From Shinella zoogloeoides (GTDB lineage: Bacteria; Pseudomonadota; Alphaproteobacteria; Rhizobiales; Rhizobiaceae), in contig NZ_CP131130.1 in the NCBI RefSeq assembly GCF_033705735.1, positions 248,001 through 312,000 on the forward strand: a DNA stretch of 64,000 nucleotides, written 5' to 3'. A program made the translations under genes and the position numbers. Positions 1 through 64,000 of this stretch are shown one piece after another; the first letter of the stretch is position 1; the number at the start of each line of letters is the position of its first letter. Under the pieces are notes generated by a model, which worked only from the letters and a program-made list of their open reading frames with translations, had not been told where the DNA came from and did no database searches.

Positions 1-132
1 CTGCACGACGCAGAGCCGGTCGCGGCGCGGCACGAGGCCGAGCGTTTCGGTGTCGATGGCGATGGCGCCGGTATAGCGGGCGGCGTCGGCGGCGGGGATG
101 TCGCCTTCGTGATACCGGATTGCACTTGCCAT
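1..132 (-). CDS. rnd: Ribonuclease D, 5' end only (partial)
   Basis: This is the first 44 codons of a minus-strand gene cut by the window edge. The start is ATG at 132 with a purine-rich TGGGG just upstream. The peptide contains IDTETLGL at residues 26-33, which is exonuclease motif I of the DEDD 3'-5' exonucleases (acidic residues D27 and E29), and RRDRLCVVQ after it fits the RNase D family of alphaproteobacteria. RNase D trims the 3' ends of tRNA precursors and other structured RNAs. Only motif I is present, so the assignment rests on the N-terminus. It diverges from the small secreted protein at 243. Confidence 0.75.
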   Translation of the reverse strand, partial: MASAIRYHEGDIPAADAARYTGAIAIDTETLGLVPRRDRLCVVQ

Positions 133-242
133 GAAAAACCCCATCTAAGCTATCTGAATATCCGCTGGCCTATAGCGCATGTTGCCCGCCTGCGGTACCT
201 CTTTATGAAATGCGGAAGGCCGGCGCGCTGCCGGAAAAGACG

Positions 243-527
243 ATGAAGACACCAGCGATCCTTGCCCTCCTCGCGGTCCTGCTGCCCGCCGCCGCCGGTC
301 ACGCGCAGGCTTTCAAGGACCTTCCCGGCGTCGTCCCGTCCGACGCCACCGAGGAATACAGCAACAGCAACGGCATGAATTGCCGGCAGGCCATCGAGGT
401 GCCGCGCAGCACGAAATCCCGCTGGATGCCGCGCAATGTCTATGTCTGCGAGGAAAACGGCATCACCTCGAGCAGCACGAGGCTGCCGCCCTCCAGCATC
501 CGCGCCCTGCGGGGCCTCAACTGGTAG
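243..527 (+). CDS. Small secreted hypothetical protein
   Basis: This encodes 94 residues. The chosen start gives a clean Sec signal peptide (MKTPAILALLAVLLPAAA, then GHAQA as likely cleavage site). An upstream in-frame ATG at 210 would put 11 charged or polar residues in front of the signal and is less likely. The mature part of about 68 residues has two cysteines (in MNCRQ and YVCEE) that could form a disulfide, and it ends with RGLNW. I recognise no family. It is probably periplasmic and has no evident link to motility. It converges with the GlsB-like gene. Confidence 0.55.
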   Translation: MKTPAILALLAVLLPAAAGHAQAFKDLPGVVPSDATEEYSNSNGMNCRQAIEVPRSTKSRWMPRNVYVCEENGITSSSTRLPPSSIRALRGLNW

Positions 528-529
528 GC

Positions 530-545
530 GGCAGCGCCCGCTGCC
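530..545. terminator. Short hairpin between convergent genes
   Basis: GGCAGC (530-535) and GCTGCC (540-545) form a perfect 6-bp stem with loop GCCC, in the 20-bp gap between two convergent genes. There is no T-run on either strand, so termination here is only a possibility. Confidence 0.3.
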
Positions 546-547
546 TG

Positions 548-802
548 TCAGGCGCGCTTGATGACCTTGATGAGCACGAGCAGGATGACCGCGCCGATCG
601 TGGAGTGGATGATCGCGGCGACGATGCCGCTGCCGAGGCTGATGCCCAGCGCGGGGAAGAGGTAGCCGGCGATGAACGCGCCGACGATGCCGACGACGAT
701 GTTGCCGATCAGCCCGAAACCGAAGCCCGAGACGATAAGGCCGGCAAGCCAGCCCGCGATCGCGCCGACGATGAGGAATACCAGAATGCTTTCAATGCCC
801 AT
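548..802 (-). CDS. GlsB/YeaQ/YmgE family stress-response membrane protein
   Basis: This 84-residue protein is almost entirely hydrophobic and glycine-rich, with three predicted membrane segments (about 5-25, 30-50 and 58-80). The glycine pattern (GAIAGWLAG, GNIVVGIVGAFIAGYL) is typical of the transglycosylase-associated / GlsB family, and the length matches. Members are small inner-membrane proteins often induced by stress; their biochemical role is unknown. It has its own start at 802 and does not appear to belong to the motility genes. Confidence 0.85.
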   Translation of the reverse strand: MGIESILVFLIVGAIAGWLAGLIVSGFGFGLIGNIVVGIVGAFIAGYLFPALGISLGSGIVAAIIHSTIGAVILLVLIKVIKRA

Positions 803-903
803 GATGTGCTCCCTTTGACGGTCTCATTCCGTCGCCTCCCAGAATGTGGCAGGCGCGCGGGGGAAAGCAAGGGGGCGCGTGACGGGGCTTCCGGCGCGAT
901 GCG

Positions 904-1017
904 CTAGAAAACCCGTGCCCTCATCGGCGCGCGCCCCGCATCGATCCCGATGAGAAGACAGATGGCCGCGAGCGTTGCCGAAGCGATGGCGGTGGCGCCC
1001 AGTCCCAGAACAATCAT
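904..1017 (-). CDS. 37-residue predicted membrane peptide
   Basis: This is a short reading frame with an excellent Shine-Dalgarno (TCAGGAGG, about 9 nt before ATG at 1017). The peptide MIVLGLGATAIASATLAA followed by ICLLIGIDAG is a single hydrophobic helix with a basic C-terminal tail (MRARVF). No homologue is recognised. The strong ribosome binding site and one clear membrane helix are the only support. It could be a genuine small membrane protein or chance. Confidence 0.4.
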   Translation of the reverse strand: MIVLGLGATAIASATLAAICLLIGIDAGRAPMRARVF

Positions 1018-1135
1018 TGCCCGTTCCTCCTGACGACATTGTCAGTGTGCATGGCCGTCCTACGCGCGCGAGCTTGCCCGTGGCTTGTGCAACGTCGGGT
1101 CGAGTTAATTTTAGCGATGCCAGAAGTGGACTATG

Positions 1136-1242
1136 AACCATTAACCTTCAGGCAAGGAATTAACCATAAACATGGGCTCTACACGTCGGAATGGGAAATT
1201 CGCCGTTTCTCACCCAGGCATGACGCCGAACCGCCGTACCGG
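1136..1242 (+). promoter_or_regulatory. che operon upstream regulatory region
   Basis: The roughly 400-bp gap before the che operon carries two kinds of signal. First, AACCATTAACC at 1136-1146 and TTAACCAT at 1160-1167 resemble CtrA half-sites. Second, GGCATGACGCCGAACCGCC begins at 1217 and continues to 1242 with GTACCGG. The same element is found about 50-55 nt before each flagellin start (see 29420). It lies about 175 nt before the first che start. No perfect TTAA-N7-TTAA box was found here. The rest of the gap shows nothing I can name. Confidence 0.5.
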
Positions 1243-1416
1243 AACCGAGCCGGTATTCGAGTTTCACCGAATTTGATCATGGATCGTCGAGTGGTGCCGC
1301 AGGCCGCTTTGCCGGCAGGGCGCCGCTCCGTGAGCACGGCTCGGCCAGCCCTCCTCCATGAAAGAATTCAGCGGCCGCCGCGAGGCGGCCGGGCATCATG
1401 GTTTGGGAGCAGATTG

Positions 1417-3009
1417 GTGCAGGAAATGCCGGCAGAACAGGCACGAACGGGACAGGCAGCCAGCCTGCGCGACCGTTTGCGCTTTGCCGGCGTCGAGGCC
1501 GACCAGGGCGAATTGCTCCGCCGCCATCGCCAGACACTCGAACGGCACGTCGAGACGGCCCTTCGCGATCTCTTCCAGCGCTTCCAGACCTTTCCCGATG
1601 CCGCCCGCCATTTCCAGAGCGAGCGCCAGATCGATCGGCTGCACGACCTCCAGAGTTCCCACTGGAGCGTGCTGACCGACGCCCGCTTCGACGGGCTCTA
1701 TGCCGAGCGCGTCAAGGTTCTTGCCGACAGCGAAAGCCAGATGGGCCTCGACCCGCGCTGGCGCATTGCCGGCCATTCGGTCGTCGTCGAGACGGTCGTC
1801 ACCGGTCTCATCGAGGAATATTGGCCGAAATCCATCCTGCCCGGCGGCAAGGCCCGCCGCAAGGAACTGACCGATCTCGTCTCCGCCTTCCTGCGCACGG
1901 CCATGGTCGATGCGGAGATCGGCGTGTCGCTGCGCTTCAACCAGATGCGCCACGCGCATAACCGCGCGCTCGGCGAACAACGCAAGGAAGACCAGGCCGA
2001 ACTCGACCGCGTCTTCGGCGATGCCATCCGCGGCCTCTCGCAGCTCGATTTCTCCGCCCGCGTCACCGGCGAGATGCCCGAAGCCTGGCGCGATCTGGCC
2101 GGGACGCTGAACGACGCGCTCGCCGAAATCCAGGCGCGCCTCACCGCCGTCGCGGACAATGCAAACGAGAGCGACCGGCTCGTCGCGACGCTCGCCTCCG
2201 GCGCGGGCACGCTCTCGGCCCGCTCCGCCGAGCAGTCCGCCAACCTCATCGAAACCGCCAACGCCCTCGGCGCCATCGTCGAGCGCGTGCGTAACACGCT
2301 CGGCGAAACGCGCAAGGCGCAGGGCGCCGCCGCCTCGACCCAGCAGTCGGTCGCGCTCAGCGGCTCCATCGTCGGCGAAGCGATGTCCGCCATGGCGGAT
2401 ATCGAGGCATCGGCGGAGAAGATCGGCCAGATCATCGGCGTCATCGACGAGATCGCCTTCCAGACGAACCTGCTGGCGCTCAATGCCGGTATCGAGGCAG
2501 CGCGTGCCGGCGACAGCGGCCGCGGCTTTGCGGTCGTCGCGCAGGAAGTGCGCGCGCTCGCCCAGCGCTCGGCCGATGCGGCGCGCGAGATCAAGCAGCT
2601 CGTCACCGGCACCAAGGCGCAGGTGGAAGCCGGCGTCGAGCATGTCCACCGCACCCAGGATGCGATCGGCAACATCGTTCGCCAGGTCGAGGGCATCAAC
2701 GAGGCCATCACCGGCATCGCGCGCGAAAGCGCCGCCGACGCCGAAGGACTGGAAGGCGTTACCGCCGAGATCGGCCGGACCGGCCGCGCGCTGGAGGCCG
2801 ATGCCACGGACGCCGGCCGCGTTGGCGCGATGGGCGGCGATCTCCAGACGGTCATTCTCGAACTCGGCCGCACGGTGCGGGAATTCCACCTCGCCCAGCG
2901 CGATCCGCGCCCGGCCCGGCCCGCCGCGCGCGCCGTGCCCGAGCGGATTGAGACGCCGGCCTCTCCTCTCGATTTCCTGACGGCGCGCGCCGCCGGCTTT
3001 GGAGGCTGA
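1417..3009 (+). CDS. icpA: Cytoplasmic globin-coupled chemotaxis transducer (IcpA-like)
   Basis: This soluble methyl-accepting-type chemoreceptor opens the che operon. Residues about 15-170 form a globin-coupled sensor domain (HWSVL, FDGLYAERV, GLDPRW). A linker rich in charged helices follows, and the signalling domain lies at about 330-500 with the hallmark tip IDEIAFQTNLLALNAGIEAARAG. No membrane segment is present. The proximal-histidine position (H-x-R-I-G in globin sensors) reads E-S-Q-M-G, so heme ligation is doubtful. I chose GTG at 1417 because GGGAG lies 7 nt before it; ATG at 1426 is the alternative. Position matches icpA at the head of the S. meliloti che operon. There is no C-terminal CheR-binding pentapeptide. 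Confidence 0.85.
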   Translation: MQEMPAEQARTGQAASLRDRLRFAGVEADQGELLRRHRQTLERHVETALRDLFQRFQTFPDAARHFQSERQIDRLHDLQSSHWSVLTDARFDGLYAERVKVLADSESQMGLDPRWRIAGHSVVVETVVTGLIEEYWPKSILPGGKARRKELTDLVSAFLRTAMVDAEIGVSLRFNQMRHAHNRALGEQRKEDQAELDRVFGDAIRGLSQLDFSARVTGEMPEAWRDLAGTLNDALAEIQARLTAVADNANESDRLVATLASGAGTLSARSAEQSANLIETANALGAIVERVRNTLGETRKAQGAAASTQQSVALSGSIVGEAMSAMADIEASAEKIGQIIGVIDEIAFQTNLLALNAGIEAARAGDSGRGFAVVAQEVRALAQRSADAAREIKQLVTGTKAQVEAGVEHVHRTQDAIGNIVRQVEGINEAITGIARESAADAEGLEGVTAEIGRTGRALEADATDAGRVGAMGGDLQTVILELGRTVREFHLAQRDPRPARPAARAVPERIETPASPLDFLTARAAGFGG

Positions 3010-3126
3010 GATGGTCGAAAGGCGGCCCCGGCACTGGTTCTCGACGGCGCGCAGCCGGCTTTCCGACGGAAGCCAGCCGCCCGCGGCCAAGACGATTTTG
3101 GACAGACGCAGACAAGGAACACCCTA

Positions 3127-3426
3127 ATGGCGAGCAAGAAAGCCGCTCAGAAAAGTCTAAGCCTTGCCCCCGTTCTCGATCTCAACGAGGCCTCGGCCCT
3201 GCACGCGCAGCTCATGAGCCTCAAGGGCAATCCGCTCGTCATCGACGCCTCGGCGGTCGAGCGGGTCGGCGCGCTCTGCGCCCAGGTTCTGATGGCGGGC
3301 GCCAAAAGCTGGGAAGAGGACAGGCAGCCCTTCACCTTCAACAAGGTGTCCGACCCTTTCATCAAGACGCTGCAACTCATCGGCGTGAACATCGATCACT
3401 TGCTGGCACAGGAGGCTAGGCAATGA
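3127..3426 (+). CDS. cheS: STAS-domain chemotaxis protein CheS
   Basis: This 99-residue single STAS domain (LVIDASAVERVGALCAQVLMAGAKSWEE) resembles anti-sigma-factor antagonists. In S. meliloti the equivalent CheS binds CheA and speeds dephosphorylation of the phosphate sink CheY1. The phosphorylatable-serine region of antagonists reads VERVGALC here, without the usual DSxG serine. The start follows AAGGA at normal spacing, and the 3' end overlaps cheY1 by 4 nt, indicating translational coupling. Confidence 0.85.
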   Translation: MASKKAAQKSLSLAPVLDLNEASALHAQLMSLKGNPLVIDASAVERVGALCAQVLMAGAKSWEEDRQPFTFNKVSDPFIKTLQLIGVNIDHLLAQEARQ

Positions 3427-3788
3427 AGAAGAAAGTCCTGACCGTGGACGATTCCCGGACGATCCGGAACATGCTGCTGGTCACCCTCAATAATGCGGGC
3501 TTCGAGACCATCCAGGCCGAAGACGGCATCGAGGGCCTGGAAGTGCTGGAAAACGCGAACCCGGATGTCATCGTCACCGACATCAATATGCCGCGCCTCG
3601 ACGGCTTCGGCTTCATCGAGGGCGTGCGCCGCAACGAGAAGTACCGGGCGATCCCGATCCTCGTCCTCACCACCGAGAGCGACGCCGAGAAGAAGAACCG
3701 CGCCCGCCAGGCCGGTGCGACGGGCTGGATCGTCAAGCCCTTCGATCCGACCAAGCTGATCGACGCAATCGAGCGCGTAACCGCCTAA
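3423..3788 (+). CDS. cheY1: Chemotaxis response regulator CheY1
   Basis: This is a single receiver domain of 121 residues with all key residues: acidic pair D9/D10, phosphoacceptor D53 (VTDINMPRLDG), T83 and K105. A tryptophan (W102) occupies the place of the usual Tyr/Phe switch residue. In rhizobia with two CheY proteins, CheY1 acts as a phosphate sink for CheY2, which controls the motor. It overlaps cheS by 4 nt and is followed 16 nt later by cheA. Confidence 0.92.
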   Translation: MKKKVLTVDDSRTIRNMLLVTLNNAGFETIQAEDGIEGLEVLENANPDVIVTDINMPRLDGFGFIEGVRRNEKYRAIPILVLTTESDAEKKNRARQAGATGWIVKPFDPTKLIDAIERVTA

Positions 3789-3804
3789 ATCCAGGATTCT
3801 CCCG

Positions 3805-6081
3805 ATGGATATGAACGAAATCAAAGAGATCTTCTTCCAGGAGTGCGAGGAGCAGCTCGCGGAACTGGAATCCGGTCTCTTGAAGCTGAACGACGGTGAT
3901 CGCGACCCCGAAACGGTCAATGCCGTGTTCCGTGCCGTCCACTCGATCAAGGGCGGCGCCGGTGCATTCGGTCTCGATGATCTCGTCTCCTTCGCCCATG
4001 TGTTCGAGACGACACTGGATTGCGTTCGATCCAACAAGCTGGAGCCGACACAGGACGTCCTGAAGGTCATGCTGAAGTCCGCCGACGTGCTGGCGGACCT
4101 CACCAATGCGGCGCGCGACGGCGGAAGCGTCGACGAATCGCGCAGCCGCACCCTGATCCGCGAGCTGGAAGCGCTGGCCCACGGCGAGGCGCCCGCCGCC
4201 GCCGAGCCCGCGCCGAAGCTTGCCGCAGCCCCCAAGGCCGCCGCGCCGGCGCCCGTGGTGGAGCAGCCGCCGGTCAACGACGAAGGCTTCCAGCCGATCC
4301 CCTTCTCCTTCGGCGATTTCGACGAGGAGCCGGCCGACCATTACGTGCCGACCGTCCAGGTCGCGTTCAAGCCGAAGAAGGACCTCTACGCCAAGGGCAA
4401 CGAAGCCGTCCTCCTGCTGCGCGACGTTTCCCGCCTCGGCGAGATGAGCGTCTATTGCGACATGGACGCCCTGCCGACGCTCGACAAGATGAACCCGGAG
4501 GAAGCCTATTTCTCCTGGAAGATCTCGGTGACGACCGACAAGGGCGAGGACGGCGTGCGCTCCGTCTTCGAATTCGCCGAATGGGACTGCGACCTCGATA
4601 TCCAGACCATCGAGGAAGACGTGGTCAGTGAGGCGACCGGTGACGAGGAGCTGCCGATGCAGCCCGTCCCCTTCGACCTTTCCATGCTCGACGACGGTGG
4701 CGCTGCCGCAGCCGATGAGCCGGCCGTCATCGAAAGCGATGCCGCTGCTGCCGTCGCCGCCGCCGAAACCGCCACCAAGGTCGCACAGGTTGCAAGCCGC
4801 GCCGCGGAAAACGCCAAGGCCGCTGCCGCCGCCTCGGCCGCCAGCGCCGCGCAGGCGAACCAGGCCGCCGCTGCAGGCCAGACAATCCGCGTCGATCTCG
4901 ACCGCGTCGACCGCCTGATCAACCTCGTCGGCGAACTCGTCATCAACCAGGCGATGCTTTCGCAGAGCGTGGTCGAGAACGACACGAACGGCACGTCCTC
5001 CATCAATATGGGCCTCGAGGAGCTCCAGCAGCTCACCCGCGAGATCCAGGATTCGGTGATGGCGATCCGCGCGCAGCCGGTCAAGCCGGTCTTCCAGCGC
5101 ATGGCCCGCACCGTCCGCGAAATCGCCGACATCACCGGCAAGTCGGTCCGCCTCATCACCGAAGGCGAGAACACCGAAGTCGACAAGACCGTCATCGACA
5201 AGCTCGCCGAGCCGCTGACGCACATGATCCGCAACGCGGTCGACCACGGCCTCGAAATGCCGGAGAAGCGCGAAGCCCTCGGCAAGAACCCGGAAGGCAC
5301 CGTCCGCCTCACGGCAAAGCACCGCTCGGGCCGCATCGTCATCGAGCTGGCCGACGACGGCGCCGGCATCAACCGCGAGAAGGTGCGCCAGAAGGCCATC
5401 GACAACGACCTGATCGCGGCCGATGCGAACCTGTCGGACGAGGAGATCGACAACCTGATCTTCCACGCCGGCTTCTCTACCGCCGACAAGGTCTCGGACC
5501 TGTCCGGCCGCGGCGTCGGCATGGACGTCGTCAAGCGCTCGATCCAGGCGCTCGGCGGTCGCATCTCGATCTCGTCCAAGCCGGGGCAGGGCTCCGTCTT
5601 CACCATGAGCCTGCCGCTGACGCTCGCCGTCCTCGACGGCATGGTGGTCACGGTCGCCGGCCAGACGCTCGTCGTGCCGCTGACGGCCATCGTCGAAACG
5701 CTGCAGCCGGAAGCCTCTGCCATCCATTCCTTCGGCGCCTCGCAGCGGCTCATCTCGATCCGCAACTCGTTCTGCCCGCTGGTGGATGTCGGCCGGATCC
5801 TCAACTTCCGCAACACGCAGGCCAACCCGATGGACGGCGTCGCGCTCCTCGTCGAATCGGAAGGCGGCGGCCAGCGTGCCCTCATGGTCGATGCGATCCA
5901 GGGCCAGCGCCAGGTCGTCATCAAGAGCCTGGAGGCGAACTACACCCACGTCCCGGGCATCGCCGCCGCCACCATTCTCGGTGACGGGCGCGTCGCCCTC
6001 ATCCTGGACGTCGATGCGGTCGTCGCCGCCTCGCGCGGCCAGTCCCTGAAACAAGACATCTCGCTTGCTGCCACCGGTTAA
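3805..6081 (+). CDS. cheA: Chemotaxis histidine kinase CheA
   Basis: This 758-residue protein has the full CheA layout. The HPt domain has phosphorylated H46 in AVHSIKGG. A regulator-binding P2-like region spans about 165-280. An unusually long Ala-rich linker lies at about 300-355. The dimerisation helices start near 360 (IRVDLDRVDRLINLVGEL). The catalytic domain has the N box HMIRNAVDHGLE (from 473), G1 DDGAGI (517) and G2 GRGVGMDVV (568). A CheW-like domain fills the last 130 residues. It phosphorylates CheY1, CheY2 and CheB in response to receptor state. It starts 16 nt after cheY1, and cheW follows after 3 nt. Confidence 0.97.
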   Translation: MDMNEIKEIFFQECEEQLAELESGLLKLNDGDRDPETVNAVFRAVHSIKGGAGAFGLDDLVSFAHVFETTLDCVRSNKLEPTQDVLKVMLKSADVLADLTNAARDGGSVDESRSRTLIRELEALAHGEAPAAAEPAPKLAAAPKAAAPAPVVEQPPVNDEGFQPIPFSFGDFDEEPADHYVPTVQVAFKPKKDLYAKGNEAVLLLRDVSRLGEMSVYCDMDALPTLDKMNPEEAYFSWKISVTTDKGEDGVRSVFEFAEWDCDLDIQTIEEDVVSEATGDEELPMQPVPFDLSMLDDGGAAAADEPAVIESDAAAAVAAAETATKVAQVASRAAENAKAAAAASAASAAQANQAAAAGQTIRVDLDRVDRLINLVGELVINQAMLSQSVVENDTNGTSSINMGLEELQQLTREIQDSVMAIRAQPVKPVFQRMARTVREIADITGKSVRLITEGENTEVDKTVIDKLAEPLTHMIRNAVDHGLEMPEKREALGKNPEGTVRLTAKHRSGRIVIELADDGAGINREKVRQKAIDNDLIAADANLSDEEIDNLIFHAGFSTADKVSDLSGRGVGMDVVKRSIQALGGRISISSKPGQGSVFTMSLPLTLAVLDGMVVTVAGQTLVVPLTAIVETLQPEASAIHSFGASQRLISIRNSFCPLVDVGRILNFRNTQANPMDGVALLVESEGGGQRALMVDAIQGQRQVVIKSLEANYTHVPGIAAATILGDGRVALILDVDAVVAASRGQSLKQDISLAATG

Positions 6082-6084
6082 GCC

Positions 6085-6549
6085 ATGACGAATGCGGTCA
6101 AGACTCTCACCCACGGACGCGAACTGATCGCCTTTCGGATCGGCGACCAGGAGTTCTGCGTGAACATCATGTCGGTCAGGGAAATCCGCGGATGGACCCA
6201 GGCGACGCCGATGCCGCATGCGCCCTCCTACGTGCTGGGCGTGATCAACCTGCGCGGCGTCGTGCTGCCGATCGTCGACATGTCGCTTCGCCTCGGCATG
6301 AAGCCGGCCGAGCCGACGGTGCGCCACGTCATCATCGTCGCCCAGGTCGGGCCGAAGGTGGTGGGCCTGCTGGTCGATGCGGTCTCCGACATCCTGACCG
6401 TGACCCCCGAGAATATCCAGCCGACGCCGGATATCGCGAACGAGGTCGAGAAGGCTTATGCGCGCGGCATCCTCGCCATCGAGGGCCGCATGATCTGCCT
6501 GATCGAACTGGACTCCCTGTTCCCGCATACGGAAAGCGAAGCCGCATGA
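6085..6549 (+). CDS. cheW: Chemotaxis coupling protein CheW
   Basis: This 154-residue protein is a single CheW beta-barrel domain (ELIAFRIGDQEFCVNI, VREIRGWTQATPMPHAPSYVLG, VINLRGVVLPIVDMSLRLGM). CheW links chemoreceptor tips to CheA in the signalling array. It follows cheA by 3 nt and overlaps cheR by 4 nt (ATGA). It is the only cheW in this window. Confidence 0.95.
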   Translation: MTNAVKTLTHGRELIAFRIGDQEFCVNIMSVREIRGWTQATPMPHAPSYVLGVINLRGVVLPIVDMSLRLGMKPAEPTVRHVIIVAQVGPKVVGLLVDAVSDILTVTPENIQPTPDIANEVEKAYARGILAIEGRMICLIELDSLFPHTESEAA

Positions 6550-7451
6550 CCTATTCCCCGGCCATCGATGTCAGACAATCTCCGGACGAGTGCCTGGCGA
6601 GCGGCGAATACCCGCTGACGCGCCGGGACCTCTCCGAGATCGCGGCCATGATCTATGCGGATGCGGGCATCTATCTCAACGAGACCAAGGCCTCGCTCGT
6701 CTATTCGCGCCTGTCCAAGCACATCCGCCAGCTCGGCCTCAAGGGCTTCCGGGATTATTGCACGCTCGTCTCCTCGCCGGCGGGCGCCGCCGCGCGCCGC
6801 GAGATGCTGTCGCACCTGACGACGAACTTCACGCGCTTCTTCCGCGAGAACCACCATTTCGACCATATGCGCACCGACGTCCTGCCGGAGCTTCTGGCCC
6901 GAGCCCGCAACGGCGGGCGCGTGCGCATCTGGTCGGCGGCCTGTTCCGACGGGCAGGAACCCTATTCCATCGCGCTCACTGTGCTGTCGCTGATGCCGAA
7001 CGTTGCGGATTACGATTTCCGCATCCTCGCGACGGATATCGACCCGAAGATCCTCGCCATCGCCCGCGCCGGCGCCTATGACGCGACCGCGCTCGAAACC
7101 GTCAGCCCCGCCATGCGCAAGCAGTTCTTTCGCGAGAGCGAGAGCGGCGGCCGGCAGAAATGGCAGATCGACGACCGGGTGAAGCGGCTCATCACCTTCA
7201 ACGAACTGAACCTGATGGCCCAGTGGCCGTTCAAGGGCCCGTTCGACGTCATCTTCTGCCGCAACGTCGTCATCTATTTCGACGAGCCGACGCAGATGAA
7301 GATCTGGTCGCGCTTCGCCGGCATGCTCGGCGAGAACGGCCACCTCTATATCGGCCATTCCGAGCGCGTCTCGGGCGAGGCCAAGCACCAGTTCGACAAT
7401 ATCGGCATCACCACCTACCGCTATACCGGCAAGCACAGGAGGGGCGCATGA
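6546..7451 (+). CDS. cheR: Chemoreceptor glutamate methyltransferase CheR
   Basis: This protein has 301 residues, with the start taken at the ATGA overlap with cheW. The N-terminal helical CheR_N region ([21 protein letters not shown]) is followed by the SAM-binding domain with [18 protein letters not shown], a variant of the usual GCSTGEEPYS motif, then [11 protein letters not shown] and [12 protein letters not shown]. It transfers methyl groups from SAM to glutamates of receptors for adaptation, opposing CheB. No pentapeptide-binding beta-subdomain insert is evident beyond the standard size. Confidence 0.95.
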
Positions 7452-8506
7452 TGGCACCCGCGCGCGTCCTCGTCGTCGACGATTCGCCGACCATGCGCGG
7501 CCTGATCACGGCCGTGCTCAATGCCGACCCGGACGTCAATGTCGTCGGGCAGGCGGGCGATGCCATGGAAGCCCGCAACGCGATCAAGCAACTCAATCCG
7601 GACGTCGTGACGCTGGATATCGAGATGCCGAACATGAACGGGCTCGAATTCCTCGACAAGATCATGCGGCTGAGGCCCATGCCGGTCATCATGGTCTCGA
7701 CGCTCACCCATCGCGGCGCCGAGGCCTCGCTGATGGCGCTGGAGATCGGCGCCTTCGATTGCGTCGGCAAGCCGCAGCCGGGCGACGCCCGTCCCTTCGG
7801 CGACCTTGCCGAGAAGGTGAAGGCGGCCGCCCGCTCGCAGCGTCGTTTCATCCGCACCGACGTGCCGCCGCTCGCGCCGACCGTCGCCAACATGAACGCG
7901 GCGGCAAGCTACAAGCCGGGCCGGCGGATCGTCGCCATCGGCGCCTCGACGGGCGGCGTGGAAGCGCTGATCGCGGTCCTGCAGAAGTTCCCGGTCAACT
8001 GCCCGCCGACGGTCATCACGCAGCACATGCCGCCGACCTTCACGAAAAGCTTCGCCGAGCGGCTGAACCGCCTCTGCGCGCCGGTCGTGGAGGAAGCGAG
8101 GGACGGTGCACGGCTGGAGATCGGCAAGATCTATCTGGCGCCGGGCGGCGACCGTCATCTCCAGGTCGCCAATCCGCACGCGCCCTGCTGCCGGCTGCTG
8201 GATCGGGATCCGGTCAACGGTCATCGGCCTTCGGTCGACGTGCTGTTCGATTCGGTTGCGGAACTTGCCGGGCGCAATGCCGTCGGCGTCATCCTCACCG
8301 GCATGGGCCGGGACGGGGCGGCGGGCTTGCTGAAGATGCGTCATGCAGGGGCGCGAACCATCGGCCAGAACGAAAAAACCTGCATCGTATATGGAATGCC
8401 GAGAGTGGCTTTCGAGCTGGGCGCCGTCGAGCACCAGTTTCCGCTCTCCTCCATAGGGGAGGAAATCTTGAAGATCACTGCGGCCCGTAGAGAAGGGAGC
8501 GAATAA
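7448..8506 (+). CDS. cheB: Chemotaxis methylesterase/deamidase CheB
   Basis: This 352-residue protein is a fusion of a receiver domain (D11/D12, phosphoacceptor D57 in [12 protein letters not shown]) and a C-terminal methylesterase. The catalytic triad is visible: S167 in GASTGG, H193 in QHMPPTFT and D289 in MGRDGAAG. It removes methyl groups from receptors after phosphorylation by CheA. The start ATG overlaps the cheR stop by 4 nt. A second ATG lies 3 nt downstream, so the exact start is uncertain by one codon. Confidence 0.96.
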
Positions 8507-8895
8507 TGTCTATCGCTGAAAAAATCAAAGTACTCATCGTTGACGACCAGGTGACGAGCCGCCTGCTGCTGGGTGACGCCCTGCAGCAGCTCGGCTTCAA
8601 GCAGATTACCGCGGCCGGCGACGGCGCGCAGGGCATGGCCATCATGACCCAGCAGCCGCACCACCTCGTCATCTCCGACTTTAACATGCCGAAGATGGAT
8701 GGCATCGAGTTCCTTCAGGCGGTTCGGTCCAACCCGAACACCAAGAAGGCGGCCTTCATCATCCTGACGGCGCAGGGCGACCGCGCGCTGGTGCAGAAGG
8801 CGGCGGCGCTCGGCGCGAACAACGTCCTGGCCAAGCCCTTCACCATCGAGAAGATGAAGGCAGCCATCGAAGCCGTGTTCGGGGCATTGAAATGA
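8506..8895 (+). CDS. cheY2: Chemotaxis response regulator CheY2
   Basis: This 129-residue receiver domain has D17/D18 (IVDDQ), the phosphoacceptor in [12 protein letters not shown], a conserved Thr (IILTAQ) and Lys in LAKPFT. In the rhizobial system CheY2-P binds the motor and slows its rotation, while CheY1 drains phosphate. It is preceded by AGAAGGGAGC, a strong ribosome binding site, and overlaps the cheB stop by one base (TAATG). It overlaps cheD by 4 nt. Confidence 0.93.
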
Positions 8896-9446
8896 CATCA
8901 GACGCCGGGGCGCGCCGCGTCCATGTCATTCAGGGCGAGTACAAGGTCGTCAACGATCCGGATGTGGTGCTCACCACCATTCTCGGCTCGTGCGTGGCCG
9001 CCTGCATGCGCGACCCGGTCCTTGGCGTCGGTGGCATGAACCACTTCCTGCTGCCCGGCTCTGCCGAGGCGCTCGCCTCGGGGGGCGATGCCACGCGCTA
9101 CGGCGTTCATCTGATGGAGCTCCTGATCAACGGCCTCCTGAAGCAGGGCGCGCGCCGCGACCGGCTGGAGGCGAAGATCTTCGGCGGGGCGAGGACGATC
9201 GCGCGCTTTTCCAATGTCGGCGAGCAGAACGCGCTCTTCGCGCGCCAGTTCCTGATGGACGAAGGCATCCGCATCGTGGGCGAGAGCACCGGCGGCGAGC
9301 ACGGGCGCAAGCTGGAATACTGGCCGTCGAGCGGCCGGGCCCGGCAATATGCCCTGACGGGCGTCGAGACGCAGAAGACGGTGGCGCTGGAACAGCGACC
9401 GGTCCGCCCTGCAAAGCCCGTCGAGAGCTCGATCGAATTCTTCTGA
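8892..9446 (+). CDS. cheD: Chemoreceptor glutamine deamidase CheD
   Basis: This 184-residue protein is a CheD family member with catalytic C34 (LGSCVAAC) and H51 (GGMNHFLLP), and the FGGA segment that carries the conserved loop. CheD deamidates glutamines of chemoreceptors to glutamates. It overlaps the cheY2 stop by 4 nt. The next gene, cheT, is 83 nt away, the only sizable gap in the operon after cheS. Confidence 0.95.
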
Positions 9447-9507
9447 GCGGCGTCTTCGCCGCGAGGAAAAAAGTACGAACTGTATTGCGTTGCCGGCCTT
9501 CGCCGGC
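9447..9507 (+). other. Twin hairpins in the cheD-cheT gap
   Basis: Two perfect 6-bp stems with 4-nt loops stand back to back: GCGGCG-TCTT-CGCCGC (9447-9462), starting at the base after the cheD stop, and GCCGGC-CTTC-GCCGGC (9492-9507). No T-run follows. They could be an mRNA-stabilising or attenuating structure that sets cheT levels apart from the rest of the operon. Confidence 0.4.
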
Positions 9508-9529
9508 CGTACGGGAAAAAGGGTAATCC

Positions 9530-9919
9530 ATGCAAGCCGACTATCTGAGTGCCGCGACCGCCATGGAGGAAGCCCTTCCGGATGTCCTGATGCGAATCGT
9601 GTCCGAACTGCACGACGTCGCCTACCTGATCGAGCGCATCGAGCCGCAGCTCGCGGCCGTGCACGGGGACACAGCCGAACACGCCAATGAGCGCATGATG
9701 GTGATGCAGGGCATCGACCTTGCCGTCCAGAAGACGCGCGGCCTTGCCGAGTTCATCGACACGATCACCGCCAGCATTCCCGAAAACTGGGTCGTCGACG
9801 TCACCACGGCGCTGAACCTGGTGAAGCTTGCCGACATGCAGAAGGCGCTGAGCAACGGCATGCGCCACGGCCATTCCCAGCCGATCGGCAAGGCGGCCGG
9901 CGATTTCGAGGCCTTCTGA
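9530..9919 (+). CDS. cheT: Chemotaxis protein CheT (last gene of the che operon)
   Basis: This small all-helical protein has 129 residues at the position of cheT (formerly orf10) in rhizobial che operons. It contains D63-L-A-V-Q67 in a long helix (VMQGIDLAVQKTRGLAEF), matching the D-x-x-x-Q active-site pattern of CheZ phosphatases, and ITASIP follows as in CheZ. A role in CheY dephosphorylation is therefore plausible; that is inference from the motif. Start context is weak (AAAAAGGG about 8 nt upstream). A strong terminator follows. Confidence 0.75.
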   Translation: MQADYLSAATAMEEALPDVLMRIVSELHDVAYLIERIEPQLAAVHGDTAEHANERMMVMQGIDLAVQKTRGLAEFIDTITASIPENWVVDVTTALNLVKLADMQKALSNGMRHGHSQPIGKAAGDFEAF

Positions 9920-9949
9920 GAGAACTCGATAAAAACACGATCTGTCCGG

Positions 9950-9972
9950 CGGCGCCCTCGGGGCGCCGTTTT
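9950..9972 (+). terminator. Intrinsic terminator of the che operon
   Basis: An 8-bp perfect stem, CGGCGCCC (9950-9957) with GGGCGCCG (9961-9968) and loop TCG, is followed directly by TTTT. It lies 31 nt after the cheT stop. Confidence 0.85.
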
Positions 9973-10185
9973 GCGTTCGCCCGCCCGCTCTTCCTTCGTG
10001 GCACGAAATGCTCGCGCAAGTTTCACGGTCTAGTTTCCGGCCCGGATCAGTCAGGTCCGCGTATTCCATGGGGCAGGTCGGCGCGTGCGGAAATGTGCCG
10101 GCTCTATCTCACGAGATTGAAAATGCGTCTGATCGCGCCGGCATGGTAGTCCGGTGTCCAGGCGACTAGTCCGTGCGGGAACAGA

Positions 10186-11880
10186 ATGAATCTGTTGGAA
10201 CAGTTGACGAAAGTCTACAAGAACCTGGCATCGCTGGGGCAGGCGAAACTCGCGATGCTGGCGGGAGCCGCCGTCGTGTCGATCGGTCTCGTGCTCGCCG
10301 CCGGGATCCTCGTGAACAAGCCCGCCTACGAGACGCTCTATGTCGGGCTGGAAAAGGCCGACCTGAACCAGATCGGCCTGGCGCTCGCCGAGGGCAATAT
10401 CGACTTCAACAACGGAACGGACGGATCGAGCATCGCCGTTCCCGTCGGCCAGACCGGCAAGGCACGGCTCTATCTCGCCGAGCGCGGCCTGCCGAGCAGC
10501 GCCAATGCCGGCTACGAGCTCTTCGACAAGGTCGGCTCGCTCGGCCTCACCTCCTTCATGCAGGAGGTGACTCGCATCCGGGCCCTCGAGGGCGAGATCG
10601 CCCGCACCATCCAGCAGATCAACGGCATCGCCGCCGCCCGCGTCCATGTCGTGATGCCGGAGCGCGGCAATTTCCGCAGGGCCGACCAGGTGCCGACGGC
10701 CTCCGTCATGATCCGCGCCAGCGCGCAGGCCGGCCGTGAATCGGCCGCCGCCATCCGCCACCTCGTCGCCGCCTCCGTTCCGGGGCTTGAGGTCGACGGC
10801 GTGACGATCCTCGATTCCGCCGGCCAGCTCCTCGCCTCCGGCGACGATCCGGAAAACGGCCAGCTCAACCGCTCGCTGAACACGGTGCAGACCGTGCAGG
10901 GCGAGATCGAGCGCAATATCGAGAAGGCGCTCGCGCCCTTCCTCGGCATGGACAATTTCCGCGCCAGCGTCACCGCCGCCCTCAACACAGACACGCAGCA
11001 GATCCAGGAAACGGTCTACGATCCGGAATCGCGCGTGGAACGCTCCGTCCGCGTGACCCGGGAGAGCCAGAAGTCCAGCCAGCACGCCTCGAACAAGGCG
11101 GCGACCGTCGAGCAGAACATTCCGCAGGGCGGTCCCAAGGGCGACGGCAACGGCCCGCAGTCGAGCGACGAGGCGGACAAGAAGGAAGAGCAGACCAACT
11201 ACGAGATCAACAGCAAGACGGTCGCCACCGTCCGCAACGGCTTCGCGGTCGAGAAGCTCTCCGTCGCCGTCGTGGTGAACCGCGCCCGTGTCGCCGCCAT
11301 GGTCGGCGAGCCGGCCGACCAGGCGAAGATCGACGCCTATATCGCCGACATGCAGAAGATCGTCTCCTCCGCCGCCGGGCTCAACCCGGACCGCGGCGAC
11401 GTCGTGACGATCACCGCCATGGAATTCCTCGACCACCAGCTCCTGAACGATGCGGTGCCGGGCCCTGGCTTCGTGGAGACGCTGACGCGCAATATCGGCG
11501 GCATCATCAATGCGCTCGCCTTCGTCGCCGTCGCCGTCCTCGTCGTCTGGTTCGGCCTTCGCCCGGCGGTTCGCTCCGTCACCGGCGGCGGCGCCGCGGC
11601 CGGTGCGCTGGAAAGCGATGCGGCGGGCCTCGAGCTCCCCGACTTCTCGCCGGCCGGCGGCATCGGCGGCCCCGGGGCGACGCTCATGGACGGCTTCGGG
11701 GCGGACTTCGGCTTCGACAGCACGGACGACCTGCTCAATGCCGGCGACGATGGCGACGGTTCCTTCAACCGCCGCGTCAAGGAAGGCCCGGAGCGCCGCC
11801 TCAGCCGCATGGTCGAGATCAGCGAGGAGCGCGCCGCCAAGATCCTGCGCAAATGGGCGGTGGAGAAGGAAGCCGCCTGA
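10186..11880 (+). CDS. fliF: Flagellar MS-ring protein FliF
   Basis: This 564-residue protein forms the membrane ring on which the basal body, export gate and rotor are built. TM1 lies at about residues 22-42, ring-building domains follow (YETLYVGLEKADLNQIGLALAEGN; ARVHVVMPERGNF), TM2 is at about 437-460 (IINALAFVAVAVLVVWFGLRP), and the charged C-terminal tail (RLSRMVEISEERAAKILRKW) is the FliG-binding segment. A Gly/Gln/Asn-rich loop lies near 300-340. It is transcribed alone, between the che terminator and its own terminator. The 266-bp leader from 9920 shows no clear sigma54 site. Confidence 0.97.
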   Translation: MNLLEQLTKVYKNLASLGQAKLAMLAGAAVVSIGLVLAAGILVNKPAYETLYVGLEKADLNQIGLALAEGNIDFNNGTDGSSIAVPVGQTGKARLYLAERGLPSSANAGYELFDKVGSLGLTSFMQEVTRIRALEGEIARTIQQINGIAAARVHVVMPERGNFRRADQVPTASVMIRASAQAGRESAAAIRHLVAASVPGLEVDGVTILDSAGQLLASGDDPENGQLNRSLNTVQTVQGEIERNIEKALAPFLGMDNFRASVTAALNTDTQQIQETVYDPESRVERSVRVTRESQKSSQHASNKAATVEQNIPQGGPKGDGNGPQSSDEADKKEEQTNYEINSKTVATVRNGFAVEKLSVAVVVNRARVAAMVGEPADQAKIDAYIADMQKIVSSAAGLNPDRGDVVTITAMEFLDHQLLNDAVPGPGFVETLTRNIGGIINALAFVAVAVLVVWFGLRPAVRSVTGGGAAAGALESDAAGLELPDFSPAGGIGGPGATLMDGFGADFGFDSTDDLLNAGDDGDGSFNRRVKEGPERRLSRMVEISEERAAKILRKWAVEKEAA

Positions 11881-11907
11881 CGGCTCCCCACGAAGCAAGA
11901 CATTCGG

Positions 11908-11940
11908 GACGCGGCCGGAAACGGCCGCGTCTTTCGTTTT
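11908..11940 (+). terminator. Intrinsic terminator of fliF
   Basis: A 10-bp perfect stem, GACGCGGCCG (11908-11917) with CGGCCGCGTC (11922-11931) and a GAAA tetraloop, is followed by TTTCGTTTT. It starts 28 nt after the fliF stop. Confidence 0.9.
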
Positions 11941-12186
11941 GGTGTCCGGAAAAGTCCGACTTTTCGGTAGGGGTGTCGCTTTTCGGCAACGCCCGTTCAA
12001 TCCAGTTGCAGCAATTCCTTCGCAATTGATCGGTGCCGAAAGAAAATGACGTTCATGGCGGCGTGGGCTTGGAAAAAATTTCACGCTTCTGGCCGTTGCG
12101 CGCCGTCGCACCCGACCTGCAATTTTACGCGCATGAGCGGTCGCTCATGTGGCTGATTGCCGGGCGCTTCTTCAAATATCTCATGG

Positions 12187-12202
12187 TTAACAAGAATTTA
12201 AC
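12187..12202 (+). promoter_or_regulatory. CtrA-box-like site upstream of visN
   Basis: TTAACAAGAATTTAAC at 12187-12202 is a perfect TTAA-N7-TTAAC, the consensus for the cell-cycle regulator CtrA. The flanks extend it (ATGGTTAA and TTAACC). It lies 255 nt before the visN start, in a 516-nt stretch after the fliF terminator that otherwise shows no gene. Confidence 0.6.
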
Positions 12203-12456
12203 CGACGCTGCCCGGCGCGGCCGACATTCGCACGCTGTGAGGCAAATCACTTGCATCGGGCCGACTCACAGAAGCCGGCGAAAGTAAATCCCGAGAAGAT
12301 GCCGTGGTTTTTAGCGAGGGGAGATGTACACTTTAGTCACTGATTCGTTTGGTGATTCTTGCCGATGCGGCCTGACCGGAGAGGGGTTTGGACGGTTCCA
12401 GATCTTTGGCGGAAGGGAGGCAGGATCTCCGCTTGGAATTGGAACAGGGGGCTATC

Positions 12457-13200
12457 ATGGAATCGATCCGGCCGGATGTCGCGGCCTGGGAATCCTATGG
12501 ATTCTCTGCCGAGTCAGGTGAGCGTAAGAGTGCGCGTGAACTGCTGGTTCAACATCTCGCGCGCTGCGCGGGCCGCGCCGGCCTTTCCGCCGGCCTGAAG
12601 GCGCTGACCGATTATGTGAGCGCCTCGCATTATTTCCTCGTCCGTCACGACGTGTCGCCCGAAGCGGGGCTCGAGGCCGTGGTCGCATCCGACTGGCCGT
12701 TCGACCTGGTGCGCAACATCGCGAGCGCCATCGTCGTCCGCCAGTCACGCATGAGCGAGCTGGACAAGTGCCTGACGCTGCTGAAGCCGAGTTTCAGCCA
12801 TCTTGCCGACGATGTGGCGGTGCCGGCCGGCATCAGCCGGGAATATTGCGTCATCGCCTTCCATGTCGGGCGGGTGCGCATGTCGCTGCTGCTCCTCTTC
12901 CCGGAGCATTTCATCCTCTCCCAGAGCAAGCTGCGCGATGTCGGCGTCATGACCGGCTATTTCGCCAGCGTCTGCTGCCGCGGCGCGATCCTGCGGCATG
13001 ACCGGGAGATGGAGCTGACGGACCGCGAGATCGAATGCCTCTACTGGATCGCCGAAGGCAAGACGAGCGACGAGATCGCCGTCATCCTCGGCATCTCCCG
13101 CAACACGATCAACAACTACATCACCAGCGTGATGCGCAAGACGGCCACCAGGACGCGATCGGAAGCGATCGCCTGGGCCGTTCGCAACAACCTGGTCTGA
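12457..13200 (+). CDS. visN: LuxR-family motility master regulator VisN
   Basis: This protein has 247 residues. The start was chosen at MESIRPD because AGGGGG lies 6 nt before it; longer in-frame starts exist upstream. The N-terminal ligand-binding-like domain (about 20-170) is followed by a C-terminal LuxR/FixJ helix-turn-helix (LTDREIECLYWIAEGKTSDEI, then NTINNYITSVMRK). VisN and VisR act together as the top activator of flagellar, motor and chemotaxis genes in rhizobia, through rem. Size and order (visN, then visR) match S. meliloti. Confidence 0.9.
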   Translation: MESIRPDVAAWESYGFSAESGERKSARELLVQHLARCAGRAGLSAGLKALTDYVSASHYFLVRHDVSPEAGLEAVVASDWPFDLVRNIASAIVVRQSRMSELDKCLTLLKPSFSHLADDVAVPAGISREYCVIAFHVGRVRMSLLLLFPEHFILSQSKLRDVGVMTGYFASVCCRGAILRHDREMELTDREIECLYWIAEGKTSDEIAVILGISRNTINNYITSVMRKTATRTRSEAIAWAVRNNLV

Positions 13201-13210
13201 GGAGGGACGG

Positions 13211-13954
13211 ATGGCCGGTCAGTTTTCCGCTCCCGCTGCAGCGGAGCCAGAGATCCGCATCGCGCGTCCCCAGAAGAGCGCGAGCGCCGCGGATTTCGTG
13301 TCGCGCCTCCTGGTAATGCAGACGATCCTCGGAGCCGAGCAATTCGCGGTCCTGCGTCTCAGCGGCCAGGGCCTGCCGTCCGCCCGCAAGCTGGCGCTTT
13401 CGCTGCACAACTGGGCGAGCGACGTGGAGGGCAATGCCCGCCTGCTGCTGGAAGCCTACGGGCAGACGATGCTCGCGCATCTCGAAGCCTCCATGCTGCC
13501 GCTGATCTGGGAAGGGGCGGGCGACAGCCAGTTTATCGAGGCGGCCGCCGATCCTTTCGTGGCGCGCCTTCCCGCGCGTCTCCTGCCCTGGTCGGGCATG
13601 GCGTTCCCGGTCCGCCTCGGCGCGCATGGCAACGGCTATGTCCTCTTCCTCGGTACCTTCATCGCGCCGGCCGCCGATCTCATCATCGACATGCACATGA
13701 AGAGCTGCCAGGTGCTGATCGACATGCTGGCCGGCGAGGAGCGCAAGCTGGCGCCCTCCGCCTCGCTCAGCGAGCGCGAGATAGCCTGCCTCCAGATGGC
13801 CGGCGACGGCTGCATCTCAGAGGCGATCGCGGAAAAGATGGGCCTCTCCGTGCATACGGTGAACGCCTATCTCGGCACGGCGACGACGAAGCTCGACGCC
13901 GTCAACCGCATCCAGGCGATCGCGAAGGCGATCCGCCTCGGCTATATTACCTGA
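13211..13954 (+). CDS. visR: LuxR-family motility master regulator VisR
   Basis: This 247-residue partner of VisN starts 10 nt downstream after GGAGGG. The N-terminal sensor-like domain has no recognisable ligand residues. The C-terminal helix-turn-helix reads LSEREIACLQMAGDGCISEAI followed by VHTVNAYLGTATTKL; the recognition helix is more divergent than in VisN. A VisN-VisR heteromer is thought to be the active DNA-binding form. Confidence 0.9.
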   Translation: MAGQFSAPAAAEPEIRIARPQKSASAADFVSRLLVMQTILGAEQFAVLRLSGQGLPSARKLALSLHNWASDVEGNARLLLEAYGQTMLAHLEASMLPLIWEGAGDSQFIEAAADPFVARLPARLLPWSGMAFPVRLGAHGNGYVLFLGTFIAPAADLIIDMHMKSCQVLIDMLAGEERKLAPSASLSEREIACLQMAGDGCISEAIAEKMGLSVHTVNAYLGTATTKLDAVNRIQAIAKAIRLGYIT

Positions 13955-13964
13955 CAGGGGAGGG

Positions 13965-13986
13965 GACGGCCGGCGAACCGGCCGTC
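13965..13986. terminator. Hairpin between convergent visR and the hypothetical gene
   Basis: GACGGCCGG (13965-13973) pairs perfectly with CCGGCCGTC (13978-13986) across loop CGAA. It lies 10 nt after the visR stop and 8 nt before the stop of the convergent gene at 13995. There is no real T-run, so it may be a bidirectional transcription barrier or mRNA 3'-end stabiliser. Confidence 0.55.
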
Positions 13987-13994
13987 TTCGGCGC

Positions 13995-14438
13995 TCAATG
14001 CGCGTGCTGCGGCGCCGAGCCGGATGTCACATAGCGCGCCTCGGCAAGGCTCCTGCGCAGGAAGGCCGTGTTGTCGTCGGGATCGGCGGCCGGATCGTTG
14101 AAGGCGACATGGGTGACCTCGACGCCCGCCTTGTCCTTCTGCAGCATCAGCTTGGCATAGACCGTCACGCCCTGCGGGCGCAGCTCCATGTCTAGCGTCA
14201 CTTCCGGCTCCGTGTCCCAGTCGAGGCGATAGTCGCCGCCGGCGCCGAAATTGACCGTACCGGGCAGGAAATAGAGTTCGGCCGCCGAGGAGACCAGGTC
14301 GGCCAGGTTACCGTAGCACTCGAAACGCAACAGCGAGACGAGATCGGCCGCGTCGAGCAGTCTCAGCTCGGTGGCGACCGGGCAGATTGCTTCTGCGACA
14401 ATCTTCTCGCGCTCGGCGGAATAGGTGCATTTTCTCAT
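13995..14438 (-). CDS. Conserved hypothetical protein downstream of flhB
   Basis: This protein has 147 residues, with no signal peptide and no membrane segment. It is mixed alpha/beta, acidic in its second half (FNDPAADPDDN), and ends with a His-containing tail. It follows flhB by 5 nt on the same strand, so it is almost certainly co-transcribed with the motA-fliM-fliN-fliG-flhB group. I recall an uncharacterised gene at this place in other rhizobia, but I recognise no domain. Confidence 0.7.
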   Translation of the reverse strand: MRKCTYSAEREKIVAEAICPVATELRLLDAADLVSLLRFECYGNLADLVSSAAELYFLPGTVNFGAGGDYRLDWDTEPEVTLDMELRPQGVTVYAKLMLQKDKAGVEVTHVAFNDPAADPDDNTAFLRRSLAEARYVTSGSAPQHAH

Positions 14439-14443
14439 CGGAT

Positions 14444-15523
14444 CTAGTTTACCCGTCTGGTCTGGGGCGAGGCTGCGTAAACCCGGTGAATCAGCTCCGC
14501 CACGGCCTTGTAGAACACCGGCGGAATGACACTATCCACCGAGACTTGCGCAAACATTGAGCGTGCGAGCGGCGGATCCTCGAAAACGGGAATGCCGTTC
14601 TCCTCCGCGAGCTCGCGAATCTTGAGCGCGATGAGGTCCTGGCCCTTGGCGACGACCACAGGGGCATCGCCTTCCTCGCGCACATAGCGCAGCGCCACGG
14701 CGAAGTGGGTCGGGTTGGCGATGACGAGGGTCGCGCGCGGCACGGCGGTCATCATGCGGCGACGGATGCGGTCGCGCTGGATCGAGCGCATGCGGGCCTT
14801 GACGATCGGGTCGCCCTGGGCCTGCTTCATTTCCTCCTTCACCTCCTGCTTCGTCATCATGAGTTCGGTGAACCAGTGATGGCGCGTCCAGGCGAAGTCG
14901 ATGGCGGCGATGAGGGCGGTGGCGAAGAGGATGATGAGGAGGACCTTGTTGATGTCCGTCGTCATCATGTAGAGCAGCGCCTGCGGCTCGGAGAACATCG
15001 TGTCGAGCGAGGCGAAATAGTTGCCGCGCATGGCGATCGCCACGACCAGCGACACCAGCAGGATCTTGATCAGAGACTTGCCGAATTCGACGAGGCCCTG
15101 CTTGCCGAAGAGGCGGCCGAGGCCCTTCATCGGGCTCAGCCGGCTGATCTGCGGGCGCACGCGCTCCAAGACCGGGCTCGGCAGGTTCTGGAAGACCGAC
15201 GAGGCGATGCCGAAGATCATCATCATCAGGAGGATCGGCATCAGTAGCGCGCCGGCCTCCCAGCCGAGATGGCGGAAGATGGCGATGACGTCCGTGCCGG
15301 TCTTGAGGTTCCAGGCCTCCGGCTGCTCGAAGAAATCGCGCAGCGTCTCGCTCATCCGCGCGATGCCGCCCGGCAGGAAGAAGACCAGGAAGAGGTAGAT
15401 CGCCAGCGTCGAGGCGAAGATCGTGATCTCGCGCGAGAAGGGCGTGTTGCCCTTTTCCATCGCATCGCGAATCTTCTTCTCTGTCGGGAGTTCTGTTTTA
15501 CTGTCCTTGTCGTCGTCCGACAC
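14444..15523 (-). CDS. flhB: Flagellar export switch protein FlhB
   Basis: This 359-residue protein is part of the flagellar type III export gate and switches substrate specificity from hook to filament. There are four membrane segments (about 35-52, 90-112, 145-165 and 188-208), then a cytoplasmic domain with the autocleavage motif N270-P-T-H273 ([12 protein letters not shown]). The N-terminus is charged ([21 protein letters not shown]), as usual. It is separated from fliG by 120 nt. Confidence 0.97.
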
Positions 15524-15643
15524 GTCGCGCTCCAGGGCAATTCCGGCAGGAGGCTCCGGCCGAAAGCAAACGGCCCGAACCGCCTGTCTGGAGATTCGGG
15601 CCGGAAATACGCTCCGCCTGCGGCACTATCGTGTCAAGAAGGA

Positions 15644-16684
15644 TCAGGCAGCCTGCTGCGCCTCTTCCTTCTCCTTCAACTGGATTTGTCCGGCGGCGGC
15701 GAGGCGGATGGCTTCCTGCGTGATCGAGCGGCGGGCAATCGCCACCTCGCGCGGATTGACGCCCTGGTCGCCGGCGGCGAGATCCGATTCGATCATGCGG
15801 CGCTGGCGCGCGCCGATCGAGGAGAGGACAGCCTCGCGCAGTTCCATCGAGGCGCCGCGCAGCGCCGCCGTGATGATGTCGCCCGACACGTCGTTGAACA
15901 GCGACACCCGGCTTCTCTGCGGCATGAAGAGCACGTCCTCGAAGAGGAAGATCTTCGGGCGCACCTTCTTGACCGATTCGGTCGAGACCGTTTCGAGCGA
16001 GGCGAGCATCTCGTCGACCTGCGACTTCTCCAGCTCGTTCATGAGGTCGGCGACCTTGTTCGTGCCGATAGAGTTGCGGTCCGCATCCAGCGCGTTGATC
16101 ATCTCGATGACGCGCGCCTCGACGATCGCGGTGGCCTTGGGGCTCGCGTCCTTCAGGTTGACGGTACGGTTGATGATATCTGCACGATGGGCCTCCGGAA
16201 TCTCCAGAAGCACCTTGGCGCCGAAGGACGAGGGCATCATCGAGAGAATATAGGCGATGGTCTGCGGGTGCTCGTTGAGCAGGAACTGCGAAACGAAGAC
16301 CGGGTCGGCGTCCTGCAGGCGGTCCCAGATCGTCGTCTCGAAAGCCTGGAAGGCCGCGCGGCGGCCGAGCAGGCCGTCCACCTCGTCGGGCGTCAGGCCC
16401 TCCTCGAGGATGCCTTCCATCATCTTGGCGTTGTCCATCAGGCCCGCGCCCTCGGTGAACAGGTCCTCGAACTCGTTGACGAGGTCGATCAGCTCATGAG
16501 GGGGGATGGCGCGCAGGTTCTGCGCGGCTGCGATGATCTGCTGCAATTCGCTCTGGGTGAAATATTTCAGCAGCTTGCCGGCGACGCCCTTGCCCATGGC
16601 GAGAAGGACGGCTGCTGCCTTCTCGACCTGCGAAAGCGGTGTCCCGACCGCCGTGGACGTACCGAAATTTTCGAAATCCATCAT
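15644..16684 (-). CDS. fliG: Flagellar motor switch protein FliG
   Basis: This 346-residue rotor protein connects FliF to the C-ring and carries torque. The three-domain build is recognisable: the N-terminal FliF-binding part (AAAVLLAMGKGVAGKLLKYF), the middle domain with the EHPQTIAYIL motif that contacts FliM, and a C-terminal domain whose charged helix (ITAALRGASMELREAVLSSIG) faces MotA. The start is one of two adjacent ATG codons. It lies 30 nt after the fliN stop in the same operon. Confidence 0.96.
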   Translation of the reverse strand: MMDFENFGTSTAVGTPLSQVEKAAAVLLAMGKGVAGKLLKYFTQSELQQIIAAAQNLRAIPPHELIDLVNEFEDLFTEGAGLMDNAKMMEGILEEGLTPDEVDGLLGRRAAFQAFETTIWDRLQDADPVFVSQFLLNEHPQTIAYILSMMPSSFGAKVLLEIPEAHRADIINRTVNLKDASPKATAIVEARVIEMINALDADRNSIGTNKVADLMNELEKSQVDEMLASLETVSTESVKKVRPKIFLFEDVLFMPQRSRVSLFNDVSGDIITAALRGASMELREAVLSSIGARQRRMIESDLAAGDQGVNPREVAIARRSITQEAIRLAAAGQIQLKEKEEAQQAA

Positions 16685-16714
16685 GGATTCATCTCCCTGA
16701 GACCTAACCGGTCG

Positions 16715-17296
16715 TCAGATTTTGCGTGTACTCTTTACTTCGATGAGCTTGACCCCGAAGCGGGTGTCGTCGTTTTCAAGAACGGTGATCTCGCCGCGAC
16801 CGATCACCCGGCCGTTGACCATGACCTCGACCGGCTCGCCGATACGGCGGTCGAGTGCGATGGTGGCGCCCTCGCTGAGGTTCATCAGGCTGGAGACCTG
16901 CATCTGCGAGGAGCCGAGGACGATCTGCAGATCGATCGGGATGTCCATGATGAGGTCCATGTTGGACTCCATCGCGCTGCCCGGACGCGGCGCCTCGCCG
17001 AGGCTCTCGGAGAAATCGGCGCCGCCGCCGAAGTCCGAACCGCCGAAGCTGGTATCCGCGCCGAAATCCGACGTGGCCGCGCCGCCGCCGAAATCGCTGC
17101 CGGCGCTGAAATCCGTGCTGCCGCCGAAATCGCCGCCGAATGCGGCCAGCGGATCGTCCTCCGCGGCCGCGTCTGCGCCCGAAGCATCCTTCTGAAGAAC
17201 GCCGCGCAGGTCGTCGATCGCCTGCTCCAGTTCCTGGTCGCCTGCGTTGATGGAAGACATGATGTCGTCAGCGATGGGTGTTTTCTTCGGTGCCAT
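16715..17296 (-). CDS. fliN: Flagellar motor switch protein FliN with long repetitive N-terminal extension
   Basis: This protein has 193 residues. The last 85 or so are the FliN/SpoA C-ring domain ([39 protein letters not shown]). Ahead of it is an acidic helix ([16 protein letters not shown], about 20-35), then about 50 residues of glycine-rich low-complexity sequence with repeated DFGG/DFSA units (55-105). Typical enterobacterial FliN is about 137 residues, so the extension is notable. It sits between fliM and fliG. Confidence 0.93.
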
Positions 17297-17359
17297 AAGA
17301 CCACTATTCCATTCGAAACTTGCCTGAGGCGTGCCGCCCCGCAGGCTTCATCCGCAAAA

Positions 17360-18304
17360 CTATCCGATGATGTGCTGGAGAAGCTCTTCCTCCGAGCCGT
17401 AGGTATCCTTGACGCGAACCGTGTAGCGGGCGCCCGAGCGGCCGAATTCGCAGACATAGAGGTTGCGGCCGTTCGCATTGACCTCAACGCGCACGTCGCC
17501 CGCCTCGTTGAACGGGATGATGTCGCCCGCCTGCAGGCGGCTGATCGTGTCCAGCGTCTGCGCCTCGAGGCGGATGCGCGCTTCCAGCGTCACCTTGGAG
17601 CGGCGGACCTGCTCGCCGAGCTGCTCGCTCCATTCGACGCGGGTCCTGGCCGCATTGGCCGGCTTCGGCGCGGTGATGACCGATTTCAGCAGCACGCTCT
17701 GCGGCACGACGACATGGAAGGTCGAGAGGACCGGGCCGATGCCGACTGCCATGTTGATCATGGCGACGAAGTCCTCGTCGGAACCGTCCTCCGCCGACTT
17801 GCGGATTTCCGCATTGTGCGCCGGGCCGAGGAAGGGCTCGAAGCCGTTCGCGCCGTTGACGGCGGTCTTCAGCACGCCGGAGATCCGGTCGAACATCATG
17901 GCCGCGACGTCCAGTTCGATCTTGGAGAGCGGGCGCGGCTCGGGATCCTCGACGGCATCGCTGAGCGCGCCGAGCATGTTCTCGACCAGCGTGATGATCA
18001 GCGGGCTGTCGCAGATCAGCGTGAAGCGGTCGCACCAGTCGCGCAGCGACGCATCGCAGAAGGCCATGGCGCCGCCGAGCCCCTGGGTGACCTCGGCATA
18101 TTTTCCGGTGACGAAGCCGGCATAGGAAACCGCGACCTCGAAGCCGAGCTCGCTTTCCAGCATGTCGGGCAGGAATTCGGCGAAGACCTCGCCGAGGCTG
18201 GCGCAGAGCCGGGAGACCGTGGCCTGGTCGCCGAGCCGGCCGGTCAGCCGTGCGAGGACGACGGGATCCATGGTGGGAAGGGACGTCACGGTTGCTGCGC
18301 TCAT
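17360..18304 (-). CDS. fliM: Flagellar motor switch protein FliM
   Basis: This protein has 314 residues. The C-terminal SpoA-like domain (about 225-310: LEAQTLDTISRLQAGDIIPF) and the central CheC-like domain are visible but divergent, as in other rhizobia. The N-terminus (MSAATVTSLPTMDPVVLARL) lacks the classical CheY-binding motif of the LSQxEIDALL type. FliM together with FliN and FliG forms the C-ring. The start is 3 nt after the motA stop. Confidence 0.93.
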   Translation of the reverse strand: MSAATVTSLPTMDPVVLARLTGRLGDQATVSRLCASLGEVFAEFLPDMLESELGFEVAVSYAGFVTGKYAEVTQGLGGAMAFCDASLRDWCDRFTLICDSPLIITLVENMLGALSDAVEDPEPRPLSKIELDVAAMMFDRISGVLKTAVNGANGFEPFLGPAHNAEIRKSAEDGSDEDFVAMINMAVGIGPVLSTFHVVVPQSVLLKSVITAPKPANAARTRVEWSEQLGEQVRRSKVTLEARIRLEAQTLDTISRLQAGDIIPFNEAGDVRVEVNANGRNLYVCEFGRSGARYTVRVKDTYGSEEELLQHIIG

Positions 18305-18307
18305 CTC

Positions 18308-19186
18308 TTAGGCCGCCTTCGAATCGCCGCCGCCGCCGGGATTCATCATTTCCTGCTCCACCGCGTCGATCGACGGGCGCTCGTAGGAAGAGATGGTCTT
18401 GCGGCCGTATTCCAGCGCCACCTGCGGCACGGAGCCGTTCATGTAGGCCAGCAGCGTTTGCTTGACGATGACGTAGAGGCGGTTCTGCTTTTCGCGCACG
18501 GCCTTGATGTTGGCGGTGATCGGCGCGACCACCGAGTAGGACAGGAAGATGCCGAGCATGGTGCCGACGAGCGCCGAGCCGATGAGGCCGCCGAGGACTT
18601 CCGGCGATTCGTTGATCTTGCTCATCGCCTTGATGACCCCGAGAACGGCGGCGATGATGCCGATGGCCGGGAAGGCGTCGCCCATCGTGGTCATGGCGTG
18701 GTAGGGCTTCATCTTGTCGCGCGTGATCGTCTGGATCTCCTCGTCCATCAGCGCCTCGATCTCGTGAGAGCGGGCATTGCCGATGATGATGAGGCGGACA
18801 TAGTCGCAGATGAAGGCGGTGAGTTCCTTGTTCTTCAGCACGGTCGGCGCGGACTGGAAGATCGGCGATTCTTCCGGGTTGTCGATATGCGCTTCGATCT
18901 CGTTGCGCGACTTGGTGCGCAGGTCCCGCATCAGGCTGTAGAGCACGCCGAGCGTATCGAGGTAGTCGCGTTCCTTCGGCACCTTGTGCTTGAAGGCCTC
19001 GCCCAGCGCCTTGCCGGTTTCCTTGATCACCTTCATCGTGTTCGCCACGATGAAGCCGCCGACGCCGGCGCCGCCGATGATCATGAGTTCGAATGGCTGC
19101 ATGAGCACGTCGACGTGCCCGCCCATGGCCATGAAGCCGCCCAAGACGCAGCCGACGGTGACGATGAGACCGATAATGATGTTCAT
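18308..19186 (-). CDS. motA: Flagellar stator protein MotA
   Basis: This 292-residue stator subunit has four membrane segments: two near the N-terminus ([20 protein letters not shown] and the following helix) and two after residue 165 ([35 protein letters not shown]). The cytoplasmic loop between them carries the charged helices that contact FliG. It is the first gene of the minus-strand motA-fliM-fliN-fliG-flhB operon, while its partner motB is 18 kb away at 37130, the usual rhizobial split. It diverges from the DUF1217 gene. Confidence 0.97.
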
Positions 19187-19356
19187 GAGCGCAGGTGTCC
19201 CGACACAATTCTGACCGTTCCGGGATACGGTTCCAGCCTTGCGTGAAGCTGTACCTTACGGCGGGTTAACGGATCAGGTTCGCGCAAGCAAAAGCCCCGA
19301 AGATCGTGGTTCAAAACGGACATCCATGTCTTTTCGAACCTGATCGGCAGCCTATC

Positions 19357-20136
19357 GTGACCACCACCTATGCGAGCTACAAGCTGATTTCCGCCGACCT
19401 CCCGACGTCGCTGAAGCGCGTTTCGGAGCAGCCGGACGTCAAGCGCGAGACGGAATATTACCTCTCCAGGATCGGTGGCATAAAGTCGATCGACGCCTTC
19501 TTCGCCGACGACAGGCTCTATAACTACGTGATGAAGGCGCATGGCCTGGAGGACATGGCCTATGCCAAGGCCTTCATGCGCAAGGTGCTGACCGAGGGTG
19601 TCGACGACAAGGACGCCTTCGCCAACAAGCTCTCCGACAGCCGCTACAAGGAACTGGCGGAATCGCTGAACTTCGCGCGCCATGGCGAGCTCGCCACCAC
19701 CTTCGACCGCGCCCAGAAGGGCGTCGCCGAGAAATATGCCCGCGAGACGCTGGAGGTCAGCGCCGGCGAGGACAATACGGGCGTGCGCCTGGCGCTCTAT
19801 TTCGAGCGCATGGCCTCCTCCATCACCTCCGGCTATTCGATCATCGCCGACGACGCGCTGGCGCAGGTGGTGCGCACCGCCCTGCAGCTTCCGGCCGAAT
19901 TCGCCGCCACCGATGTCGACCGGCAGGCGGCCTATTACGAAAACGCGCTCGATCTCGCCGATTTCAAGGATCCGTCCAAGGTCGGCAAGTTCCTCGAGCG
20001 CTTCACCTCGATGTGGGAGCTGGAAAATCCCTCGGGCAGCTACGATCCGCTGACGGTCTTCAGGTCGTCGAGCGTCACCGGCATTTCGACTGATCTTCTC
20101 CTTTCCATCAACAACCTGAAACTCGGAGGTCGCTGA
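19357..20136 (+). CDS. DUF1217 family flagellar-locus protein
   Basis: This protein has about 259 residues, helical, with no signal peptide or membrane segment. Conserved DUF1217 features include TTYASYKLISADLPTSLKRV at the start, RETEYYLSRIG and the Phe/Trp-rich C-terminal segment (FLERFTSMWELEN). The family is found in rhizobial flagellar clusters at this position, between motA and flgF; its function is not known. The GTG at 19357 was chosen as start; an in-frame ATG at 19306 would add 17 unlikely residues. It ends 2 nt before flgF, so the two are co-transcribed. Confidence 0.8.
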   Translation: MTTTYASYKLISADLPTSLKRVSEQPDVKRETEYYLSRIGGIKSIDAFFADDRLYNYVMKAHGLEDMAYAKAFMRKVLTEGVDDKDAFANKLSDSRYKELAESLNFARHGELATTFDRAQKGVAEKYARETLEVSAGEDNTGVRLALYFERMASSITSGYSIIADDALAQVVRTALQLPAEFAATDVDRQAAYYENALDLADFKDPSKVGKFLERFTSMWELENPSGSYDPLTVFRSSSVTGISTDLLLSINNLKLGGR

Positions 20137-20137
20137 G

Positions 20138-20863
20138 ATGCAGACCGGGCTCTATGTATCGCTTTCGTCCCAGATCGCGCTCGACCGCCGCATGGCCACC
20201 CTTGCCGACAACGTCGCGAACTCGACCACGGTCGGTTTTCGCGCGACGGAGGTCAAGTTCAACCAGGTCGTCAGCGACCAGAAGAACGCCGACGTCGCCT
20301 TCGTCTCGCAGGGCGATGAATTCCTGTCGACCCGCAACGGCGGCCTGACGCAGACCAGCGGCCCGCTCGATTTCGCGATCCGCGGCGAAGCCTGGTTCCA
20401 GGTCGAGACGCCCTCCGGCCCGACGCTCACCCGCGATGGCCGCTTCACCCTGACGGATGCCGGCGACCTCGTCACGCTGAACGGCTATCCGGTGCTCGAT
20501 CCGGGCGGCGGCCCGATCCAGATCGATGCGAATGCCGGCTCCATCACGCTCAGCGCTGACGGCCAGCTCAACCAGAACGGCCGGCCGGTCGCCGCGCTCG
20601 GCATCTTCGAGGCGGACCTTTCCGGCGGCTTCGTGCGCGCCGGTAACAGCGGCATCATCACCACCATCCCGCCGCAGCCGGTGACCGACCGCGTCGATGC
20701 GGGCGTGGCGCAGGGCTATGTCGAGGAATCGAACGTCAACGCCATCGCCGAGATGACGCAGCTCATTCAGGTCACGCGCGCCTTCGAGAACATCGCCGCG
20801 CTGACGCGCAGCAGTGAGGATTCGATGAGCGAAGCGGTTCGCACCCTCGGCGGAAGCAAGTAA
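20138..20863 (+). CDS. flgF: Flagellar proximal rod protein FlgF
   Basis: This 241-residue axial protein has the rod-family N-terminal motif (ALDRRMATLADNVANSTTVGF), a central domain with IRGEAWFQVETPSG, and a C-terminal helix (NAIAEMTQLIQVTRAFENI). It polymerises in the rod between FlgB/FlgC and FlgG. GGAGG lies just before the ATG. It is the second gene of the DUF1217-flgF-fliI operon. Confidence 0.95.
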   Translation: MQTGLYVSLSSQIALDRRMATLADNVANSTTVGFRATEVKFNQVVSDQKNADVAFVSQGDEFLSTRNGGLTQTSGPLDFAIRGEAWFQVETPSGPTLTRDGRFTLTDAGDLVTLNGYPVLDPGGGPIQIDANAGSITLSADGQLNQNGRPVAALGIFEADLSGGFVRAGNSGIITTIPPQPVTDRVDAGVAQGYVEESNVNAIAEMTQLIQVTRAFENIAALTRSSEDSMSEAVRTLGGSK

Positions 20864-20866
20864 GCG

Positions 20867-22282
20867 ATGACGGGCGCTGGGGAAGGACAGGGCGGAAAAG
20901 CGGCAGGCACGCCCGAGGGCGGGCGCATGATGAATGCGCTGGCGGGGCTCGTGCGGCGCTATTCCACGCCGGAATTCTCGGTCGCCCATGGCGGCCATGT
21001 GCAGACCATCGCGGCCGGCAACTACACGGTCGGCGGCCTGTCGCGCCATGTGCGCCTCGGCGAGTTCGTGGCGCACAAGAGCGCCACGGGCGTCCATCTC
21101 GGCGAGGTGGTGCGCGTCGAACCGGAAACGGTCGTCGTCTGCCCCATCGAGCCGGGCGAGCCGATCGGCATCCACGACACGGTCATCCGAAAGGGCGCCT
21201 TCCGCGTCGCGCCGGCCTCTTCCTGGTGCGGCCGCACGATCAACGCGCTGGGCGAGCCCATCGACGGGCTCGGACCGCTGGTGCAGGGCGACGTGCGCCG
21301 CTCGATCTCCAATTCCGCGCCGCCCTCGATGACGCGCAAGCGTGTCGAGAAGGGCTTCCATACGGGCGTGCGCGCCATCGACATCTTCGCCCCGCTCTGC
21401 CTTGGCCAGCGCCTCGGCATCTTCGCCGGCTCCGGTGTCGGCAAGTCGACGCTGCTGTCGATGCTGGCAAGGGCCGACGCCTTCGACAAGGTGGTGATCG
21501 CGCTGGTCGGCGAGCGCGGCCGCGAAGTGCGCGAATTCATCGAGGATACGCTCGGCGACAATCTCGCCAAGTCCGTCGCGGTCGTCGCGACCAGCGACGA
21601 GAGCCCGATGCTGCGCAAGATGGCGCCGCTGACGGCGGTCACCATTGCCGAGCACTATCGCGACCAGGGCGACAACGTGCTGCTGATCATCGACAGCGTG
21701 ACGCGCTTTGCCCATGCCATCCGCGAGGTGGCGACCGCCTCCGGCGAGCCGCCCATCGCGCGCGGCTATCCTGCCTCCGTCTTCACCGAGCTGCCGCGTC
21801 TTCTGGAGCGCGCCGGCCCCGGCGCGGAAGGCACCGGCACGATCACGGCGATCATCTCGATCCTCGTCGATGGCGACAACCACAACGACCCGATCGCCGA
21901 CTCGACGCGCGGCATCCTCGACGGCCATATCGTGCTGGAGCGCAGCCTTGCCGAGGAGGGGCGCTATCCGCCGATCAACCCGCTCGCCTCCATCTCGCGT
22001 CTTGCCCGCAAGGCCTGGACGCCGGATCAGGAAAAGCTGGTCTCGCGGCTGAAGGCGCTCATCCACCGCTTCGAGGAAACGCGGGACCTCCGCCTCATCG
22101 GCGGTTATCGCCCCGGCGGCGATCCCGATCTCGACATGGCGATCAAGCAGGTGCCGATCATCTACGAGGTTCTGAAACAGACGCCGGGCGAAAGGCCCGC
22201 CGGCGACGCCTTCGCCGATCTCGCGATCGCGCTGAAGAATGCGGCCGGGCAGGGCGGTGCGCCGGCCATGCGAAGGGGATGA
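20867..22282 (+). CDS. fliI: Flagellar export ATPase FliI
   Basis: This 471-residue F1-ATPase-like enzyme of the type III export apparatus has Walker A GSGVGKST at about 188-195, the Walker B region (NVLLIIDSVTRFAH) and the family signature (GTGTITAIISILVDGDN). It energises docking and unfolding of export substrates together with FliH. A low-complexity N-terminal 20 residues precede the usual family start (NALAGLVRRYS), so a later start at MMNAL is possible. It overlaps or nearly abuts the next gene. Confidence 0.95.
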   Translation: MTGAGEGQGGKAAGTPEGGRMMNALAGLVRRYSTPEFSVAHGGHVQTIAAGNYTVGGLSRHVRLGEFVAHKSATGVHLGEVVRVEPETVVVCPIEPGEPIGIHDTVIRKGAFRVAPASSWCGRTINALGEPIDGLGPLVQGDVRRSISNSAPPSMTRKRVEKGFHTGVRAIDIFAPLCLGQRLGIFAGSGVGKSTLLSMLARADAFDKVVIALVGERGREVREFIEDTLGDNLAKSVAVVATSDESPMLRKMAPLTAVTIAEHYRDQGDNVLLIIDSVTRFAHAIREVATASGEPPIARGYPASVFTELPRLLERAGPGAEGTGTITAIISILVDGDNHNDPIADSTRGILDGHIVLERSLAEEGRYPPINPLASISRLARKAWTPDQEKLVSRLKALIHRFEETRDLRLIGGYRPGGDPDLDMAIKQVPIIYEVLKQTPGERPAGDAFADLAIALKNAAGQGGAPAMRRG

Positions 22283-22284
22283 CA

Positions 22285-22845
22285 GTGACCGATTTCGACG
22301 CGGACGAAACCATCCAGCCGCTGCGGCGGCCGGGGCGGGCGCGGGGCTACAGCTTCGGGGACAAGCTGCTCATGGGCACCGGCGTGATGCTGGCGGCGGG
22401 CGCGGCTTTCTTCCCGTGGTACGTTTTCCTCAACCCGGAAAAGTTCTCGGTCCCGACCCTCTGGAAGGGCACGACGCGCAACCTGCCGGAAATGGCGGGC
22501 AAGCAGGTGGTGAGCGTTTCGCCCGCCGCCATGGTCGATGAAGACAAGGATCCGGCGCCCGTAAGCCTCGACCCGGTCGCGACAGCCACCACCTCCAGCC
22601 TCGGCGCGGAGAAGAAGCTCGGCGTCCCGGTGGAAACCGGTCTTAACCAGCCGCTGCCGGTCAGCTCCGGCTTCCGCCTGATGCATGTGGCGAACGGCCG
22701 GGCGCTCATCGAGGACGCCCGTGGCATGTATATCGTGCGCGTCGGCTCGATCCTGCCGGACAACAGCCGCCTTGCCACGCTGGAACAGCGCGAAGGCGCC
22801 TGGGTCATCGTGACCTCGAACGGCGAAGTCATCAAGCGCAACTGA
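22285..22845 (+). CDS. Single-pass membrane protein downstream of fliI
   Basis: This protein has 186 residues. GTG at 22285 is preferred because AAGGGG lies 6 nt before it; ATG at 22279 is the alternative. A positively charged N-terminus (RRPGRARGYSFGDK) leads into one membrane helix (LLMGTGVMLAAGAAFFPWYVFL, about 34-55), then a periplasmic domain with a small conserved C-terminal beta unit (IVRVGSILPDNSRLATLEQREGAWVI). I recall an uncharacterised gene with these features in the same place in other rhizobial flagellar clusters. I recognise no named family. Confidence 0.7.
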   Translation: MTDFDADETIQPLRRPGRARGYSFGDKLLMGTGVMLAAGAAFFPWYVFLNPEKFSVPTLWKGTTRNLPEMAGKQVVSVSPAAMVDEDKDPAPVSLDPVATATTSSLGAEKKLGVPVETGLNQPLPVSSGFRLMHVANGRALIEDARGMYIVRVGSILPDNSRLATLEQREGAWVIVTSNGEVIKRN

Positions 22846-22859
22846 GCGCGGGGGAAGCC

Positions 22860-23010
22860 TTCTTCCCAATCCCTCCCCACAAGGGGGGAGGGGCCTGGCG
22901 TTGCCGCACCCTTACGCATTCGATTTCGAACGGTGGGCAAGCCTCTGACTTTCTCTCCCTCGCAGGGAGATGCCGGCGGGCAGAGGGAGGGTTCCCTCCT
23001 TCGCGATATT
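22860..23010. repeat. Palindromic intergenic repeat-like stretch before flgB
   Basis: The 267-bp gap between the fliI operon and flgB contains two strong palindromes: CCCTCCCC (22871-22878) with GGGGAGGG (22885-22892), and TCTCCCT (22954-22960) with AGGGAGA (22964-22970). The wording (CCCTCCCCACAAGGGGGGAG) resembles dispersed intergenic palindromic elements common in Rhizobiaceae. Only one copy is in this window, so repeat status is inferred. Confidence 0.4.
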
Positions 23011-23112
23011 TATTCTCCCACGAAATCAGGCGGTTGGCGGGAAACCGCCGCACAGCAAGTCTGACGCAAGATTGGCTCCGTAGGTTCGCCTCGAACAAGG
23101 ATGGAGCTTGTC

Positions 23113-23493
23113 ATGCAACCGATACAACTGTTTGAACTGGCAACGAAACAGGCCGAATGGCTCGCCGTCCGCCAGAGCGTGGTTGCAGGCAACATCGCCA
23201 ACGCCAACACCCCCGGGTTCAAGGCGAAGGACGTGACCCCCTTCCAGTCGGTGCTCGAGACGACGGGCATCCGCATGGCGGCGACGCAGCCCGGCCACTT
23301 CACCGAAACCGAAATGGCCAGCCGTGTCATCGAGACGAAGCCCACCGAGGAGATCGGCGTGCAGGAGTCCGGCAACACCGTCGGCCTTGCCGAGGAACTC
23401 ATGAAAGAGGGCCAGGTCAAGCGTGAGTTCGAGTTGAATGCCGGCCTCGTCAAGGCCTTTCATCGCATGATGCTGATGACAGTAAAAAGGTAA
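23113..23493 (+). CDS. flgB: Flagellar proximal rod protein FlgB
   Basis: This protein has 126 residues. The start at MQPIQLFELA is favoured because GGAG lies 6 nt before it and because rhizobial FlgB proteins begin this way; an in-frame ATG 12 nt upstream is the alternative. The rod signature NIANANTPGFKAKDV is present at about 27-41. It is the first gene of the long flgB-to-fliP operon and is followed 3 nt later by flgC. Confidence 0.94.
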   Translation: MQPIQLFELATKQAEWLAVRQSVVAGNIANANTPGFKAKDVTPFQSVLETTGIRMAATQPGHFTETEMASRVIETKPTEEIGVQESGNTVGLAEELMKEGQVKREFELNAGLVKAFHRMMLMTVKR

Positions 23494-23496
23494 GAA

Positions 23497-23916
23497 ATGG
23501 ATCCGCTCGTAGCTTCCCTGAAAGTCGCAGCCTCGGGACTCGAGGCGCAGTCCACCCGTATCCGCATCGTTTCGGAGAACCTCGCCAACGCCCGTTCGAC
23601 GGGCGATACGCCCGGCGCCGATCCCTTCCGCCGCAAGACCGTGACCTTCGCCGCCGAGCTCGACCGCGCGACCAACGCCTCGCTCGTCGAAGTCTCGCGT
23701 CTCGGCTTCGACGAGACCGACTTCTCCAGCGAATACGATCCGGGCAACCCGGCGGCCGACGAGAAGGGCTACGTCAAGATGCCGAATGTCAACGTCATCG
23801 TCGAGATGGCCGACATGCGTGAAGCCAACCGCTCTTACGAGGCGAACCTCCAGAGCATCAAGCAGTCGCGCGACCTGATCAGCGCGACGATCGACCTCCT
23901 GAGGGCCTCGCAATGA
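23497..23916 (+). CDS. flgC: Flagellar proximal rod protein FlgC
   Basis: This 139-residue rod protein has the N-terminal signature ([20 protein letters not shown]) and the C-terminal segment [20 protein letters not shown] that defines FlgC. It stacks with FlgB in the rod. It starts 3 nt after flgB and overlaps fliE by 4 nt. Confidence 0.96.
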
Positions 23917-24245
23917 TCGAAAGCGTAAAGAGCATCAATTCCCTCCTGTCCGGCAACGCCGCGACCGGCGTCGAGATGGGGAGCTCCAGCAGCGTTTCCG
24001 CTGCCGCCGCGCAGGGAACGGGCACCCAGATGTCCTTCGCCCAGGTGATGGGCGACATGGCCGGCGAGATGGCGAACACGCTGAAGCTCGGCGAGACCAA
24101 GTCCTTCGAAGCCATCCAGGGCAAGGCCTCGACCCGCGAAGTGGTCGACGCCGTAATGAACGCCGAGCAGACGCTGCAGACCGCCATCGCCATCCGCGAC
24201 AAGGTCGTCACCGCCTATCTCGAAGTCGCAAGAATGCAGATCTGA
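23913..24245 (+). CDS. fliE: Flagellar hook-basal body complex protein FliE
   Basis: This 110-residue protein is the MS-ring/rod adapter. The first 35 residues are Ser/Ala-rich and variable. The C-terminal half has the FliE signature ([20 protein letters not shown], then [23 protein letters not shown]). ATGA overlap with flgC indicates coupled translation. Confidence 0.95.
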
Positions 24246-24254
24246 GGACCGGAC

Positions 24255-25037
24255 ATGAAAGCCCTTGCCATCGCCGCGACCGGCATGAACGCGCAGCAGA
24301 CCAATCTCGAAGTGATCGCGAACAACATCGCGAACATCAACACGACGGGCTTCAAGCGCGCCCGCGCCGAGTTCTCCGACCTGCTCTACCAGACCGAGCG
24401 CGCCGCCGGCGTGCCGAACCGCGCCAACCAGGCGGTCGTGCCGGAAGGCGCGATCATCGGCCTCGGCGTGAAGACCGCCGCCGTGCGCAACCTGCACCTC
24501 CAGGGCGGGCTCGTGTCCACCGGCAACTCCTTCGACCTCGCGCTGATCGGCCGCGGCTGGTTCCAGATCGAGGCGCCGGACGGCTCCACGCTCTATACCC
24601 GCGCCGGCGCCTTCAACACCAATGCCGACGGTCAGCTCGTCACGCTCGACGGCTACACGGTCGTCCCCGGCATCACGGTGCCGCAGGACGCGACGGAAGT
24701 GAACGTCACCAAGTCCGGCCAGGTCTTCGCGACCGTCGCCGGCCAGCAGCAGGATCTCGGCCAGATCACGCTGGCGAACTTCGTCAACGAAGCCGGCCTC
24801 GAGCCGCTCGGCGAGAACCTCTTCCGTGAAACCGCCGCCTCCGGCCCGGCCACGGTCGGCGCGCCGGACGAAGCGGGCTTCGCCTATATCCAGCAGAACT
24901 ACCTCGAAGCGTCCAACGTCGATCCGGTCAAGGAAATCACCGACCTGATCTCCGCCCAGCGCGCCTACGAAATGAACTCCAAGATCATCCAGGCAGCGGA
25001 CGAAATGGCGGCGGTGGTCAGCAAGAACCTGAGATAG
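24255..25037 (+). CDS. flgG: Flagellar distal rod protein FlgG
   Basis: This 260-residue rod protein has the strong N-terminal motif [20 protein letters not shown], the central [12 protein letters not shown] and the C-terminal [20 protein letters not shown]. It forms the distal rod that crosses the peptidoglycan and outer membrane inside the P and L rings, which are encoded just downstream (flgI, flgH). Confidence 0.97.
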
Positions 25038-25057
25038 CAACCGGACATGCGGGGAAC

Positions 25058-25567
25058 ATGATGTTTCGCCTGATAGCAGCTCTTCGTACGGGAAAGACCC
25101 TTTCGGCCCTCCGGCGCGCGGCCCTTGCCGCGCCGGCGGTGCTGCTCGGCCTTCTCGTCGCCGATGCGGCCCTTGCCGATACGCGCACGGCCGTCGTGCC
25201 CAAGCGCATCATCTACCCCGGCGAGGAACTGGATGCAGGCCAGCTCGAAGAGGTCGAGGTCACCAATCCGAACATCGTCAACGGCTTTGCGGAAACCATC
25301 GCGGCCGTCAACGGAATGGTGACGAGGCGCACGCTGCTGCCCGGTCGGGTCATCCTCACCTCGGCGCTGCGCGAGCCTTTCGCGGTTTCCCGCGGCACCA
25401 CCGTCCAGCTCGTCTTCGAAAGCCGTTCGATGGTGCTGCGCGCTGCCGGCACGCCGCTGCAGGATGCGGCCGTCGGCGAACTCATCCGGGTCCGCAACAA
25501 GGATTCCGGGGTCATCGTTTCCGGCACCGTCATGGCGGACGGAACCGTACATGTGGTGGCGAAATGA
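25058..25567 (+). CDS. flgA: P-ring assembly chaperone FlgA
   Basis: This 169-residue periplasmic protein has an N-terminal signal segment (ALAAPAVLLGLLVADAALA) followed by an SAF domain (VPKRIIYPGEELDAGQLEEV, MVTRRTLLPGRVI). FlgA helps FlgI subunits assemble into the P ring. Two adjacent ATG codons could serve as start after GGGGAA. It overlaps flgI by 4 nt, as expected for a chaperone and its client. Confidence 0.93.
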   Translation: MMFRLIAALRTGKTLSALRRAALAAPAVLLGLLVADAALADTRTAVVPKRIIYPGEELDAGQLEEVEVTNPNIVNGFAETIAAVNGMVTRRTLLPGRVILTSALREPFAVSRGTTVQLVFESRSMVLRAAGTPLQDAAVGELIRVRNKDSGVIVSGTVMADGTVHVVAK

Positions 25568-26679
25568 TGCAGTCCTTCCTTTCCCGCGCGGTCGTCTTTC
25601 TCGCCTGCTTCCTGCTGGCGACGGGTCCGGCCCTGCCGGCCGCCCGCATCAAGGACGTCGCCTCGCTGCAGGCCGGCCGCGAGAACCAGCTCATCGGCTA
25701 CGGCCTCGTCGTCGGCCTCCAGGGCACGGGCGACAGCATGCGCTCCTCGCCCTTCACCGAGCAGTCGGTCCGCGCCATGCTGCAGAATCTCGGCATCTCG
25801 ATGGTCGGCACGCAGACGCGCGCCAAGAACATCGCGGCCGTGCTCGTCACCGCCAACCTTCCGCCCTTCGCCAGCCCCGGCAGCCGCATCGACGTGACCG
25901 TCGGCTCGCTCGGCGACGCCACCTCGCTGCGCGGCGGCACGCTGGTCATGACCTCGCTTTCCGGCGCGGACGGCCAGATCTACGCGGTCGCGCAGGGCTC
26001 GATCGTCGTCACCGGCATCAATGCCAGCGGCGATGCCGCGAGCGTCCAGCAGGGCGTGACGACCGCCGGCCGCGTGCCGAACGGCGCCATCATCGAGCGC
26101 GAGCTGCCCTCGCGCTTCAAGGATGCGTCCGACCTCGTCCTCCAGCTGCGCAATCCGGACTTCTCCACCGCCGTCGGCATGGCCGACGCGATCAACCGCT
26201 ATGCGGCCGCCCAGTACGGCTCGCCGATCGCCGAATCGCGCGATTCCCAGTCCGTCTACGTCTCCAAGCCGAAGATGGCGGACCTCGCCCGTCTGATGGC
26301 CGATATCGAGAACCTCGTCATCGAGACGGATGCGCCGGCGCGCGTCGTGATCAACGAGCGCACGGGCACGATCGTCATCGGCCAGGACGTGCGCATCTCG
26401 CCCGTCGCCGTCAGCTACGGCTCGCTGACCGTACAGGTCAACGAGATGCCGCAGGTGATCCAGCCCGAACCCTTCTCCAAGGGCGTGACGGCGGTCCAGC
26501 CGAGCACGGACATCCTCGTCCAGCAGGAAGGCGGCAACGTCGCCATGCTCGACGGCTCCAGCCTGCGTTCGCTGGTCTCGGGTCTCAACAGCATCGGCGT
26601 GAAGCCGGATGGCATCATCTCCATCCTGCAGAGCATCAAGACGGCCGGTGCCCTCCAGGCTGAACTGGTGCTGCAATGA
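25564..26679 (+). CDS. flgI: Flagellar P-ring protein FlgI
   Basis: This 371-residue protein has a cleavable signal peptide (VVFLACFLLATGPALPAA) and the family sequence throughout: ARIKDVASLQAGRENQLIGYGLVVGLQGTG at the mature start and GVKPDGIISILQSIKTAGAL at the end. It forms the bushing around the rod in the periplasm. It overlaps flgA and motE by 4 nt each. Confidence 0.97.
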   Translation: MMQSFLSRAVVFLACFLLATGPALPAARIKDVASLQAGRENQLIGYGLVVGLQGTGDSMRSSPFTEQSVRAMLQNLGISMVGTQTRAKNIAAVLVTANLPPFASPGSRIDVTVGSLGDATSLRGGTLVMTSLSGADGQIYAVAQGSIVVTGINASGDAASVQQGVTTAGRVPNGAIIERELPSRFKDASDLVLQLRNPDFSTAVGMADAINRYAAAQYGSPIAESRDSQSVYVSKPKMADLARLMADIENLVIETDAPARVVINERTGTIVIGQDVRISPVAVSYGSLTVQVNEMPQVIQPEPFSKGVTAVQPSTDILVQQEGGNVAMLDGSSLRSLVSGLNSIGVKPDGIISILQSIKTAGALQAELVLQ

Positions 26680-27209
26680 GAACAGGCATGACCCTTTCCA
26701 CGATCGCCCGCAGGCTCGCGCTCCCCGTCGCAGGCTTCGTCATGATGGCCATTCCCGGTGCCTTCGCCGAGGACCGTCCCGGCATCACCACGACCAATGC
26801 AAGCGCCGACGAGATCCGCGAGTTCTGCACCAATATCGCGGACGCGGCGCGCGACCAACGCTATCTCCTCCAGAAGCAGGAACTGGAAAACCTGCAGAAG
26901 GACGTCGACGAGCGCATCAAGACGCTGGAAGCCCGCCGCGCCGAATACGAGGACTGGCTGAAACGCCGCAACGATTTCCTGAAGACCGCCGAAGGCGGCC
27001 TCGTCGAGATCTACAAGAAGATGAAGCCGGACGCGGCCGCCGCCCAGCTCGCCGAGCTCGATCCGGAAATCGCCTCCGCCATCGTCATGAAGCTGGCGCC
27101 GCGCCAGTCGAGCACGATCCTCGGAGAAATGCCGGCCGACAAGGCCGCGGCGCTGACCCGCATCCTCACTGCGGCAAGCGATCCGAATACGTCAAAGGAC
27201 CCGTCATGA
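26676..27209 (+). CDS. motE: Motility protein MotE (chaperone for MotC)
   Basis: This 177-residue periplasmic protein has a signal peptide ending near PGAFAED, a coiled-coil of heptads rich in Glu, Lys and Arg (about 60-100: LLQKQELENLQKDVDERIK), and a C-terminal MgtE_N-like helical domain (MKPDAAAAQLAELDPEIAS). In S. meliloti MotE dimerises through disulfides and stabilises MotC; a single cysteine (EFCTN) is present in the mature part here. It overlaps flgI and flgH by 4 nt. Confidence 0.88.
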   Translation: MRTGMTLSTIARRLALPVAGFVMMAIPGAFAEDRPGITTTNASADEIREFCTNIADAARDQRYLLQKQELENLQKDVDERIKTLEARRAEYEDWLKRRNDFLKTAEGGLVEIYKKMKPDAAAAQLAELDPEIASAIVMKLAPRQSSTILGEMPADKAAALTRILTAASDPNTSKDPS

Positions 27210-27916
27210 AGAAGACCGCCTTCGCACTCTCCGTGGCGCTGGCCCTGTCGGGCTGCTCCAGCCAGGCGATCAACGAGATCGGCAAGGCCCCGGCGATGAG
27301 CCCCATCGGCAGCGGCCTCAACTATGCCGAGACGCCGCAGATGGCGGCCTATCCGAAGCAGCCGCGCACGGCGGTTTCCGGCTATTCGATCTGGAGCGAC
27401 CAGCAGTCGGCGCTCTTCAAGGATTCCCGCGCCTTCAAGGTCGGCGACATCCTGACGGTCAATATCCGCGTCAACGACAAGGCGACGTTCGACAACAAGA
27501 CCGACCGCTCGCGCACCAACAAGAGCGGCATCAATTTCGGCCTCAGCGGCTCGACCGCCGACAGCAGCGTCGATGCCAAGGGCGACCTGGCCTTCGGGTC
27601 CTCGACCAGCACCAAGGGCGACGGCTCGACGGAGCGTTCGGAGAAGCTGAACCTGCTCGTTGCGGCGGTCGTCACCGGCGTCATCGAGAACGGCAACCTG
27701 CTCATCAGCGGCTCGCAGGAAGTGCGCGTCAATCATGAGCTGCGCATCCTCAACGTCGCTGGCATCGTGCGGCCGCAGGATGTCGATGCCAACAACATGA
27801 TCGCCTACGAGCGCATCGCGGAAGCCCGCATCTCCTACGGCGGCCGCGGCCGCCTGACCGAAGTGCAGCAGCCGCCATGGGGTCAGCAGGCCATCGACCT
27901 GTTCTCGCCGATCTGA
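27206..27916 (+). CDS. flgH: Flagellar L-ring lipoprotein FlgH
   Basis: This 236-residue protein starts at MKKTAFALSV, giving a lipoprotein signal with lipobox LSGC and lipidated C17. The L-ring domain follows (FKVGDILTVNIRVNDKATFDNKT; GSQEVRVNHELRILNVAGIVRPQDV; ISYGGRGRL). It forms the outer-membrane ring of the basal body. A much longer in-frame reading region upstream runs through motE in another frame and is not the start. ATGA overlap with motE. Confidence 0.96.
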   Translation: MKKTAFALSVALALSGCSSQAINEIGKAPAMSPIGSGLNYAETPQMAAYPKQPRTAVSGYSIWSDQQSALFKDSRAFKVGDILTVNIRVNDKATFDNKTDRSRTNKSGINFGLSGSTADSSVDAKGDLAFGSSTSTKGDGSTERSEKLNLLVAAVVTGVIENGNLLISGSQEVRVNHELRILNVAGIVRPQDVDANNMIAYERIAEARISYGGRGRLTEVQQPPWGQQAIDLFSPI

Positions 27917-27951
27917 CGATCTCGGCATCCTCGCAACACGGGAAGAAGACA

Positions 27952-28467
27952 ATGGCGGACGAAGAAGAGGGCGGGAAGAAGAAGCCGTCGCTCGTCATCA
28001 CCATCGCGGCCATCGCCGTCCTGACGCTGCTTGCCGCCGGCGGCGGCTGGTTCGTCGGCAACATGCTCGCCCCGCCTCCGGCCGAAAAGCCGGTCGAGGA
28101 GGCGAAGGCCGCGGCACCCGCCGGCGGCGAGCATGGCGCCGCGGGAGAGAAGGGGCAGGAACTCGCCCATATCTCCACCGAGGCCAACGGTATCGTGCTG
28201 CTCGATCCGATCACCAGCAATCTCGCCTATCCGTCCGACAACCGCGTTCGCCTCGAGGTCGCGCTGATGTTCAAGGGCGCGCCGGACGTCAAGCTGGCGG
28301 AGGAAATCCACCAGGACATCATGGCCTATATGCGCACGGTCTCGCTCCAGCAGGTGCAGGGCCCGCGCGGCTTTCAATATCTCAGGGAAGACCTTGAGGA
28401 GCGGGTTGACCTCAGGTCGGAAGGGCGCGTAACCAACGTCATGTTCCGGACCTTTGTGATCGAATGA
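27952..28467 (+). CDS. fliL: Flagellar basal body-associated protein FliL
   Basis: This 171-residue protein has a short charged cytoplasmic N-terminus (MADEEEGGKKKPS), one membrane helix (about 14-34) and a periplasmic stomatin-like FliL domain (IVLLDPITSNLAYPSDNRVRL, QDIMAYMRTVSLQQVQG). FliL associates with the stator and supports torque. The start was set at the ATG after GGGAAGAAG. The stop overlaps fliP by 4 nt. Confidence 0.93.
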   Translation: MADEEEGGKKKPSLVITIAAIAVLTLLAAGGGWFVGNMLAPPPAEKPVEEAKAAAPAGGEHGAAGEKGQELAHISTEANGIVLLDPITSNLAYPSDNRVRLEVALMFKGAPDVKLAEEIHQDIMAYMRTVSLQQVQGPRGFQYLREDLEERVDLRSEGRVTNVMFRTFVIE

Positions 28468-29210
28468 TTCGAGCCCTTCTGACCTTCGTCGCCATGATGG
28501 CGATGACCGGTATGGCCTACGCCCAGCAGCAGCTGCAACTGCCGGGCGGCCTTCTCAACGCACCCGTCGATGGCTCGGTCGCCGGCTGGATCATCCGCAC
28601 CTTCGGGCTGCTGACGGTCCTTTCCGTCGCGCCCGGCATCCTGATCATGGTGACGAGCTTTCCGCGCTTCGTCATCGCCTTCTCCATTCTTCGCTCCGGC
28701 ATGGGGCTTTCCACCACGCCGTCGAACATGATCCTGGTGTCGCTGGCGCTCTTCATGACCTTCTACGTCATGGCGCCGACCTTCGACCGGGCCTGGCAGA
28801 ACGGCGTCCAGCCGCTGATGGCCAACCAGATCGACGAGGCCGAGGCCACCAAGCGGATCGCCGAGCCCTTCCGCGACTTCATGGTCGCCAATACCCGCGA
28901 CAAGGATATCGAGCTCTTCATTTCGCTCGCCGAGGAACGCGGGCAGAAGGTCGTCGAGAACAATGTCGCGGACCTGCGCGTCGTCATCCCGGCCTTCATG
29001 ATCTCGGAAATCCGCCGCGGCTTCGAGATTGGCTTTCTCGTCGTTCTGCCCTTCCTCGTCATCGACCTGATCGTCGCCACCATCACCATGGCCATGGGCA
29101 TGATGATGCTGCCGCCGACCTCGATCTCGCTGCCCTTCAAGATCCTGTTCTTCGTGCTCATCGACGGCTGGAATCTCCTCGTCGGCAGCCTCGTGCGCTC
29201 GTTCAACTGA
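28464..29210 (+). CDS. fliP: Flagellar type III export gate protein FliP
   Basis: This 248-residue protein has a cleavable signal peptide (FVAMMAMTGMAYAQ), followed by four membrane helices with family motifs: FPRFVIAFSILRSGMGL, then FMISEIRRGFEIGFLVVLPFLVIDLIVA. It forms the core of the export gate with FliQ and FliR. It is the last gene of the flgB operon and is followed by a terminator hairpin. Confidence 0.97.
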   Translation: MIRALLTFVAMMAMTGMAYAQQQLQLPGGLLNAPVDGSVAGWIIRTFGLLTVLSVAPGILIMVTSFPRFVIAFSILRSGMGLSTTPSNMILVSLALFMTFYVMAPTFDRAWQNGVQPLMANQIDEAEATKRIAEPFRDFMVANTRDKDIELFISLAEERGQKVVENNVADLRVVIPAFMISEIRRGFEIGFLVVLPFLVIDLIVATITMAMGMMMLPPTSISLPFKILFFVLIDGWNLLVGSLVRSFN

Positions 29211-29225
29211 ACGTCGGCCGGGAAG

Positions 29226-29243
29226 ACGCGCGTGCGCGTTTTT
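29226..29243 (+). terminator. Intrinsic terminator after fliP
   Basis: ACGCGC (29226-29231) pairs with GCGCGT (29234-29239) across a very short loop, followed by TTTT. It lies 16 nt after the fliP stop. The tight loop means the outermost loop pairs probably open. Confidence 0.7.
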
Positions 29244-29271
29244 CCCGAAGCGGCGCGCGCTGAATATCTCT

Positions 29272-29495
29272 TTAACCATAGCGTTTTACCCCCCGTTCAC
29301 CCTGTTCTCCGACCTCTCGGATGCGACCTTCCGATTTAAGAAGTTGGCAAGGATTGGCTGCGAGTTTTGGCTCAACACGACGGGTTTGGTATCCCTTCAC
29401 ACGCTGAAGAAACCGAGTTGGCATGATGCCGAACCGCCGTAACCGGTAAGTAATCAGTCCGGTATGTCCCCATCAGTATTTCGTTCAAAGGGACA
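29272..29495 (+). promoter_or_regulatory. Flagellin 1 promoter and leader with conserved elements
   Basis: Three elements precede the first flagellin. TTAACCAT (29272-29279) is a CtrA-type half-site. The element GGCATGATGCCGAACCGCC, continued by GTAACCGG (29420-29446), has an internal inverted repeat GGCAT-G-ATGCC. CCGGTATGTCCC (29459-29470) has TGTCCC that can pair perfectly with GGGACA (29490-29495). That 3' arm carries the Shine-Dalgarno-like AAGGG 7 to 10 nt before ATG at 29502. The last two elements recur before the other two flagellins at matching distances. Confidence 0.6.
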
Positions 29496-29501
29496 ACTAG
29501 A

Positions 29502-30383
29502 ATGTCGAGCATTCTCACCAACACGTCTGCACTGTCCGCCCTGCAGACCCTGCGCTCCATCAACAGCAGCATGGAAACGACGCAGGACCGTATCTCCTCG
29601 GGCATGCGCGTCGGTGCAGCCAAGGACAACGCCGCCTACTGGTCCATCGCGACCACCATGCGTTCGGACAACGCCGCCCTTTCCGCCGTACAGGACGCAA
29701 TGGGCCTCGGCGCGGCGAAGGTTGACGTTGCCTACGGCGGCGTCGAAGCTGCCATCGACGTAGTCAAGGAAATCAAGGCCAAGCTCGTCACCGCCACCGA
29801 ACAGGGCGTCGACAAGACGAAGGTCCAGGAAGAAATCACGCAGCTCCAGGATCAGCTCAAGAGCATCGGCGCCAGCGCAAGCTTCAACGGTGAAAACTGG
29901 CTCGCCGGCGGCGCCAGCGACGCCACGGTTGTCACCGGCTTCGTTCGCGACACCGGTGGCACCGTCAAGGTCACGACCGCCTCCTACGATGCCGAATCCA
30001 ACTCCCTCTTCGGCGCCTATGACTCTTCCACGGGCGAAGTGGGCACGACCGACGGTATCCTCAAGGACGTTCTTGCGATCGATCTGTCCTCGGCTTCGGA
30101 CTCCGACGTCGCCGGCTTCCTCGATAATGTCGAAACGGCCCTGACGGACATGGAAAAGGTCGGCTCGACCCTCGGCTCGCTCTCCAAGCGCATCAGCCTG
30201 CAGGAAGACTTCGCCCAGAAGCTTTCCGACGCCATCGACAAGGGCGTAGGCCGCCTCGTCGACGCCGACATGAACGAGGAATCGACCCGCCTGAAGGCGC
30301 TGCAGACCCAGCAGCAGCTCGCCATCCAGTCGCTGTCGATCGCGAATTCCAACTCGCAGAACATCCTCTCGCTGTTCCGTTAA
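29502..30383 (+). CDS. flaA: Flagellin 1 (FlaA-type)
   Basis: This 293-residue filament subunit has the rhizobial flagellin ends: SILTNTSALSALQTLRSINS at the start, and ADMNEESTRLKALQTQQQL then IQSLSIANSNSQNILSLFR at the end. The variable D2/D3 region between about 150 and 220 is short and Ser/Thr-rich, giving O-glycosylation opportunities. No signal peptide; export is by the type III apparatus. It is monocistronic, with its own leader and terminator. Confidence 0.96.
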   Translation: MSSILTNTSALSALQTLRSINSSMETTQDRISSGMRVGAAKDNAAYWSIATTMRSDNAALSAVQDAMGLGAAKVDVAYGGVEAAIDVVKEIKAKLVTATEQGVDKTKVQEEITQLQDQLKSIGASASFNGENWLAGGASDATVVTGFVRDTGGTVKVTTASYDAESNSLFGAYDSSTGEVGTTDGILKDVLAIDLSSASDSDVAGFLDNVETALTDMEKVGSTLGSLSKRISLQEDFAQKLSDAIDKGVGRLVDADMNEESTRLKALQTQQQLAIQSLSIANSNSQNILSLFR

Positions 30384-30434
30384 TCGACGGATGGAGGAGG
30401 GCGCGGAGGCTGACCCGCGCCTGCCTCGACAAAG

Positions 30435-30463
30435 GCCGCTCCCGGCAACGGGGGCGGCTTTTT
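30435..30463 (+). terminator. Intrinsic terminator of flagellin 1
   Basis: GCCGCTCCC (30435-30443) pairs with GGGGGCGGC (30450-30458), one G-T wobble, loop GGCAAC, followed by TTTTT. It lies about 50 nt after the stop. Confidence 0.88.
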
Positions 30464-30559
30464 GCATTTTTATTTCCCGGGAAAGATTTCCTTAACTTTA
30501 TTGCGGTTTTCTTAGGCCATCGAAACGGTGGGTTAACCAAGAAACTTAACCGGTTAGCA

Positions 30560-30629
30560 GGCATGATGCTGACCACCGTCGCCCGGCGAACCCGGAATGT
30601 CCCTTTCTCAGTCAGCCATTCAAGGGGCA
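30560..30629 (+). promoter_or_regulatory. Flagellin 2 leader elements
   Basis: GGCATGATGCTGACCACCG, continued by TCGCCCGG (30560-30586), matches the flagellin 1 and che elements. It is followed by CCCGGAATGTCCC. TGTCCC (30598-30603) pairs with GGGGCA (30624-30629) through one T-G wobble, and the 3' arm again covers the ribosome binding site (AAGGGG) before ATG at 30638. Confidence 0.55.
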
Positions 30630-30637
30630 CCTATACT

Positions 30638-31609
30638 ATGACGAGCATTCTGACCAACGTTGCGGCAATGTCCGCTCTCCAGACGCTGCGCTCTATCGGC
30701 AACGACATGGAAACCACGCAGGCCCGCGTTTCTTCCGGCATGCGCGTCGGCGAAGCCAAGGACAATGCAGCCTACTGGGCCATTGCCACGACCATGCGCT
30801 CCGACAACCTCGCCCTTTCCGCCGTGCAGGACGCCCTCGGCCTCGGCGCTGCGAAGATCGACACGGCCTATGCCGGCATGAACGCGGCCATCGACGTCGT
30901 CAAGGAAATCAAGGCCAAGGTCACCGCCGCCACCGAACAGGGCGTCGACAAGGCCAAGGTCCAGGAAGAAATCACCCAGCTGCAGCAGCAGCTCGTCTCG
31001 ATCGCCTCCGGCGCGTCCTTCAACGGCCAGAACTGGCTCGTCTATGACAGCACGGACACGAGCGCCGACAACGTCGCCGACAAGACCATCGTTTCGGGCT
31101 TCATCCGCGACGCCAGCGGCACGGTCAAGGTCAACACCACGACCTACACCCTGGACGAACTCGCCACCGACGGCCAGAACGTTCTGTTCGGCACGGTCGA
31201 TACGGACGATCACACGCAGAGCGCCGGCGGTATTCTCGGCACCGCAGGCGATGACATCGACGCAACGGGCAACACCTACACCATCACCGACAGCGTCGTG
31301 ACCCTCGACATCACCAACTTCTCCGACAGCGACATGGCCGAGGCCCTGAACCTGACGGAAGCCGCGATCCAGCTGATGACGAAGGCCGCTTCGCAGCTCG
31401 GTTCGATCTCCATGCGCATCGACCTGCAGGTCGATTTCGCCAACAAGCTGACCGACGCCATCGACTCGGGCGTAGGCCGCCTTGTCGACGCCGACATGAA
31501 CGAGGAATCGACCCGCCTCAAGGCACTGCAGACCCAGCAGCAGCTCGGCATCCAGTCGCTCTCGATCGCCAACTCCTCGGCAGAAGGCATTCTCCAGCTC
31601 TTCCGTTAA
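30638..31609 (+). CDS. flaB: Flagellin 2 (FlaB-type)
   Basis: This 323-residue flagellin starts at MTSILTNVAAMSALQTLRS; in-frame upstream ATGs lie inside the conserved leader element. The N-terminal 130 residues and the last 80 are nearly identical in pattern to flagellin 1. The variable centre is about 30 residues longer, very rich in Thr and Asp (for example VKVNTTTYTLDEL and GNTYTITDSV). It is transcribed alone and ends at a strong terminator shared with the convergent glf gene. Confidence 0.95.
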   Translation: MTSILTNVAAMSALQTLRSIGNDMETTQARVSSGMRVGEAKDNAAYWAIATTMRSDNLALSAVQDALGLGAAKIDTAYAGMNAAIDVVKEIKAKVTAATEQGVDKAKVQEEITQLQQQLVSIASGASFNGQNWLVYDSTDTSADNVADKTIVSGFIRDASGTVKVNTTTYTLDELATDGQNVLFGTVDTDDHTQSAGGILGTAGDDIDATGNTYTITDSVVTLDITNFSDSDMAEALNLTEAAIQLMTKAASQLGSISMRIDLQVDFANKLTDAIDSGVGRLVDADMNEESTRLKALQTQQQLGIQSLSIANSSAEGILQLFR

Positions 31610-31634
31610 TCGCAAGCCGCAAGGCAGATATGGA

Positions 31635-31660
31635 AAGGCCCCGGTTTACCGGGGCCTTTT
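31635..31660 (+). terminator. Intrinsic terminator of flagellin 2 (possibly bidirectional)
   Basis: AAGGCCCCGG (31635-31644) pairs with CCGGGGCC (31649-31656) and the following TT, loop TTTA, ending in TTTT. It sits between convergent flagellin 2 and glf; the opposite strand has only AA-rich flanks, so it serves mainly the plus strand. Confidence 0.88.
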
Positions 31661-31666
31661 CGCATG

Positions 31667-34866
<3,200 letters not shown>

Positions 34867-35044
34867 GGATATCCTGCGGCTAGGGGCCGTCTGGCCGGGG
34901 GCATTACACAAATCTCGGCGAAGTCTACCCTGTAGCGCGGCAGACTTGTCCAGGGCTGTCGTATCCGCGGAGGGCCACGCCTGCAAATTCTGGCCATGAA
35001 AAATTCAGGCTTTCTCCATCTGTCTTACCGGTTTCTTAACGCTA

Positions 35045-35197
35045 TTAACTATTTGTTAACCGTTGCCCATTAACCAGTCGTTAAGAACGACAGACCGGCG
35101 CCCAGGGCAAACGAGCGGCGCCGGCAGCATGAAGCCCTCGGTCGTTACCGGTCCCCGCCTCACTCCGGCATGTCCCGACGAACTCTTTTTCAGGGCA
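35045..35197 (+). promoter_or_regulatory. Flagellin 3 promoter: two CtrA-type boxes and flagellin leader elements
   Basis: Two perfect TTAA-N7-TTAA boxes stand in tandem: TTAACTATTTGTTAAC (35045-35060) and TTAACCAGTCGTTAAG (35070-35085). Downstream are the flagellin element GGCAGCATGAAGCCCTCGG, continued to TTACCGG (35123-35151), and CCGGCATGTCCC. TGTCC (35171-35175) can pair with GGGCA (35193-35197), which covers the ribosome binding site before ATG at 35205. Confidence 0.6.
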
Positions 35198-35204
35198 AGT
35201 GCCA

Positions 35205-36167
35205 ATGACCAGCATTTTGACCAACTCCGCCGCCATGGCGGCGCTGCAGACGCTCCGTTCCATCGATAACAGCCTCGAAACGACGCAGGCGCGCGTTTCC
35301 TCCGGCCTGCGGGTCGAGACCGCGGCCGACAACGCGGCCTATTGGTCGATCGCGACCACGATGCGCTCCGACAACCGCGCGATCTCGACGGTCGCCGACG
35401 CGCTCGGCCTCGGCGCCGCCAAGGTGGATACGGCCTATACCTCGCTGGAAAGCGTCATCGAGGTGATGAGCGAGATCAAGGCCAAGCTCGTGGCCGCCCG
35501 CGAGCCGGGCGTCGACAAGAGCAAGATCAACGAAGAAATCAAGGAGCTGAAGAACCAGCTCGTCTCCGCCGCGCAATCGGCGTCCTTCTCGGGGGAGAAC
35601 TGGCTCTACAATACCGGTTCCGACGCCCTCGGCGTGAAGTCCGTCGTCGCCTCCTTCGTTCGCACCGCGGGCGGGAACGTGAAGGTCGCCACGCTCGATT
35701 TCGACACAGAGAACTCCGTTCTCGTCGATGAGGGCGACGCCAGCCGCGGCTATCTGACCAAATCCATCGATGCCGACGCGTTGAGCGAAAGCCCGGCCGG
35801 CACCGCGCGTGAATACTATCTGATCGACATGGGCTCGCCCGGTGCCGGTTCTCCCATAGAGATCGACACGAACACGAGCTACGACGATCTGGACGACATG
35901 ATCAGCGTCACGGACTACATCATCAAGGACCTGACGAACGCTGCCTCGACGCTCGGCGCCATCACCAAGCGCATCAACATGCAGGAAAGCTTCGTCGCCA
36001 CGCTCGGCGACGTGATCGACAAGGGCATCGGCCGCCTGGTGGATGCCGACATGAACGAGGAATCGACCCGCCTCAAGGCGCTGCAGACCCAGCAGCAACT
36101 CGGCATCCAGTCGCTCTCGATCGCCAATTCGAGCGCCGAGAACATCCTCCAGCTCTTCCGCCAGTAA
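35205..36167 (+). CDS. Flagellin 3
   Basis: This 320-residue flagellin starts at MTSILTNSAAMAALQTLRS. It is somewhat more divergent in the D1 region than flagellins 1 and 2 (AREPGVDKSKINEEIKELKN) and has a more acidic centre (DASRGYLTKSIDADALSES). The C-terminal block NEESTRLKALQTQQQLGIQSL is conserved. Whether it corresponds to flaC or flaD of relatives cannot be decided here. It is the only flagellin with perfect CtrA boxes, which suggests different timing. Confidence 0.94.
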   Translation: MTSILTNSAAMAALQTLRSIDNSLETTQARVSSGLRVETAADNAAYWSIATTMRSDNRAISTVADALGLGAAKVDTAYTSLESVIEVMSEIKAKLVAAREPGVDKSKINEEIKELKNQLVSAAQSASFSGENWLYNTGSDALGVKSVVASFVRTAGGNVKVATLDFDTENSVLVDEGDASRGYLTKSIDADALSESPAGTAREYYLIDMGSPGAGSPIEIDTNTSYDDLDDMISVTDYIIKDLTNAASTLGAITKRINMQESFVATLGDVIDKGIGRLVDADMNEESTRLKALQTQQQLGIQSLSIANSSAENILQLFRQ

Positions 36168-36186
36168 GGGCTTCGGGGACCTCTAT

Positions 36187-36221
36187 CCGCCCGGCCGCAG
36201 GTCATCGGCCGAGGCGGGCGG
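36187..36221 (+). terminator. GC-rich hairpin after flagellin 3
   Basis: CCGCCC-GGCCG (36187-36197) can pair with CGGCC-GA-GGCGGGCGG (ending 36221) with a bulge in the 3' arm, 19 nt after the stop. Only TT follows, so this is a weak terminator candidate. The rest of the 312-nt gap to the next gene contains a second hairpin, GCGCCTT (36321-36327) with AAGGCGC (36339-36345), and nothing else I can name. Confidence 0.4.
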
Positions 36222-36479
36222 TTGGGCCGTGCTATTTGCCCTGGCGCGGCCCAACACCTTCATCTTCATCCTCGCACAAGTTTGGCCTTCTAGGTTCGGC
36301 GGCACGATCAGGAAGATTGTGCGCCTTTCACCTCCCGGAAGGCGCTTCGTCCGGGGAGACAGGTCAGCGGTGTTGTCAGGTAAAAGCGTCTTTGCGAATG
36401 AACGTCGAAGCGGCCCGCGGCCTTGCCGCCGGGCCTTCTCTGCATTCATCCGGCACGCAACGGGGCCGGAGGGCGCACG

Positions 36480-37133
36480 ATGAGCGTTCACCTTGCCCGC
36501 TACCTCAAGGATTTCGGCGCGCCCCCGCGCATGAAGCCGCCCGTATTCCCCTCCGCGCGCTTTGCGCCGGAAGCCGAAAGCGCCGAGGCGCAGGCCTTCA
36601 CGATGGCGCCGGCCCTGCCGGAGGTCGATGTCGAGGCGGAGCGCGCGGAAGCCTTCGCCGAAGGTCGCGCCGCAGCGGAGGCTGAGCTACAGGCGAAGCA
36701 CGAGGCGGACATGGCGGCGCTCAAGGAAGCGCACCGCGCCGAGATCGAGGCCCTGGCGATGCGCTACGAGCAGGATTATGCGGCGGCGCTCGCCGAGCGG
36801 TTCGCCACGCTGACGGGCGAGGTCGCCGACCTCGTCGCCGCGCAGGCGGCCCAGGTGCTGGCGCCCGTGATGAGCCAGGTGCTGACGAAGGGCGCGATCT
36901 CGGATCTTGCCCGCCTCGTCGCCGAGGGACTCAAGGAAGGCGAGGGCATGACGATCACGGTGAAGGGGCCGCTGGACCTCTTCGAGCAGTTGAAGTCGCA
37001 TTTCGAGGAGCCGGCGCCGGTCTTCCGGCATGTCGAGATGCAGGATGTCGATCTGACGGTGGAATTCGGCGACGCCGTCCTGGTAACGCGGATGGCGGCC
37101 TGGGCTGACACCGTGCGCAAGGTGCTTGCATGA
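36480..37133 (+). CDS. FliH-like protein upstream of motB
   Basis: This 217-residue protein opens the mot operon. After a Pro/Ala-rich N-terminus there is a long Ala/Glu-rich helix (about 50-110: AERAEAFAEGRAAAEAELQA) and a C-terminal domain (ITVKGPLDLFEQLKSHFEEP, VEMQDVDLTVEFGDAVLVTRM). This is the architecture of FliH/HrpE/YscL-type stator proteins that bind the export ATPase, and no other fliH is present in this window. The start follows GGAGG at 7 nt spacing. It overlaps motB by 4 nt. FliH function is inferred from shape and context. Confidence 0.65.
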   Translation: MSVHLARYLKDFGAPPRMKPPVFPSARFAPEAESAEAQAFTMAPALPEVDVEAERAEAFAEGRAAAEAELQAKHEADMAALKEAHRAEIEALAMRYEQDYAAALAERFATLTGEVADLVAAQAAQVLAPVMSQVLTKGAISDLARLVAEGLKEGEGMTITVKGPLDLFEQLKSHFEEPAPVFRHVEMQDVDLTVEFGDAVLVTRMAAWADTVRKVLA

Positions 37134-38407
37134 GCGAAGGCGAAAATCACCACCACGGCAAGAACGAGATCATCATCGTCAAGCGTCATGGCGATCACGA
37201 CGGCGACCACCATGCGGCCGCCTGGAAGATCGCCTATGCCGACTTCATGACGGCGATGATGGCCTTCTTCCTCGTGATGTGGCTCGTCAATGCCGCGAAC
37301 GAGGAAACGAAGGCCTCGGTCGCCTCCTATTTCAACCCGATCAAGCTGACCGACGACAAGCCGGCGGAAAAATCCGTCAAGAAGCCCGCCAACAGCAAGG
37401 ACGGCGAGGCAACGCAGGACAAGTCGAAGGAAGAGGGCCAGCAGCAGGCGAGCGGCAACGGCGCGGAAAAGGGCCGCGACGAGAACACGACCGCCGGCGA
37501 GGAAACGAAATATTCCGAGGCCGATTTCTTCAGCAATCCCTATTCCGTCCTGTCCGAGATCGCGCAGGAAGTCGGCCAGCAGGCCAATGTCAGCGCCAAG
37601 GGCGAGGGTGGCGCGGCCAATTCCGGCCCCGCCACCGGCGCCGACGGCGGCGAAGCCTACCGCGACCCGTTCGATCCCGATTTCTGGACGCAGCAGGTCG
37701 AAATCTCGCAGACGACGAGCGCCGGCAGCGAGAGCAAGGCCAAGGATGCCAAAGCCAAGGATATCAAAGCAGGCCAGCAGCAGATGGCCGCGGTGGACAC
37801 CGACCGCACGGTAGAGGAAGCCCTCGCCAAGGCCGACGCCGATGCGGCGGCACAGCAGGCGCAGGACGCGAAGGCCGAGGCCGGGAAGGCTGCCGCTGAG
37901 GAGACGCAGGCCAAGGCCAAGGCCGAGGCCGAAAAGGTCGAGGACCAGAAGAAGGCGGACGAGCTGAAGCAGCAGATTTCCAGGGAGATCGGCACGCTCG
38001 GCAAGCTTGCCGAAGGCCTCAGCGTCACCCCCTCCGAAGGCGGCCTTCTCGTCAGCCTGACCGACCAGCTCGATACGCCCATGTTCAATATCGGCTCGGC
38101 CGTTCCGCGGCAGGAGATGGTGTTGGCCATGGAAAAGATCGGCAAGATTCTCGAAGGCCGGGCCGGTGCGATCGCCGTTCGCGGCCATACTGACGGCCGT
38201 CCCTTTGCCGGTGGCAAGAACGACAACTGGCGCCTTTCGATGGACCGCGCGCAGAGCGCCTATTACATGCTGGTGCGCGGCGGGCTGGAGGAAAAGCGCG
38301 TGAGCCAGGTATCCGGCTTCGCAGACCGCCGCCTCAAGGTGCCGGACGATCCGATGGCGGACGCCAACCGCCGCATCGAGATCCTCATCCAGGCCGAGGG
38401 TGGCTGA
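37130..38407 (+). CDS. motB: Flagellar stator protein MotB
   Basis: This 425-residue protein has a His-rich N-terminus, one membrane helix with the essential proton-binding aspartate D38 (YADFMTAMMAFFLVMWL), a very long Ala/Lys/Glu-rich periplasmic linker (about 75-285) and an OmpA-type peptidoglycan-binding domain (IAVRGHTDGRPFAGG, NWRLSMDRAQSAYYML, ANRRIEI). The linker is longer than in enterobacterial MotB (about 308 residues), as usual for rhizobia, where it works with MotC. ATGA overlap with the fliH-like gene. Confidence 0.96.
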   Translation: MSEGENHHHGKNEIIIVKRHGDHDGDHHAAAWKIAYADFMTAMMAFFLVMWLVNAANEETKASVASYFNPIKLTDDKPAEKSVKKPANSKDGEATQDKSKEEGQQQASGNGAEKGRDENTTAGEETKYSEADFFSNPYSVLSEIAQEVGQQANVSAKGEGGAANSGPATGADGGEAYRDPFDPDFWTQQVEISQTTSAGSESKAKDAKAKDIKAGQQQMAAVDTDRTVEEALAKADADAAAQQAQDAKAEAGKAAAEETQAKAKAEAEKVEDQKKADELKQQISREIGTLGKLAEGLSVTPSEGGLLVSLTDQLDTPMFNIGSAVPRQEMVLAMEKIGKILEGRAGAIAVRGHTDGRPFAGGKNDNWRLSMDRAQSAYYMLVRGGLEEKRVSQVSGFADRRLKVPDDPMADANRRIEILIQAEGG

Positions 38408-38411
38408 TACG

Positions 38412-39737
38412 ATGGGCTTCCTCCGGCGCATTCTTCTGACGGGAACGGTGTTCGGCGCGGCGCTCGCCGCGCCCGCGCCCGTGCGCGCCGACAGTCCGGA
38501 CGATCTTGCGCCCTACAAGATGATCCGCTCGCTGCAATATGTGCAGGATACGGTGGTGCTCGGCGATCATTCCGCCATGGAGATGCAGCGCTTCCTGCTC
38601 GGCACCATCGACGAGCGGCTCCGCACGGCCGATTCCGCGATCTTCGACGATCCGCGCAATGTCGACGCCGCGCTCGTCTATGCCATGAGCGGCGGCAATC
38701 CCGACACGCTGGAGCTGCTGATCCGCAAGGACATTGCCGGCCATTTCGATTCCCGCCTGACGGATGCGCTGCGCAGCTATCTCGGCGGCCGGGGCAGCCA
38801 GAGCGTCAAGTCGCTCGCGGAGATCTTCCCCGAATACAAGCGCTCGCGGGTCGGGCCCTATCTGGCGCTCGTCTCGGCCAATTCGGTCATCCGCAAGGAC
38901 CCGAAGCTGGCGCTCAGTTATTTCGACTGGGCGCGCCTCGTCGCGCCCGGCACGATCGTCGAGGAGGCGGCGCTACGCCGCTCCATCTACATCGCCAGCG
39001 AAGCCGGCTGGACCGACAAGAGCCTGGCCTATGCCAACCGCTATGCCCGTCGCTTCCTGCGTTCGCCCTATGCCAGCCAGTTCGCCGACCTTTTCGTGAA
39101 GCTCGCCGTCGATCATTTCGATGCGCTGAGGCAGGAGGACATTCTCGAGGTCCTGTCCTTCATGGACGTGCCCCGCCAGCGCGAGGTCTATCTGCGCATG
39201 GCGCGGCTGGCGGCGATCTCGGGCAAGAACAAGCTGGCCTCGCTTGCCGCCGAGCGCGCCCAGGCCCTGACGGGCGACGGCGAAAGCGTTCCGAAGGTGC
39301 TGGCGGACCTCTATTCGGGCCTCGCCTCGGTGCCGTCGGGCGATGTCGCCTCGGCGATGGAATCCATCGTGGCGATCCCCGACGACAAGCTCTCCGCCAA
39401 GGATCAGGCGCTGAAGGCCGCCGCCAGGGCGGTCGCCGAAGAGGTGCTGCGCCTGCCGGAGGGCGAGGGCGCCAAGACGGTCGCGAAGGAAGACGGCGTG
39501 CCCGCCGAGGCCGACAGTGCCTCCTACGAGGGGCTGAGCGAGGCGGAAGCGGCGGACCGGTCGATGGACCCGCAGGCGGGCGGCGAGGAAAAGCCGGTCG
39601 CGGCGGCAAGGCCGGAAAAGGAAACGACGGGGCAGCAGGAAAAGGCGGGCATCGACCCGGCATTCGACAATTTCGTGTCGACCGGCCGATCCAAGCTCGA
39701 CGAGATCGATGCGCTCTTGAAGGGAGAAGGCAGTTGA
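38412..39737 (+). CDS. motC: Periplasmic motility protein MotC
   Basis: This protein has 441 residues from ATG at 38412, which gives a signal peptide (MGFLRRILLTGTVFGAALAA); GTG at 38400 is an alternative. The mature protein is helical with TPR-like spacing in the middle, and its C-terminal 80 residues are acidic and low-complexity. In rhizobia MotC binds the periplasmic part of MotB and is needed for rotation; MotE is its chaperone. It is placed between motB and motD as in S. meliloti. Confidence 0.92.
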   Translation: MGFLRRILLTGTVFGAALAAPAPVRADSPDDLAPYKMIRSLQYVQDTVVLGDHSAMEMQRFLLGTIDERLRTADSAIFDDPRNVDAALVYAMSGGNPDTLELLIRKDIAGHFDSRLTDALRSYLGGRGSQSVKSLAEIFPEYKRSRVGPYLALVSANSVIRKDPKLALSYFDWARLVAPGTIVEEAALRRSIYIASEAGWTDKSLAYANRYARRFLRSPYASQFADLFVKLAVDHFDALRQEDILEVLSFMDVPRQREVYLRMARLAAISGKNKLASLAAERAQALTGDGESVPKVLADLYSGLASVPSGDVASAMESIVAIPDDKLSAKDQALKAAARAVAEEVLRLPEGEGAKTVAKEDGVPAEADSASYEGLSEAEAADRSMDPQAGGEEKPVAAARPEKETTGQQEKAGIDPAFDNFVSTGRSKLDEIDALLKGEGS

Positions 39738-41101
39738 GCACCATTGCTAGCGGAGTTTTGGGCATCGCGCAGGGCCAGGCGCCGGCCAAGGGCAAGGCCG
39801 CCGGTTCCTCCGAGAACGGCGATTTCGAAAAGACGATCGCCAGCCTCCATGCCAAGGACGGCGAGAGCGGCCACAAGGGCGGCCGCACCTCGATCTCCGG
39901 CCATGGCGGGAAAGAAGGCGAGGCGATGAACGGCACGCGGACGCATGCCGCGCATGGCGACATCTCCGCGCTCGCCGATGCGCTTGAGAAGGCGGGCGGC
40001 AAGGCCGGCAAGACTGGTGACGGGAAGGCTTCGCACGCCGAGAGCACCGGTCGTACGGGCAGGAAAGGTCATGCCGAGACGGCCGAGGGTGTCGATGCCG
40101 ACGCGGAGAAGGTTGCCGTGACCGTCGCCGAAAGCGGCGGGGAGGCGGCAGCCGCGAAGACGGATGTCGGCAACCTCCTCGAACTGCTGAACGCGGCGAA
40201 CACCGCTTCCCACACGGCCGCGGGCCATGGCGCGGCGAAGGCCGCCGCCACGGATGGCAACAAGGCGCAGGCCGGCGGCAAGGTCGCGGGCAAGGCGGAC
40301 CTCGTGTCGGACCGTGCGGGTTCGGCTGGGGAAGCCTCCGAGCTTGCCGGCGCCGAGGGCGGCGAGGTGCCGCAATCGGATACGGACAAGCTCTTCCGCC
40401 TGATCCGCGCCGACGGCAAGGGCCGCGGCCTCGACATGAGCCTTTCGGGCGCCGGCGATCGCGCGACCTTCAAGGATGCCGATATCAATGCGGCGCGGGG
40501 CGAGACGGTGACGGTGGTCGATGCGCGCCGCTATATCGGCCTCGCGCAGACCGGCAATGCCGCCGCCGTGACGGGCGCGATCACGCAGGACCCCGAATGG
40601 GCGGCCTCGCTGAGCGCCACCGGCGGCCTTGCGCCTTCGGAGGCGGCGGCGACCGGCAAGGTCGTCAACACGCTGAAGATCCAGATGCATCCGATCGAGC
40701 TCGGCCTCGTGACGGCGACGCTGCGCCTCCATGGCGAGGAGCTCGTCGTCTCGCTGCAGGTGGAGACGGGCGAGGCCTATCGCCAGCTCCTCGACGACAA
40801 GGACACGATCGTGCGGGCGCTGCGCGGCCAGGGCTTCGCCGTCGACCAGGTCAGCGTCCAGCTTGCGCCGGCCGACCGCGGCGCCGGCACGCAGCAGGGC
40901 GACAGCCAGGGCCAGCAGGCGCAGCAGCAGCAATTCTCCAGCCAGCCGCAGGCCCGCGAAGGCGGCGGCGGCCGTGAGCACGGCGGCGAGCGCGCAGGCT
41001 CGTTCGGACAGGAAGGAACGTCTCATGAGGGCAACATCGCGGAAGCCGCTTCTGGCCTTGCTGGCGGGCAGTCTGTGCGCTCTGGCGGCGTCTATCTCTG
41101 A
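39734..41101 (+). CDS. motD: Flagellar hook-length control protein FliK (MotD)
   Basis: This 455-residue protein has a long Ala/Gly/Lys-rich, poorly structured first 300 residues, then the FliK C-terminal domain at about 310-385 (LKIQMHPIELGLVTATLRLH, VSLQVETGEAYRQLL) and a Gln-rich tail. It measures hook length and triggers the FlhB switch. The start is a TTG overlapping the motC stop (TTGA), preceded by a very strong AGGGAGAAGG. The last 77 nt overlap the next gene. Confidence 0.9.
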   Translation: MSTIASGVLGIAQGQAPAKGKAAGSSENGDFEKTIASLHAKDGESGHKGGRTSISGHGGKEGEAMNGTRTHAAHGDISALADALEKAGGKAGKTGDGKASHAESTGRTGRKGHAETAEGVDADAEKVAVTVAESGGEAAAAKTDVGNLLELLNAANTASHTAAGHGAAKAAATDGNKAQAGGKVAGKADLVSDRAGSAGEASELAGAEGGEVPQSDTDKLFRLIRADGKGRGLDMSLSGAGDRATFKDADINAARGETVTVVDARRYIGLAQTGNAAAVTGAITQDPEWAASLSATGGLAPSEAAATGKVVNTLKIQMHPIELGLVTATLRLHGEELVVSLQVETGEAYRQLLDDKDTIVRALRGQGFAVDQVSVQLAPADRGAGTQQGDSQGQQAQQQQFSSQPQAREGGGGREHGGERAGSFGQEGTSHEGNIAEAASGLAGGQSVRSGGVYL

Positions 41102-41603
41102 CGCCGCCGCGTCGACGGGCTCCTGCGAACGGGAAATCCTCGCCGCCGCCGCCAAGTACGACATCCCGGCCGGCATCCTCTATTCCGTCGGTCTCACGGA
41201 GACCGGGCGGAAGGGATCCCTCCAGCCCTTCGCCCTCAACATTGAGGGCAAGGCCTATTTCGGCGCGAGCCGGGAAGAGGCGCTGCGCACCTTCGAGGCG
41301 GCGCGCGCCCGCGGCGCCAGGCTGATCGACCTCGGCTGCATGCAGATCAACCACCACTTCCACGGCGAGCATTTCGCCTCGGCGGCGGAAATGTTTGACC
41401 CGCACAAGAACGTGGAATATGCAGCCGCCTTCCTGGCGCGTCTGCATGCCCGGCACGAGACCTGGACCATGGCCGTCGCGCGCTACCATGCCGGCCCGAA
41501 CAACGACCCCGCGCAGAAGCGTTATGTCTGCCGGGTGATCGCGAACCTGGTTGCAACCGGCTATGGAAGCTGGACACCGAATGCGAAAGCGTTCTGCCAG
41601 TAA
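41025..41603 (+). CDS. Lytic transglycosylase of the flagellar locus
   Basis: This 192-residue protein has a signal peptide (RKPLLALLAGSLCALAASIS). It is a soluble-lytic-transglycosylase-like domain with catalytic Glu in VGLTETGRKG, followed by LIDLGCMQINHHFHG and MAVARYHAGPNN, typical of family 1 enzymes. It probably opens peptidoglycan for the rod, a job done by FlgJ in enterics; no flgJ is present in this window. It starts inside the motD 3' end (77-nt overlap) after AGGAAGG. Confidence 0.88.
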   Translation: MRATSRKPLLALLAGSLCALAASISDAAASTGSCEREILAAAAKYDIPAGILYSVGLTETGRKGSLQPFALNIEGKAYFGASREEALRTFEAARARGARLIDLGCMQINHHFHGEHFASAAEMFDPHKNVEYAAAFLARLHARHETWTMAVARYHAGPNNDPAQKRYVCRVIANLVATGYGSWTPNAKAFCQ

Positions 41604-41632
41604 TTCAATCAAAGATAGAAAATTCAGCCTGT

Positions 41633-41732
41633 GCCACAATGTGGCAGGAATGCGCCCTGTTTTAGAACGACAAGGCTGGGCTGTTAACCTTTGTTAACTT
41701 TTCCACGAAAAATTTGTGCCGCCCATGGGTGG
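41633..41732 (+). promoter_or_regulatory. Two dyad-symmetric sites in the rem promoter region
   Basis: GCCACA-A-TGTGGC (41633-41645) is a perfect inverted repeat. CCGCCCATGGGTGG (41719-41732) is a near-perfect palindrome about 85 nt downstream. Both lie in the 270-nt gap before rem. LuxR-type regulators bind dyads of this size, so they are candidate VisN/VisR sites; that is a guess from position. TGTTAACCTTTGTTAAC at 41682-41698 is a further repeat. Confidence 0.4.
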
Positions 41733-41767
41733 AGCTACTAGATGTAGATCAAATCGGCACGCAATCC

Positions 41768-41782
41768 TTAATCAACTGTTAA
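41768..41782 (+). promoter_or_regulatory. CtrA-box-like site upstream of rem
   Basis: TTAATCAACTGTTAA (41768-41782) is a perfect TTAA-N7-TTAA, 91 nt before the rem start. Confidence 0.55.
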
Positions 41783-41873
41783 AATCTGCCAATTAGTTCC
41801 TCTAGTTGCCGGTGATTCGCCCGATTCGTACCACTGCCTGAACGAGGCACCACACTGATTCGGAGGCGGACGA

Positions 41874-42548
41874 ATGATCGTAGTGGTTGATGAGCGCGAG
41901 CTCGTTAAAGACGGCTATACTTCTCTTTTCGGGCGCGAGGGCGTGCCCTCGACGGGGTTCGACCCCCGCGAATTCGGCGAGTGGGTGAACACCGCCGCCG
42001 ATTCGGACATCGACGCGGTCGAGGCGTTCCTGATCGGCCAGGGCCAGCTCTCCATGGAGCTGCCGCGCGCGATCCGTGACCGGTCGCAGGCGCCGGTCAT
42101 CGCGGTCAGCGATACGCCTTCCCTTGAAACCACGCTCGCCCTCTTCGACAGCGGCGTCGACGACGTGGTGCGCAAGCCGGTTCACCCCCGGGAAATCCTG
42201 GCCCGTGCGGCGGCCATCCGGCGTCGCCTGAAGGCGCTTGCCAACCATACCGACATCGGCCCGATCCGCGTCTTCTCGGACGGCCGCGACCCGGAAATCT
42301 CCGGCGATGTCTTCCCCCTGCCGCGCCGCGAGCGCCGCATCCTGGAATATTTGGTCGCCAATCGCGGCCGCCGGCTTTCCAAGACCCAGATCTTCAACGC
42401 GATCTACGGGATCTTCGACGAGGACGTCGAGGAGAACGTCGTCGAAAGCCATATCAGCAAGCTGCGCAAGAAGCTGCGCAAGAAGCTCGGTTTCGATCCG
42501 ATCGATTCCAAGCGCTTCCTTGGCTACTGCATCGACTGGCAGAGCTGA
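41874..42548 (+). CDS. rem: OmpR-type motility regulator Rem
   Basis: This protein has 224 residues, matching the size of S. meliloti Rem. The N-terminal receiver-like domain has an acidic start (VVVDERE) but no aspartate at the phosphorylation site (the region reads AFLIGQGQL). The C-terminal winged helix ([19 protein letters not shown], then [18 protein letters not shown]) binds DNA. Rem is activated by VisNR and in turn activates class II flagellar and motor genes. GGAGG precedes the ATG. It is set at the head of the flgE-fliQ genes, as in relatives. Confidence 0.93.
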
Positions 42549-42647
42549 AACGAACCGCCGGCTGACGGGGAAGGCGGACCCCGGCAGCCAGCTTCACGCA
42601 AGGCCCGTCCCATAGGGTCGCGGTGACGAGATGAACGGGGAAACCAC

Positions 42648-43889
42648 ATGAGCCTCTACGGTACGATGAGAACGGGTGTTTCCGGCATGAACGCGCAGGC
42701 CAATCGCCTGAGCACGGTTGCCGACAACATCGCCAACGCGAACACGACGGGCTACAAGAAAGCCTCGACCCAGTTCTCTTCCCTGATCCTGCCCACCACC
42801 GGCGGTGCCTACAATTCGGGCGGCGTGACCACGGACGTGCGCTACTCGATTTCCGCGCAGGGCACGTTCACCTACACGACCTCGGCGACGGACCTTGCCA
42901 TCAACGGCAAGGGCTTCTTCATCGTCACCGGTTCGGACGGCGTGGAATACCTGACGCGCGCCGGCGCCTTCACCGTCATGGACGACGGCACGCTGCGCAA
43001 TTCGGCCGGTTTCACCCTGATGGGCTACGAATATTCCTCGACCGAGGATCCGACCATCGTCATCAACGGCTTTGCCGGCCTCTCCGAGATCAATCTCGCT
43101 TCGGGCGATCTCAGCGTGAAGGCGTCGGAAAGCGGCTATCTCAACGTGAACCTGCCGGCGAACGAAGAGGACGGCTATTCCAAGGCCACCTCGCTCGTCG
43201 CCTATGACAGCCTCGGCAACACCCGCAAGCTCGACTTCACCTACACGAAGGTGGGCGTGACGGCGGGCCCGCCGCCGACGACGCAGTGGGACCTGCGCGT
43301 CAGCTACACCGATCCGGAAACCGGCACCGAAACGGAACTCCTCGCGCCGACGACGCTGACCTTCGGCTCGGACGGCAAGCTCCAGACGCCGGAAAGCATC
43401 ACCACGGACGCCATGACCATTGGCGGCGCGGAACTCAACGCCCTCGAGATCTCCATCGGCGGCAACGCCAAGGGCACGACGCAGCTTGCCGCTGCCTTCG
43501 CCGCCAGCGGCGACATCGACGGCATCGGCCCGAGCGGCGTTTCCGGCTACGAGATCAGCGACGACGGCATCGTCTATCTCAAGTACGAGAACGGCGACAT
43601 GGCGCCGAAGTATCGTATCGCCATGGCGAACGTGCAGAGCCCGGACAATCTCAAGCCGCTTCCCGGCAACGTCTATTCGCAGAGCAGCGATTCGGGCGTC
43701 ATCGTCATGGGCTATGCCGGCAATGGCGGCTTCGGCACCATCCTTTCCGGCGCGCTGGAGGATTCCAACGTCGATATCGGCGAAGAGCTGACGGCCATGA
43801 TCGAGTCGCAGCGAAACTACACGGCGAACTCCAAGGTCTTCCAGACCGGTTCGGAACTGATGGAAGTCCTCGTCAACCTCAAGAGATAA
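42648..43889 (+). CDS. flgE: Flagellar hook protein FlgE
   Basis: This 413-residue hook subunit has the axial N-terminal motif (RTGVSGMNAQANRLSTVADN IANANTTGYK region), the central ATDLAINGKGFFIVTGSDG and the C-terminal ESQRNYTANSKVFQTGSELM. It starts with GGGG about 8 nt upstream. It is 99 nt downstream of rem, and flgK follows after 41 nt. Confidence 0.97.
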   Translation: MSLYGTMRTGVSGMNAQANRLSTVADNIANANTTGYKKASTQFSSLILPTTGGAYNSGGVTTDVRYSISAQGTFTYTTSATDLAINGKGFFIVTGSDGVEYLTRAGAFTVMDDGTLRNSAGFTLMGYEYSSTEDPTIVINGFAGLSEINLASGDLSVKASESGYLNVNLPANEEDGYSKATSLVAYDSLGNTRKLDFTYTKVGVTAGPPPTTQWDLRVSYTDPETGTETELLAPTTLTFGSDGKLQTPESITTDAMTIGGAELNALEISIGGNAKGTTQLAAAFAASGDIDGIGPSGVSGYEISDDGIVYLKYENGDMAPKYRIAMANVQSPDNLKPLPGNVYSQSSDSGVIVMGYAGNGGFGTILSGALEDSNVDIGEELTAMIESQRNYTANSKVFQTGSELMEVLVNLKR

Positions 43890-43930
43890 GCCGGTCCGGC
43901 CCGCACGCGTTCGAGAATTAGGTAGATCCG

Positions 43931-45376
43931 ATGTCGCTTTCAGCAGCAATGAAGACTGCTCAGTCCAGTTTTTCCAACGTAGGCCTCCAATCGGCCGTCG
44001 TTTCGAAGAACATTGCCAATGCAAGCAACCCGGCCTACGCGCGGCGTGCGGCGGTTCTCGCCACGGCCGCCTCGGGCGCGACGGTGGTCGAGACCCAGCG
44101 TGCCCAGAACGAGGCGCTGCTCAAGCAGAACCTCCTCAGCATCTCCAAGACCGCCGGGCAGGATACGCTGCTCGCCGGTCTCACGCAGATGAAGACGATG
44201 CTCGGCGGCGAGGGTTACGAACTCGCCCCGTCCACCTATCTCGCGAAGCTGCGCGACAATCTCCAGGCCTTCGCCGACAAGCCGAACGAGGTCTCGCTCG
44301 CCGAGACCGTGGTGGCCGACGCGACCGATGTCGCCAATTCGCTGAACAGCACCTCCGCCGCGCTCCAGAAGCTGCGCGCCGAGGCGGATGCGGATATCGA
44401 TACGGCGGTGACGGAGCTCAACCGGCTCCTCAAGGAATTCAAGACCTATAACGACAAGGTCAAGCAGAGCACGGCTGCGGGCACGCAGGACAACGACGCG
44501 CTCGACCAGCGCGACAAGCTCCTGACGCAGATATCCGAGATCGTCGGCGTCACCACCGTCACCCGCACCAACAACGACCTTGCGCTCTATACCAGCGACG
44601 GCACGGTGCTGTTCGAGACGGTGCCGCGCACCGTGAGCTTCGAGGCGACCACCACCTATACGGCGGCCGTCGACGGCAACCAGATCCTGATCGACGGCGT
44701 GCCAGTCCAGGCAGGCGCCGGCGGCAACACCAGCGCGCAGGGTTCGCTCGCCGCGCTCCTCCAGCTTCGCGACCACGCGGCCCCGACCTTCCAGAAGCAG
44801 CTCGACGAGATGTCGCGCACGCTCGTCTCCATGTTCTCCGAGAATGTCGAGACGCCGCCCGGCTCCGGCACCTTCCTGCCGACGGACGGCCTCTTCACCT
44901 GGAGCGGCGTGCCGACGGTCAATTCGCCGGGTCTTGCCGGCGTCATCAAGGTCAATCCGGCGGTGATCACCAGCCAGGGCGGCAATTCGATGCTGCTCAG
45001 GGACGGCATCAACGAGACGTTCAACGTCGACAACAATGCGAGCTTCTCGGAGCTCCTGAACGGCTATGCCGCGGCTTTCGAGACGCCGCAGACCTACGAC
45101 CCGGATGCGGCGATCGACACGACCGGCACGATCCTCGCCTTCTCGACCGGCTCGGTCGGCTGGCTGGAGCAGATCCGCAGCGCCGCGACCACGGCGAGCG
45201 ACGACAAGAACGCGCTGCTCGGCCGCACCCAGGACGCGCTGCAGAACGTGACGGCGGTCAGCCTCGACGAGGAACTGGCGCTGCTCCTCGATTTGGAGCA
45301 ATCCTACAAGGCGTCGGCGAAACTGGTTTCGGCGGTGGATGAGATGATCACCGCACTCCTCCAGGCGGCGGGCTAG
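43931..45376 (+). CDS. flgK: Hook-filament junction protein FlgK
   Basis: This 481-residue protein is the first hook-associated protein, forming the joint between hook and filament. The N-terminus MSLSAAMKTAQSSFSNVGLQ is followed by IANASNPAYARR, and the C-terminus has VSLDEELALLLDLEQSYKAS, both classic. The rhizobial form is shorter than enteric FlgK (about 547 residues). It stops 2 nt before flgL. Confidence 0.95.
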   Translation: MSLSAAMKTAQSSFSNVGLQSAVVSKNIANASNPAYARRAAVLATAASGATVVETQRAQNEALLKQNLLSISKTAGQDTLLAGLTQMKTMLGGEGYELAPSTYLAKLRDNLQAFADKPNEVSLAETVVADATDVANSLNSTSAALQKLRAEADADIDTAVTELNRLLKEFKTYNDKVKQSTAAGTQDNDALDQRDKLLTQISEIVGVTTVTRTNNDLALYTSDGTVLFETVPRTVSFEATTTYTAAVDGNQILIDGVPVQAGAGGNTSAQGSLAALLQLRDHAAPTFQKQLDEMSRTLVSMFSENVETPPGSGTFLPTDGLFTWSGVPTVNSPGLAGVIKVNPAVITSQGGNSMLLRDGINETFNVDNNASFSELLNGYAAAFETPQTYDPDAAIDTTGTILAFSTGSVGWLEQIRSAATTASDDKNALLGRTQDALQNVTAVSLDEELALLLDLEQSYKASAKLVSAVDEMITALLQAAG

Positions 45377-45378
45377 TC

Positions 45379-46431
45379 ATGAAGGCTTCTTTCGTTTCCA
45401 ACCTGTCCCTTCAGAACACCATGCGGCTCACCGTCGCAAAGGCTCAGAAGGAGATGCAGCAGCTTCAGGAAGAGACGGTCACCGGCCGCCACGCCGATGT
45501 CGGCACCGCGCTGGGCGCCAAGACGGCACGCACGCTCAACCTGCACCGCGACCTCCAGCGCATGGAATCGCTGAAGAGCACCAATGCGCTCACCACCCAG
45601 CGGCTCGCCGCCTCGCAGGAAGCCCTCGGCCAGATGTCGTCCGCGGCGAACGACGCGATGGAGGTGCTGATCGCGCTCTCCGGCATCACCTCGGCCGACC
45701 AGCTGGATCTCGCCAAGCAGAATATCGGCAACGCGCTGTCGACCTTCACGGCCGCCGCCAACACGTCCTTCAGCGGTGAATATCTCTTCGCCGGCATCAA
45801 TTCGGACGTGATTCCGTTCAACGATTATTCGGAAGCGCCGCTCTCGGCCGCCAAGACGACGTTCGACAACGCCTTCTTCGCCCATTTCGGCATCACGCAG
45901 ACCGACCCGGCCGTCGCCAATATCGCGCCGGCGGACATGCAGGCCTTCATCGACGATCTCGAAACCAGCTTCATGGGTTCGGACTGGGAAGCGGACTGGT
46001 CGAACGCCTCGGACGAGAACATGCAGAGCCGCATCAGCGCGGCCGAGACCGTCCAGAGCTCGACCAATACCAATGCGACCGGCATGCGCTATATGGCGCT
46101 CGGCCTCGTTATCGGACAGGAACTGCTGGCACTCGGCATTTCGGAGCAGACGCGCAAGACGGTCAGCGATTCGGCGATCGACTATATGGGGCGGGCGATC
46201 TCGGGCATCGACGGCGAGCGCTCCAAGCTCGGTATTTCCGAATCCCGCGTCACGCAGGCCAACACGTCGCTGGACGCCCAGATCACCATCCTGAACACCA
46301 GCATCAAGGACATGGAGGGCATCGATACCTACGAGGCCGCGACGCGCGTGACCACGCTCGAGTCGCAGCTTTCGCTCGCCTACACGCTGACGTCGAGGAT
46401 CCAGAATCTCAGTCTGCTGAACTACCTCTGA
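45379..46431 (+). CDS. flgL: Hook-filament junction protein FlgL
   Basis: This 350-residue second junction protein is flagellin-like at its ends. It has [20 protein letters not shown] at the start, a mid-region [13 protein letters not shown] typical of FlgL, and [13 protein letters not shown] residues ([20 protein letters not shown]) near the end. It is co-transcribed with flgK. Confidence 0.95.
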
Positions 46432-46469
46432 TGAACCAGAGGGTACGGACACACATGAAGGATGTCTGA

Positions 46470-46820
46470 ATGTACCAGTTTTCCTATGCCGAGATCATGG
46501 AGGAGGGCGTCGCCGTCTCGAAGGATCGGGAACGGCAGGTCCTCGAAAGGTCCATCGCGCTGTTGCAGGCCGCGGTGGCTGCCGGGGGCAGTTACGGCAA
46601 GGAGGCGGTGGAAGCCGTCTATTACACCCGTCGGGTCTGGATCCGCTTCATCGAGGATCTCGGAAATCCCGAAAACCAGCTCGAGGACGAGATCAGGGCC
46701 AATCTCATCTCGATCGCCATCTGGATTCTCAAGGAGATCGAAAGGATACGCAAACGCGAATCCACGAACTTCCAGGGCATCATCGACATTACCACCATCA
46801 TCAAGGATGGCATCAAATGA
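46470..46820 (+). CDS. flaF: Flagellar biosynthesis regulator FlaF
   Basis: This 116-residue helical protein is found only in alphaproteobacteria, next to flbT. Family features include [28 protein letters not shown] and a conserved Trp-rich centre ([18 protein letters not shown]). FlaF promotes flagellin production and secretion and opposes FlbT in Caulobacter. It overlaps flbT by 4 nt. Confidence 0.95.
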
Positions 46821-47263
46821 AAAGTACGCTGCGTATATCGCTGAAATCCGGTGAGCGCATTTTCGTCAACGGCGCAGTCCTGAGGGTCGACCGCAAGGTC
46901 GCCGTCGAGTTCCTCAACGACGTGACCTTCCTTCTGGAAAACCACGTCCTGCAGCCGGAACAGGCTACGACGCCGCTCCGCCAGCTCTATTTCATCGCGC
47001 AGATGGCGCTGATCAACCCGGAAGGCGCCGAGCAGTCGATCGCCATGTTCCGCAAGTCGGTCATCATGCTGCTCTCCTGCTTCAAGAACGAGGAAGTGCT
47101 GGCCGAGCTGAAGCGCGTCGACGCGCTCGTCACGCAGGGCCGCGCCTTCGAGGCCCTGAAGGCCATCCGCGCCCTCTACCCGATCGAGGATCGCATCCTC
47201 AACAACCACGAGATGGCTCCGGCCACCATCGAACAGATCCGCAGGGAGATCGCACCATGGTAG
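46817..47263 (+). CDS. flbT: Flagellin mRNA regulator FlbT
   Basis: This 148-residue FlbT family protein ([40 protein letters not shown]) acts in Caulobacter and Brucella on the 5' leader of flagellin mRNA. The three flagellin leaders in this window share a hairpin around the ribosome binding site, a natural candidate target. It overlaps flaF by 4 nt and flgD by 7 nt. Confidence 0.95.
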
Positions 47264-47673
47264 ACGCAGTCGGCACCGCGACCTCTTCCGGCTACATTCC
47301 CGGCGTCACCGGCGCGGAATCCGGCGGCGACTCCAAGACCGCGACGCTGAACTACGAGAGCTTCCTCAAGCTTCTCGTGGCGCAGATGAAGAACCAGGAT
47401 CCGACCGAGCCGATGGACGCCACCCAGCAGATGGCGCAGCTTGCGACCTTCTCGCAGGTCGAGCAGACCATCAAGACGAACAAGAACCTGGAAAGCCTGC
47501 TTCAGCGCACCTCGCTGCAGGAGGCGAACTCCGTCATCGGCCGCACGGTCACCAGCGACGACGGCAAGGTTTCTGGCGTCGTCAAGGAAGTCACGCTATA
47601 TAATGACGGTATCGTAGCAACGCTTGAGTCGGGTGAGAAGATCATCGTCGGCCCCGGCGTAACCGTGAAGTGA
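47257..47673 (+). CDS. flgD: Hook-capping protein FlgD (short form)
   Basis: This protein has 138 residues. The conserved FlgD N-terminal part ([38 protein letters not shown]) is followed only by a small beta domain ([20 protein letters not shown]). The Ig-like domains of enteric FlgD (about 230 residues) are absent, as is usual in rhizobia. It caps the growing hook. It overlaps flbT by 7 nt. Confidence 0.94.
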
Positions 47674-47682
47674 CCCTATCCC

Positions 47683-47949
47683 GTGAATGAGGCAGACGCC
47701 CTCGACATAGCGCAGGCAGCCATCTGGACTGTCATCGTGTCCTCCGGACCGGCCGTGCTCGCGGCCATGGTCGTGGGCGTCGTCATCGCCTTCATCCAGG
47801 CGCTGACGCAGGTGCAGGAAATGACCCTCACCTTCGTCCCGAAGATCCTCGCGATCTTCGTCACCATCGCCATTTCCGCGCCCTTCATCGGCGCCCAGAT
47901 CTCCATCTTCACCGACCTCGTCTTCTCGCGAATACAAAGCGGGTTCTGA
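47683..47949 (+). CDS. fliQ: Flagellar type III export gate protein FliQ
   Basis: This 88-residue protein has two membrane helices (about 15-40 and 52-75) with the family motif VVIAFIQALTQVQEMTLTFVPK. It is an export gate component with FliP and FliR. The start is GTG at 47683, giving VNEADALDIAQ, 9 nt after the flgD stop. In S. meliloti flhA follows directly; here it is about 14 kb away. Confidence 0.95.
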   Translation: MNEADALDIAQAAIWTVIVSSGPAVLAAMVVGVVIAFIQALTQVQEMTLTFVPKILAIFVTIAISAPFIGAQISIFTDLVFSRIQSGF

Positions 47950-47983
47950 CGCTTTTCCGCATTCTGCTTTCCGGCATGTCCGA

Positions 47984-48003
47984 CGCGCCGTCGCCACGGC
48001 GCG
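47984..48003. terminator. Hairpin after fliQ
   Basis: CGCGCCGT (47984-47991) pairs perfectly with ACGGCGCG (47996-48003) across loop CGCC, 34 nt after the fliQ stop. No T-run follows, so it is a weak terminator or stability element marking the junction with the inserted glycan region. Confidence 0.5.
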
Positions 48004-48098
48004 AAGGTGCTGCGCACGTGGCTGCCCCCCCGTCTTCGGCGCCTCACGTTCCGAGCAAGCTTCAAGTGCGATGACCGGAAATATCCAGATCGTCAGGA

Positions 48099-48131
48099 AT
48101 TGAATCGCCATCGTTCACGGCTCGATTCAAT
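48099..48131 (+). promoter_or_regulatory. Inverted repeat just before the ribosome binding site
   Basis: ATTGAATCG (48099-48107) pairs perfectly with CGATTCAAT (48123-48131) over a 15-nt loop, ending just before AGGGAG of the gene at 48148. It may be a leader structure or an operator. Confidence 0.4.
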
Positions 48132-48147
48132 CTTCAGGGAGTGCCGA

Positions 48148-50061
48148 ATGAACATTCACACCGGTTATGCTGCCGCTTCTCAGCAATACAAGAAAGGTGA
48201 ATATCTGGGGGCCCTCCGCACGCTCAACAGCTTGCTCGATACGACCCGGGACGCGAGGACATACTCCCTTCTCGCCAAAACCTTCCTGAAGCTCGACATG
48301 AAATCCGAGGCGGCGGAAGCCTATGCCCTCGCCGGCCGCGAGGAAGGCAGCAGGAAGGAAGAGAACCTTCGCAATGCCATGCAGCTTCATTTCGAATGCG
48401 GCAATGAAGATCAGGTTCTCGTTCTGGCGAGGAACTTCATATCGATCGCCCCGAAGGACCCGGAGATCGCCTATATCATCGCCTCCATCTTCCTGAGGCG
48501 AGGCGAGAAGTCCATCCTCCAGGGCCTGCGCAAGCCCCTTCTCGAAAGCAACAATCCCTCGCATATCGCGCTTGCGATGCGCCTCCTTGCCGACGACCCC
48601 AGGGACGAGGAGAACCTGAGAACGCTCAAGCGCGCCATCAAGCTTTTCCCGAACCATATCGCCATGCAGCTCTTCTATCTGGTGCATGCGCGCGAATTCG
48701 GCGAGTTCGACGACGTGCGGCGTGGCCAGGCGCTCATCGAGAACGAAATCGCGAAGGGCAACCGGGAGGTCGTGCGGAACGACAACCCCTTCCACCATCT
48801 GATGTGGTGCGGCGACGAGAGTCTCAACGGAACGGTTGGCTTCTCCGCCAGCGCCTACGATCCCGCCCTGCCGGAGAAGCGGCGCGGCATGCCGCATGAC
48901 TGGTCGGGAAGGAAGATCCGCATCGGCTATCTGTCGAACGATTTCTGGGAGAACCACGCGACGATGAAGCTCGTCGGAAACGTCCTGGAGCAGCACGACA
49001 GGGACCGTTTCGAGATCACGCTCTTCTGCTACACCGCCCCGCATCACCTCGAAACCAACAGTTTCGATCGCGGCCGCTGGGGCAAGGTCATTTCGGTTGC
49101 CGACATGTCGAATGCGGAAGCCGCCGCCCTGATCCGCAAGGAGAAGATCGACATCCTCGTCGACCTCAAGGGACATACCAAGGGTACCAGGTCCCATATC
49201 CTCAACGAGGCGACCGCGCCGGTCCACGTCGCCTGGCTCGGTTTTCCCGGTACGACCGTCAATGTCGATCTCGACTACGTCATCGGTGACCCGATCGTGC
49301 TGCCGGAAGCCTCGCGCCCGCATTATTACGAAAAATTCTGCCGCCTGCCGGAAACCTACCAGCCGAACGACCCCGTCAGCCGCCCGCGCCTGCAGCCGTG
49401 CAGCCGCGCCGATTTCGGCCTTCCGGAGGACGCCTTCGTCTTTGCATCGTTCAACGGCAATCGAAAGATCAGCCTGAAGGCGATCGATGCCTGGATCAGC
49501 ATCCTCAAAAAGACCGAGAATTCCGTCATCTGGATTCTCGGGGCGAACGCGCGTTTCCAGACGAATATCCGCAAGGAATTCGAAAAGAACCGCATCTCGC
49601 CCAAGCGGGTCTTCTTCACGACGAAGGTCGGCTACGAAGAGCACATCAATCGTATCCAGGTGGCGGATCTCGGGCTCGATACCTATCCCTATAACGGCCA
49701 CACGACGACGTCCGAACAGCTCTGGGCCGGCCTGCCGGTCCTGACGCTCAAGGGCACCAATTTCGCGTCGAGGGTGAGCGAAAGCCTCTTGAACGCAATC
49801 GGCCTTCCCGAACTCGTGGCAGCCGACCAGGCCGACTACATCGACATGGCCGTATCGCTCGCCAAGGACCGGACGCGGATCGCCGAATACAAGAAGCGCT
49901 TGTCCGACAACCGCTTCCTGAAACCCCTGTTCGACAGCGAACGATTCTGCCGCCACCTCGAAAAGGCTTACGAGATGATGGCCGACCGCGCCAAGAGCGG
50001 GCTCGGGCCCGATCACTTCGACGTTCCCGTCTTGCCGGAGCGAACGGCCAGCTTCGCCTAG
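48148..50061 (+). CDS. TPR-containing GT41-type (SPINDLY/OGT-like) glycosyltransferase, second copy
   Basis: This protein has 637 residues. TPR-like helices cover about 1-200 (AAASQQYKKGEYLGALRTLN, AEAYALAGREEG). The catalytic half from about 255 has IRIGYLSNDFWENHATM, LGFPGTTVNVDLDYVIGD, DAFVFASFNGNRKI, DTYPYNGHTTTSEQLWAGLP and LTLKGTNFASRVSESLL, all in GT41 order. It is a paralogue of the enzyme at 32821 but clearly divergent. The start was chosen by AGGGAG 7 nt upstream. It is the first gene of the insertion between fliQ and flhA, on the same strand as the flagellar genes. Likely acceptor is flagellin, by context. Confidence 0.85.
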   Translation: MNIHTGYAAASQQYKKGEYLGALRTLNSLLDTTRDARTYSLLAKTFLKLDMKSEAAEAYALAGREEGSRKEENLRNAMQLHFECGNEDQVLVLARNFISIAPKDPEIAYIIASIFLRRGEKSILQGLRKPLLESNNPSHIALAMRLLADDPRDEENLRTLKRAIKLFPNHIAMQLFYLVHAREFGEFDDVRRGQALIENEIAKGNREVVRNDNPFHHLMWCGDESLNGTVGFSASAYDPALPEKRRGMPHDWSGRKIRIGYLSNDFWENHATMKLVGNVLEQHDRDRFEITLFCYTAPHHLETNSFDRGRWGKVISVADMSNAEAAALIRKEKIDILVDLKGHTKGTRSHILNEATAPVHVAWLGFPGTTVNVDLDYVIGDPIVLPEASRPHYYEKFCRLPETYQPNDPVSRPRLQPCSRADFGLPEDAFVFASFNGNRKISLKAIDAWISILKKTENSVIWILGANARFQTNIRKEFEKNRISPKRVFFTTKVGYEEHINRIQVADLGLDTYPYNGHTTTSEQLWAGLPVLTLKGTNFASRVSESLLNAIGLPELVAADQADYIDMAVSLAKDRTRIAEYKKRLSDNRFLKPLFDSERFCRHLEKAYEMMADRAKSGLGPDHFDVPVLPERTASFA

Positions 50062-50070
50062 TCCAGGTCC

Positions 50071-50102
50071 TTGCCGGGCGGCCCACGGCGGGCGCCCGGC
50101 AA
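50071..50102. terminator. Perfect 10-bp hairpin after the second GT41 gene
   Basis: TTGCCGGGCG (50071-50080) pairs with CGCCCGGCAA (50093-50102), loop 12 nt. It begins 10 nt after the stop. No T-run, so the two glycosyltransferase genes may still be co-transcribed at reduced level. Confidence 0.5.
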
Positions 50103-50154
50103 TAGCGATCCGAAACCTGCCTGCTTCAGTGAAACCCGACAATCGAGCGTACCG

Positions 50155-51648
50155 GTGACGACTTTTCCCCGCACTATCAAACTTGGTCTCGGCAAGGATT
50201 TCAGCGAAGATTGCTTCAATATCGACGTTGCCGCGAGCGCAACCGGCGATGCGGTCCTCGACTTTCGCGTCGCGCCGTTTCTGCCGTCGGAAAAGGCTCT
50301 GCCCACCCGCCGCTTCGGAACCGTCACCCTCAAGAAGAACAGTTTCCGGGAGATCCTGGCGCCCGGTGTCCTGCAGCAGGTGGATGACTTCCAGGCCTTC
50401 ATGACCTCATGCCTGGACCTGCTCGTGGTGGGCGGCGTCATGAAAATCACCGTTCCCTACGATCTGTCCTTCGGAGCCTGGGCCGATCCGAGAAACCGGC
50501 GTGCTTTCAACGAGCTGACATTCGCCAGCTATATCGACGATCAAGGCCATGCCGCCGGCAGCATGCACTGCTTCGAAATGGTATCCCTCGATTACATACC
50601 GGGGCAGATAGCCATGGAGCTTCAGGCGAAGGAAGTTCCCGCGCCGGAGATCGCGCGCTATCCTCGCGCCATCGACGGTCTCAGCGTCCAGCTTCAGAAG
50701 GTTGTCGACCGGAAGGCCGTGGCGACGCCCGCAGCAGCGCAGGACACCAGCCTTCCCCGCACGGCCTCCGGGCCTCAGGCGTTTGCAGGAAGCTGGAGCC
50801 AGTTGAAGGACCGCTTCTGCATCTGGATCGTCACGCCTGAAAACTACATTCACACGCGCGCGTTCTACGAGCCGGCCGTCAGCCTTTCCAGCGCGTTCAG
50901 GCAGCTTGGAGGCTCGGCGCCGATTACGACGCAACCGGCCGAGTGGAAGGGCCGGATTCCCATCATCTATGGCGCCAATGTCCTGACCAAGGACATCGCC
51001 GAGAAGCTGCCGCGCGGCTCGGTGATCTTTAACATGGAGCAGGCGACGACGGATTCGGTGTGGATGTCGTCCAACTATTTCGCATTTCTCAAGACGTTCG
51101 CCGTTCTGGAAAGCAGCGCGGCCAATCTCGAGCGCCTGGCAGGCGTGGGAATAGATCATGCGCAGTTGCTGCAGCTCGGCTATTGCCCAGAATGGACCTG
51201 CATCGAACCGGAGCCGGTCCAGGACATCGACGTTCTCTTCTACGGATCCATGAACGAGCGGCGGCGCGCTATCCTGCTTGCGCTGCATGAGCGGGGCCTG
51301 AAGATCAAGCACCTTTTCGGCGTCTATGGCGCGGAGCGGGATGCCGCGATCGCCCGCGCGAAAGTCGTGATGAACATTCATGCCAAGCCGAACTGGGTTT
51401 TTGAAACCGTCCGGGTTCTCTACCTGCTCGCCAATCGCACCTGCGTCCTTACCGAGGCGGAAGGCGACGATGACGAAGCGGAAGCATATCGCGGCGGCCT
51501 GGCGATGGCGCCCTATGACGATCTCGTCGAAAGGTGCGTGGAGTTGGTCGCAAACGAGGAAGAGCGCCGCCGGCTGGCGGACACCGGCTTCGATCTCGTC
51601 AAGCGCCGCTCGCAGGCTCAAATCCTCTCCGAAGCATTGGGAATCTGA
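50155..51648 (+). CDS. Methyltransferase-like / glycosyltransferase two-domain protein
   Basis: This protein has about 497 residues from GTG at 50155 (VTTFPRTIKLGLGKDF); upstream in-frame sequence overlaps a hairpin and looks non-coding. Residues 1-200 resemble a SAM-methyltransferase-like fold used in polysaccharide clusters (LDFRVAPFLPSEKALPTRR; QAFMTSCLDLLVVGGVMKITVPYD). Residues about 230-497 resemble a glycosyltransferase of the GT-B type (IWIVTPENYIHTRAFYEPAV; IPIIYGANVL; DIDVLFYGSMNERRRAIL; FETVRVLYLLANRTCVLTEA). The split is my reading of the sequence; exact activities are unknown. It converges with the methyltransferase at 51763. Confidence 0.6.
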   Translation: MTTFPRTIKLGLGKDFSEDCFNIDVAASATGDAVLDFRVAPFLPSEKALPTRRFGTVTLKKNSFREILAPGVLQQVDDFQAFMTSCLDLLVVGGVMKITVPYDLSFGAWADPRNRRAFNELTFASYIDDQGHAAGSMHCFEMVSLDYIPGQIAMELQAKEVPAPEIARYPRAIDGLSVQLQKVVDRKAVATPAAAQDTSLPRTASGPQAFAGSWSQLKDRFCIWIVTPENYIHTRAFYEPAVSLSSAFRQLGGSAPITTQPAEWKGRIPIIYGANVLTKDIAEKLPRGSVIFNMEQATTDSVWMSSNYFAFLKTFAVLESSAANLERLAGVGIDHAQLLQLGYCPEWTCIEPEPVQDIDVLFYGSMNERRRAILLALHERGLKIKHLFGVYGAERDAAIARAKVVMNIHAKPNWVFETVRVLYLLANRTCVLTEAEGDDDEAEAYRGGLAMAPYDDLVERCVELVANEEERRRLADTGFDLVKRRSQAQILSEALGI

Positions 51649-51707
51649 GCGTCTTTCCTCCGGCCGAAGACCGTTCGTAGCGCCGGCTATGGCGCGAAAG
51701 CATGGAA

Positions 51708-51746
51708 GCGGCCTGCCCTTCGCTTTCGCGCAAGTCCGCAGGCCGC
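51708..51746. terminator. Hairpin between convergent genes in the glycan region
   Basis: GCGGCCTGC (51708-51716) pairs perfectly with GCAGGCCGC (51738-51746), loop 21 nt, in the 114-nt gap between the two-domain glycosyltransferase and the TylF-like gene. It could stop transcription from both sides. Confidence 0.4.
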
Positions 51747-51762
51747 TCGGCATCCCACCCGG

Positions 51763-52533
51763 TTAAGCTTCCGGGCTTGGCCTTTCCCGCTTTTCCCTGT
51801 TCCAGCGCATCAGCACCTCGGGTGTCACCCGGCAATAGGCCGTGGGGCCGAAGGCCCACGGAATGCTTTCCAGCTCCAGCCCCCAGCGTCCGATGAACTC
51901 GTCGGCAGCCAGGGTTTCCCCGGGCCATTCAGGCTGTGCATATTCATCGAACACGATGATGCCGTTCGGGACCATATGATCGAGAATGTGGTCGAGCACC
52001 GCCTTGGTGGGCTTGTAGACGTCCATGTCCAGCAGAACGAAGGCGAATTTCACGCCCTTCTTTTCCGCGTTGAAGCGGGGGAATGTTTCCGAAACGTCGC
52101 CTTCGACGAGGTGGACGCGTTCCGCAATTCGGCTGACCTTCTTGAAGTGTTCGAACGTATGAATGAACACATCCCGGTTCGTCGCCAAGCCTCCGACCCG
52201 TCTCTGGTCGTGCGGCGTGGACGATAAATCCTCCTCGCTGATTTCCGCAAAGCCGCCAAATCGCTCGAAGCCGTAGAGATGGCGTTGCGAAATGGGCAGC
52301 CTCTCGTGCTGGGCGGCATGGAAGGTCTCGATCAGGCGTGCCAGGAAGAAGAATGTCGAGCCTTTCCAGACACCGAACTCTGCAAGGCTGCCGGGCAACC
52401 CCGTCGTCTTTCCATAAAGCTCGTACAAGGCCATCAGGCGCGCGAATTCCGACTGGCGCATATATGCGGAAAACTTCGTCACCTCGGTAAAGAAGTCGAT
52501 GTTTTCCCCTTGGCTGTTCTGCAGGCTGAACAA
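51763..52533 (-). CDS. TylF/MycF-family O-methyltransferase
   Basis: This 256-residue protein has LAEFGVWKGSTFFFLARLI as the SAM-binding motif, the metal-site motif LLDMDVYKPTKAVLDHI and VFDEYAQPEWPGE, all typical of macrocin-type sugar O-methyltransferases that need a divalent metal. It probably methylates a hydroxyl of a glycan sugar. It is the last gene of the nine-gene minus-strand run starting at rmlC, 63 nt after the reductase. Confidence 0.88.
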   Translation of the reverse strand: MFSLQNSQGENIDFFTEVTKFSAYMRQSEFARLMALYELYGKTTGLPGSLAEFGVWKGSTFFFLARLIETFHAAQHERLPISQRHLYGFERFGGFAEISEEDLSSTPHDQRRVGGLATNRDVFIHTFEHFKKVSRIAERVHLVEGDVSETFPRFNAEKKGVKFAFVLLDMDVYKPTKAVLDHILDHMVPNGIIVFDEYAQPEWPGETLAADEFIGRWGLELESIPWAFGPTAYCRVTPEVLMRWNREKRERPSPEA

Positions 52534-52596
52534 ACTGATTCTCCTATGGTCGAATTACGAAATGCAGGGATGCCGCCGCTGCGGGCGGCACGGCGA

Positions 52597-53823
52597 TCAG
52601 GACACGCGGACGAAACGGCTGAGTTCAAACGGGATATCGTAACCGTCCCAGATGAAATCGAAGTCGAGAGCGGTGCCGGCCGGGCACCAGCGGGATACGC
52701 CCTGTCCGATATGGCTTGCGGCCATCGCGTTCAGTTCCGTCGATGAGAAGCCGAAATGCACGACGGCCTGGTCGTATTCCTCTATCAGCGAGGGAATGTC
52801 ATCGGTTGACGGCAGAAAGACGACTTGCAGGAAGCCGCCTCCGACACGAAGCTCACGGCGTCCCGTGCCTTCGGCAAAGACGCCGGTCACCGCATCGTCC
52901 TGCCAGAGAACCGACGACACTTCGCCCGTGCTCGCCAAGGCGAACGCTTCGGTCATTTTCCGGATGGCGAGCCCCGCGGCTGCCGGCGGCTGCTTTTCAC
53001 GGATGCTCCTGCCCAGATCGGCGAGAAACGCTCTCACCGTCTCCGAATGCGCCGCAGCGTCGCCGACGACATAGAGGGTATGAGGCGAGGCGCAGGCCAT
53101 CTGGTCGAAGACGGCGATATCGTTGGCAAACCGCTGCGCGAGCACATGGCATTCCTGCGGCGTCAAGACGGCGAGGGCCTCGCCCTTGAACAGGGCCCAG
53201 GAAAACCTGTCGCCGAACCAGAGGGCCTTGCCGCCCTTGCGCAGCGGTAGCGATGCGAAGAGATCGACCTTGGCATCGCCGCCCCAGACGACGCGCGCAT
53301 CGCTGCAGGACGAAATTCCGGCGCTTATTTCCGATGCTGCATCGTAGCGAACGAACAACTGGGTTTCGTCAGCCTGCGTCGCCAGTTCCTCGAGAAACAG
53401 GTCACAGACGGATTGCATCGCGCTGCTGATCGTCGAGGGCAGGCGCACCACATTCGCGTTGCCGACCAGATAGGAAAGTATCCAGGAATAGAGAAACACC
53501 GTCTCGACATTCTGGGGCGGCAGATGAAACACGAGGCCCCGGGCGCGGGCCTGGGTCGTTTCCGGCATCCGTCGCAGATAGCTCTCTTTCAACCGCTGAA
53601 GGGCGGATTTGCGCGTCCAGAAGGCGAAATGCGTGACGAAGGCGGGCAGGCTCGCCCGTTTTTCGAGGAGCTTCGCGCTGACGGCGGCGACGGCGGCAAG
53701 CCTGTCGTCGGAAAAGGGCAGGACGGTCCGGTGCCGGATGCGCTTATCGAGATCCTTGACGAAGTTCGCCTCGGATATCTCCCGGATGGATCCTTTCGTG
53801 CCGAGAACCTGCACATCCGTCAT
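52597..53823 (-). CDS. LuxC-like acyl-CoA/acyl-protein reductase
   Basis: This 408-residue protein belongs to the LuxC family of aldehyde-dehydrogenase-fold fatty acid reductases. It has a long N-terminal region (LPPQNVETVFLYSWILSYLVGNANVVRLP), the nucleotide-binding part (VVWGGDAKVDLFASLPL) and the catalytic cysteine C244 in FDQMACASPHTLYVVG. LuxC accepts an acyl group from LuxE and reduces it with NADPH to an aldehyde. The start ATG overlaps the luxE-like stop by 4 nt. It has no bioluminescence partners here. Confidence 0.85.
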   Translation of the reverse strand: MTDVQVLGTKGSIREISEANFVKDLDKRIRHRTVLPFSDDRLAAVAAVSAKLLEKRASLPAFVTHFAFWTRKSALQRLKESYLRRMPETTQARARGLVFHLPPQNVETVFLYSWILSYLVGNANVVRLPSTISSAMQSVCDLFLEELATQADETQLFVRYDAASEISAGISSCSDARVVWGGDAKVDLFASLPLRKGGKALWFGDRFSWALFKGEALAVLTPQECHVLAQRFANDIAVFDQMACASPHTLYVVGDAAAHSETVRAFLADLGRSIREKQPPAAAGLAIRKMTEAFALASTGEVSSVLWQDDAVTGVFAEGTGRRELRVGGGFLQVVFLPSTDDIPSLIEEYDQAVVHFGFSSTELNAMAASHIGQGVSRWCPAGTALDFDFIWDGYDIPFELSRFVRVS

Positions 53824-54893
53824 CGCATCGCCCTCGTTGTTGCGGCCACCACGTCGCTGCAGCCCCGCAGCTCGGCTCTTGCCACCCGGCCGGTTATCCG
53901 GACGGCCTTGCCGAAGCGCCCGCCGATGCCGCTGTCCACCTCGACGATGACGCCGCGATCCTCCGTCAGGATGCTGTGACCGGGATAGGAGAGGGGGAGC
54001 AGGGAAAGTGTCTGGACGACGCCTTCCTCGCCGGGAGCGGCCGGCTGCCAGTCGCCCGGCCTCCGCACGATGATGTCCGTGAAATTCGGAGGGTGGAGCA
54101 GGCCGTCCTCGCCTTCCGTGAAGACGGAACCGATCTGTTCCACGAAGCCATAGAAATTGCAGATGTTTCTCAAGCCGAACCGCCGGCCGAGGGCCGCGCG
54201 GAAATCGGGGTTGGAAACCTTCTGCTCCTCCAGGCTCTTCCAGCCGCCGGAGTGGACGAGGATCCCGTTCGAAAGGTCGAACTCCCCATCGGCGCACATC
54301 TGGTAGAGCCTCGACCATACGAGGAAGGTGAAGCCGAAGATCAGGAAGGACTGCCCCTGGTATTTTTCGATGAAGGACAGAAGCGTATCGCGCTGCAGGT
54401 CGAGTTCGCTGTCGAGGGCGAATGTCGCGTTTGCGCCGAATTTCATCATGCCGAGCACGCCGGCACCCCGCGCACTGAGATCGCCCGGCTTGAGGACATC
54501 CTTCGTGTCGATGACGAGAAATGGCTGGCGCCTTTCCCCGAGAATGGAGCGGAAGGTCGACACCAGGGCCTGCGACTGGCGTGCGGCGGTGGCCTTGTCG
54601 ACGACGATGCGGCTTGGAACCTGTCCCGACGTGCCGCTTGAGCGCAGGGTCATCAGCGGCGTATCCGTCGACGACAGTTCGAGCTTCTTGAAGAGGCCGA
54701 CGGGAAGGAACGGAATGTCCTCCAGGCGCTCGTAGCGTCGTGGCCCGCCCCAGGCGGCATCGATCATGCGGGCATAGGGAGCGCAGCGCTCGTAGTGGTA
54801 CCGCACGAGATCGTTCAGCTCCGGCAGAAGGAGCGCTTCCTTGCTTGCCTGCCTGTGGGAATGCGCCGGTGTCTGGAGCAGTTCTTCAAACAT
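53820..54893 (-). CDS. LuxE-like acyl-protein synthetase
   Basis: This protein has 357 residues from ATG at 54893; a start at 54917 is possible but would overlap the upstream gene by 32 nt. The adenylate-forming signature (LRSSGTSGQVPSRIVVD) and the LuxE core (FLIFGFTFLVWSRLYQ; HSGGWKSLEEQKVS; NFYGFVEQIGSVF) are present. It ends with RGCSDVV, matching the C-terminal cysteine region that carries the acyl group in LuxE (C345 here). It would activate an acid with ATP and hand it to the LuxC-like enzyme. Confidence 0.88.
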   Translation of the reverse strand: MFEELLQTPAHSHRQASKEALLLPELNDLVRYHYERCAPYARMIDAAWGGPRRYERLEDIPFLPVGLFKKLELSSTDTPLMTLRSSGTSGQVPSRIVVDKATAARQSQALVSTFRSILGERRQPFLVIDTKDVLKPGDLSARGAGVLGMMKFGANATFALDSELDLQRDTLLSFIEKYQGQSFLIFGFTFLVWSRLYQMCADGEFDLSNGILVHSGGWKSLEEQKVSNPDFRAALGRRFGLRNICNFYGFVEQIGSVFTEGEDGLLHPPNFTDIIVRRPGDWQPAAPGEEGVVQTLSLLPLSYPGHSILTEDRGVIVEVDSGIGGRFGKAVRITGRVARAELRGCSDVVAATTRAMR

Positions 54894-56352
54894 CGCCGAT
54901 TTCCCGAAGCCGGGCATAGTCCGTCTTGCCGTTCTCCTTGCGGGGAATGGCGGAGACGTGCCGAAGGACGAATGCCGTGGAAGGGATGCGGTATCGGCCC
55001 GCCAGTATCCGCAGGAACGCCTTTATCGCGCGCGCATCGCCGCTCTCGTGGCAGACGACGATCTTCTCGTCATCGTCGAAACAGCTCACGCTCGCGACTT
55101 CGCCGATATCGAGCTCTACCGCATCGAGAGCGATCCGCAGGCCCGAAACCTTCGCAAATCGCTTCACGCGCCCCTTCAGGAACAGGAAGCCATCGGCGTC
55201 GAGCCAGCCTATGTCGCCGGTTGCAAGGACGCCTGCGAGCTCGTCTCCACGCGCAAGATCGCTGCGCGAGGACGCATAGCCCAGCATGACATTCGGCCCG
55301 TCATAAATCACATTCCCGACGTTGCCGGCCGGAAGGGCGTCGCCCTGATCGTCGAGGATACGGATTTGCCCGCCCGCCAACGGCTTGCCGACGGAGCCCA
55401 GCTTTTCGGGCAATGCCCCGCCGGGCGTCGTCGTCATGCGCGGAGAGGCTTCCGTCTGGCCGTACATCACATGAAAATTCCCGTTGCGGTGCCGGACATT
55501 CTCAAGGATGCGCCCCTGAATGCGCGTGTCGAGGGCGCCGCCGGCCTGTGTAAACGTCGTGACCGATGCCGGCACCAGCTCGAAGCCGAAACGCGCCAGG
55601 GTCGCGTAATGGAAGGGCACGCCGGGAAAGTGCGTGCATTCCGCCCCGGCAACCTTTTGCCAGAAGCTCGGGGAAGTGACCGCATCGTTCATGACGAAAA
55701 CGCGTCCCCCGACCTGCAGATGGGAGGTGACCAACGACAGGCCGTAGGAATAGTGCAAGGGCAGGTGGGCGATCGCAACGCTCCGGCTGTCGATCCGCAG
55801 CACGTCCGCGATCTGAAGCGCATTCGTGACGACGGCGGCCCCGGACAGCCGGACAAAGCGTGCGCTTCCCGTCGTTCCCGACGTCGCCAGCATCAGCTGA
55901 AGGTTCGGTGCGATCGGTGCTTTTCCGCGTTCCTCCTGCTGCCTGACGGCCCAGTACGCGGCTGAGGCGCTGTCGAAACCCCGGGCGAACCCCTCGGCCT
56001 CCGCAATCGGACTGGAAGACAGCAGGATATCCGGCCGGTATGCGTCGATCAGACCGGAGAGCTTCTCATCGGGCAGGGCCGGATCGACAAGCATGACCGC
56101 GTGCCCCGCCGCTGCCGCGGCCAGGATGGAGATCACGGTGGCCGCGCGGTTCTCGCTCGCCAGAAAAACCAGCCCCTTTTCGGGCCGGGCAATGATCTTT
56201 GCCAGCGCAATGCTCATCGCGCGCAGCTCCTCCCGGCTGATCCAGGCGCCGCCGGTGTCGTCCTGCAGGGCGGGAGCCTTCTCCACCGCGGGAAGGACAG
56301 GCAGCAGGCCGCCGCAGAGGGGATCGGGTCCAGCGGGAATGCGCTCCATCAT
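54886..56352 (-). CDS. Acyl-AMP ligase (adenylate-forming enzyme)
   Basis: This 488-residue ANL-superfamily enzyme has the phosphate-binding loop LATSGTTGSARFVRLS (about 155), YGQTEASPRM, the LATGDIGWLDADGFLF motif and the catalytic lysine near the end in RKENGKTDYARL. It likely activates a short carboxylic acid and loads it onto the acyl carrier protein encoded two genes upstream. It overlaps the SDR gene by 4 nt. The acid is not identifiable from sequence. Confidence 0.85.
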   Translation of the reverse strand: MMERIPAGPDPLCGGLLPVLPAVEKAPALQDDTGGAWISREELRAMSIALAKIIARPEKGLVFLASENRAATVISILAAAAAGHAVMLVDPALPDEKLSGLIDAYRPDILLSSSPIAEAEGFARGFDSASAAYWAVRQQEERGKAPIAPNLQLMLATSGTTGSARFVRLSGAAVVTNALQIADVLRIDSRSVAIAHLPLHYSYGLSLVTSHLQVGGRVFVMNDAVTSPSFWQKVAGAECTHFPGVPFHYATLARFGFELVPASVTTFTQAGGALDTRIQGRILENVRHRNGNFHVMYGQTEASPRMTTTPGGALPEKLGSVGKPLAGGQIRILDDQGDALPAGNVGNVIYDGPNVMLGYASSRSDLARGDELAGVLATGDIGWLDADGFLFLKGRVKRFAKVSGLRIALDAVELDIGEVASVSCFDDDEKIVVCHESGDARAIKAFLRILAGRYRIPSTAFVLRHVSAIPRKENGKTDYARLREIGDV

Positions 56353-57083
56353 ATCACCATGCCGCCATCGACGCCGATGACCTGGCCGGTGACATACCGG
56401 GAGAGGTCGCTTGCGAGGAAGAGGATGACATCGGCGACCTCCTCGGCCGTTCCAGGCCGCGCCAGGCCGATGCTGCGCAAGGTCTCCGCCTTGATTTCCG
56501 GGCTGAGGCCCTCCGTGAGCGCTGTCTCTATGAAACCCGGAGCGACCGCATTGACGCGAATATTATGACGGGCGAGTTCCTTGGCCGCAGCCAGCGTCGC
56601 ACCGATAACACCGGCCTTCGATGCGGCATAGACGAGCTGTCCCGCAACCCCGCGCACGCCGACGATGGAAGACAGGTTGACGATGCTGCCGCCCGTTCTG
56701 GCCATGAGGCGCGCGGCGGCCTGCGTGAAATGTACGACGCCCGCGACATTGGTCTGCAGGCTCTCGTGAATATCCGCATCGGAAATCATGCCGGTCATTG
56801 CAGGCCGCATGATGCCGGCATTGTTCACGAGGATATCCAGGCGCCGGTAGCGGGAGAAAACCTGCTTCACCGCAGCTTGAGAAAAATCCGCGACGCCGAC
56901 GTCGCCTTCGATCAGGAGAAGGCGCTCGGGATCGAACATGTCGAGGACCGGCTCGCCGATCTGCCGCGCGACGAGGACGACCGATGCCCCCTGGTCCGCG
57001 AGCCTTCGGGCGGCAGCAAGGCCGATGCCCCGGGAGGCGCCGGTAATGAGTGCGACACGTCCGGTAAGATCAGCCGGCGTCAT
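56349..57083 (-). CDS. FabG-like short-chain dehydrogenase/reductase
   Basis: This 244-residue classical SDR has the cofactor motif TGASRGIG (14-21), NNAGIM, the serine of VNLSSIVG and the YAASKAG catalytic Tyr-Lys pair, ending in TGQVIGVDGGMVI. It is closest in pattern to 3-oxoacyl-ACP reductases, fitting the neighbouring ACP and ligase genes. The start lies within the end of the ACP gene (14-nt overlap). Confidence 0.9.
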   Translation of the reverse strand: MTPADLTGRVALITGASRGIGLAAARRLADQGASVVLVARQIGEPVLDMFDPERLLLIEGDVGVADFSQAAVKQVFSRYRRLDILVNNAGIMRPAMTGMISDADIHESLQTNVAGVVHFTQAAARLMARTGGSIVNLSSIVGVRGVAGQLVYAASKAGVIGATLAAAKELARHNIRVNAVAPGFIETALTEGLSPEIKAETLRSIGLARPGTAEEVADVILFLASDLSRYVTGQVIGVDGGMVI

Positions 57084-57306
57084 ATCGCGACATGATTTCG
57101 ACGGCCTTGTCGAAATTGCTCATGCTCAGGATCTCGCGGGTCTCCAGCATCGCGTCGAATTCCTCCTCCAGCGCCGCCACCAGTGTCATGTGACCCACCG
57201 AGGTCCATTCCGGATATTCGAGATAGGCCAGCTCGGACGTCTCCACCGGCTCTTCGAGGTCGAAGGCGCGGATAAACGTTTTCAGGACTCTACTCTGCGT
57301 GTTCAT
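57070..57306 (-). CDS. Acyl carrier protein
   Basis: This 78-residue acidic helical protein has the phosphopantetheine attachment motif in variant form, WTSVGHMTLVAALEEEF, with Ser36 as the attachment residue (usual ACPs read DSL). The length and following acidic helix fit carrier proteins from specialised pathways rather than fatty acid synthesis. It overlaps the SDR gene by 14 nt, and a conserved motif precedes it (57365-57384). Confidence 0.85.
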   Translation of the reverse strand: MNTQSRVLKTFIRAFDLEEPVETSELAYLEYPEWTSVGHMTLVAALEEEFDAMLETREILSMSNFDKAVEIMSRYDAG

Positions 57307-57364
57307 CGTGGCTCCTCACTGGCCGAATGAGGCGCGGTGCCCCATGGAGAGCGGTAAAGGGAAT

Positions 57365-57384
57365 GGCTTGCTTGAAACTGGACC
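57365..57384 (-). promoter_or_regulatory. Shared motif upstream of the acyl carrier protein gene
   Basis: GGCTTGCTTGAAACTGGACC (plus-strand reading) recurs at 59970-59988 as GGCTTGTTTGAAGCTGACC, upstream of rmlC. A shorter form, CCGCTTGAAAACTGG, lies 8-22 nt upstream of the GNAT start at 61794. All three are in front of minus-strand glycan genes in the same orientation. Confidence 0.35.
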
Positions 57385-57390
57385 GCCCGT

Positions 57391-58266
57391 TCAGCGGCCC
57401 GCCCCAAGTATCTTCTCGGCGAGGTAGCGGCCGTAGGAGCTTCCCCTCATGCCATGCGCAAGCGCCGCGAGCTGTTCTGCATCGATAAAGCCGTTGGCAT
57501 AGGCGATCTCTTCCGGACTGGAGATCTTGAAGCCCTGCCGCCGCTCGAGCGTGGCAACGAAATTGCCGGCTTCCAGGAGGCTGTCGGTCGTTCCGGTATC
57601 GAGCCAGGCATAGCCGCGCCCCATCAGGGTCACGCTCAGGCGCCGCTGATCCAGGTAGACCCGGTTCACATCGGAGATTTCCAGCTCCCCGCGCGCCGAG
57701 GGTTTCAGGTTCCTCGCTATATCGACGACGTCCGCGTCATAGAAATAAAGGCCGGTTACCGCCCAGTTGGATTTCGGCACGGCGGGCTTTTCCTCGATGG
57801 AGACGGCCCGGACCTGCTCATCGAATTCGACGACACCGTACCGTTCGGGATCGTGGACCTGATAGGCGAAAATCCTCGCTCCTTCGCGAAGATCAACGGC
57901 CTCCTTCAGCAGGTCGGTCAGGCCATGACCGAAGAATATGTTGTCGCCCAGAATGAGGCAGGACGGCTTGCCGTCGACGAAGTCGGCCGCAATCACATAG
58001 GCCTGCGCGAGGCCGCGGGGCTCGGGTTGTTCCGCATATTGGATCGAGATCCCCCAGGCGGAGCCATCCCCCAGAAGGTTCTGGAAGTGGGGCAGGTCCC
58101 GGGGCGTCGAGATCAGGAGTATGTCCCTGATCCCCGCGAGCATCAGCGTCGATATGGGATAATATATCATCGGCTTGTCGTAGATCGGCATCAGCTGCTT
58201 CGACATGGCGAGTGTCATCGGATGAAGACGCGTGCCGTTACCGCCCGCCAGAATGATGCCTTTCAT
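57391..58266 (-). CDS. rmlA: Glucose-1-phosphate thymidylyltransferase RmlA
   Basis: This 291-residue enzyme makes dTDP-glucose from glucose-1-phosphate and dTTP. The nucleotide motif ([17 protein letters not shown]), [18 protein letters not shown] and [12 protein letters not shown] are diagnostic. The start is at MKGII (GGGG upstream); in-frame sequence before it is the rmlB-rmlA gap. It lies 40 nt after rmlB. Confidence 0.96.
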
Positions 58267-58306
58267 CGACTGGAACCCCGAAGAATATTGAAGGGAAAAT
58301 GCTGCA

Positions 58307-59362
58307 TCAGCTGGCGTAAGCTTTCTGGGCGGTTTCCGCGAAGGTGTTGTCCGCGACAAGCGGCCCCCACCAGGCTTCGTTCTCGAGATACCAATGAACG
58401 GTCGCGCGTATGCCGCTGTCGAAGTCGTAAGCCGCCTGCCAGCCCAGTTCGGCCTCCAGCTTCGAGGCGTCGATCGCATATCGGAAATCATGCCCGGGCC
58501 GGTCGGCGACGAAGCGGATCAGGTCGGCATGCGGGCCGGATGCCGGGCGCAGTTCGTCCATGATCGCGCAGATGCGGTTTACGACATCGATGTTCCGGCG
58601 CTCGTTGCGCCCGCCGACATTGTAGGTGGATCCCGCTCTGCCCTTGCGGGAGATGAGGTCGAGCGCGCGGACATGGTCCGAGACATGGAGCCAGTCGCGT
58701 ATGTTGCGACCCGTGCCATAGACAGGCAGCGGCGCGCCCCTCGATGCCTTGACGATGATCGACGGTATCAGCTTCTCCGGATGCTGGTGCGGTCCGTAGT
58801 TGTTCGAGCAGTTGGAAACCAGAACGGGCAGTCCGTAGGTCCGTCCCCATGCTGCGACGAGATGGTCGGAAGCGGCCTTCGATGCGGAATAGGGCGAGCT
58901 TGGATCGTAAGGCGTCGTCTCGTCGAAGAGGCCGTCGCTTCCCAGCGAGCCAAAGACCTCGTCCGTCGAGACATGCAGGAAGCGAAAGGCTTCCCGCTCC
59001 GCGCCGGAGAGCGAGGACCAGTAGGACCGCGCCTGCTCAAGAAGCACGAACGTCCCCATGACGTTCGTCTCGATAAAGGCGCGCGAGCCGCTTATCGAAC
59101 GGTCCACATGGCTCTCCGCCGCGAGATGGATGACACGGTCCGGCCGGAAATCCTGAAACGCCAGCCGCATGAGAGGAGCGTCGCAGATGTCGGCTTTCAG
59201 GAAGCGGTAGTGGCCCTGCCCGCTTACGGCCGCCAGGGAGGCGAGATTGCCGGCATAGGTGATCTTGTCGACGTTCAGGACCTCGTCGCCCTTGTCCAGG
59301 ACAAGGTGGCGCACCAGCTCGGAACCTATGAAACCCGCGCCTCCCGTTACGAGCGTCCGCAT
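58307..59362 (-). CDS. rmlB: dTDP-glucose 4,6-dehydratase RmlB
   Basis: This 351-residue SDR-type enzyme produces dTDP-4-keto-6-deoxyglucose, the branch point for rhamnose and dTDP-amino sugars. [14 protein letters not shown] binds [35 protein letters not shown] and [19 protein letters not shown] are family signatures. It starts 2 nt after the rmlC stop. Confidence 0.97.
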
Positions 59363-59364
59363 GA

Positions 59365-59925
59365 TCAGTTTTCCTTTTCAAGGATCGCCAGATCCCGCAA
59401 CCGCGGATGGCGACCGTCTTTTTCCGAGAGCGTTGCCTGCTTGAGGTCGAAGGGCCAGTCTATGCCGAGATCGGGGTCGTCCCAGGCGAGGCCCCGATCG
59501 TGGTCGGGGCTGTAATAGGCGGTCACCTTGTAGGCGACGAGGCAATCGGGCGTGAGGGTGCAGAAGCCGTGGGCGAACCCCGGTGGAATCCAGAACTGAA
59601 CGGCATCCCCGCCGCTCATGACGGTGGAAACGTGCTGCCCGAAGGACCTCGAACCCGGCCGGATATCCACGGCCACGTCGAAAATGGTCCCGGCAAGACA
59701 GGTGACGAGCTTGCCCTGGGCGCATGGATCCATCTGGAAGTGCAGCCCGCGGACGGTGCCGGGATTCTTGGAATGGGAGCGATTGTCCTGGACGAAGACG
59801 TGGTCGCCGGCCGCCTCCCGAAACGCGTCTTGCCGAAACGTTTCGGTGAAGTATCCCCGCTCGTCCTGAAACAGGCGCGATTCAAAAAGCAGGGGCCCTT
59901 CGATATTCAGGCGTTTTATGTGCAT
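59365..59925 (-). CDS. rmlC: dTDP-4-dehydrorhamnose 3,5-epimerase RmlC
   Basis: This 186-residue cupin has [23 protein letters not shown] (active His), [24 protein letters not shown] and [21 protein letters not shown], as in true RmlC rather than the related 3,4-ketoisomerases. It produces dTDP-4-keto-L-rhamnose. The next enzyme of the rhamnose route, RmlD, is not in this window. It is the first gene of the minus-strand operon that runs to 51763. Confidence 0.94.
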
Positions 59926-59969
59926 GCGCTCGGCGGACCTCTGGATGACGCTGCCGTTTTATAAACAGC

Positions 59970-59988
59970 GGCTTGTTTGAAGCTGACC
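59970..59988 (-). promoter_or_regulatory. Shared motif upstream of rmlC
   Basis: GGCTTGTTTGAAGCTGACC (plus-strand reading) lies 45 nt before the rmlC start, in the 185-nt divergent gap with the aminotransferase gene, next to GTTTATAAAAC (minus-strand reading), which looks like an AT-rich promoter core. Confidence 0.35.
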
Positions 59989-60110
59989 AAACGCATCCTG
60001 CGCCGCCATCGTCCTTCGGCGGCCGTCGCGGCGGTGCGAAAGGTTCAGCCTCGCGTAAGGGAGCGTTGAAAGAATGATCGGGCTCCCCTCATCTCATCTG
60101 GAAGATCGCC

Positions 60111-61271
60111 TTGGCAATTCAGCTCTTCGTTCCCCGCTTTCATGTCGACGAATGCCTCGAGCAGATTCGGGAGTGCCTTGAGAAGGGCTGGACCGGCATG
60201 GGCTTCAAGACCCTCGAAATGGAAGCCGCGTGGAAGAGCTATACGGGGCTGGCGAACGCGCATTTCCTGAGCTCCAACACCGCCGGCCTTCATCTCGCGC
60301 TCGAGGTTTTCCGCCGCCGCTTCGGATGGCGGGAAGAAGACGAGATCATCACGACGCCGCTGACCTTCGTCTCCTCCAACCACGCCATCCTCTATGCCGG
60401 CCTGAAGCCCGTCTTTGCCGATGTCGACGAGTATCTCTGCCTCGATCCGCAGAGCGTGCGCGACCGGATCACCCCCAGGACCCGTGCCGTGATGTTCGTC
60501 GGTCTCGGCGGCAATAGCGGGCAATATGAGGCAATCCGGGACCTCTGCCGTGAACACGGGCTGAAGTTCATTCTGGACGCGGCGCATATGAGCGGCACGC
60601 GGATCGACGGCAGGCATGCCGGGCATGACGCGGACGTCTCGGTCTTCAGCTTCCAGGCCGTCAAGAATCTTCCGACGGCGGATTCCGGCATGATCTGCTT
60701 CGCTGAGGAAGAAGATGACGCCGCCGTCAGGAAGCTAAGCTGGCTCGGCATCAACAAGGACACGTTCTCGCGCACCGCGGCGCAGGGCGACTACAAGTGG
60801 ATGTATGACGTCGAAACGCTCGGCTACAAATACCACGGCAACTCGATCATGGCCGCCATCGCGCTCGTGCAGTTGAAGTATCTCGACGAGGAGAACACGT
60901 ATCGCCGGCAGCTTGCGGCCTGGTATGAGGAGGCGCTGCAAGGCCGCGATATCGGCCTTGTGCCGGTCGCCGCAAATTGCCAGTCATCCCGCCACCTGTT
61001 CCAGGTCCTCGTCCCCCGGCGCAACGAGACATTGGCGCAACTGAATGCCCGCCAGATATTCCCGGGTGTCCATTACCGCGACAATACCGAATACAGCCTC
61101 TATGCGTCCGGTGCCGGAACCTGCCCGCGCGCGGCGCAGGCGAGCAATTCCATAATCTCCCTGCCGCTGCACCTTTCCATGACACGGGAAGATGTCGGAA
61201 CCGTCGCGGAAAACCTCAGGGACATTGTGTCCCAGGCCTCGCCTACAGGAACCGGGCGTATTTCTGCCTGA
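60111..61271 (+). CDS. DegT/DnrJ/EryC1-type sugar aminotransferase
   Basis: This 386-residue PLP enzyme has the conserved start of nucleotide-sugar aminotransferases (WTGMGFKTLEMEAAWKSYTG; LSSNTAGLHLALEV; DEIITTPLTFVSSNHAILYA), DAAHMSGTR, and the PLP lysine K185 in FSFQAVKNLPTADSGM. It would aminate a 4-keto (or 3-keto) dTDP-sugar made by RmlA/RmlB. The start is TTG at 60111 after TGGAAG. Its 3' end overlaps the convergent acetyltransferase gene by 29 nt. Confidence 0.9.
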   Translation: MAIQLFVPRFHVDECLEQIRECLEKGWTGMGFKTLEMEAAWKSYTGLANAHFLSSNTAGLHLALEVFRRRFGWREEDEIITTPLTFVSSNHAILYAGLKPVFADVDEYLCLDPQSVRDRITPRTRAVMFVGLGGNSGQYEAIRDLCREHGLKFILDAAHMSGTRIDGRHAGHDADVSVFSFQAVKNLPTADSGMICFAEEEDDAAVRKLSWLGINKDTFSRTAAQGDYKWMYDVETLGYKYHGNSIMAAIALVQLKYLDEENTYRRQLAAWYEEALQGRDIGLVPVAANCQSSRHLFQVLVPRRNETLAQLNARQIFPGVHYRDNTEYSLYASGAGTCPRAAQASNSIISLPLHLSMTREDVGTVAENLRDIVSQASPTGTGRISA

Positions 61272-61794
61272 TCCTGTCCCAGTCGGGACGCAGGATTTCA
61301 TGCTCCACCATGTCGTGCCTGCGGTCGCCGATCTGCAAGGCGGCGGGATGGAGGCCGCAGCGGCGCGCACCATAGATCTCATGAAATGTCAGGACGCGGA
61401 TATTGCCCTCGGCCGTGTGGGAAAACAGCCGTTTCATGTCCAGCGTCTCGAAGATGAAACGGTGCAGAAGCAGGACCGATTCCAGAAGCACGGGGCTGGA
61501 TTCGCCCATCACCCAGCGGCCCCATTCCATCTCGCCGTCGCCCACCGGATTGTAGGCGGCGAAAAAGCCGATGGGCGTGTCCCTGCCCAGCGGCTGGATG
61601 GCGAACATGTAGTCCTCCGGTCGGGTCATCTGGCGCCTTACCCAGGCGCGCTGCTCGTCCAGCGTAATGTCGAGCGGTGGCAGGAATTCCGTCAGATCGG
61701 GGCGCTGGCGAAGGGAAAGCATCAGCGGCGCGTCCGCCTCCTCGATGGGCCTCAGCATTACTTTCCGTCCGACCAAGGCTGACTGCGTCGCCAT
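61243..61794 (-). CDS. GNAT-family N-acetyltransferase (sugar N-acyltransferase candidate)
   Basis: This protein has 183 residues from ATG at 61794; upstream in-frame codons overlap a likely promoter. The RimJ/RimL-type GNAT fold is visible (VMLRPIEEADAPLMLSLRQRP; FAIQPLGRDTPIGFFAAYNP; LESVLLLHRFIFETLDMKRLF; HEIYGARRCG). Next to a sugar aminotransferase, it probably acylates the new amino group. The 3' end overlaps the aminotransferase gene by 29 nt, tail to tail. Confidence 0.85.
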   Translation of the reverse strand: MATQSALVGRKVMLRPIEEADAPLMLSLRQRPDLTEFLPPLDITLDEQRAWVRRQMTRPEDYMFAIQPLGRDTPIGFFAAYNPVGDGEMEWGRWVMGESSPVLLESVLLLHRFIFETLDMKRLFSHTAEGNIRVLTFHEIYGARRCGLHPAALQIGDRRHDMVEHEILRPDWDRIRQKYARFL

Positions 61795-62041
61795 TATCCC
61801 ACCGCTTGAAAACTGGAAGACCGTGCACCGGACCAAATCAGGCCGATGGTCCGGCCGCACTCTAGTTTCTTCTGCAGCTTGGCGAAAGGATTGCAAGAGG
61901 CTATCCGGCCGGCGCCGGGACATCGGGGCCCGCGCGCCGGCCTGCCACCCTCGCGCAAGCTTCGCCCTCTATGTCGTCATGTGAAATGGGCGACGCGTGT
62001 GGTGCGTCGCGGCCTCTCATGACGAGACGGGACGCATTCAG

Positions 62042-64000
62042 ATGGCGCAAGTACCGGCAATCAACCTTCCGAAGGTAAGCCCCAGCGGCCGCGATATCGC
62101 ATTCGCCGTGGGCATCCTGACGATCCTGTCGATCCTCTTCCTGCCGATCCCGGCCTTCATGATCGACATCGGCCTTGCCTTCTCGATCGCCTTTTCCGTG
62201 CTCATCCTCATGGTGGCGCTGTGGATCCAGCGGCCGCTCGATTTCTCGTCCTTCCCGACGGTCCTCCTCATCGCGACCATGGTGCGCCTCGCGCTCAACA
62301 TCGCGACGACCCGCGTCATCCTTTCCCACGGCAACGAGGGGCACGATGCGGCGGGCGGCGTGATCGCGGGCTTTGCCAGCCTCGTCATGTCCGGCGACTT
62401 CGTCATCGGGATCATCGTCTTCATGATCCTGATCGTGGTGAACTTCATCGTCATCACCAAGGGCGCGACGCGTATCGCCGAAGTCGGCGCCCGCTTCACC
62501 CTCGATGCCATCCCCGGCAAGCAGATGTCGATCGACGCCGACCTTTCCGCCGGCCTCATCGACGAGAAGCAGGCGCAGCTTCGCCGCCGCGAGCTGGAGG
62601 AGGAAAGCTCCTTCTTCGGCTCGATGGACGGTGCCTCGAAATTCGTGCGCGGCGATGCCATCGCCGGCCTTCTCATCACCGCCATCAATGTCTTCGGCGG
62701 CATCGTCATCGGCTATTTCCGCCACGGCATGGAGCTCGGCGAAGCCGCCGACGTCTTCGTGAAGCTGTCGGTCGGCGACGGCCTCGTCTCGCAGATTCCC
62801 GCCCTCATCGTCTCGCTCGCCGCCGGCCTCATCGTCTCGCGCGGCGGCACGGCAGGCTCCACCGACCAGGCGGTCATCAACCAGCTCTCCGGCTATCCGC
62901 GCGCGCTCTTCGTCGCCTCCGGCCTTATGACGCTGCTCGCGGTCATGCCGGGCCTGCCCTTCTTCCCCTTCATGGTCCTCGGCGGCGTCATGGCCTTCGG
63001 CGCCTGGATCATCCCGCGCCGTATCGAGGAGGAGAACCGCCTCAAGCGCGAAGCGGAGGCCCAGCAGGTCCAGGCGACGCGCGAGCAGGAGAAGGATTCC
63101 GTCAAGTCGGTGCTGAAGACCGCCGAGATCGAGCTGCTGCTCGGCAAGCAGGTTTCCACGCGTCTTCTCGGCGCGCATCAGGAACTGGCCTTCCGCGTCG
63201 GCAAGATGCGCAAGAAGTTCGCCGCGCAATACGGCTTCGTCGTGCCGGAGATCAAGGTCTCCGACGACATCACCATCCCGGACAAGTCCTACCAGATCCG
63301 CATCCACGGCACGACGATCGCCTCCAACATCGTGCGCGTCGGCGAAGTGCTGGTCGTCACCGGCGGCGGGCGCAAGCCGAGCGTGCCGGGCGACGATATC
63401 CGCGAGCCCGCCTTCGGCATGCCGGCCGTCTCGATCCTCGAGACCTTCGCCGACGACCTGCGCCGCGAGGGCTTCCACCCGATCGACAACGTCTCGGTGG
63501 TGCTCACGCACCTTTCCGAGGTCATCCGCAACAACCTGCCGCAGCTTCTCTCCTACAAGGACGTGAAGATCCTGATCGAGCGCCTCGATCCGGAATACCG
63601 CAAGCTCGCCGACGAGATCTGCTCCTCGCACATGTCCTATTCGGGCCTGCAGGCGGTGCTGAAGCTGCTGCTCGCCGAGCGCGTCTCCATCCGCAACCTG
63701 CATCTCATCCTCGAAGCGGTCGCCGAGCTTGCCCCGCATGTGCGCAAGACCGAGCAGATCGTCGAGCATGTACGCATCCGCATGGCGCAGCAGATCTGCG
63801 GCGACCTCACCGACAACGGCGTGCTGCCGGTGCTGCGCCTCGGCAACAAGTGGGACATGGTGTTCCACCAGGCGCTCAAGCGCGATTCGAAGGGCGAGAT
63901 CGTCGAGTTCGACATCGATCCGCGCCAGCTCGAGGAATTTTCCGAGCAGGCGACCCGGGTTATCCGCGAGTTTCTCGACCGCGGCACGCCCTTCGTACTG
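62042..64000 (+). CDS. flhA: Flagellar type III export gate protein FlhA, 5' part (partial)
   Basis: The first 653 codons run off the window edge; no stop is reached. The N-terminal half has eight predicted membrane helices with family motifs [55 protein letters not shown] and [16 protein letters not shown]. The cytoplasmic half begins near 340 and forms the docking ring for chaperone-substrate complexes. It starts 247 nt after the divergent acetyltransferase gene, in its own promoter region, separated from fliQ by the glycan genes. Confidence 0.97.

Follow-up and report, generated by a model that had tools for sequence, protein, structure and literature searches.

Flagellin glycosylation islands of Aeromonas and of enterobacteria include a five-gene acyl cassette (PMC7874193; PMC4875605), the product of which is, in the passages cited here, merely guessed to be a liposugar component (PMC7874193). 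Group II of the polar flagellin islands of Aeromonas, located at or near flagellar genes in some strains only, encodes an acyl carrier protein (ACP), a 3-oxoacyl-ACP reductase, an AMP-dependent synthetase, LuxE and LuxC together with glycosyltransferases, and the glycan is linked via pseudaminic acid and Maf transferases (PMC7874193). Enterobacterial islands in the fliDC/fliAZ region, variable in content and of lower GC, carry ACP, LuxE, LuxC, ligase and FabG genes in some types (PMC4875605). The viosamine island of Pseudomonas syringae provides flagellin with a dTDP-amino-dideoxyhexose bearing N-hydroxyacyl and O-methyl groups, and encodes an aminotransferase, a methyltransferase, an acyltransferase, a reductase, an ACP and the 3-oxoacyl-ACP synthase III VioS (PMC3927599). 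Caulobacter FlmG, a soluble glycosyltransferase with TPR and GT-B parts, acts on flagellin with pseudaminic acid as the sugar (PMC7591256), and VC0248-VC0252 of Vibrio cholerae O1 supply tetronate, an acyl group destined for the amino function of a dideoxy sugar in the O-antigen (PMC3441752). Among rhizobia and their relatives, the flagellins of Rhizobium leguminosarum stain as glycoprotein, with neither the sugar nor a glycosylation gene identified in the passages cited here (PMC2936354), and flagellar glycosylation in Agrobacterium has been termed an unexplored question (PMC8310070).

In a window of 64,000 nucleotides, the whole stretch of DNA analysed, from a Shinella zoogloeoides-like genome, 13 open reading frames at 48148-61794 part fliQ from flhA (Table 1), as the preliminary description had claimed. 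We predict, with good though incomplete confidence, that this region is a horizontally acquired flagellin glycosylation island, the product of which is probably an unusual acylated amino sugar attached to a flagellum protein. As in the described islands, sugar-nucleotide and glycosyltransferase genes are situated within flagellar genes, here between fliQ and flhA rather than in the fliDC/fliAZ region. The cassette order ACP, reductase, AMP ligase, LuxE and LuxC is that described for Aeromonas group II, a likeness of gene set and order by description. In contrast to Aeromonas, the island encodes a GT41 transferase and pse genes are not found around the cassette, the genome having no match to the NeuB/PseI family in a search whose control detects NeuB in Caulobacter. 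This also separates the system from that of FlmG, which the GT41 protein OGT2 resembles by description in its GT-B part and, less certainly, in a TPR-like N-terminal part. With the viosamine island, the locus shares the aminotransferase, methyltransferase, acyltransferase, reductase and ACP; however, ligase, LuxE and LuxC stand in place of VioS, no ketosynthase family is found among the 13 proteins, and the presence of RmlC suggests a sugar of L-configuration. While flagellin islands are known as a kind, the present combination of parts is new to us, and none of the open-licence PMC matches listed describes an island of this type in Shinella, Rhizobium or Sinorhizobium.

Table 1. Features of the fliQ-flhA region and of the OGT1 locus in the window
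Feature	Position	Strand	Evidence
UDP-galactopyranose mutase, adjoining OGT1	31667..32824	-	PF03275, 266 bits
OGT1, second GT41 gene, between flagellin genes, common to genus	32821..34986	-	
fliQ, left flank	47683..47949	+	PF01313, 89 bits
Weak copy of flhA-type element, 98 nt before OGT2	48050..48072	+	score 1.8; reached by 16/400 shuffles
OGT2, GT41 O-glycosyltransferase, N-terminal part TPR-like	48148..50061	+	PF13844, 250 bits
Fused methyltransferase-glycosyltransferase	50155..51648	+	PF13524; PF13489 in relatives of 41-51% identity
TylF-type sugar O-methyltransferase	51763..52533	-	PF05711
LuxC-type acyl reductase	52597..53823	-	PF05893; Cys244 in 78/78 aligned relatives
LuxE-type acyl-protein synthetase	53820..54917	-	PF04443; 7xc6 LuxE; Cys353 in 78/78
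AMP-forming acyl ligase	54886..56352	-	PF00501
FabG-like SDR reductase	56349..57083	-	PF13561; Ser139, Tyr152, Lys156 in 68/68
Acyl carrier protein	57070..57306	-	no Pfam match; Ser36 in 68/68 relatives
flhA-type element, 70 nt before ACP gene	57354..57376	-	score 7.1; reached by 1/400 shuffles
RmlA, glucose-1-phosphate thymidylyltransferase	57391..58266	-	PF00483, 253 bits
RmlB, dTDP-glucose 4,6-dehydratase	58307..59362	-	PF16363, 289 bits
RmlC, 3,5-epimerase	59365..59925	-	PF00908; TIGR01221, 214 bits (cut-off 156)
Sugar aminotransferase of the DegT family, closest to PseC and ArnB types	60111..61271	+	PF01041
GNAT sugar N-acyltransferase	61243..61794	-	PF13302
Conserved element upstream of flhA	61950..61972	+	score reached by 0/400 shuffles; conserved across congeners
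flhA, right flank, continues past window end	62042..64000	+	PF00771, 749 bits

Position, boundaries and distribution

Profile searches detected no flagellar family in any of the 13 frames, which bears out the claim of non-flagellar content, and flagellar genes continue in orderly fashion on both sides, with flgK, flgL, flaF, flbT, flgD and fliQ upstream and flhA downstream. The start of flhA is most likely ATG 62042, judged from the conserved start and ribosome-binding region; the predicted starts of the LuxC and RmlA genes are 53823 and 58266.

Each of the 19 congeneric species examined has fliQ and flhA only 59-252 bp apart; the interruption is therefore real and specific. Strain PQ7 carries the island at the identical place. 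Presence in the species of the window and PQ7 with intact flanks, in place of the occurrence at the same site in all relatives that would have spoken against acquisition, supports insertion, and third-position GC is lower in the island than in the flagellar genes (0.78 versus 0.87). No mobility trace had been noted, and none was recovered: ARAGORN finds no tRNA in the whole window, neither transposase nor integrase families are among the Pfam matches of the 13 island proteins, and the longest word common to both flanks is the 9-mer GCAAGCTTC (at 48055 and 61955), which is the core of the flhA upstream element and not an attachment site. Acquisition via a tRNA or a shared repeat thus finds no support. 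The hairpin reported at the left edge exists (47984-48003, eight perfect pairs), but marks nothing by itself, as its surroundings fold no better than shuffled sequence (z 0.42) and a T run is absent.

Outside the genus, the fliQ-flhA gap is at most 700 bp in 39 of 50 genomes and larger in nine, and the genes lie far apart in two. Reading frames were read in five of the nine larger gaps (all but the four of 736-1067 bp), and ten proteins from four of these five (G036, G070, G027 and G057, the fifth being G040) were scanned: aroA, hisD, UPF0262, a Maf-like protein, DUF1217, an MFS transporter, a sigma factor, YCII, an acyl-CoA dehydrogenase and one without match. The junction as a general glycan-gene hotspot is rejected on this partial look.

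The element upstream of flhA is intact after insertion, and a search at nine island starts yields the two further copies listed in Table 1. Elements are scored with our own matrix, since nothing usable on a Sinorhizobium meliloti flagellar promoter motif was found in the literature (PMC3616915 is without flagellar terms). Of 11 further flagellar-cluster starts that were tested, eight lack the element; on the other hand, it precedes five of nine OGT2 relatives by 93-142 nt, at scores that 0-2 of 400 shuffles reach.

Sugar and acyl group predicted from the gene families

RmlA, RmlB and RmlC would convert glucose-1-phosphate to dTDP-4-keto-6-deoxy-L-hexose. Unlike the RmlABCD pathway to dTDP-L-rhamnose, no RmlD-grade match is found in the island or the genome (top genome match 69 bits versus 353 bits for Stenotrophomonas RmlD), so that the DegT-family enzyme is proposed to aminate the keto group in place of its reduction to rhamnose. 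The latter protein scores 221 bits with the PseC model, below the cut-off of 424, and also matches TlmJ and ArnB. The TylF-type enzyme, with CalS11 as nearest solved relative (E 4.6e-25), may O-methylate the sugar.

In the cassette, LuxE and LuxC would reduce an acid to the aldehyde, the SDR the aldehyde to the alcohol, and the ligase would load the hydroxyacyl product onto ACP, from which the GNAT protein, with FdhC as its single PDB match (E 2.5e-10), may transfer the acyl group to the sugar amino group. The V. cholerae tetronate genes likewise encode LuxE/LuxC-like and ligase enzymes, besides an iron alcohol dehydrogenase and a different class of acyltransferase; in the Shinella cassette the SDR is found instead of the dehydrogenase. 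A literature search found no enzyme papers on FdhC or on tetronate and RfbN. The LuxC-type protein has no PDB sequence match, and both it and the LuxE-type protein fall far under the cut-offs of the NCBIfam luminescence models (LuxC 26 of 750 bits, LuxE 49 of 550 bits). A long-chain, luminescence-like aldehyde is ranked below a short hydroxyacyl group as the presumed product because of these low scores and the short-group precedents of viosamine, tetronate and FdhC, the last a precedent for attaching a short group. Dihydroxybutanoyl (C4H6O3) has a mass of 102.03 Da, equal to that of the unexplained 102-Da unit on Aeromonas flagellin. A doubtful but specific proposal is that the cassette is dedicated to supplying flagellin sugars with a C4 dihydroxyacyl cap, 3-deoxytetronyl-like and identical with this unit, with dTDP-4-acylamido-4,6-dideoxy-L-hexose as donor of the Shinella GT41 enzyme. 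To our knowledge, dTDP-linked 4-acylamido-4,6-dideoxy-L-hexoses are not a known donor class for GT41. The calculated residue mass of a 4-amino-4,6-dideoxyhexose with N-dihydroxybutanoyl and O-methyl groups is 261.12 Da, or 247.11 Da if unmethylated; with hydroxybutanoyl instead, the corresponding values are 245.13 and 231.11 Da.

Transferases and candidate target

OGT2 matches human OGT and XcOGT by sequence with aligned OGT motifs, and possesses the C-terminal GT41/GT-B domain; at the N-terminus, TPR_14 reaches 17 bits, under the Pfam cut-off of 23.5, and residues 7-121 match designed TPR proteins (E 6.5e-5 and 1.9e-4). Flagellin glycosylation, as originally put forward, is the best-supported function. 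The genome has only two GT41 genes, both inside the flagellar cluster, five of nine OGT2 relatives examined adjoin fliP and/or flagellin, the cassette is that described for published flagellin islands, and the island lacks genes for O-antigen or capsule export. The sole GT41 match of one congener (G005) is an OGT2-type gene between fliP and flagellin. Counting against this role are the weak element at OGT2, the flagellar-cluster starts without the element, the TPR match under the Pfam cut-off, and G028, in which GT41 and cassette are clustered on a different contig from fliQ. Likewise, only two of 80 named cassette loci have a flagellar gene at a distance of up to 10 kb, in a scan whose alphaproteobacterial queries may miss distant flagellins; one is PQ7 itself (L081). 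The other, the independent locus L098, unites flagellin, fliD, cassette, DegT and GT41 and speaks for the role.

A role in the synthesis or modification of a surface polysaccharide (O-antigen, capsule or exopolysaccharide), with a flagellar location by chance, would agree with the occurrence of dTDP-sugar genes and cassette also far from flagellar genes and with tetronate acylation as an O-antigen feature in V. cholerae O1 (PMC3441752), but is unlikely, as none of the 13 proteins appears polytopic or is a transporter, flippase, polymerase, ABC exporter or initiating transferase, and GT41 is a family of protein O-glycosyltransferases with relatives at flagellin loci. Still less probable is a non-flagellin target such as an adhesin or other surface protein, or acylation of a small metabolite by the cassette: in the nearest named cassettes (L084, L099 and L086) the genes stand behind GNAT with no sugar gene among the scanned neighbours, and GT41 enzymes act on many proteins, but the flagellar location of the island, the flagellin loci of the OGT2 relatives and the element upstream of them argue against it. 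A silent or decaying recent acquisition, conceivable from the restriction to one species within the sample and the weak element at OGT2, is hardly credible with all 13 frames open, island genes 95.7-99.1% identical between the two strains and catalytic residues retained.

According to the favoured flagellin reading, OGT2 would glycosylate flagellin in the cytoplasm, the fused methyltransferase-glycosyltransferase may add or trim a further sugar, both prior to export, and the modified flagellin would then leave via the gate that includes FliQ and FlhA. The findings suggest two layers of flagellin transferases, one genus-wide and one acquired. If true, a flagellin glycosylation locus would be defined, and its sugar predicted, for relatives of rhizobia, and a widespread LuxE-LuxC acylation cassette would be linked to a measurable mass.

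Gene island between fliQ and flhA

The preliminary description had fliQ and flhA split by 13 genes, which is borne out; the genes were identified by Pfam, NCBIfam and PDB sequence searches.

Features of the fliQ–flhA region, listed left to right, and the second GT41 gene
Feature	Window position	Strand	Place
OGT1 (GT41)	32821-34986	-	between flagellin genes
fliQ	47683-47949		left flank
Island	48148-61794		13 genes
OGT2 (GT41 transferase)		+	island gene 1
Methyltransferase-glycosyltransferase		+	island gene 2
TylF O-methyltransferase		-	island gene 3
LuxC		-	island gene 4
LuxE		-	island gene 5
AMP ligase		-	island gene 6
SDR		-	island gene 7
ACP		-	island gene 8
RmlA		-	island gene 9
RmlB		-	island gene 10
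RmlC		-	island gene 11
DegT		+	island gene 12
GNAT		-	island gene 13
flhA	start ATG 62042		right flank

Searches of 121 genomes recovered FlhA in 98 and FliQ in 96; with 28 genomes encoding a distant FlhA excluded, the interval was compared among 70 genomes, namely the window's own, 19 other Shinella species (congeners) and 50 others. The island is absent from the site in 19/19 congeners, where the gap measures 59-252 bp, and among the 50 non-genus genomes the gap is <=700 bp in 39 and 736-8770 bp in nine, the genes being far apart in two. No glycan genes were found in the large inserts (ORFs read in five of the nine; 10 proteins from four scanned). One insert, in genome G036 (L072, 2965-11754), carries aroA, hisD, UPF0262, Maf-like and DUF1217 genes and is an unrelated break of the junction. 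The left island junction lies immediately 3' of the fliQ stop and the right one just 5' of a conserved block starting at ~61947, positions which indicate that the island replaced a short leader without disturbing the upstream element of flhA.

Mean GC3 is 0.784 in the island genes versus 0.872 in 20 genes of the flagellar cluster (Mann-Whitney P 4e-6); overall GC is 0.618 in the region and 0.645 in the remainder of the window. LuxE occurs in two of the 121 genomes (the window's own and, at 43%, G028), the methyltransferase-glycosyltransferase in three, and DegT, searched with a strict threshold (E 1e-70), in the window's own genome only. As described before, neither a tRNA nor an attachment site is visible: no tRNA was found in the window, and no word >9 bp is common to both island flanks. 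The hairpin said to mark the left edge is real but unremarkable; the right-hand gap (61800-61945) folds more stably than shuffled sequences (z -2.48; 3/200 shuffles).

The window is Shinella DNA: the LuxE of S. zoogloeoides PQ7 is 99% identical to that of the window, and the two strains align at 98.0% over 20.2 kb spanning the island, the island genes being 95.7-99.1% and the flgK-fliQ flank 99.3% identical. G121, a genome labelled as the same species, encodes the ligase at 98% and may be PQ7 itself.

Flagellar context of the GT41 genes

OGT2 and OGT1 are the only GT41 genes of the genome, and OGT1 is situated between two flagellin genes. All 20 genus genomes, the window's own included, have a GT41 match, located in 18/19 congeners on the fliQ contig at a distance of 13-20 kb and in G016 on a different contig. 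That of G005, between fliP and flagellin, is an OGT2 relative (57%); the remaining 18 resemble OGT2 at 35-38%, and where the locus was fetched (13 of them) the match to OGT1 is 68-87%. Nine OGT2 relatives (43-57%) were inspected with 1.5 kb flanks, five of which (L040, L041, L042, L046, L049) adjoin fliP and/or flagellin, and no flagellar match lies within these flanks for L043, L044, L045 and L047.

OGT1 overlaps a UDP-galactopyranose mutase gene (31667-34986 together), both with native-like GC3 (0.84, 0.86), and a mutase is next to GT41 in 6/13 congener loci fetched with short flanks. This arrangement suggests a galactofuranose-type flagellin sugar as a genus-wide layer.

A 23-bp matrix was derived from elements 5' of flhA in relatives, and its top scores (0/400 shuffles each) fall 5' of three genes: flhA, fliF and the one at 36423. 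The element, CTCGCGCAAGCTT-N7-TAG-like, is present at window positions 10011, 36271 and 61950, in weaker form at 23061 and 14554 (-), and is absent at the other 8/11 non-island starts tested. It also lies 93-142 nt 5' of 5/9 OGT2 relatives (0-2/400 shuffles); OGT2 itself has a weak copy (16/400), and among nine island starts tested a better one precedes the ACP gene (1/400). We regard it as a probable promoter or regulator site of flagellar genes.

Acyl cassette and predicted sugar

The candidates scored in a protein search included 4502 LuxE relatives; 349 stretches encode one, and the best 80 were retained. Genes for ACP, SDR, ligase and LuxC all surround LuxE in 62 of these best 80 loci (PQ7, L081, included), and in 7 of the 18 loci without the full cassette LuxE is near a contig end. 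Among aligned relatives, L081 excluded, LuxE Cys353 and LuxC Cys244 are each kept in 78/78, ACP Ser36 and SDR Ser139, Tyr152 and Lys156 in 68/68, and the ligase TSG-TG motif in 76/76.

L098 (Gemmatimonadetes; 3190-17922) encodes fliD, flagellin, the five-gene cassette, a Gfo/Idh oxidoreductase, DegT, GT41 and additionally a TPR protein that weakly matches heptosyltransferases, and is an independent instance of the combination of flagellin, cassette, DegT and GT41. Several observations argue against a strict flagellar link of the cassette. Only two of the best 80 loci, L081 and L098, gave a flagellar match, in a search with alphaproteobacterial queries at E 1e-4, which distant flagellins could escape, and with several loci short. 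In Azorhizobium and Hyphomicrobium (L084, L099, L086) the cassette follows a GNAT gene, with no sugar genes among the other neighbours scanned; the Shinella GNAT has at best remote kinship to two of these, which are 72% alike. In G028, GT41 and cassette are clustered on a contig different from that of fliQ. This genome has three tandem, OGT2-related GT41 stretches (L075) and, apart from these, a cluster of GT41, RmlC-like, C-methyltransferase, ligase, LuxE, LuxC and ACP (L074). Many Nonomuraea genomes (L116, L123, L129, L130, L134, L135 and others) carry the cassette 5-6 kb downstream of a DegT gene, a recurrence implying that it also serves other glycans or metabolites.

RmlC exceeds the NCBIfam cut-off, and the best RmlD family match in the genome reaches 69 bits versus 353 for Stenotrophomonas RmlD; the only other RmlC belongs to a separate cluster with C-methyltransferase, epimerase and transferases. 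The DegT aminotransferase comes closest to the PseC model, scoring under the cut-off, and in PDB to TlmJ and ArnB; TylF is nearest CalS11, named TDP-rhamnose 3'-O-methyltransferase. The single PDB match of the GNAT is FdhC, a sugar N-acyltransferase that transfers a hydroxybutanoyl group. NeuB is absent from a genome search, which argues against a nonulosonic acid. Taken together, these assignments suggest that the product is an O-methylated, N-acylated 4-amino-4,6-dideoxy-L-hexose, every step towards it being a prediction.

The tetronate enzymes of Vibrio cholerae O1 are LuxE/LuxC-like. Tetronate is described there on an amino-dideoxy sugar (PMC3441752). The account of Aeromonas group II gives the same cassette set as in the Shinella island (orf1, orf2, orf3, luxE, luxC), for which its authors propose a liposugar component, and an unknown 102-Da unit terminating the flagellin glycan of the reference strain (PMC7874193); C4H6O3 has the same mass (102.03), a match that is no identification. 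Part of the enterobacterial islands described also carry this set (PMC4875605). Pseudomonas syringae flagellin bears N-(3-hydroxy-1-oxobutyl)-2-O-methylviosamine, which is lost without the reductase VioR, but by that report its acyl group is made by another route than the Shinella cassette (PMC3927599).

A probable role in flagellin modification

As both GT41 genes are flagellar-linked and OGT2 relatives recur beside fliP or flagellin, the earlier proposal of a flagellin glycosylation region holds as a reading of sequence and context, and we consider it likely that the region is such an island; our confidence in the exact identity of the sugar is far lower. To our knowledge, the gene combination of the island and its location are new.
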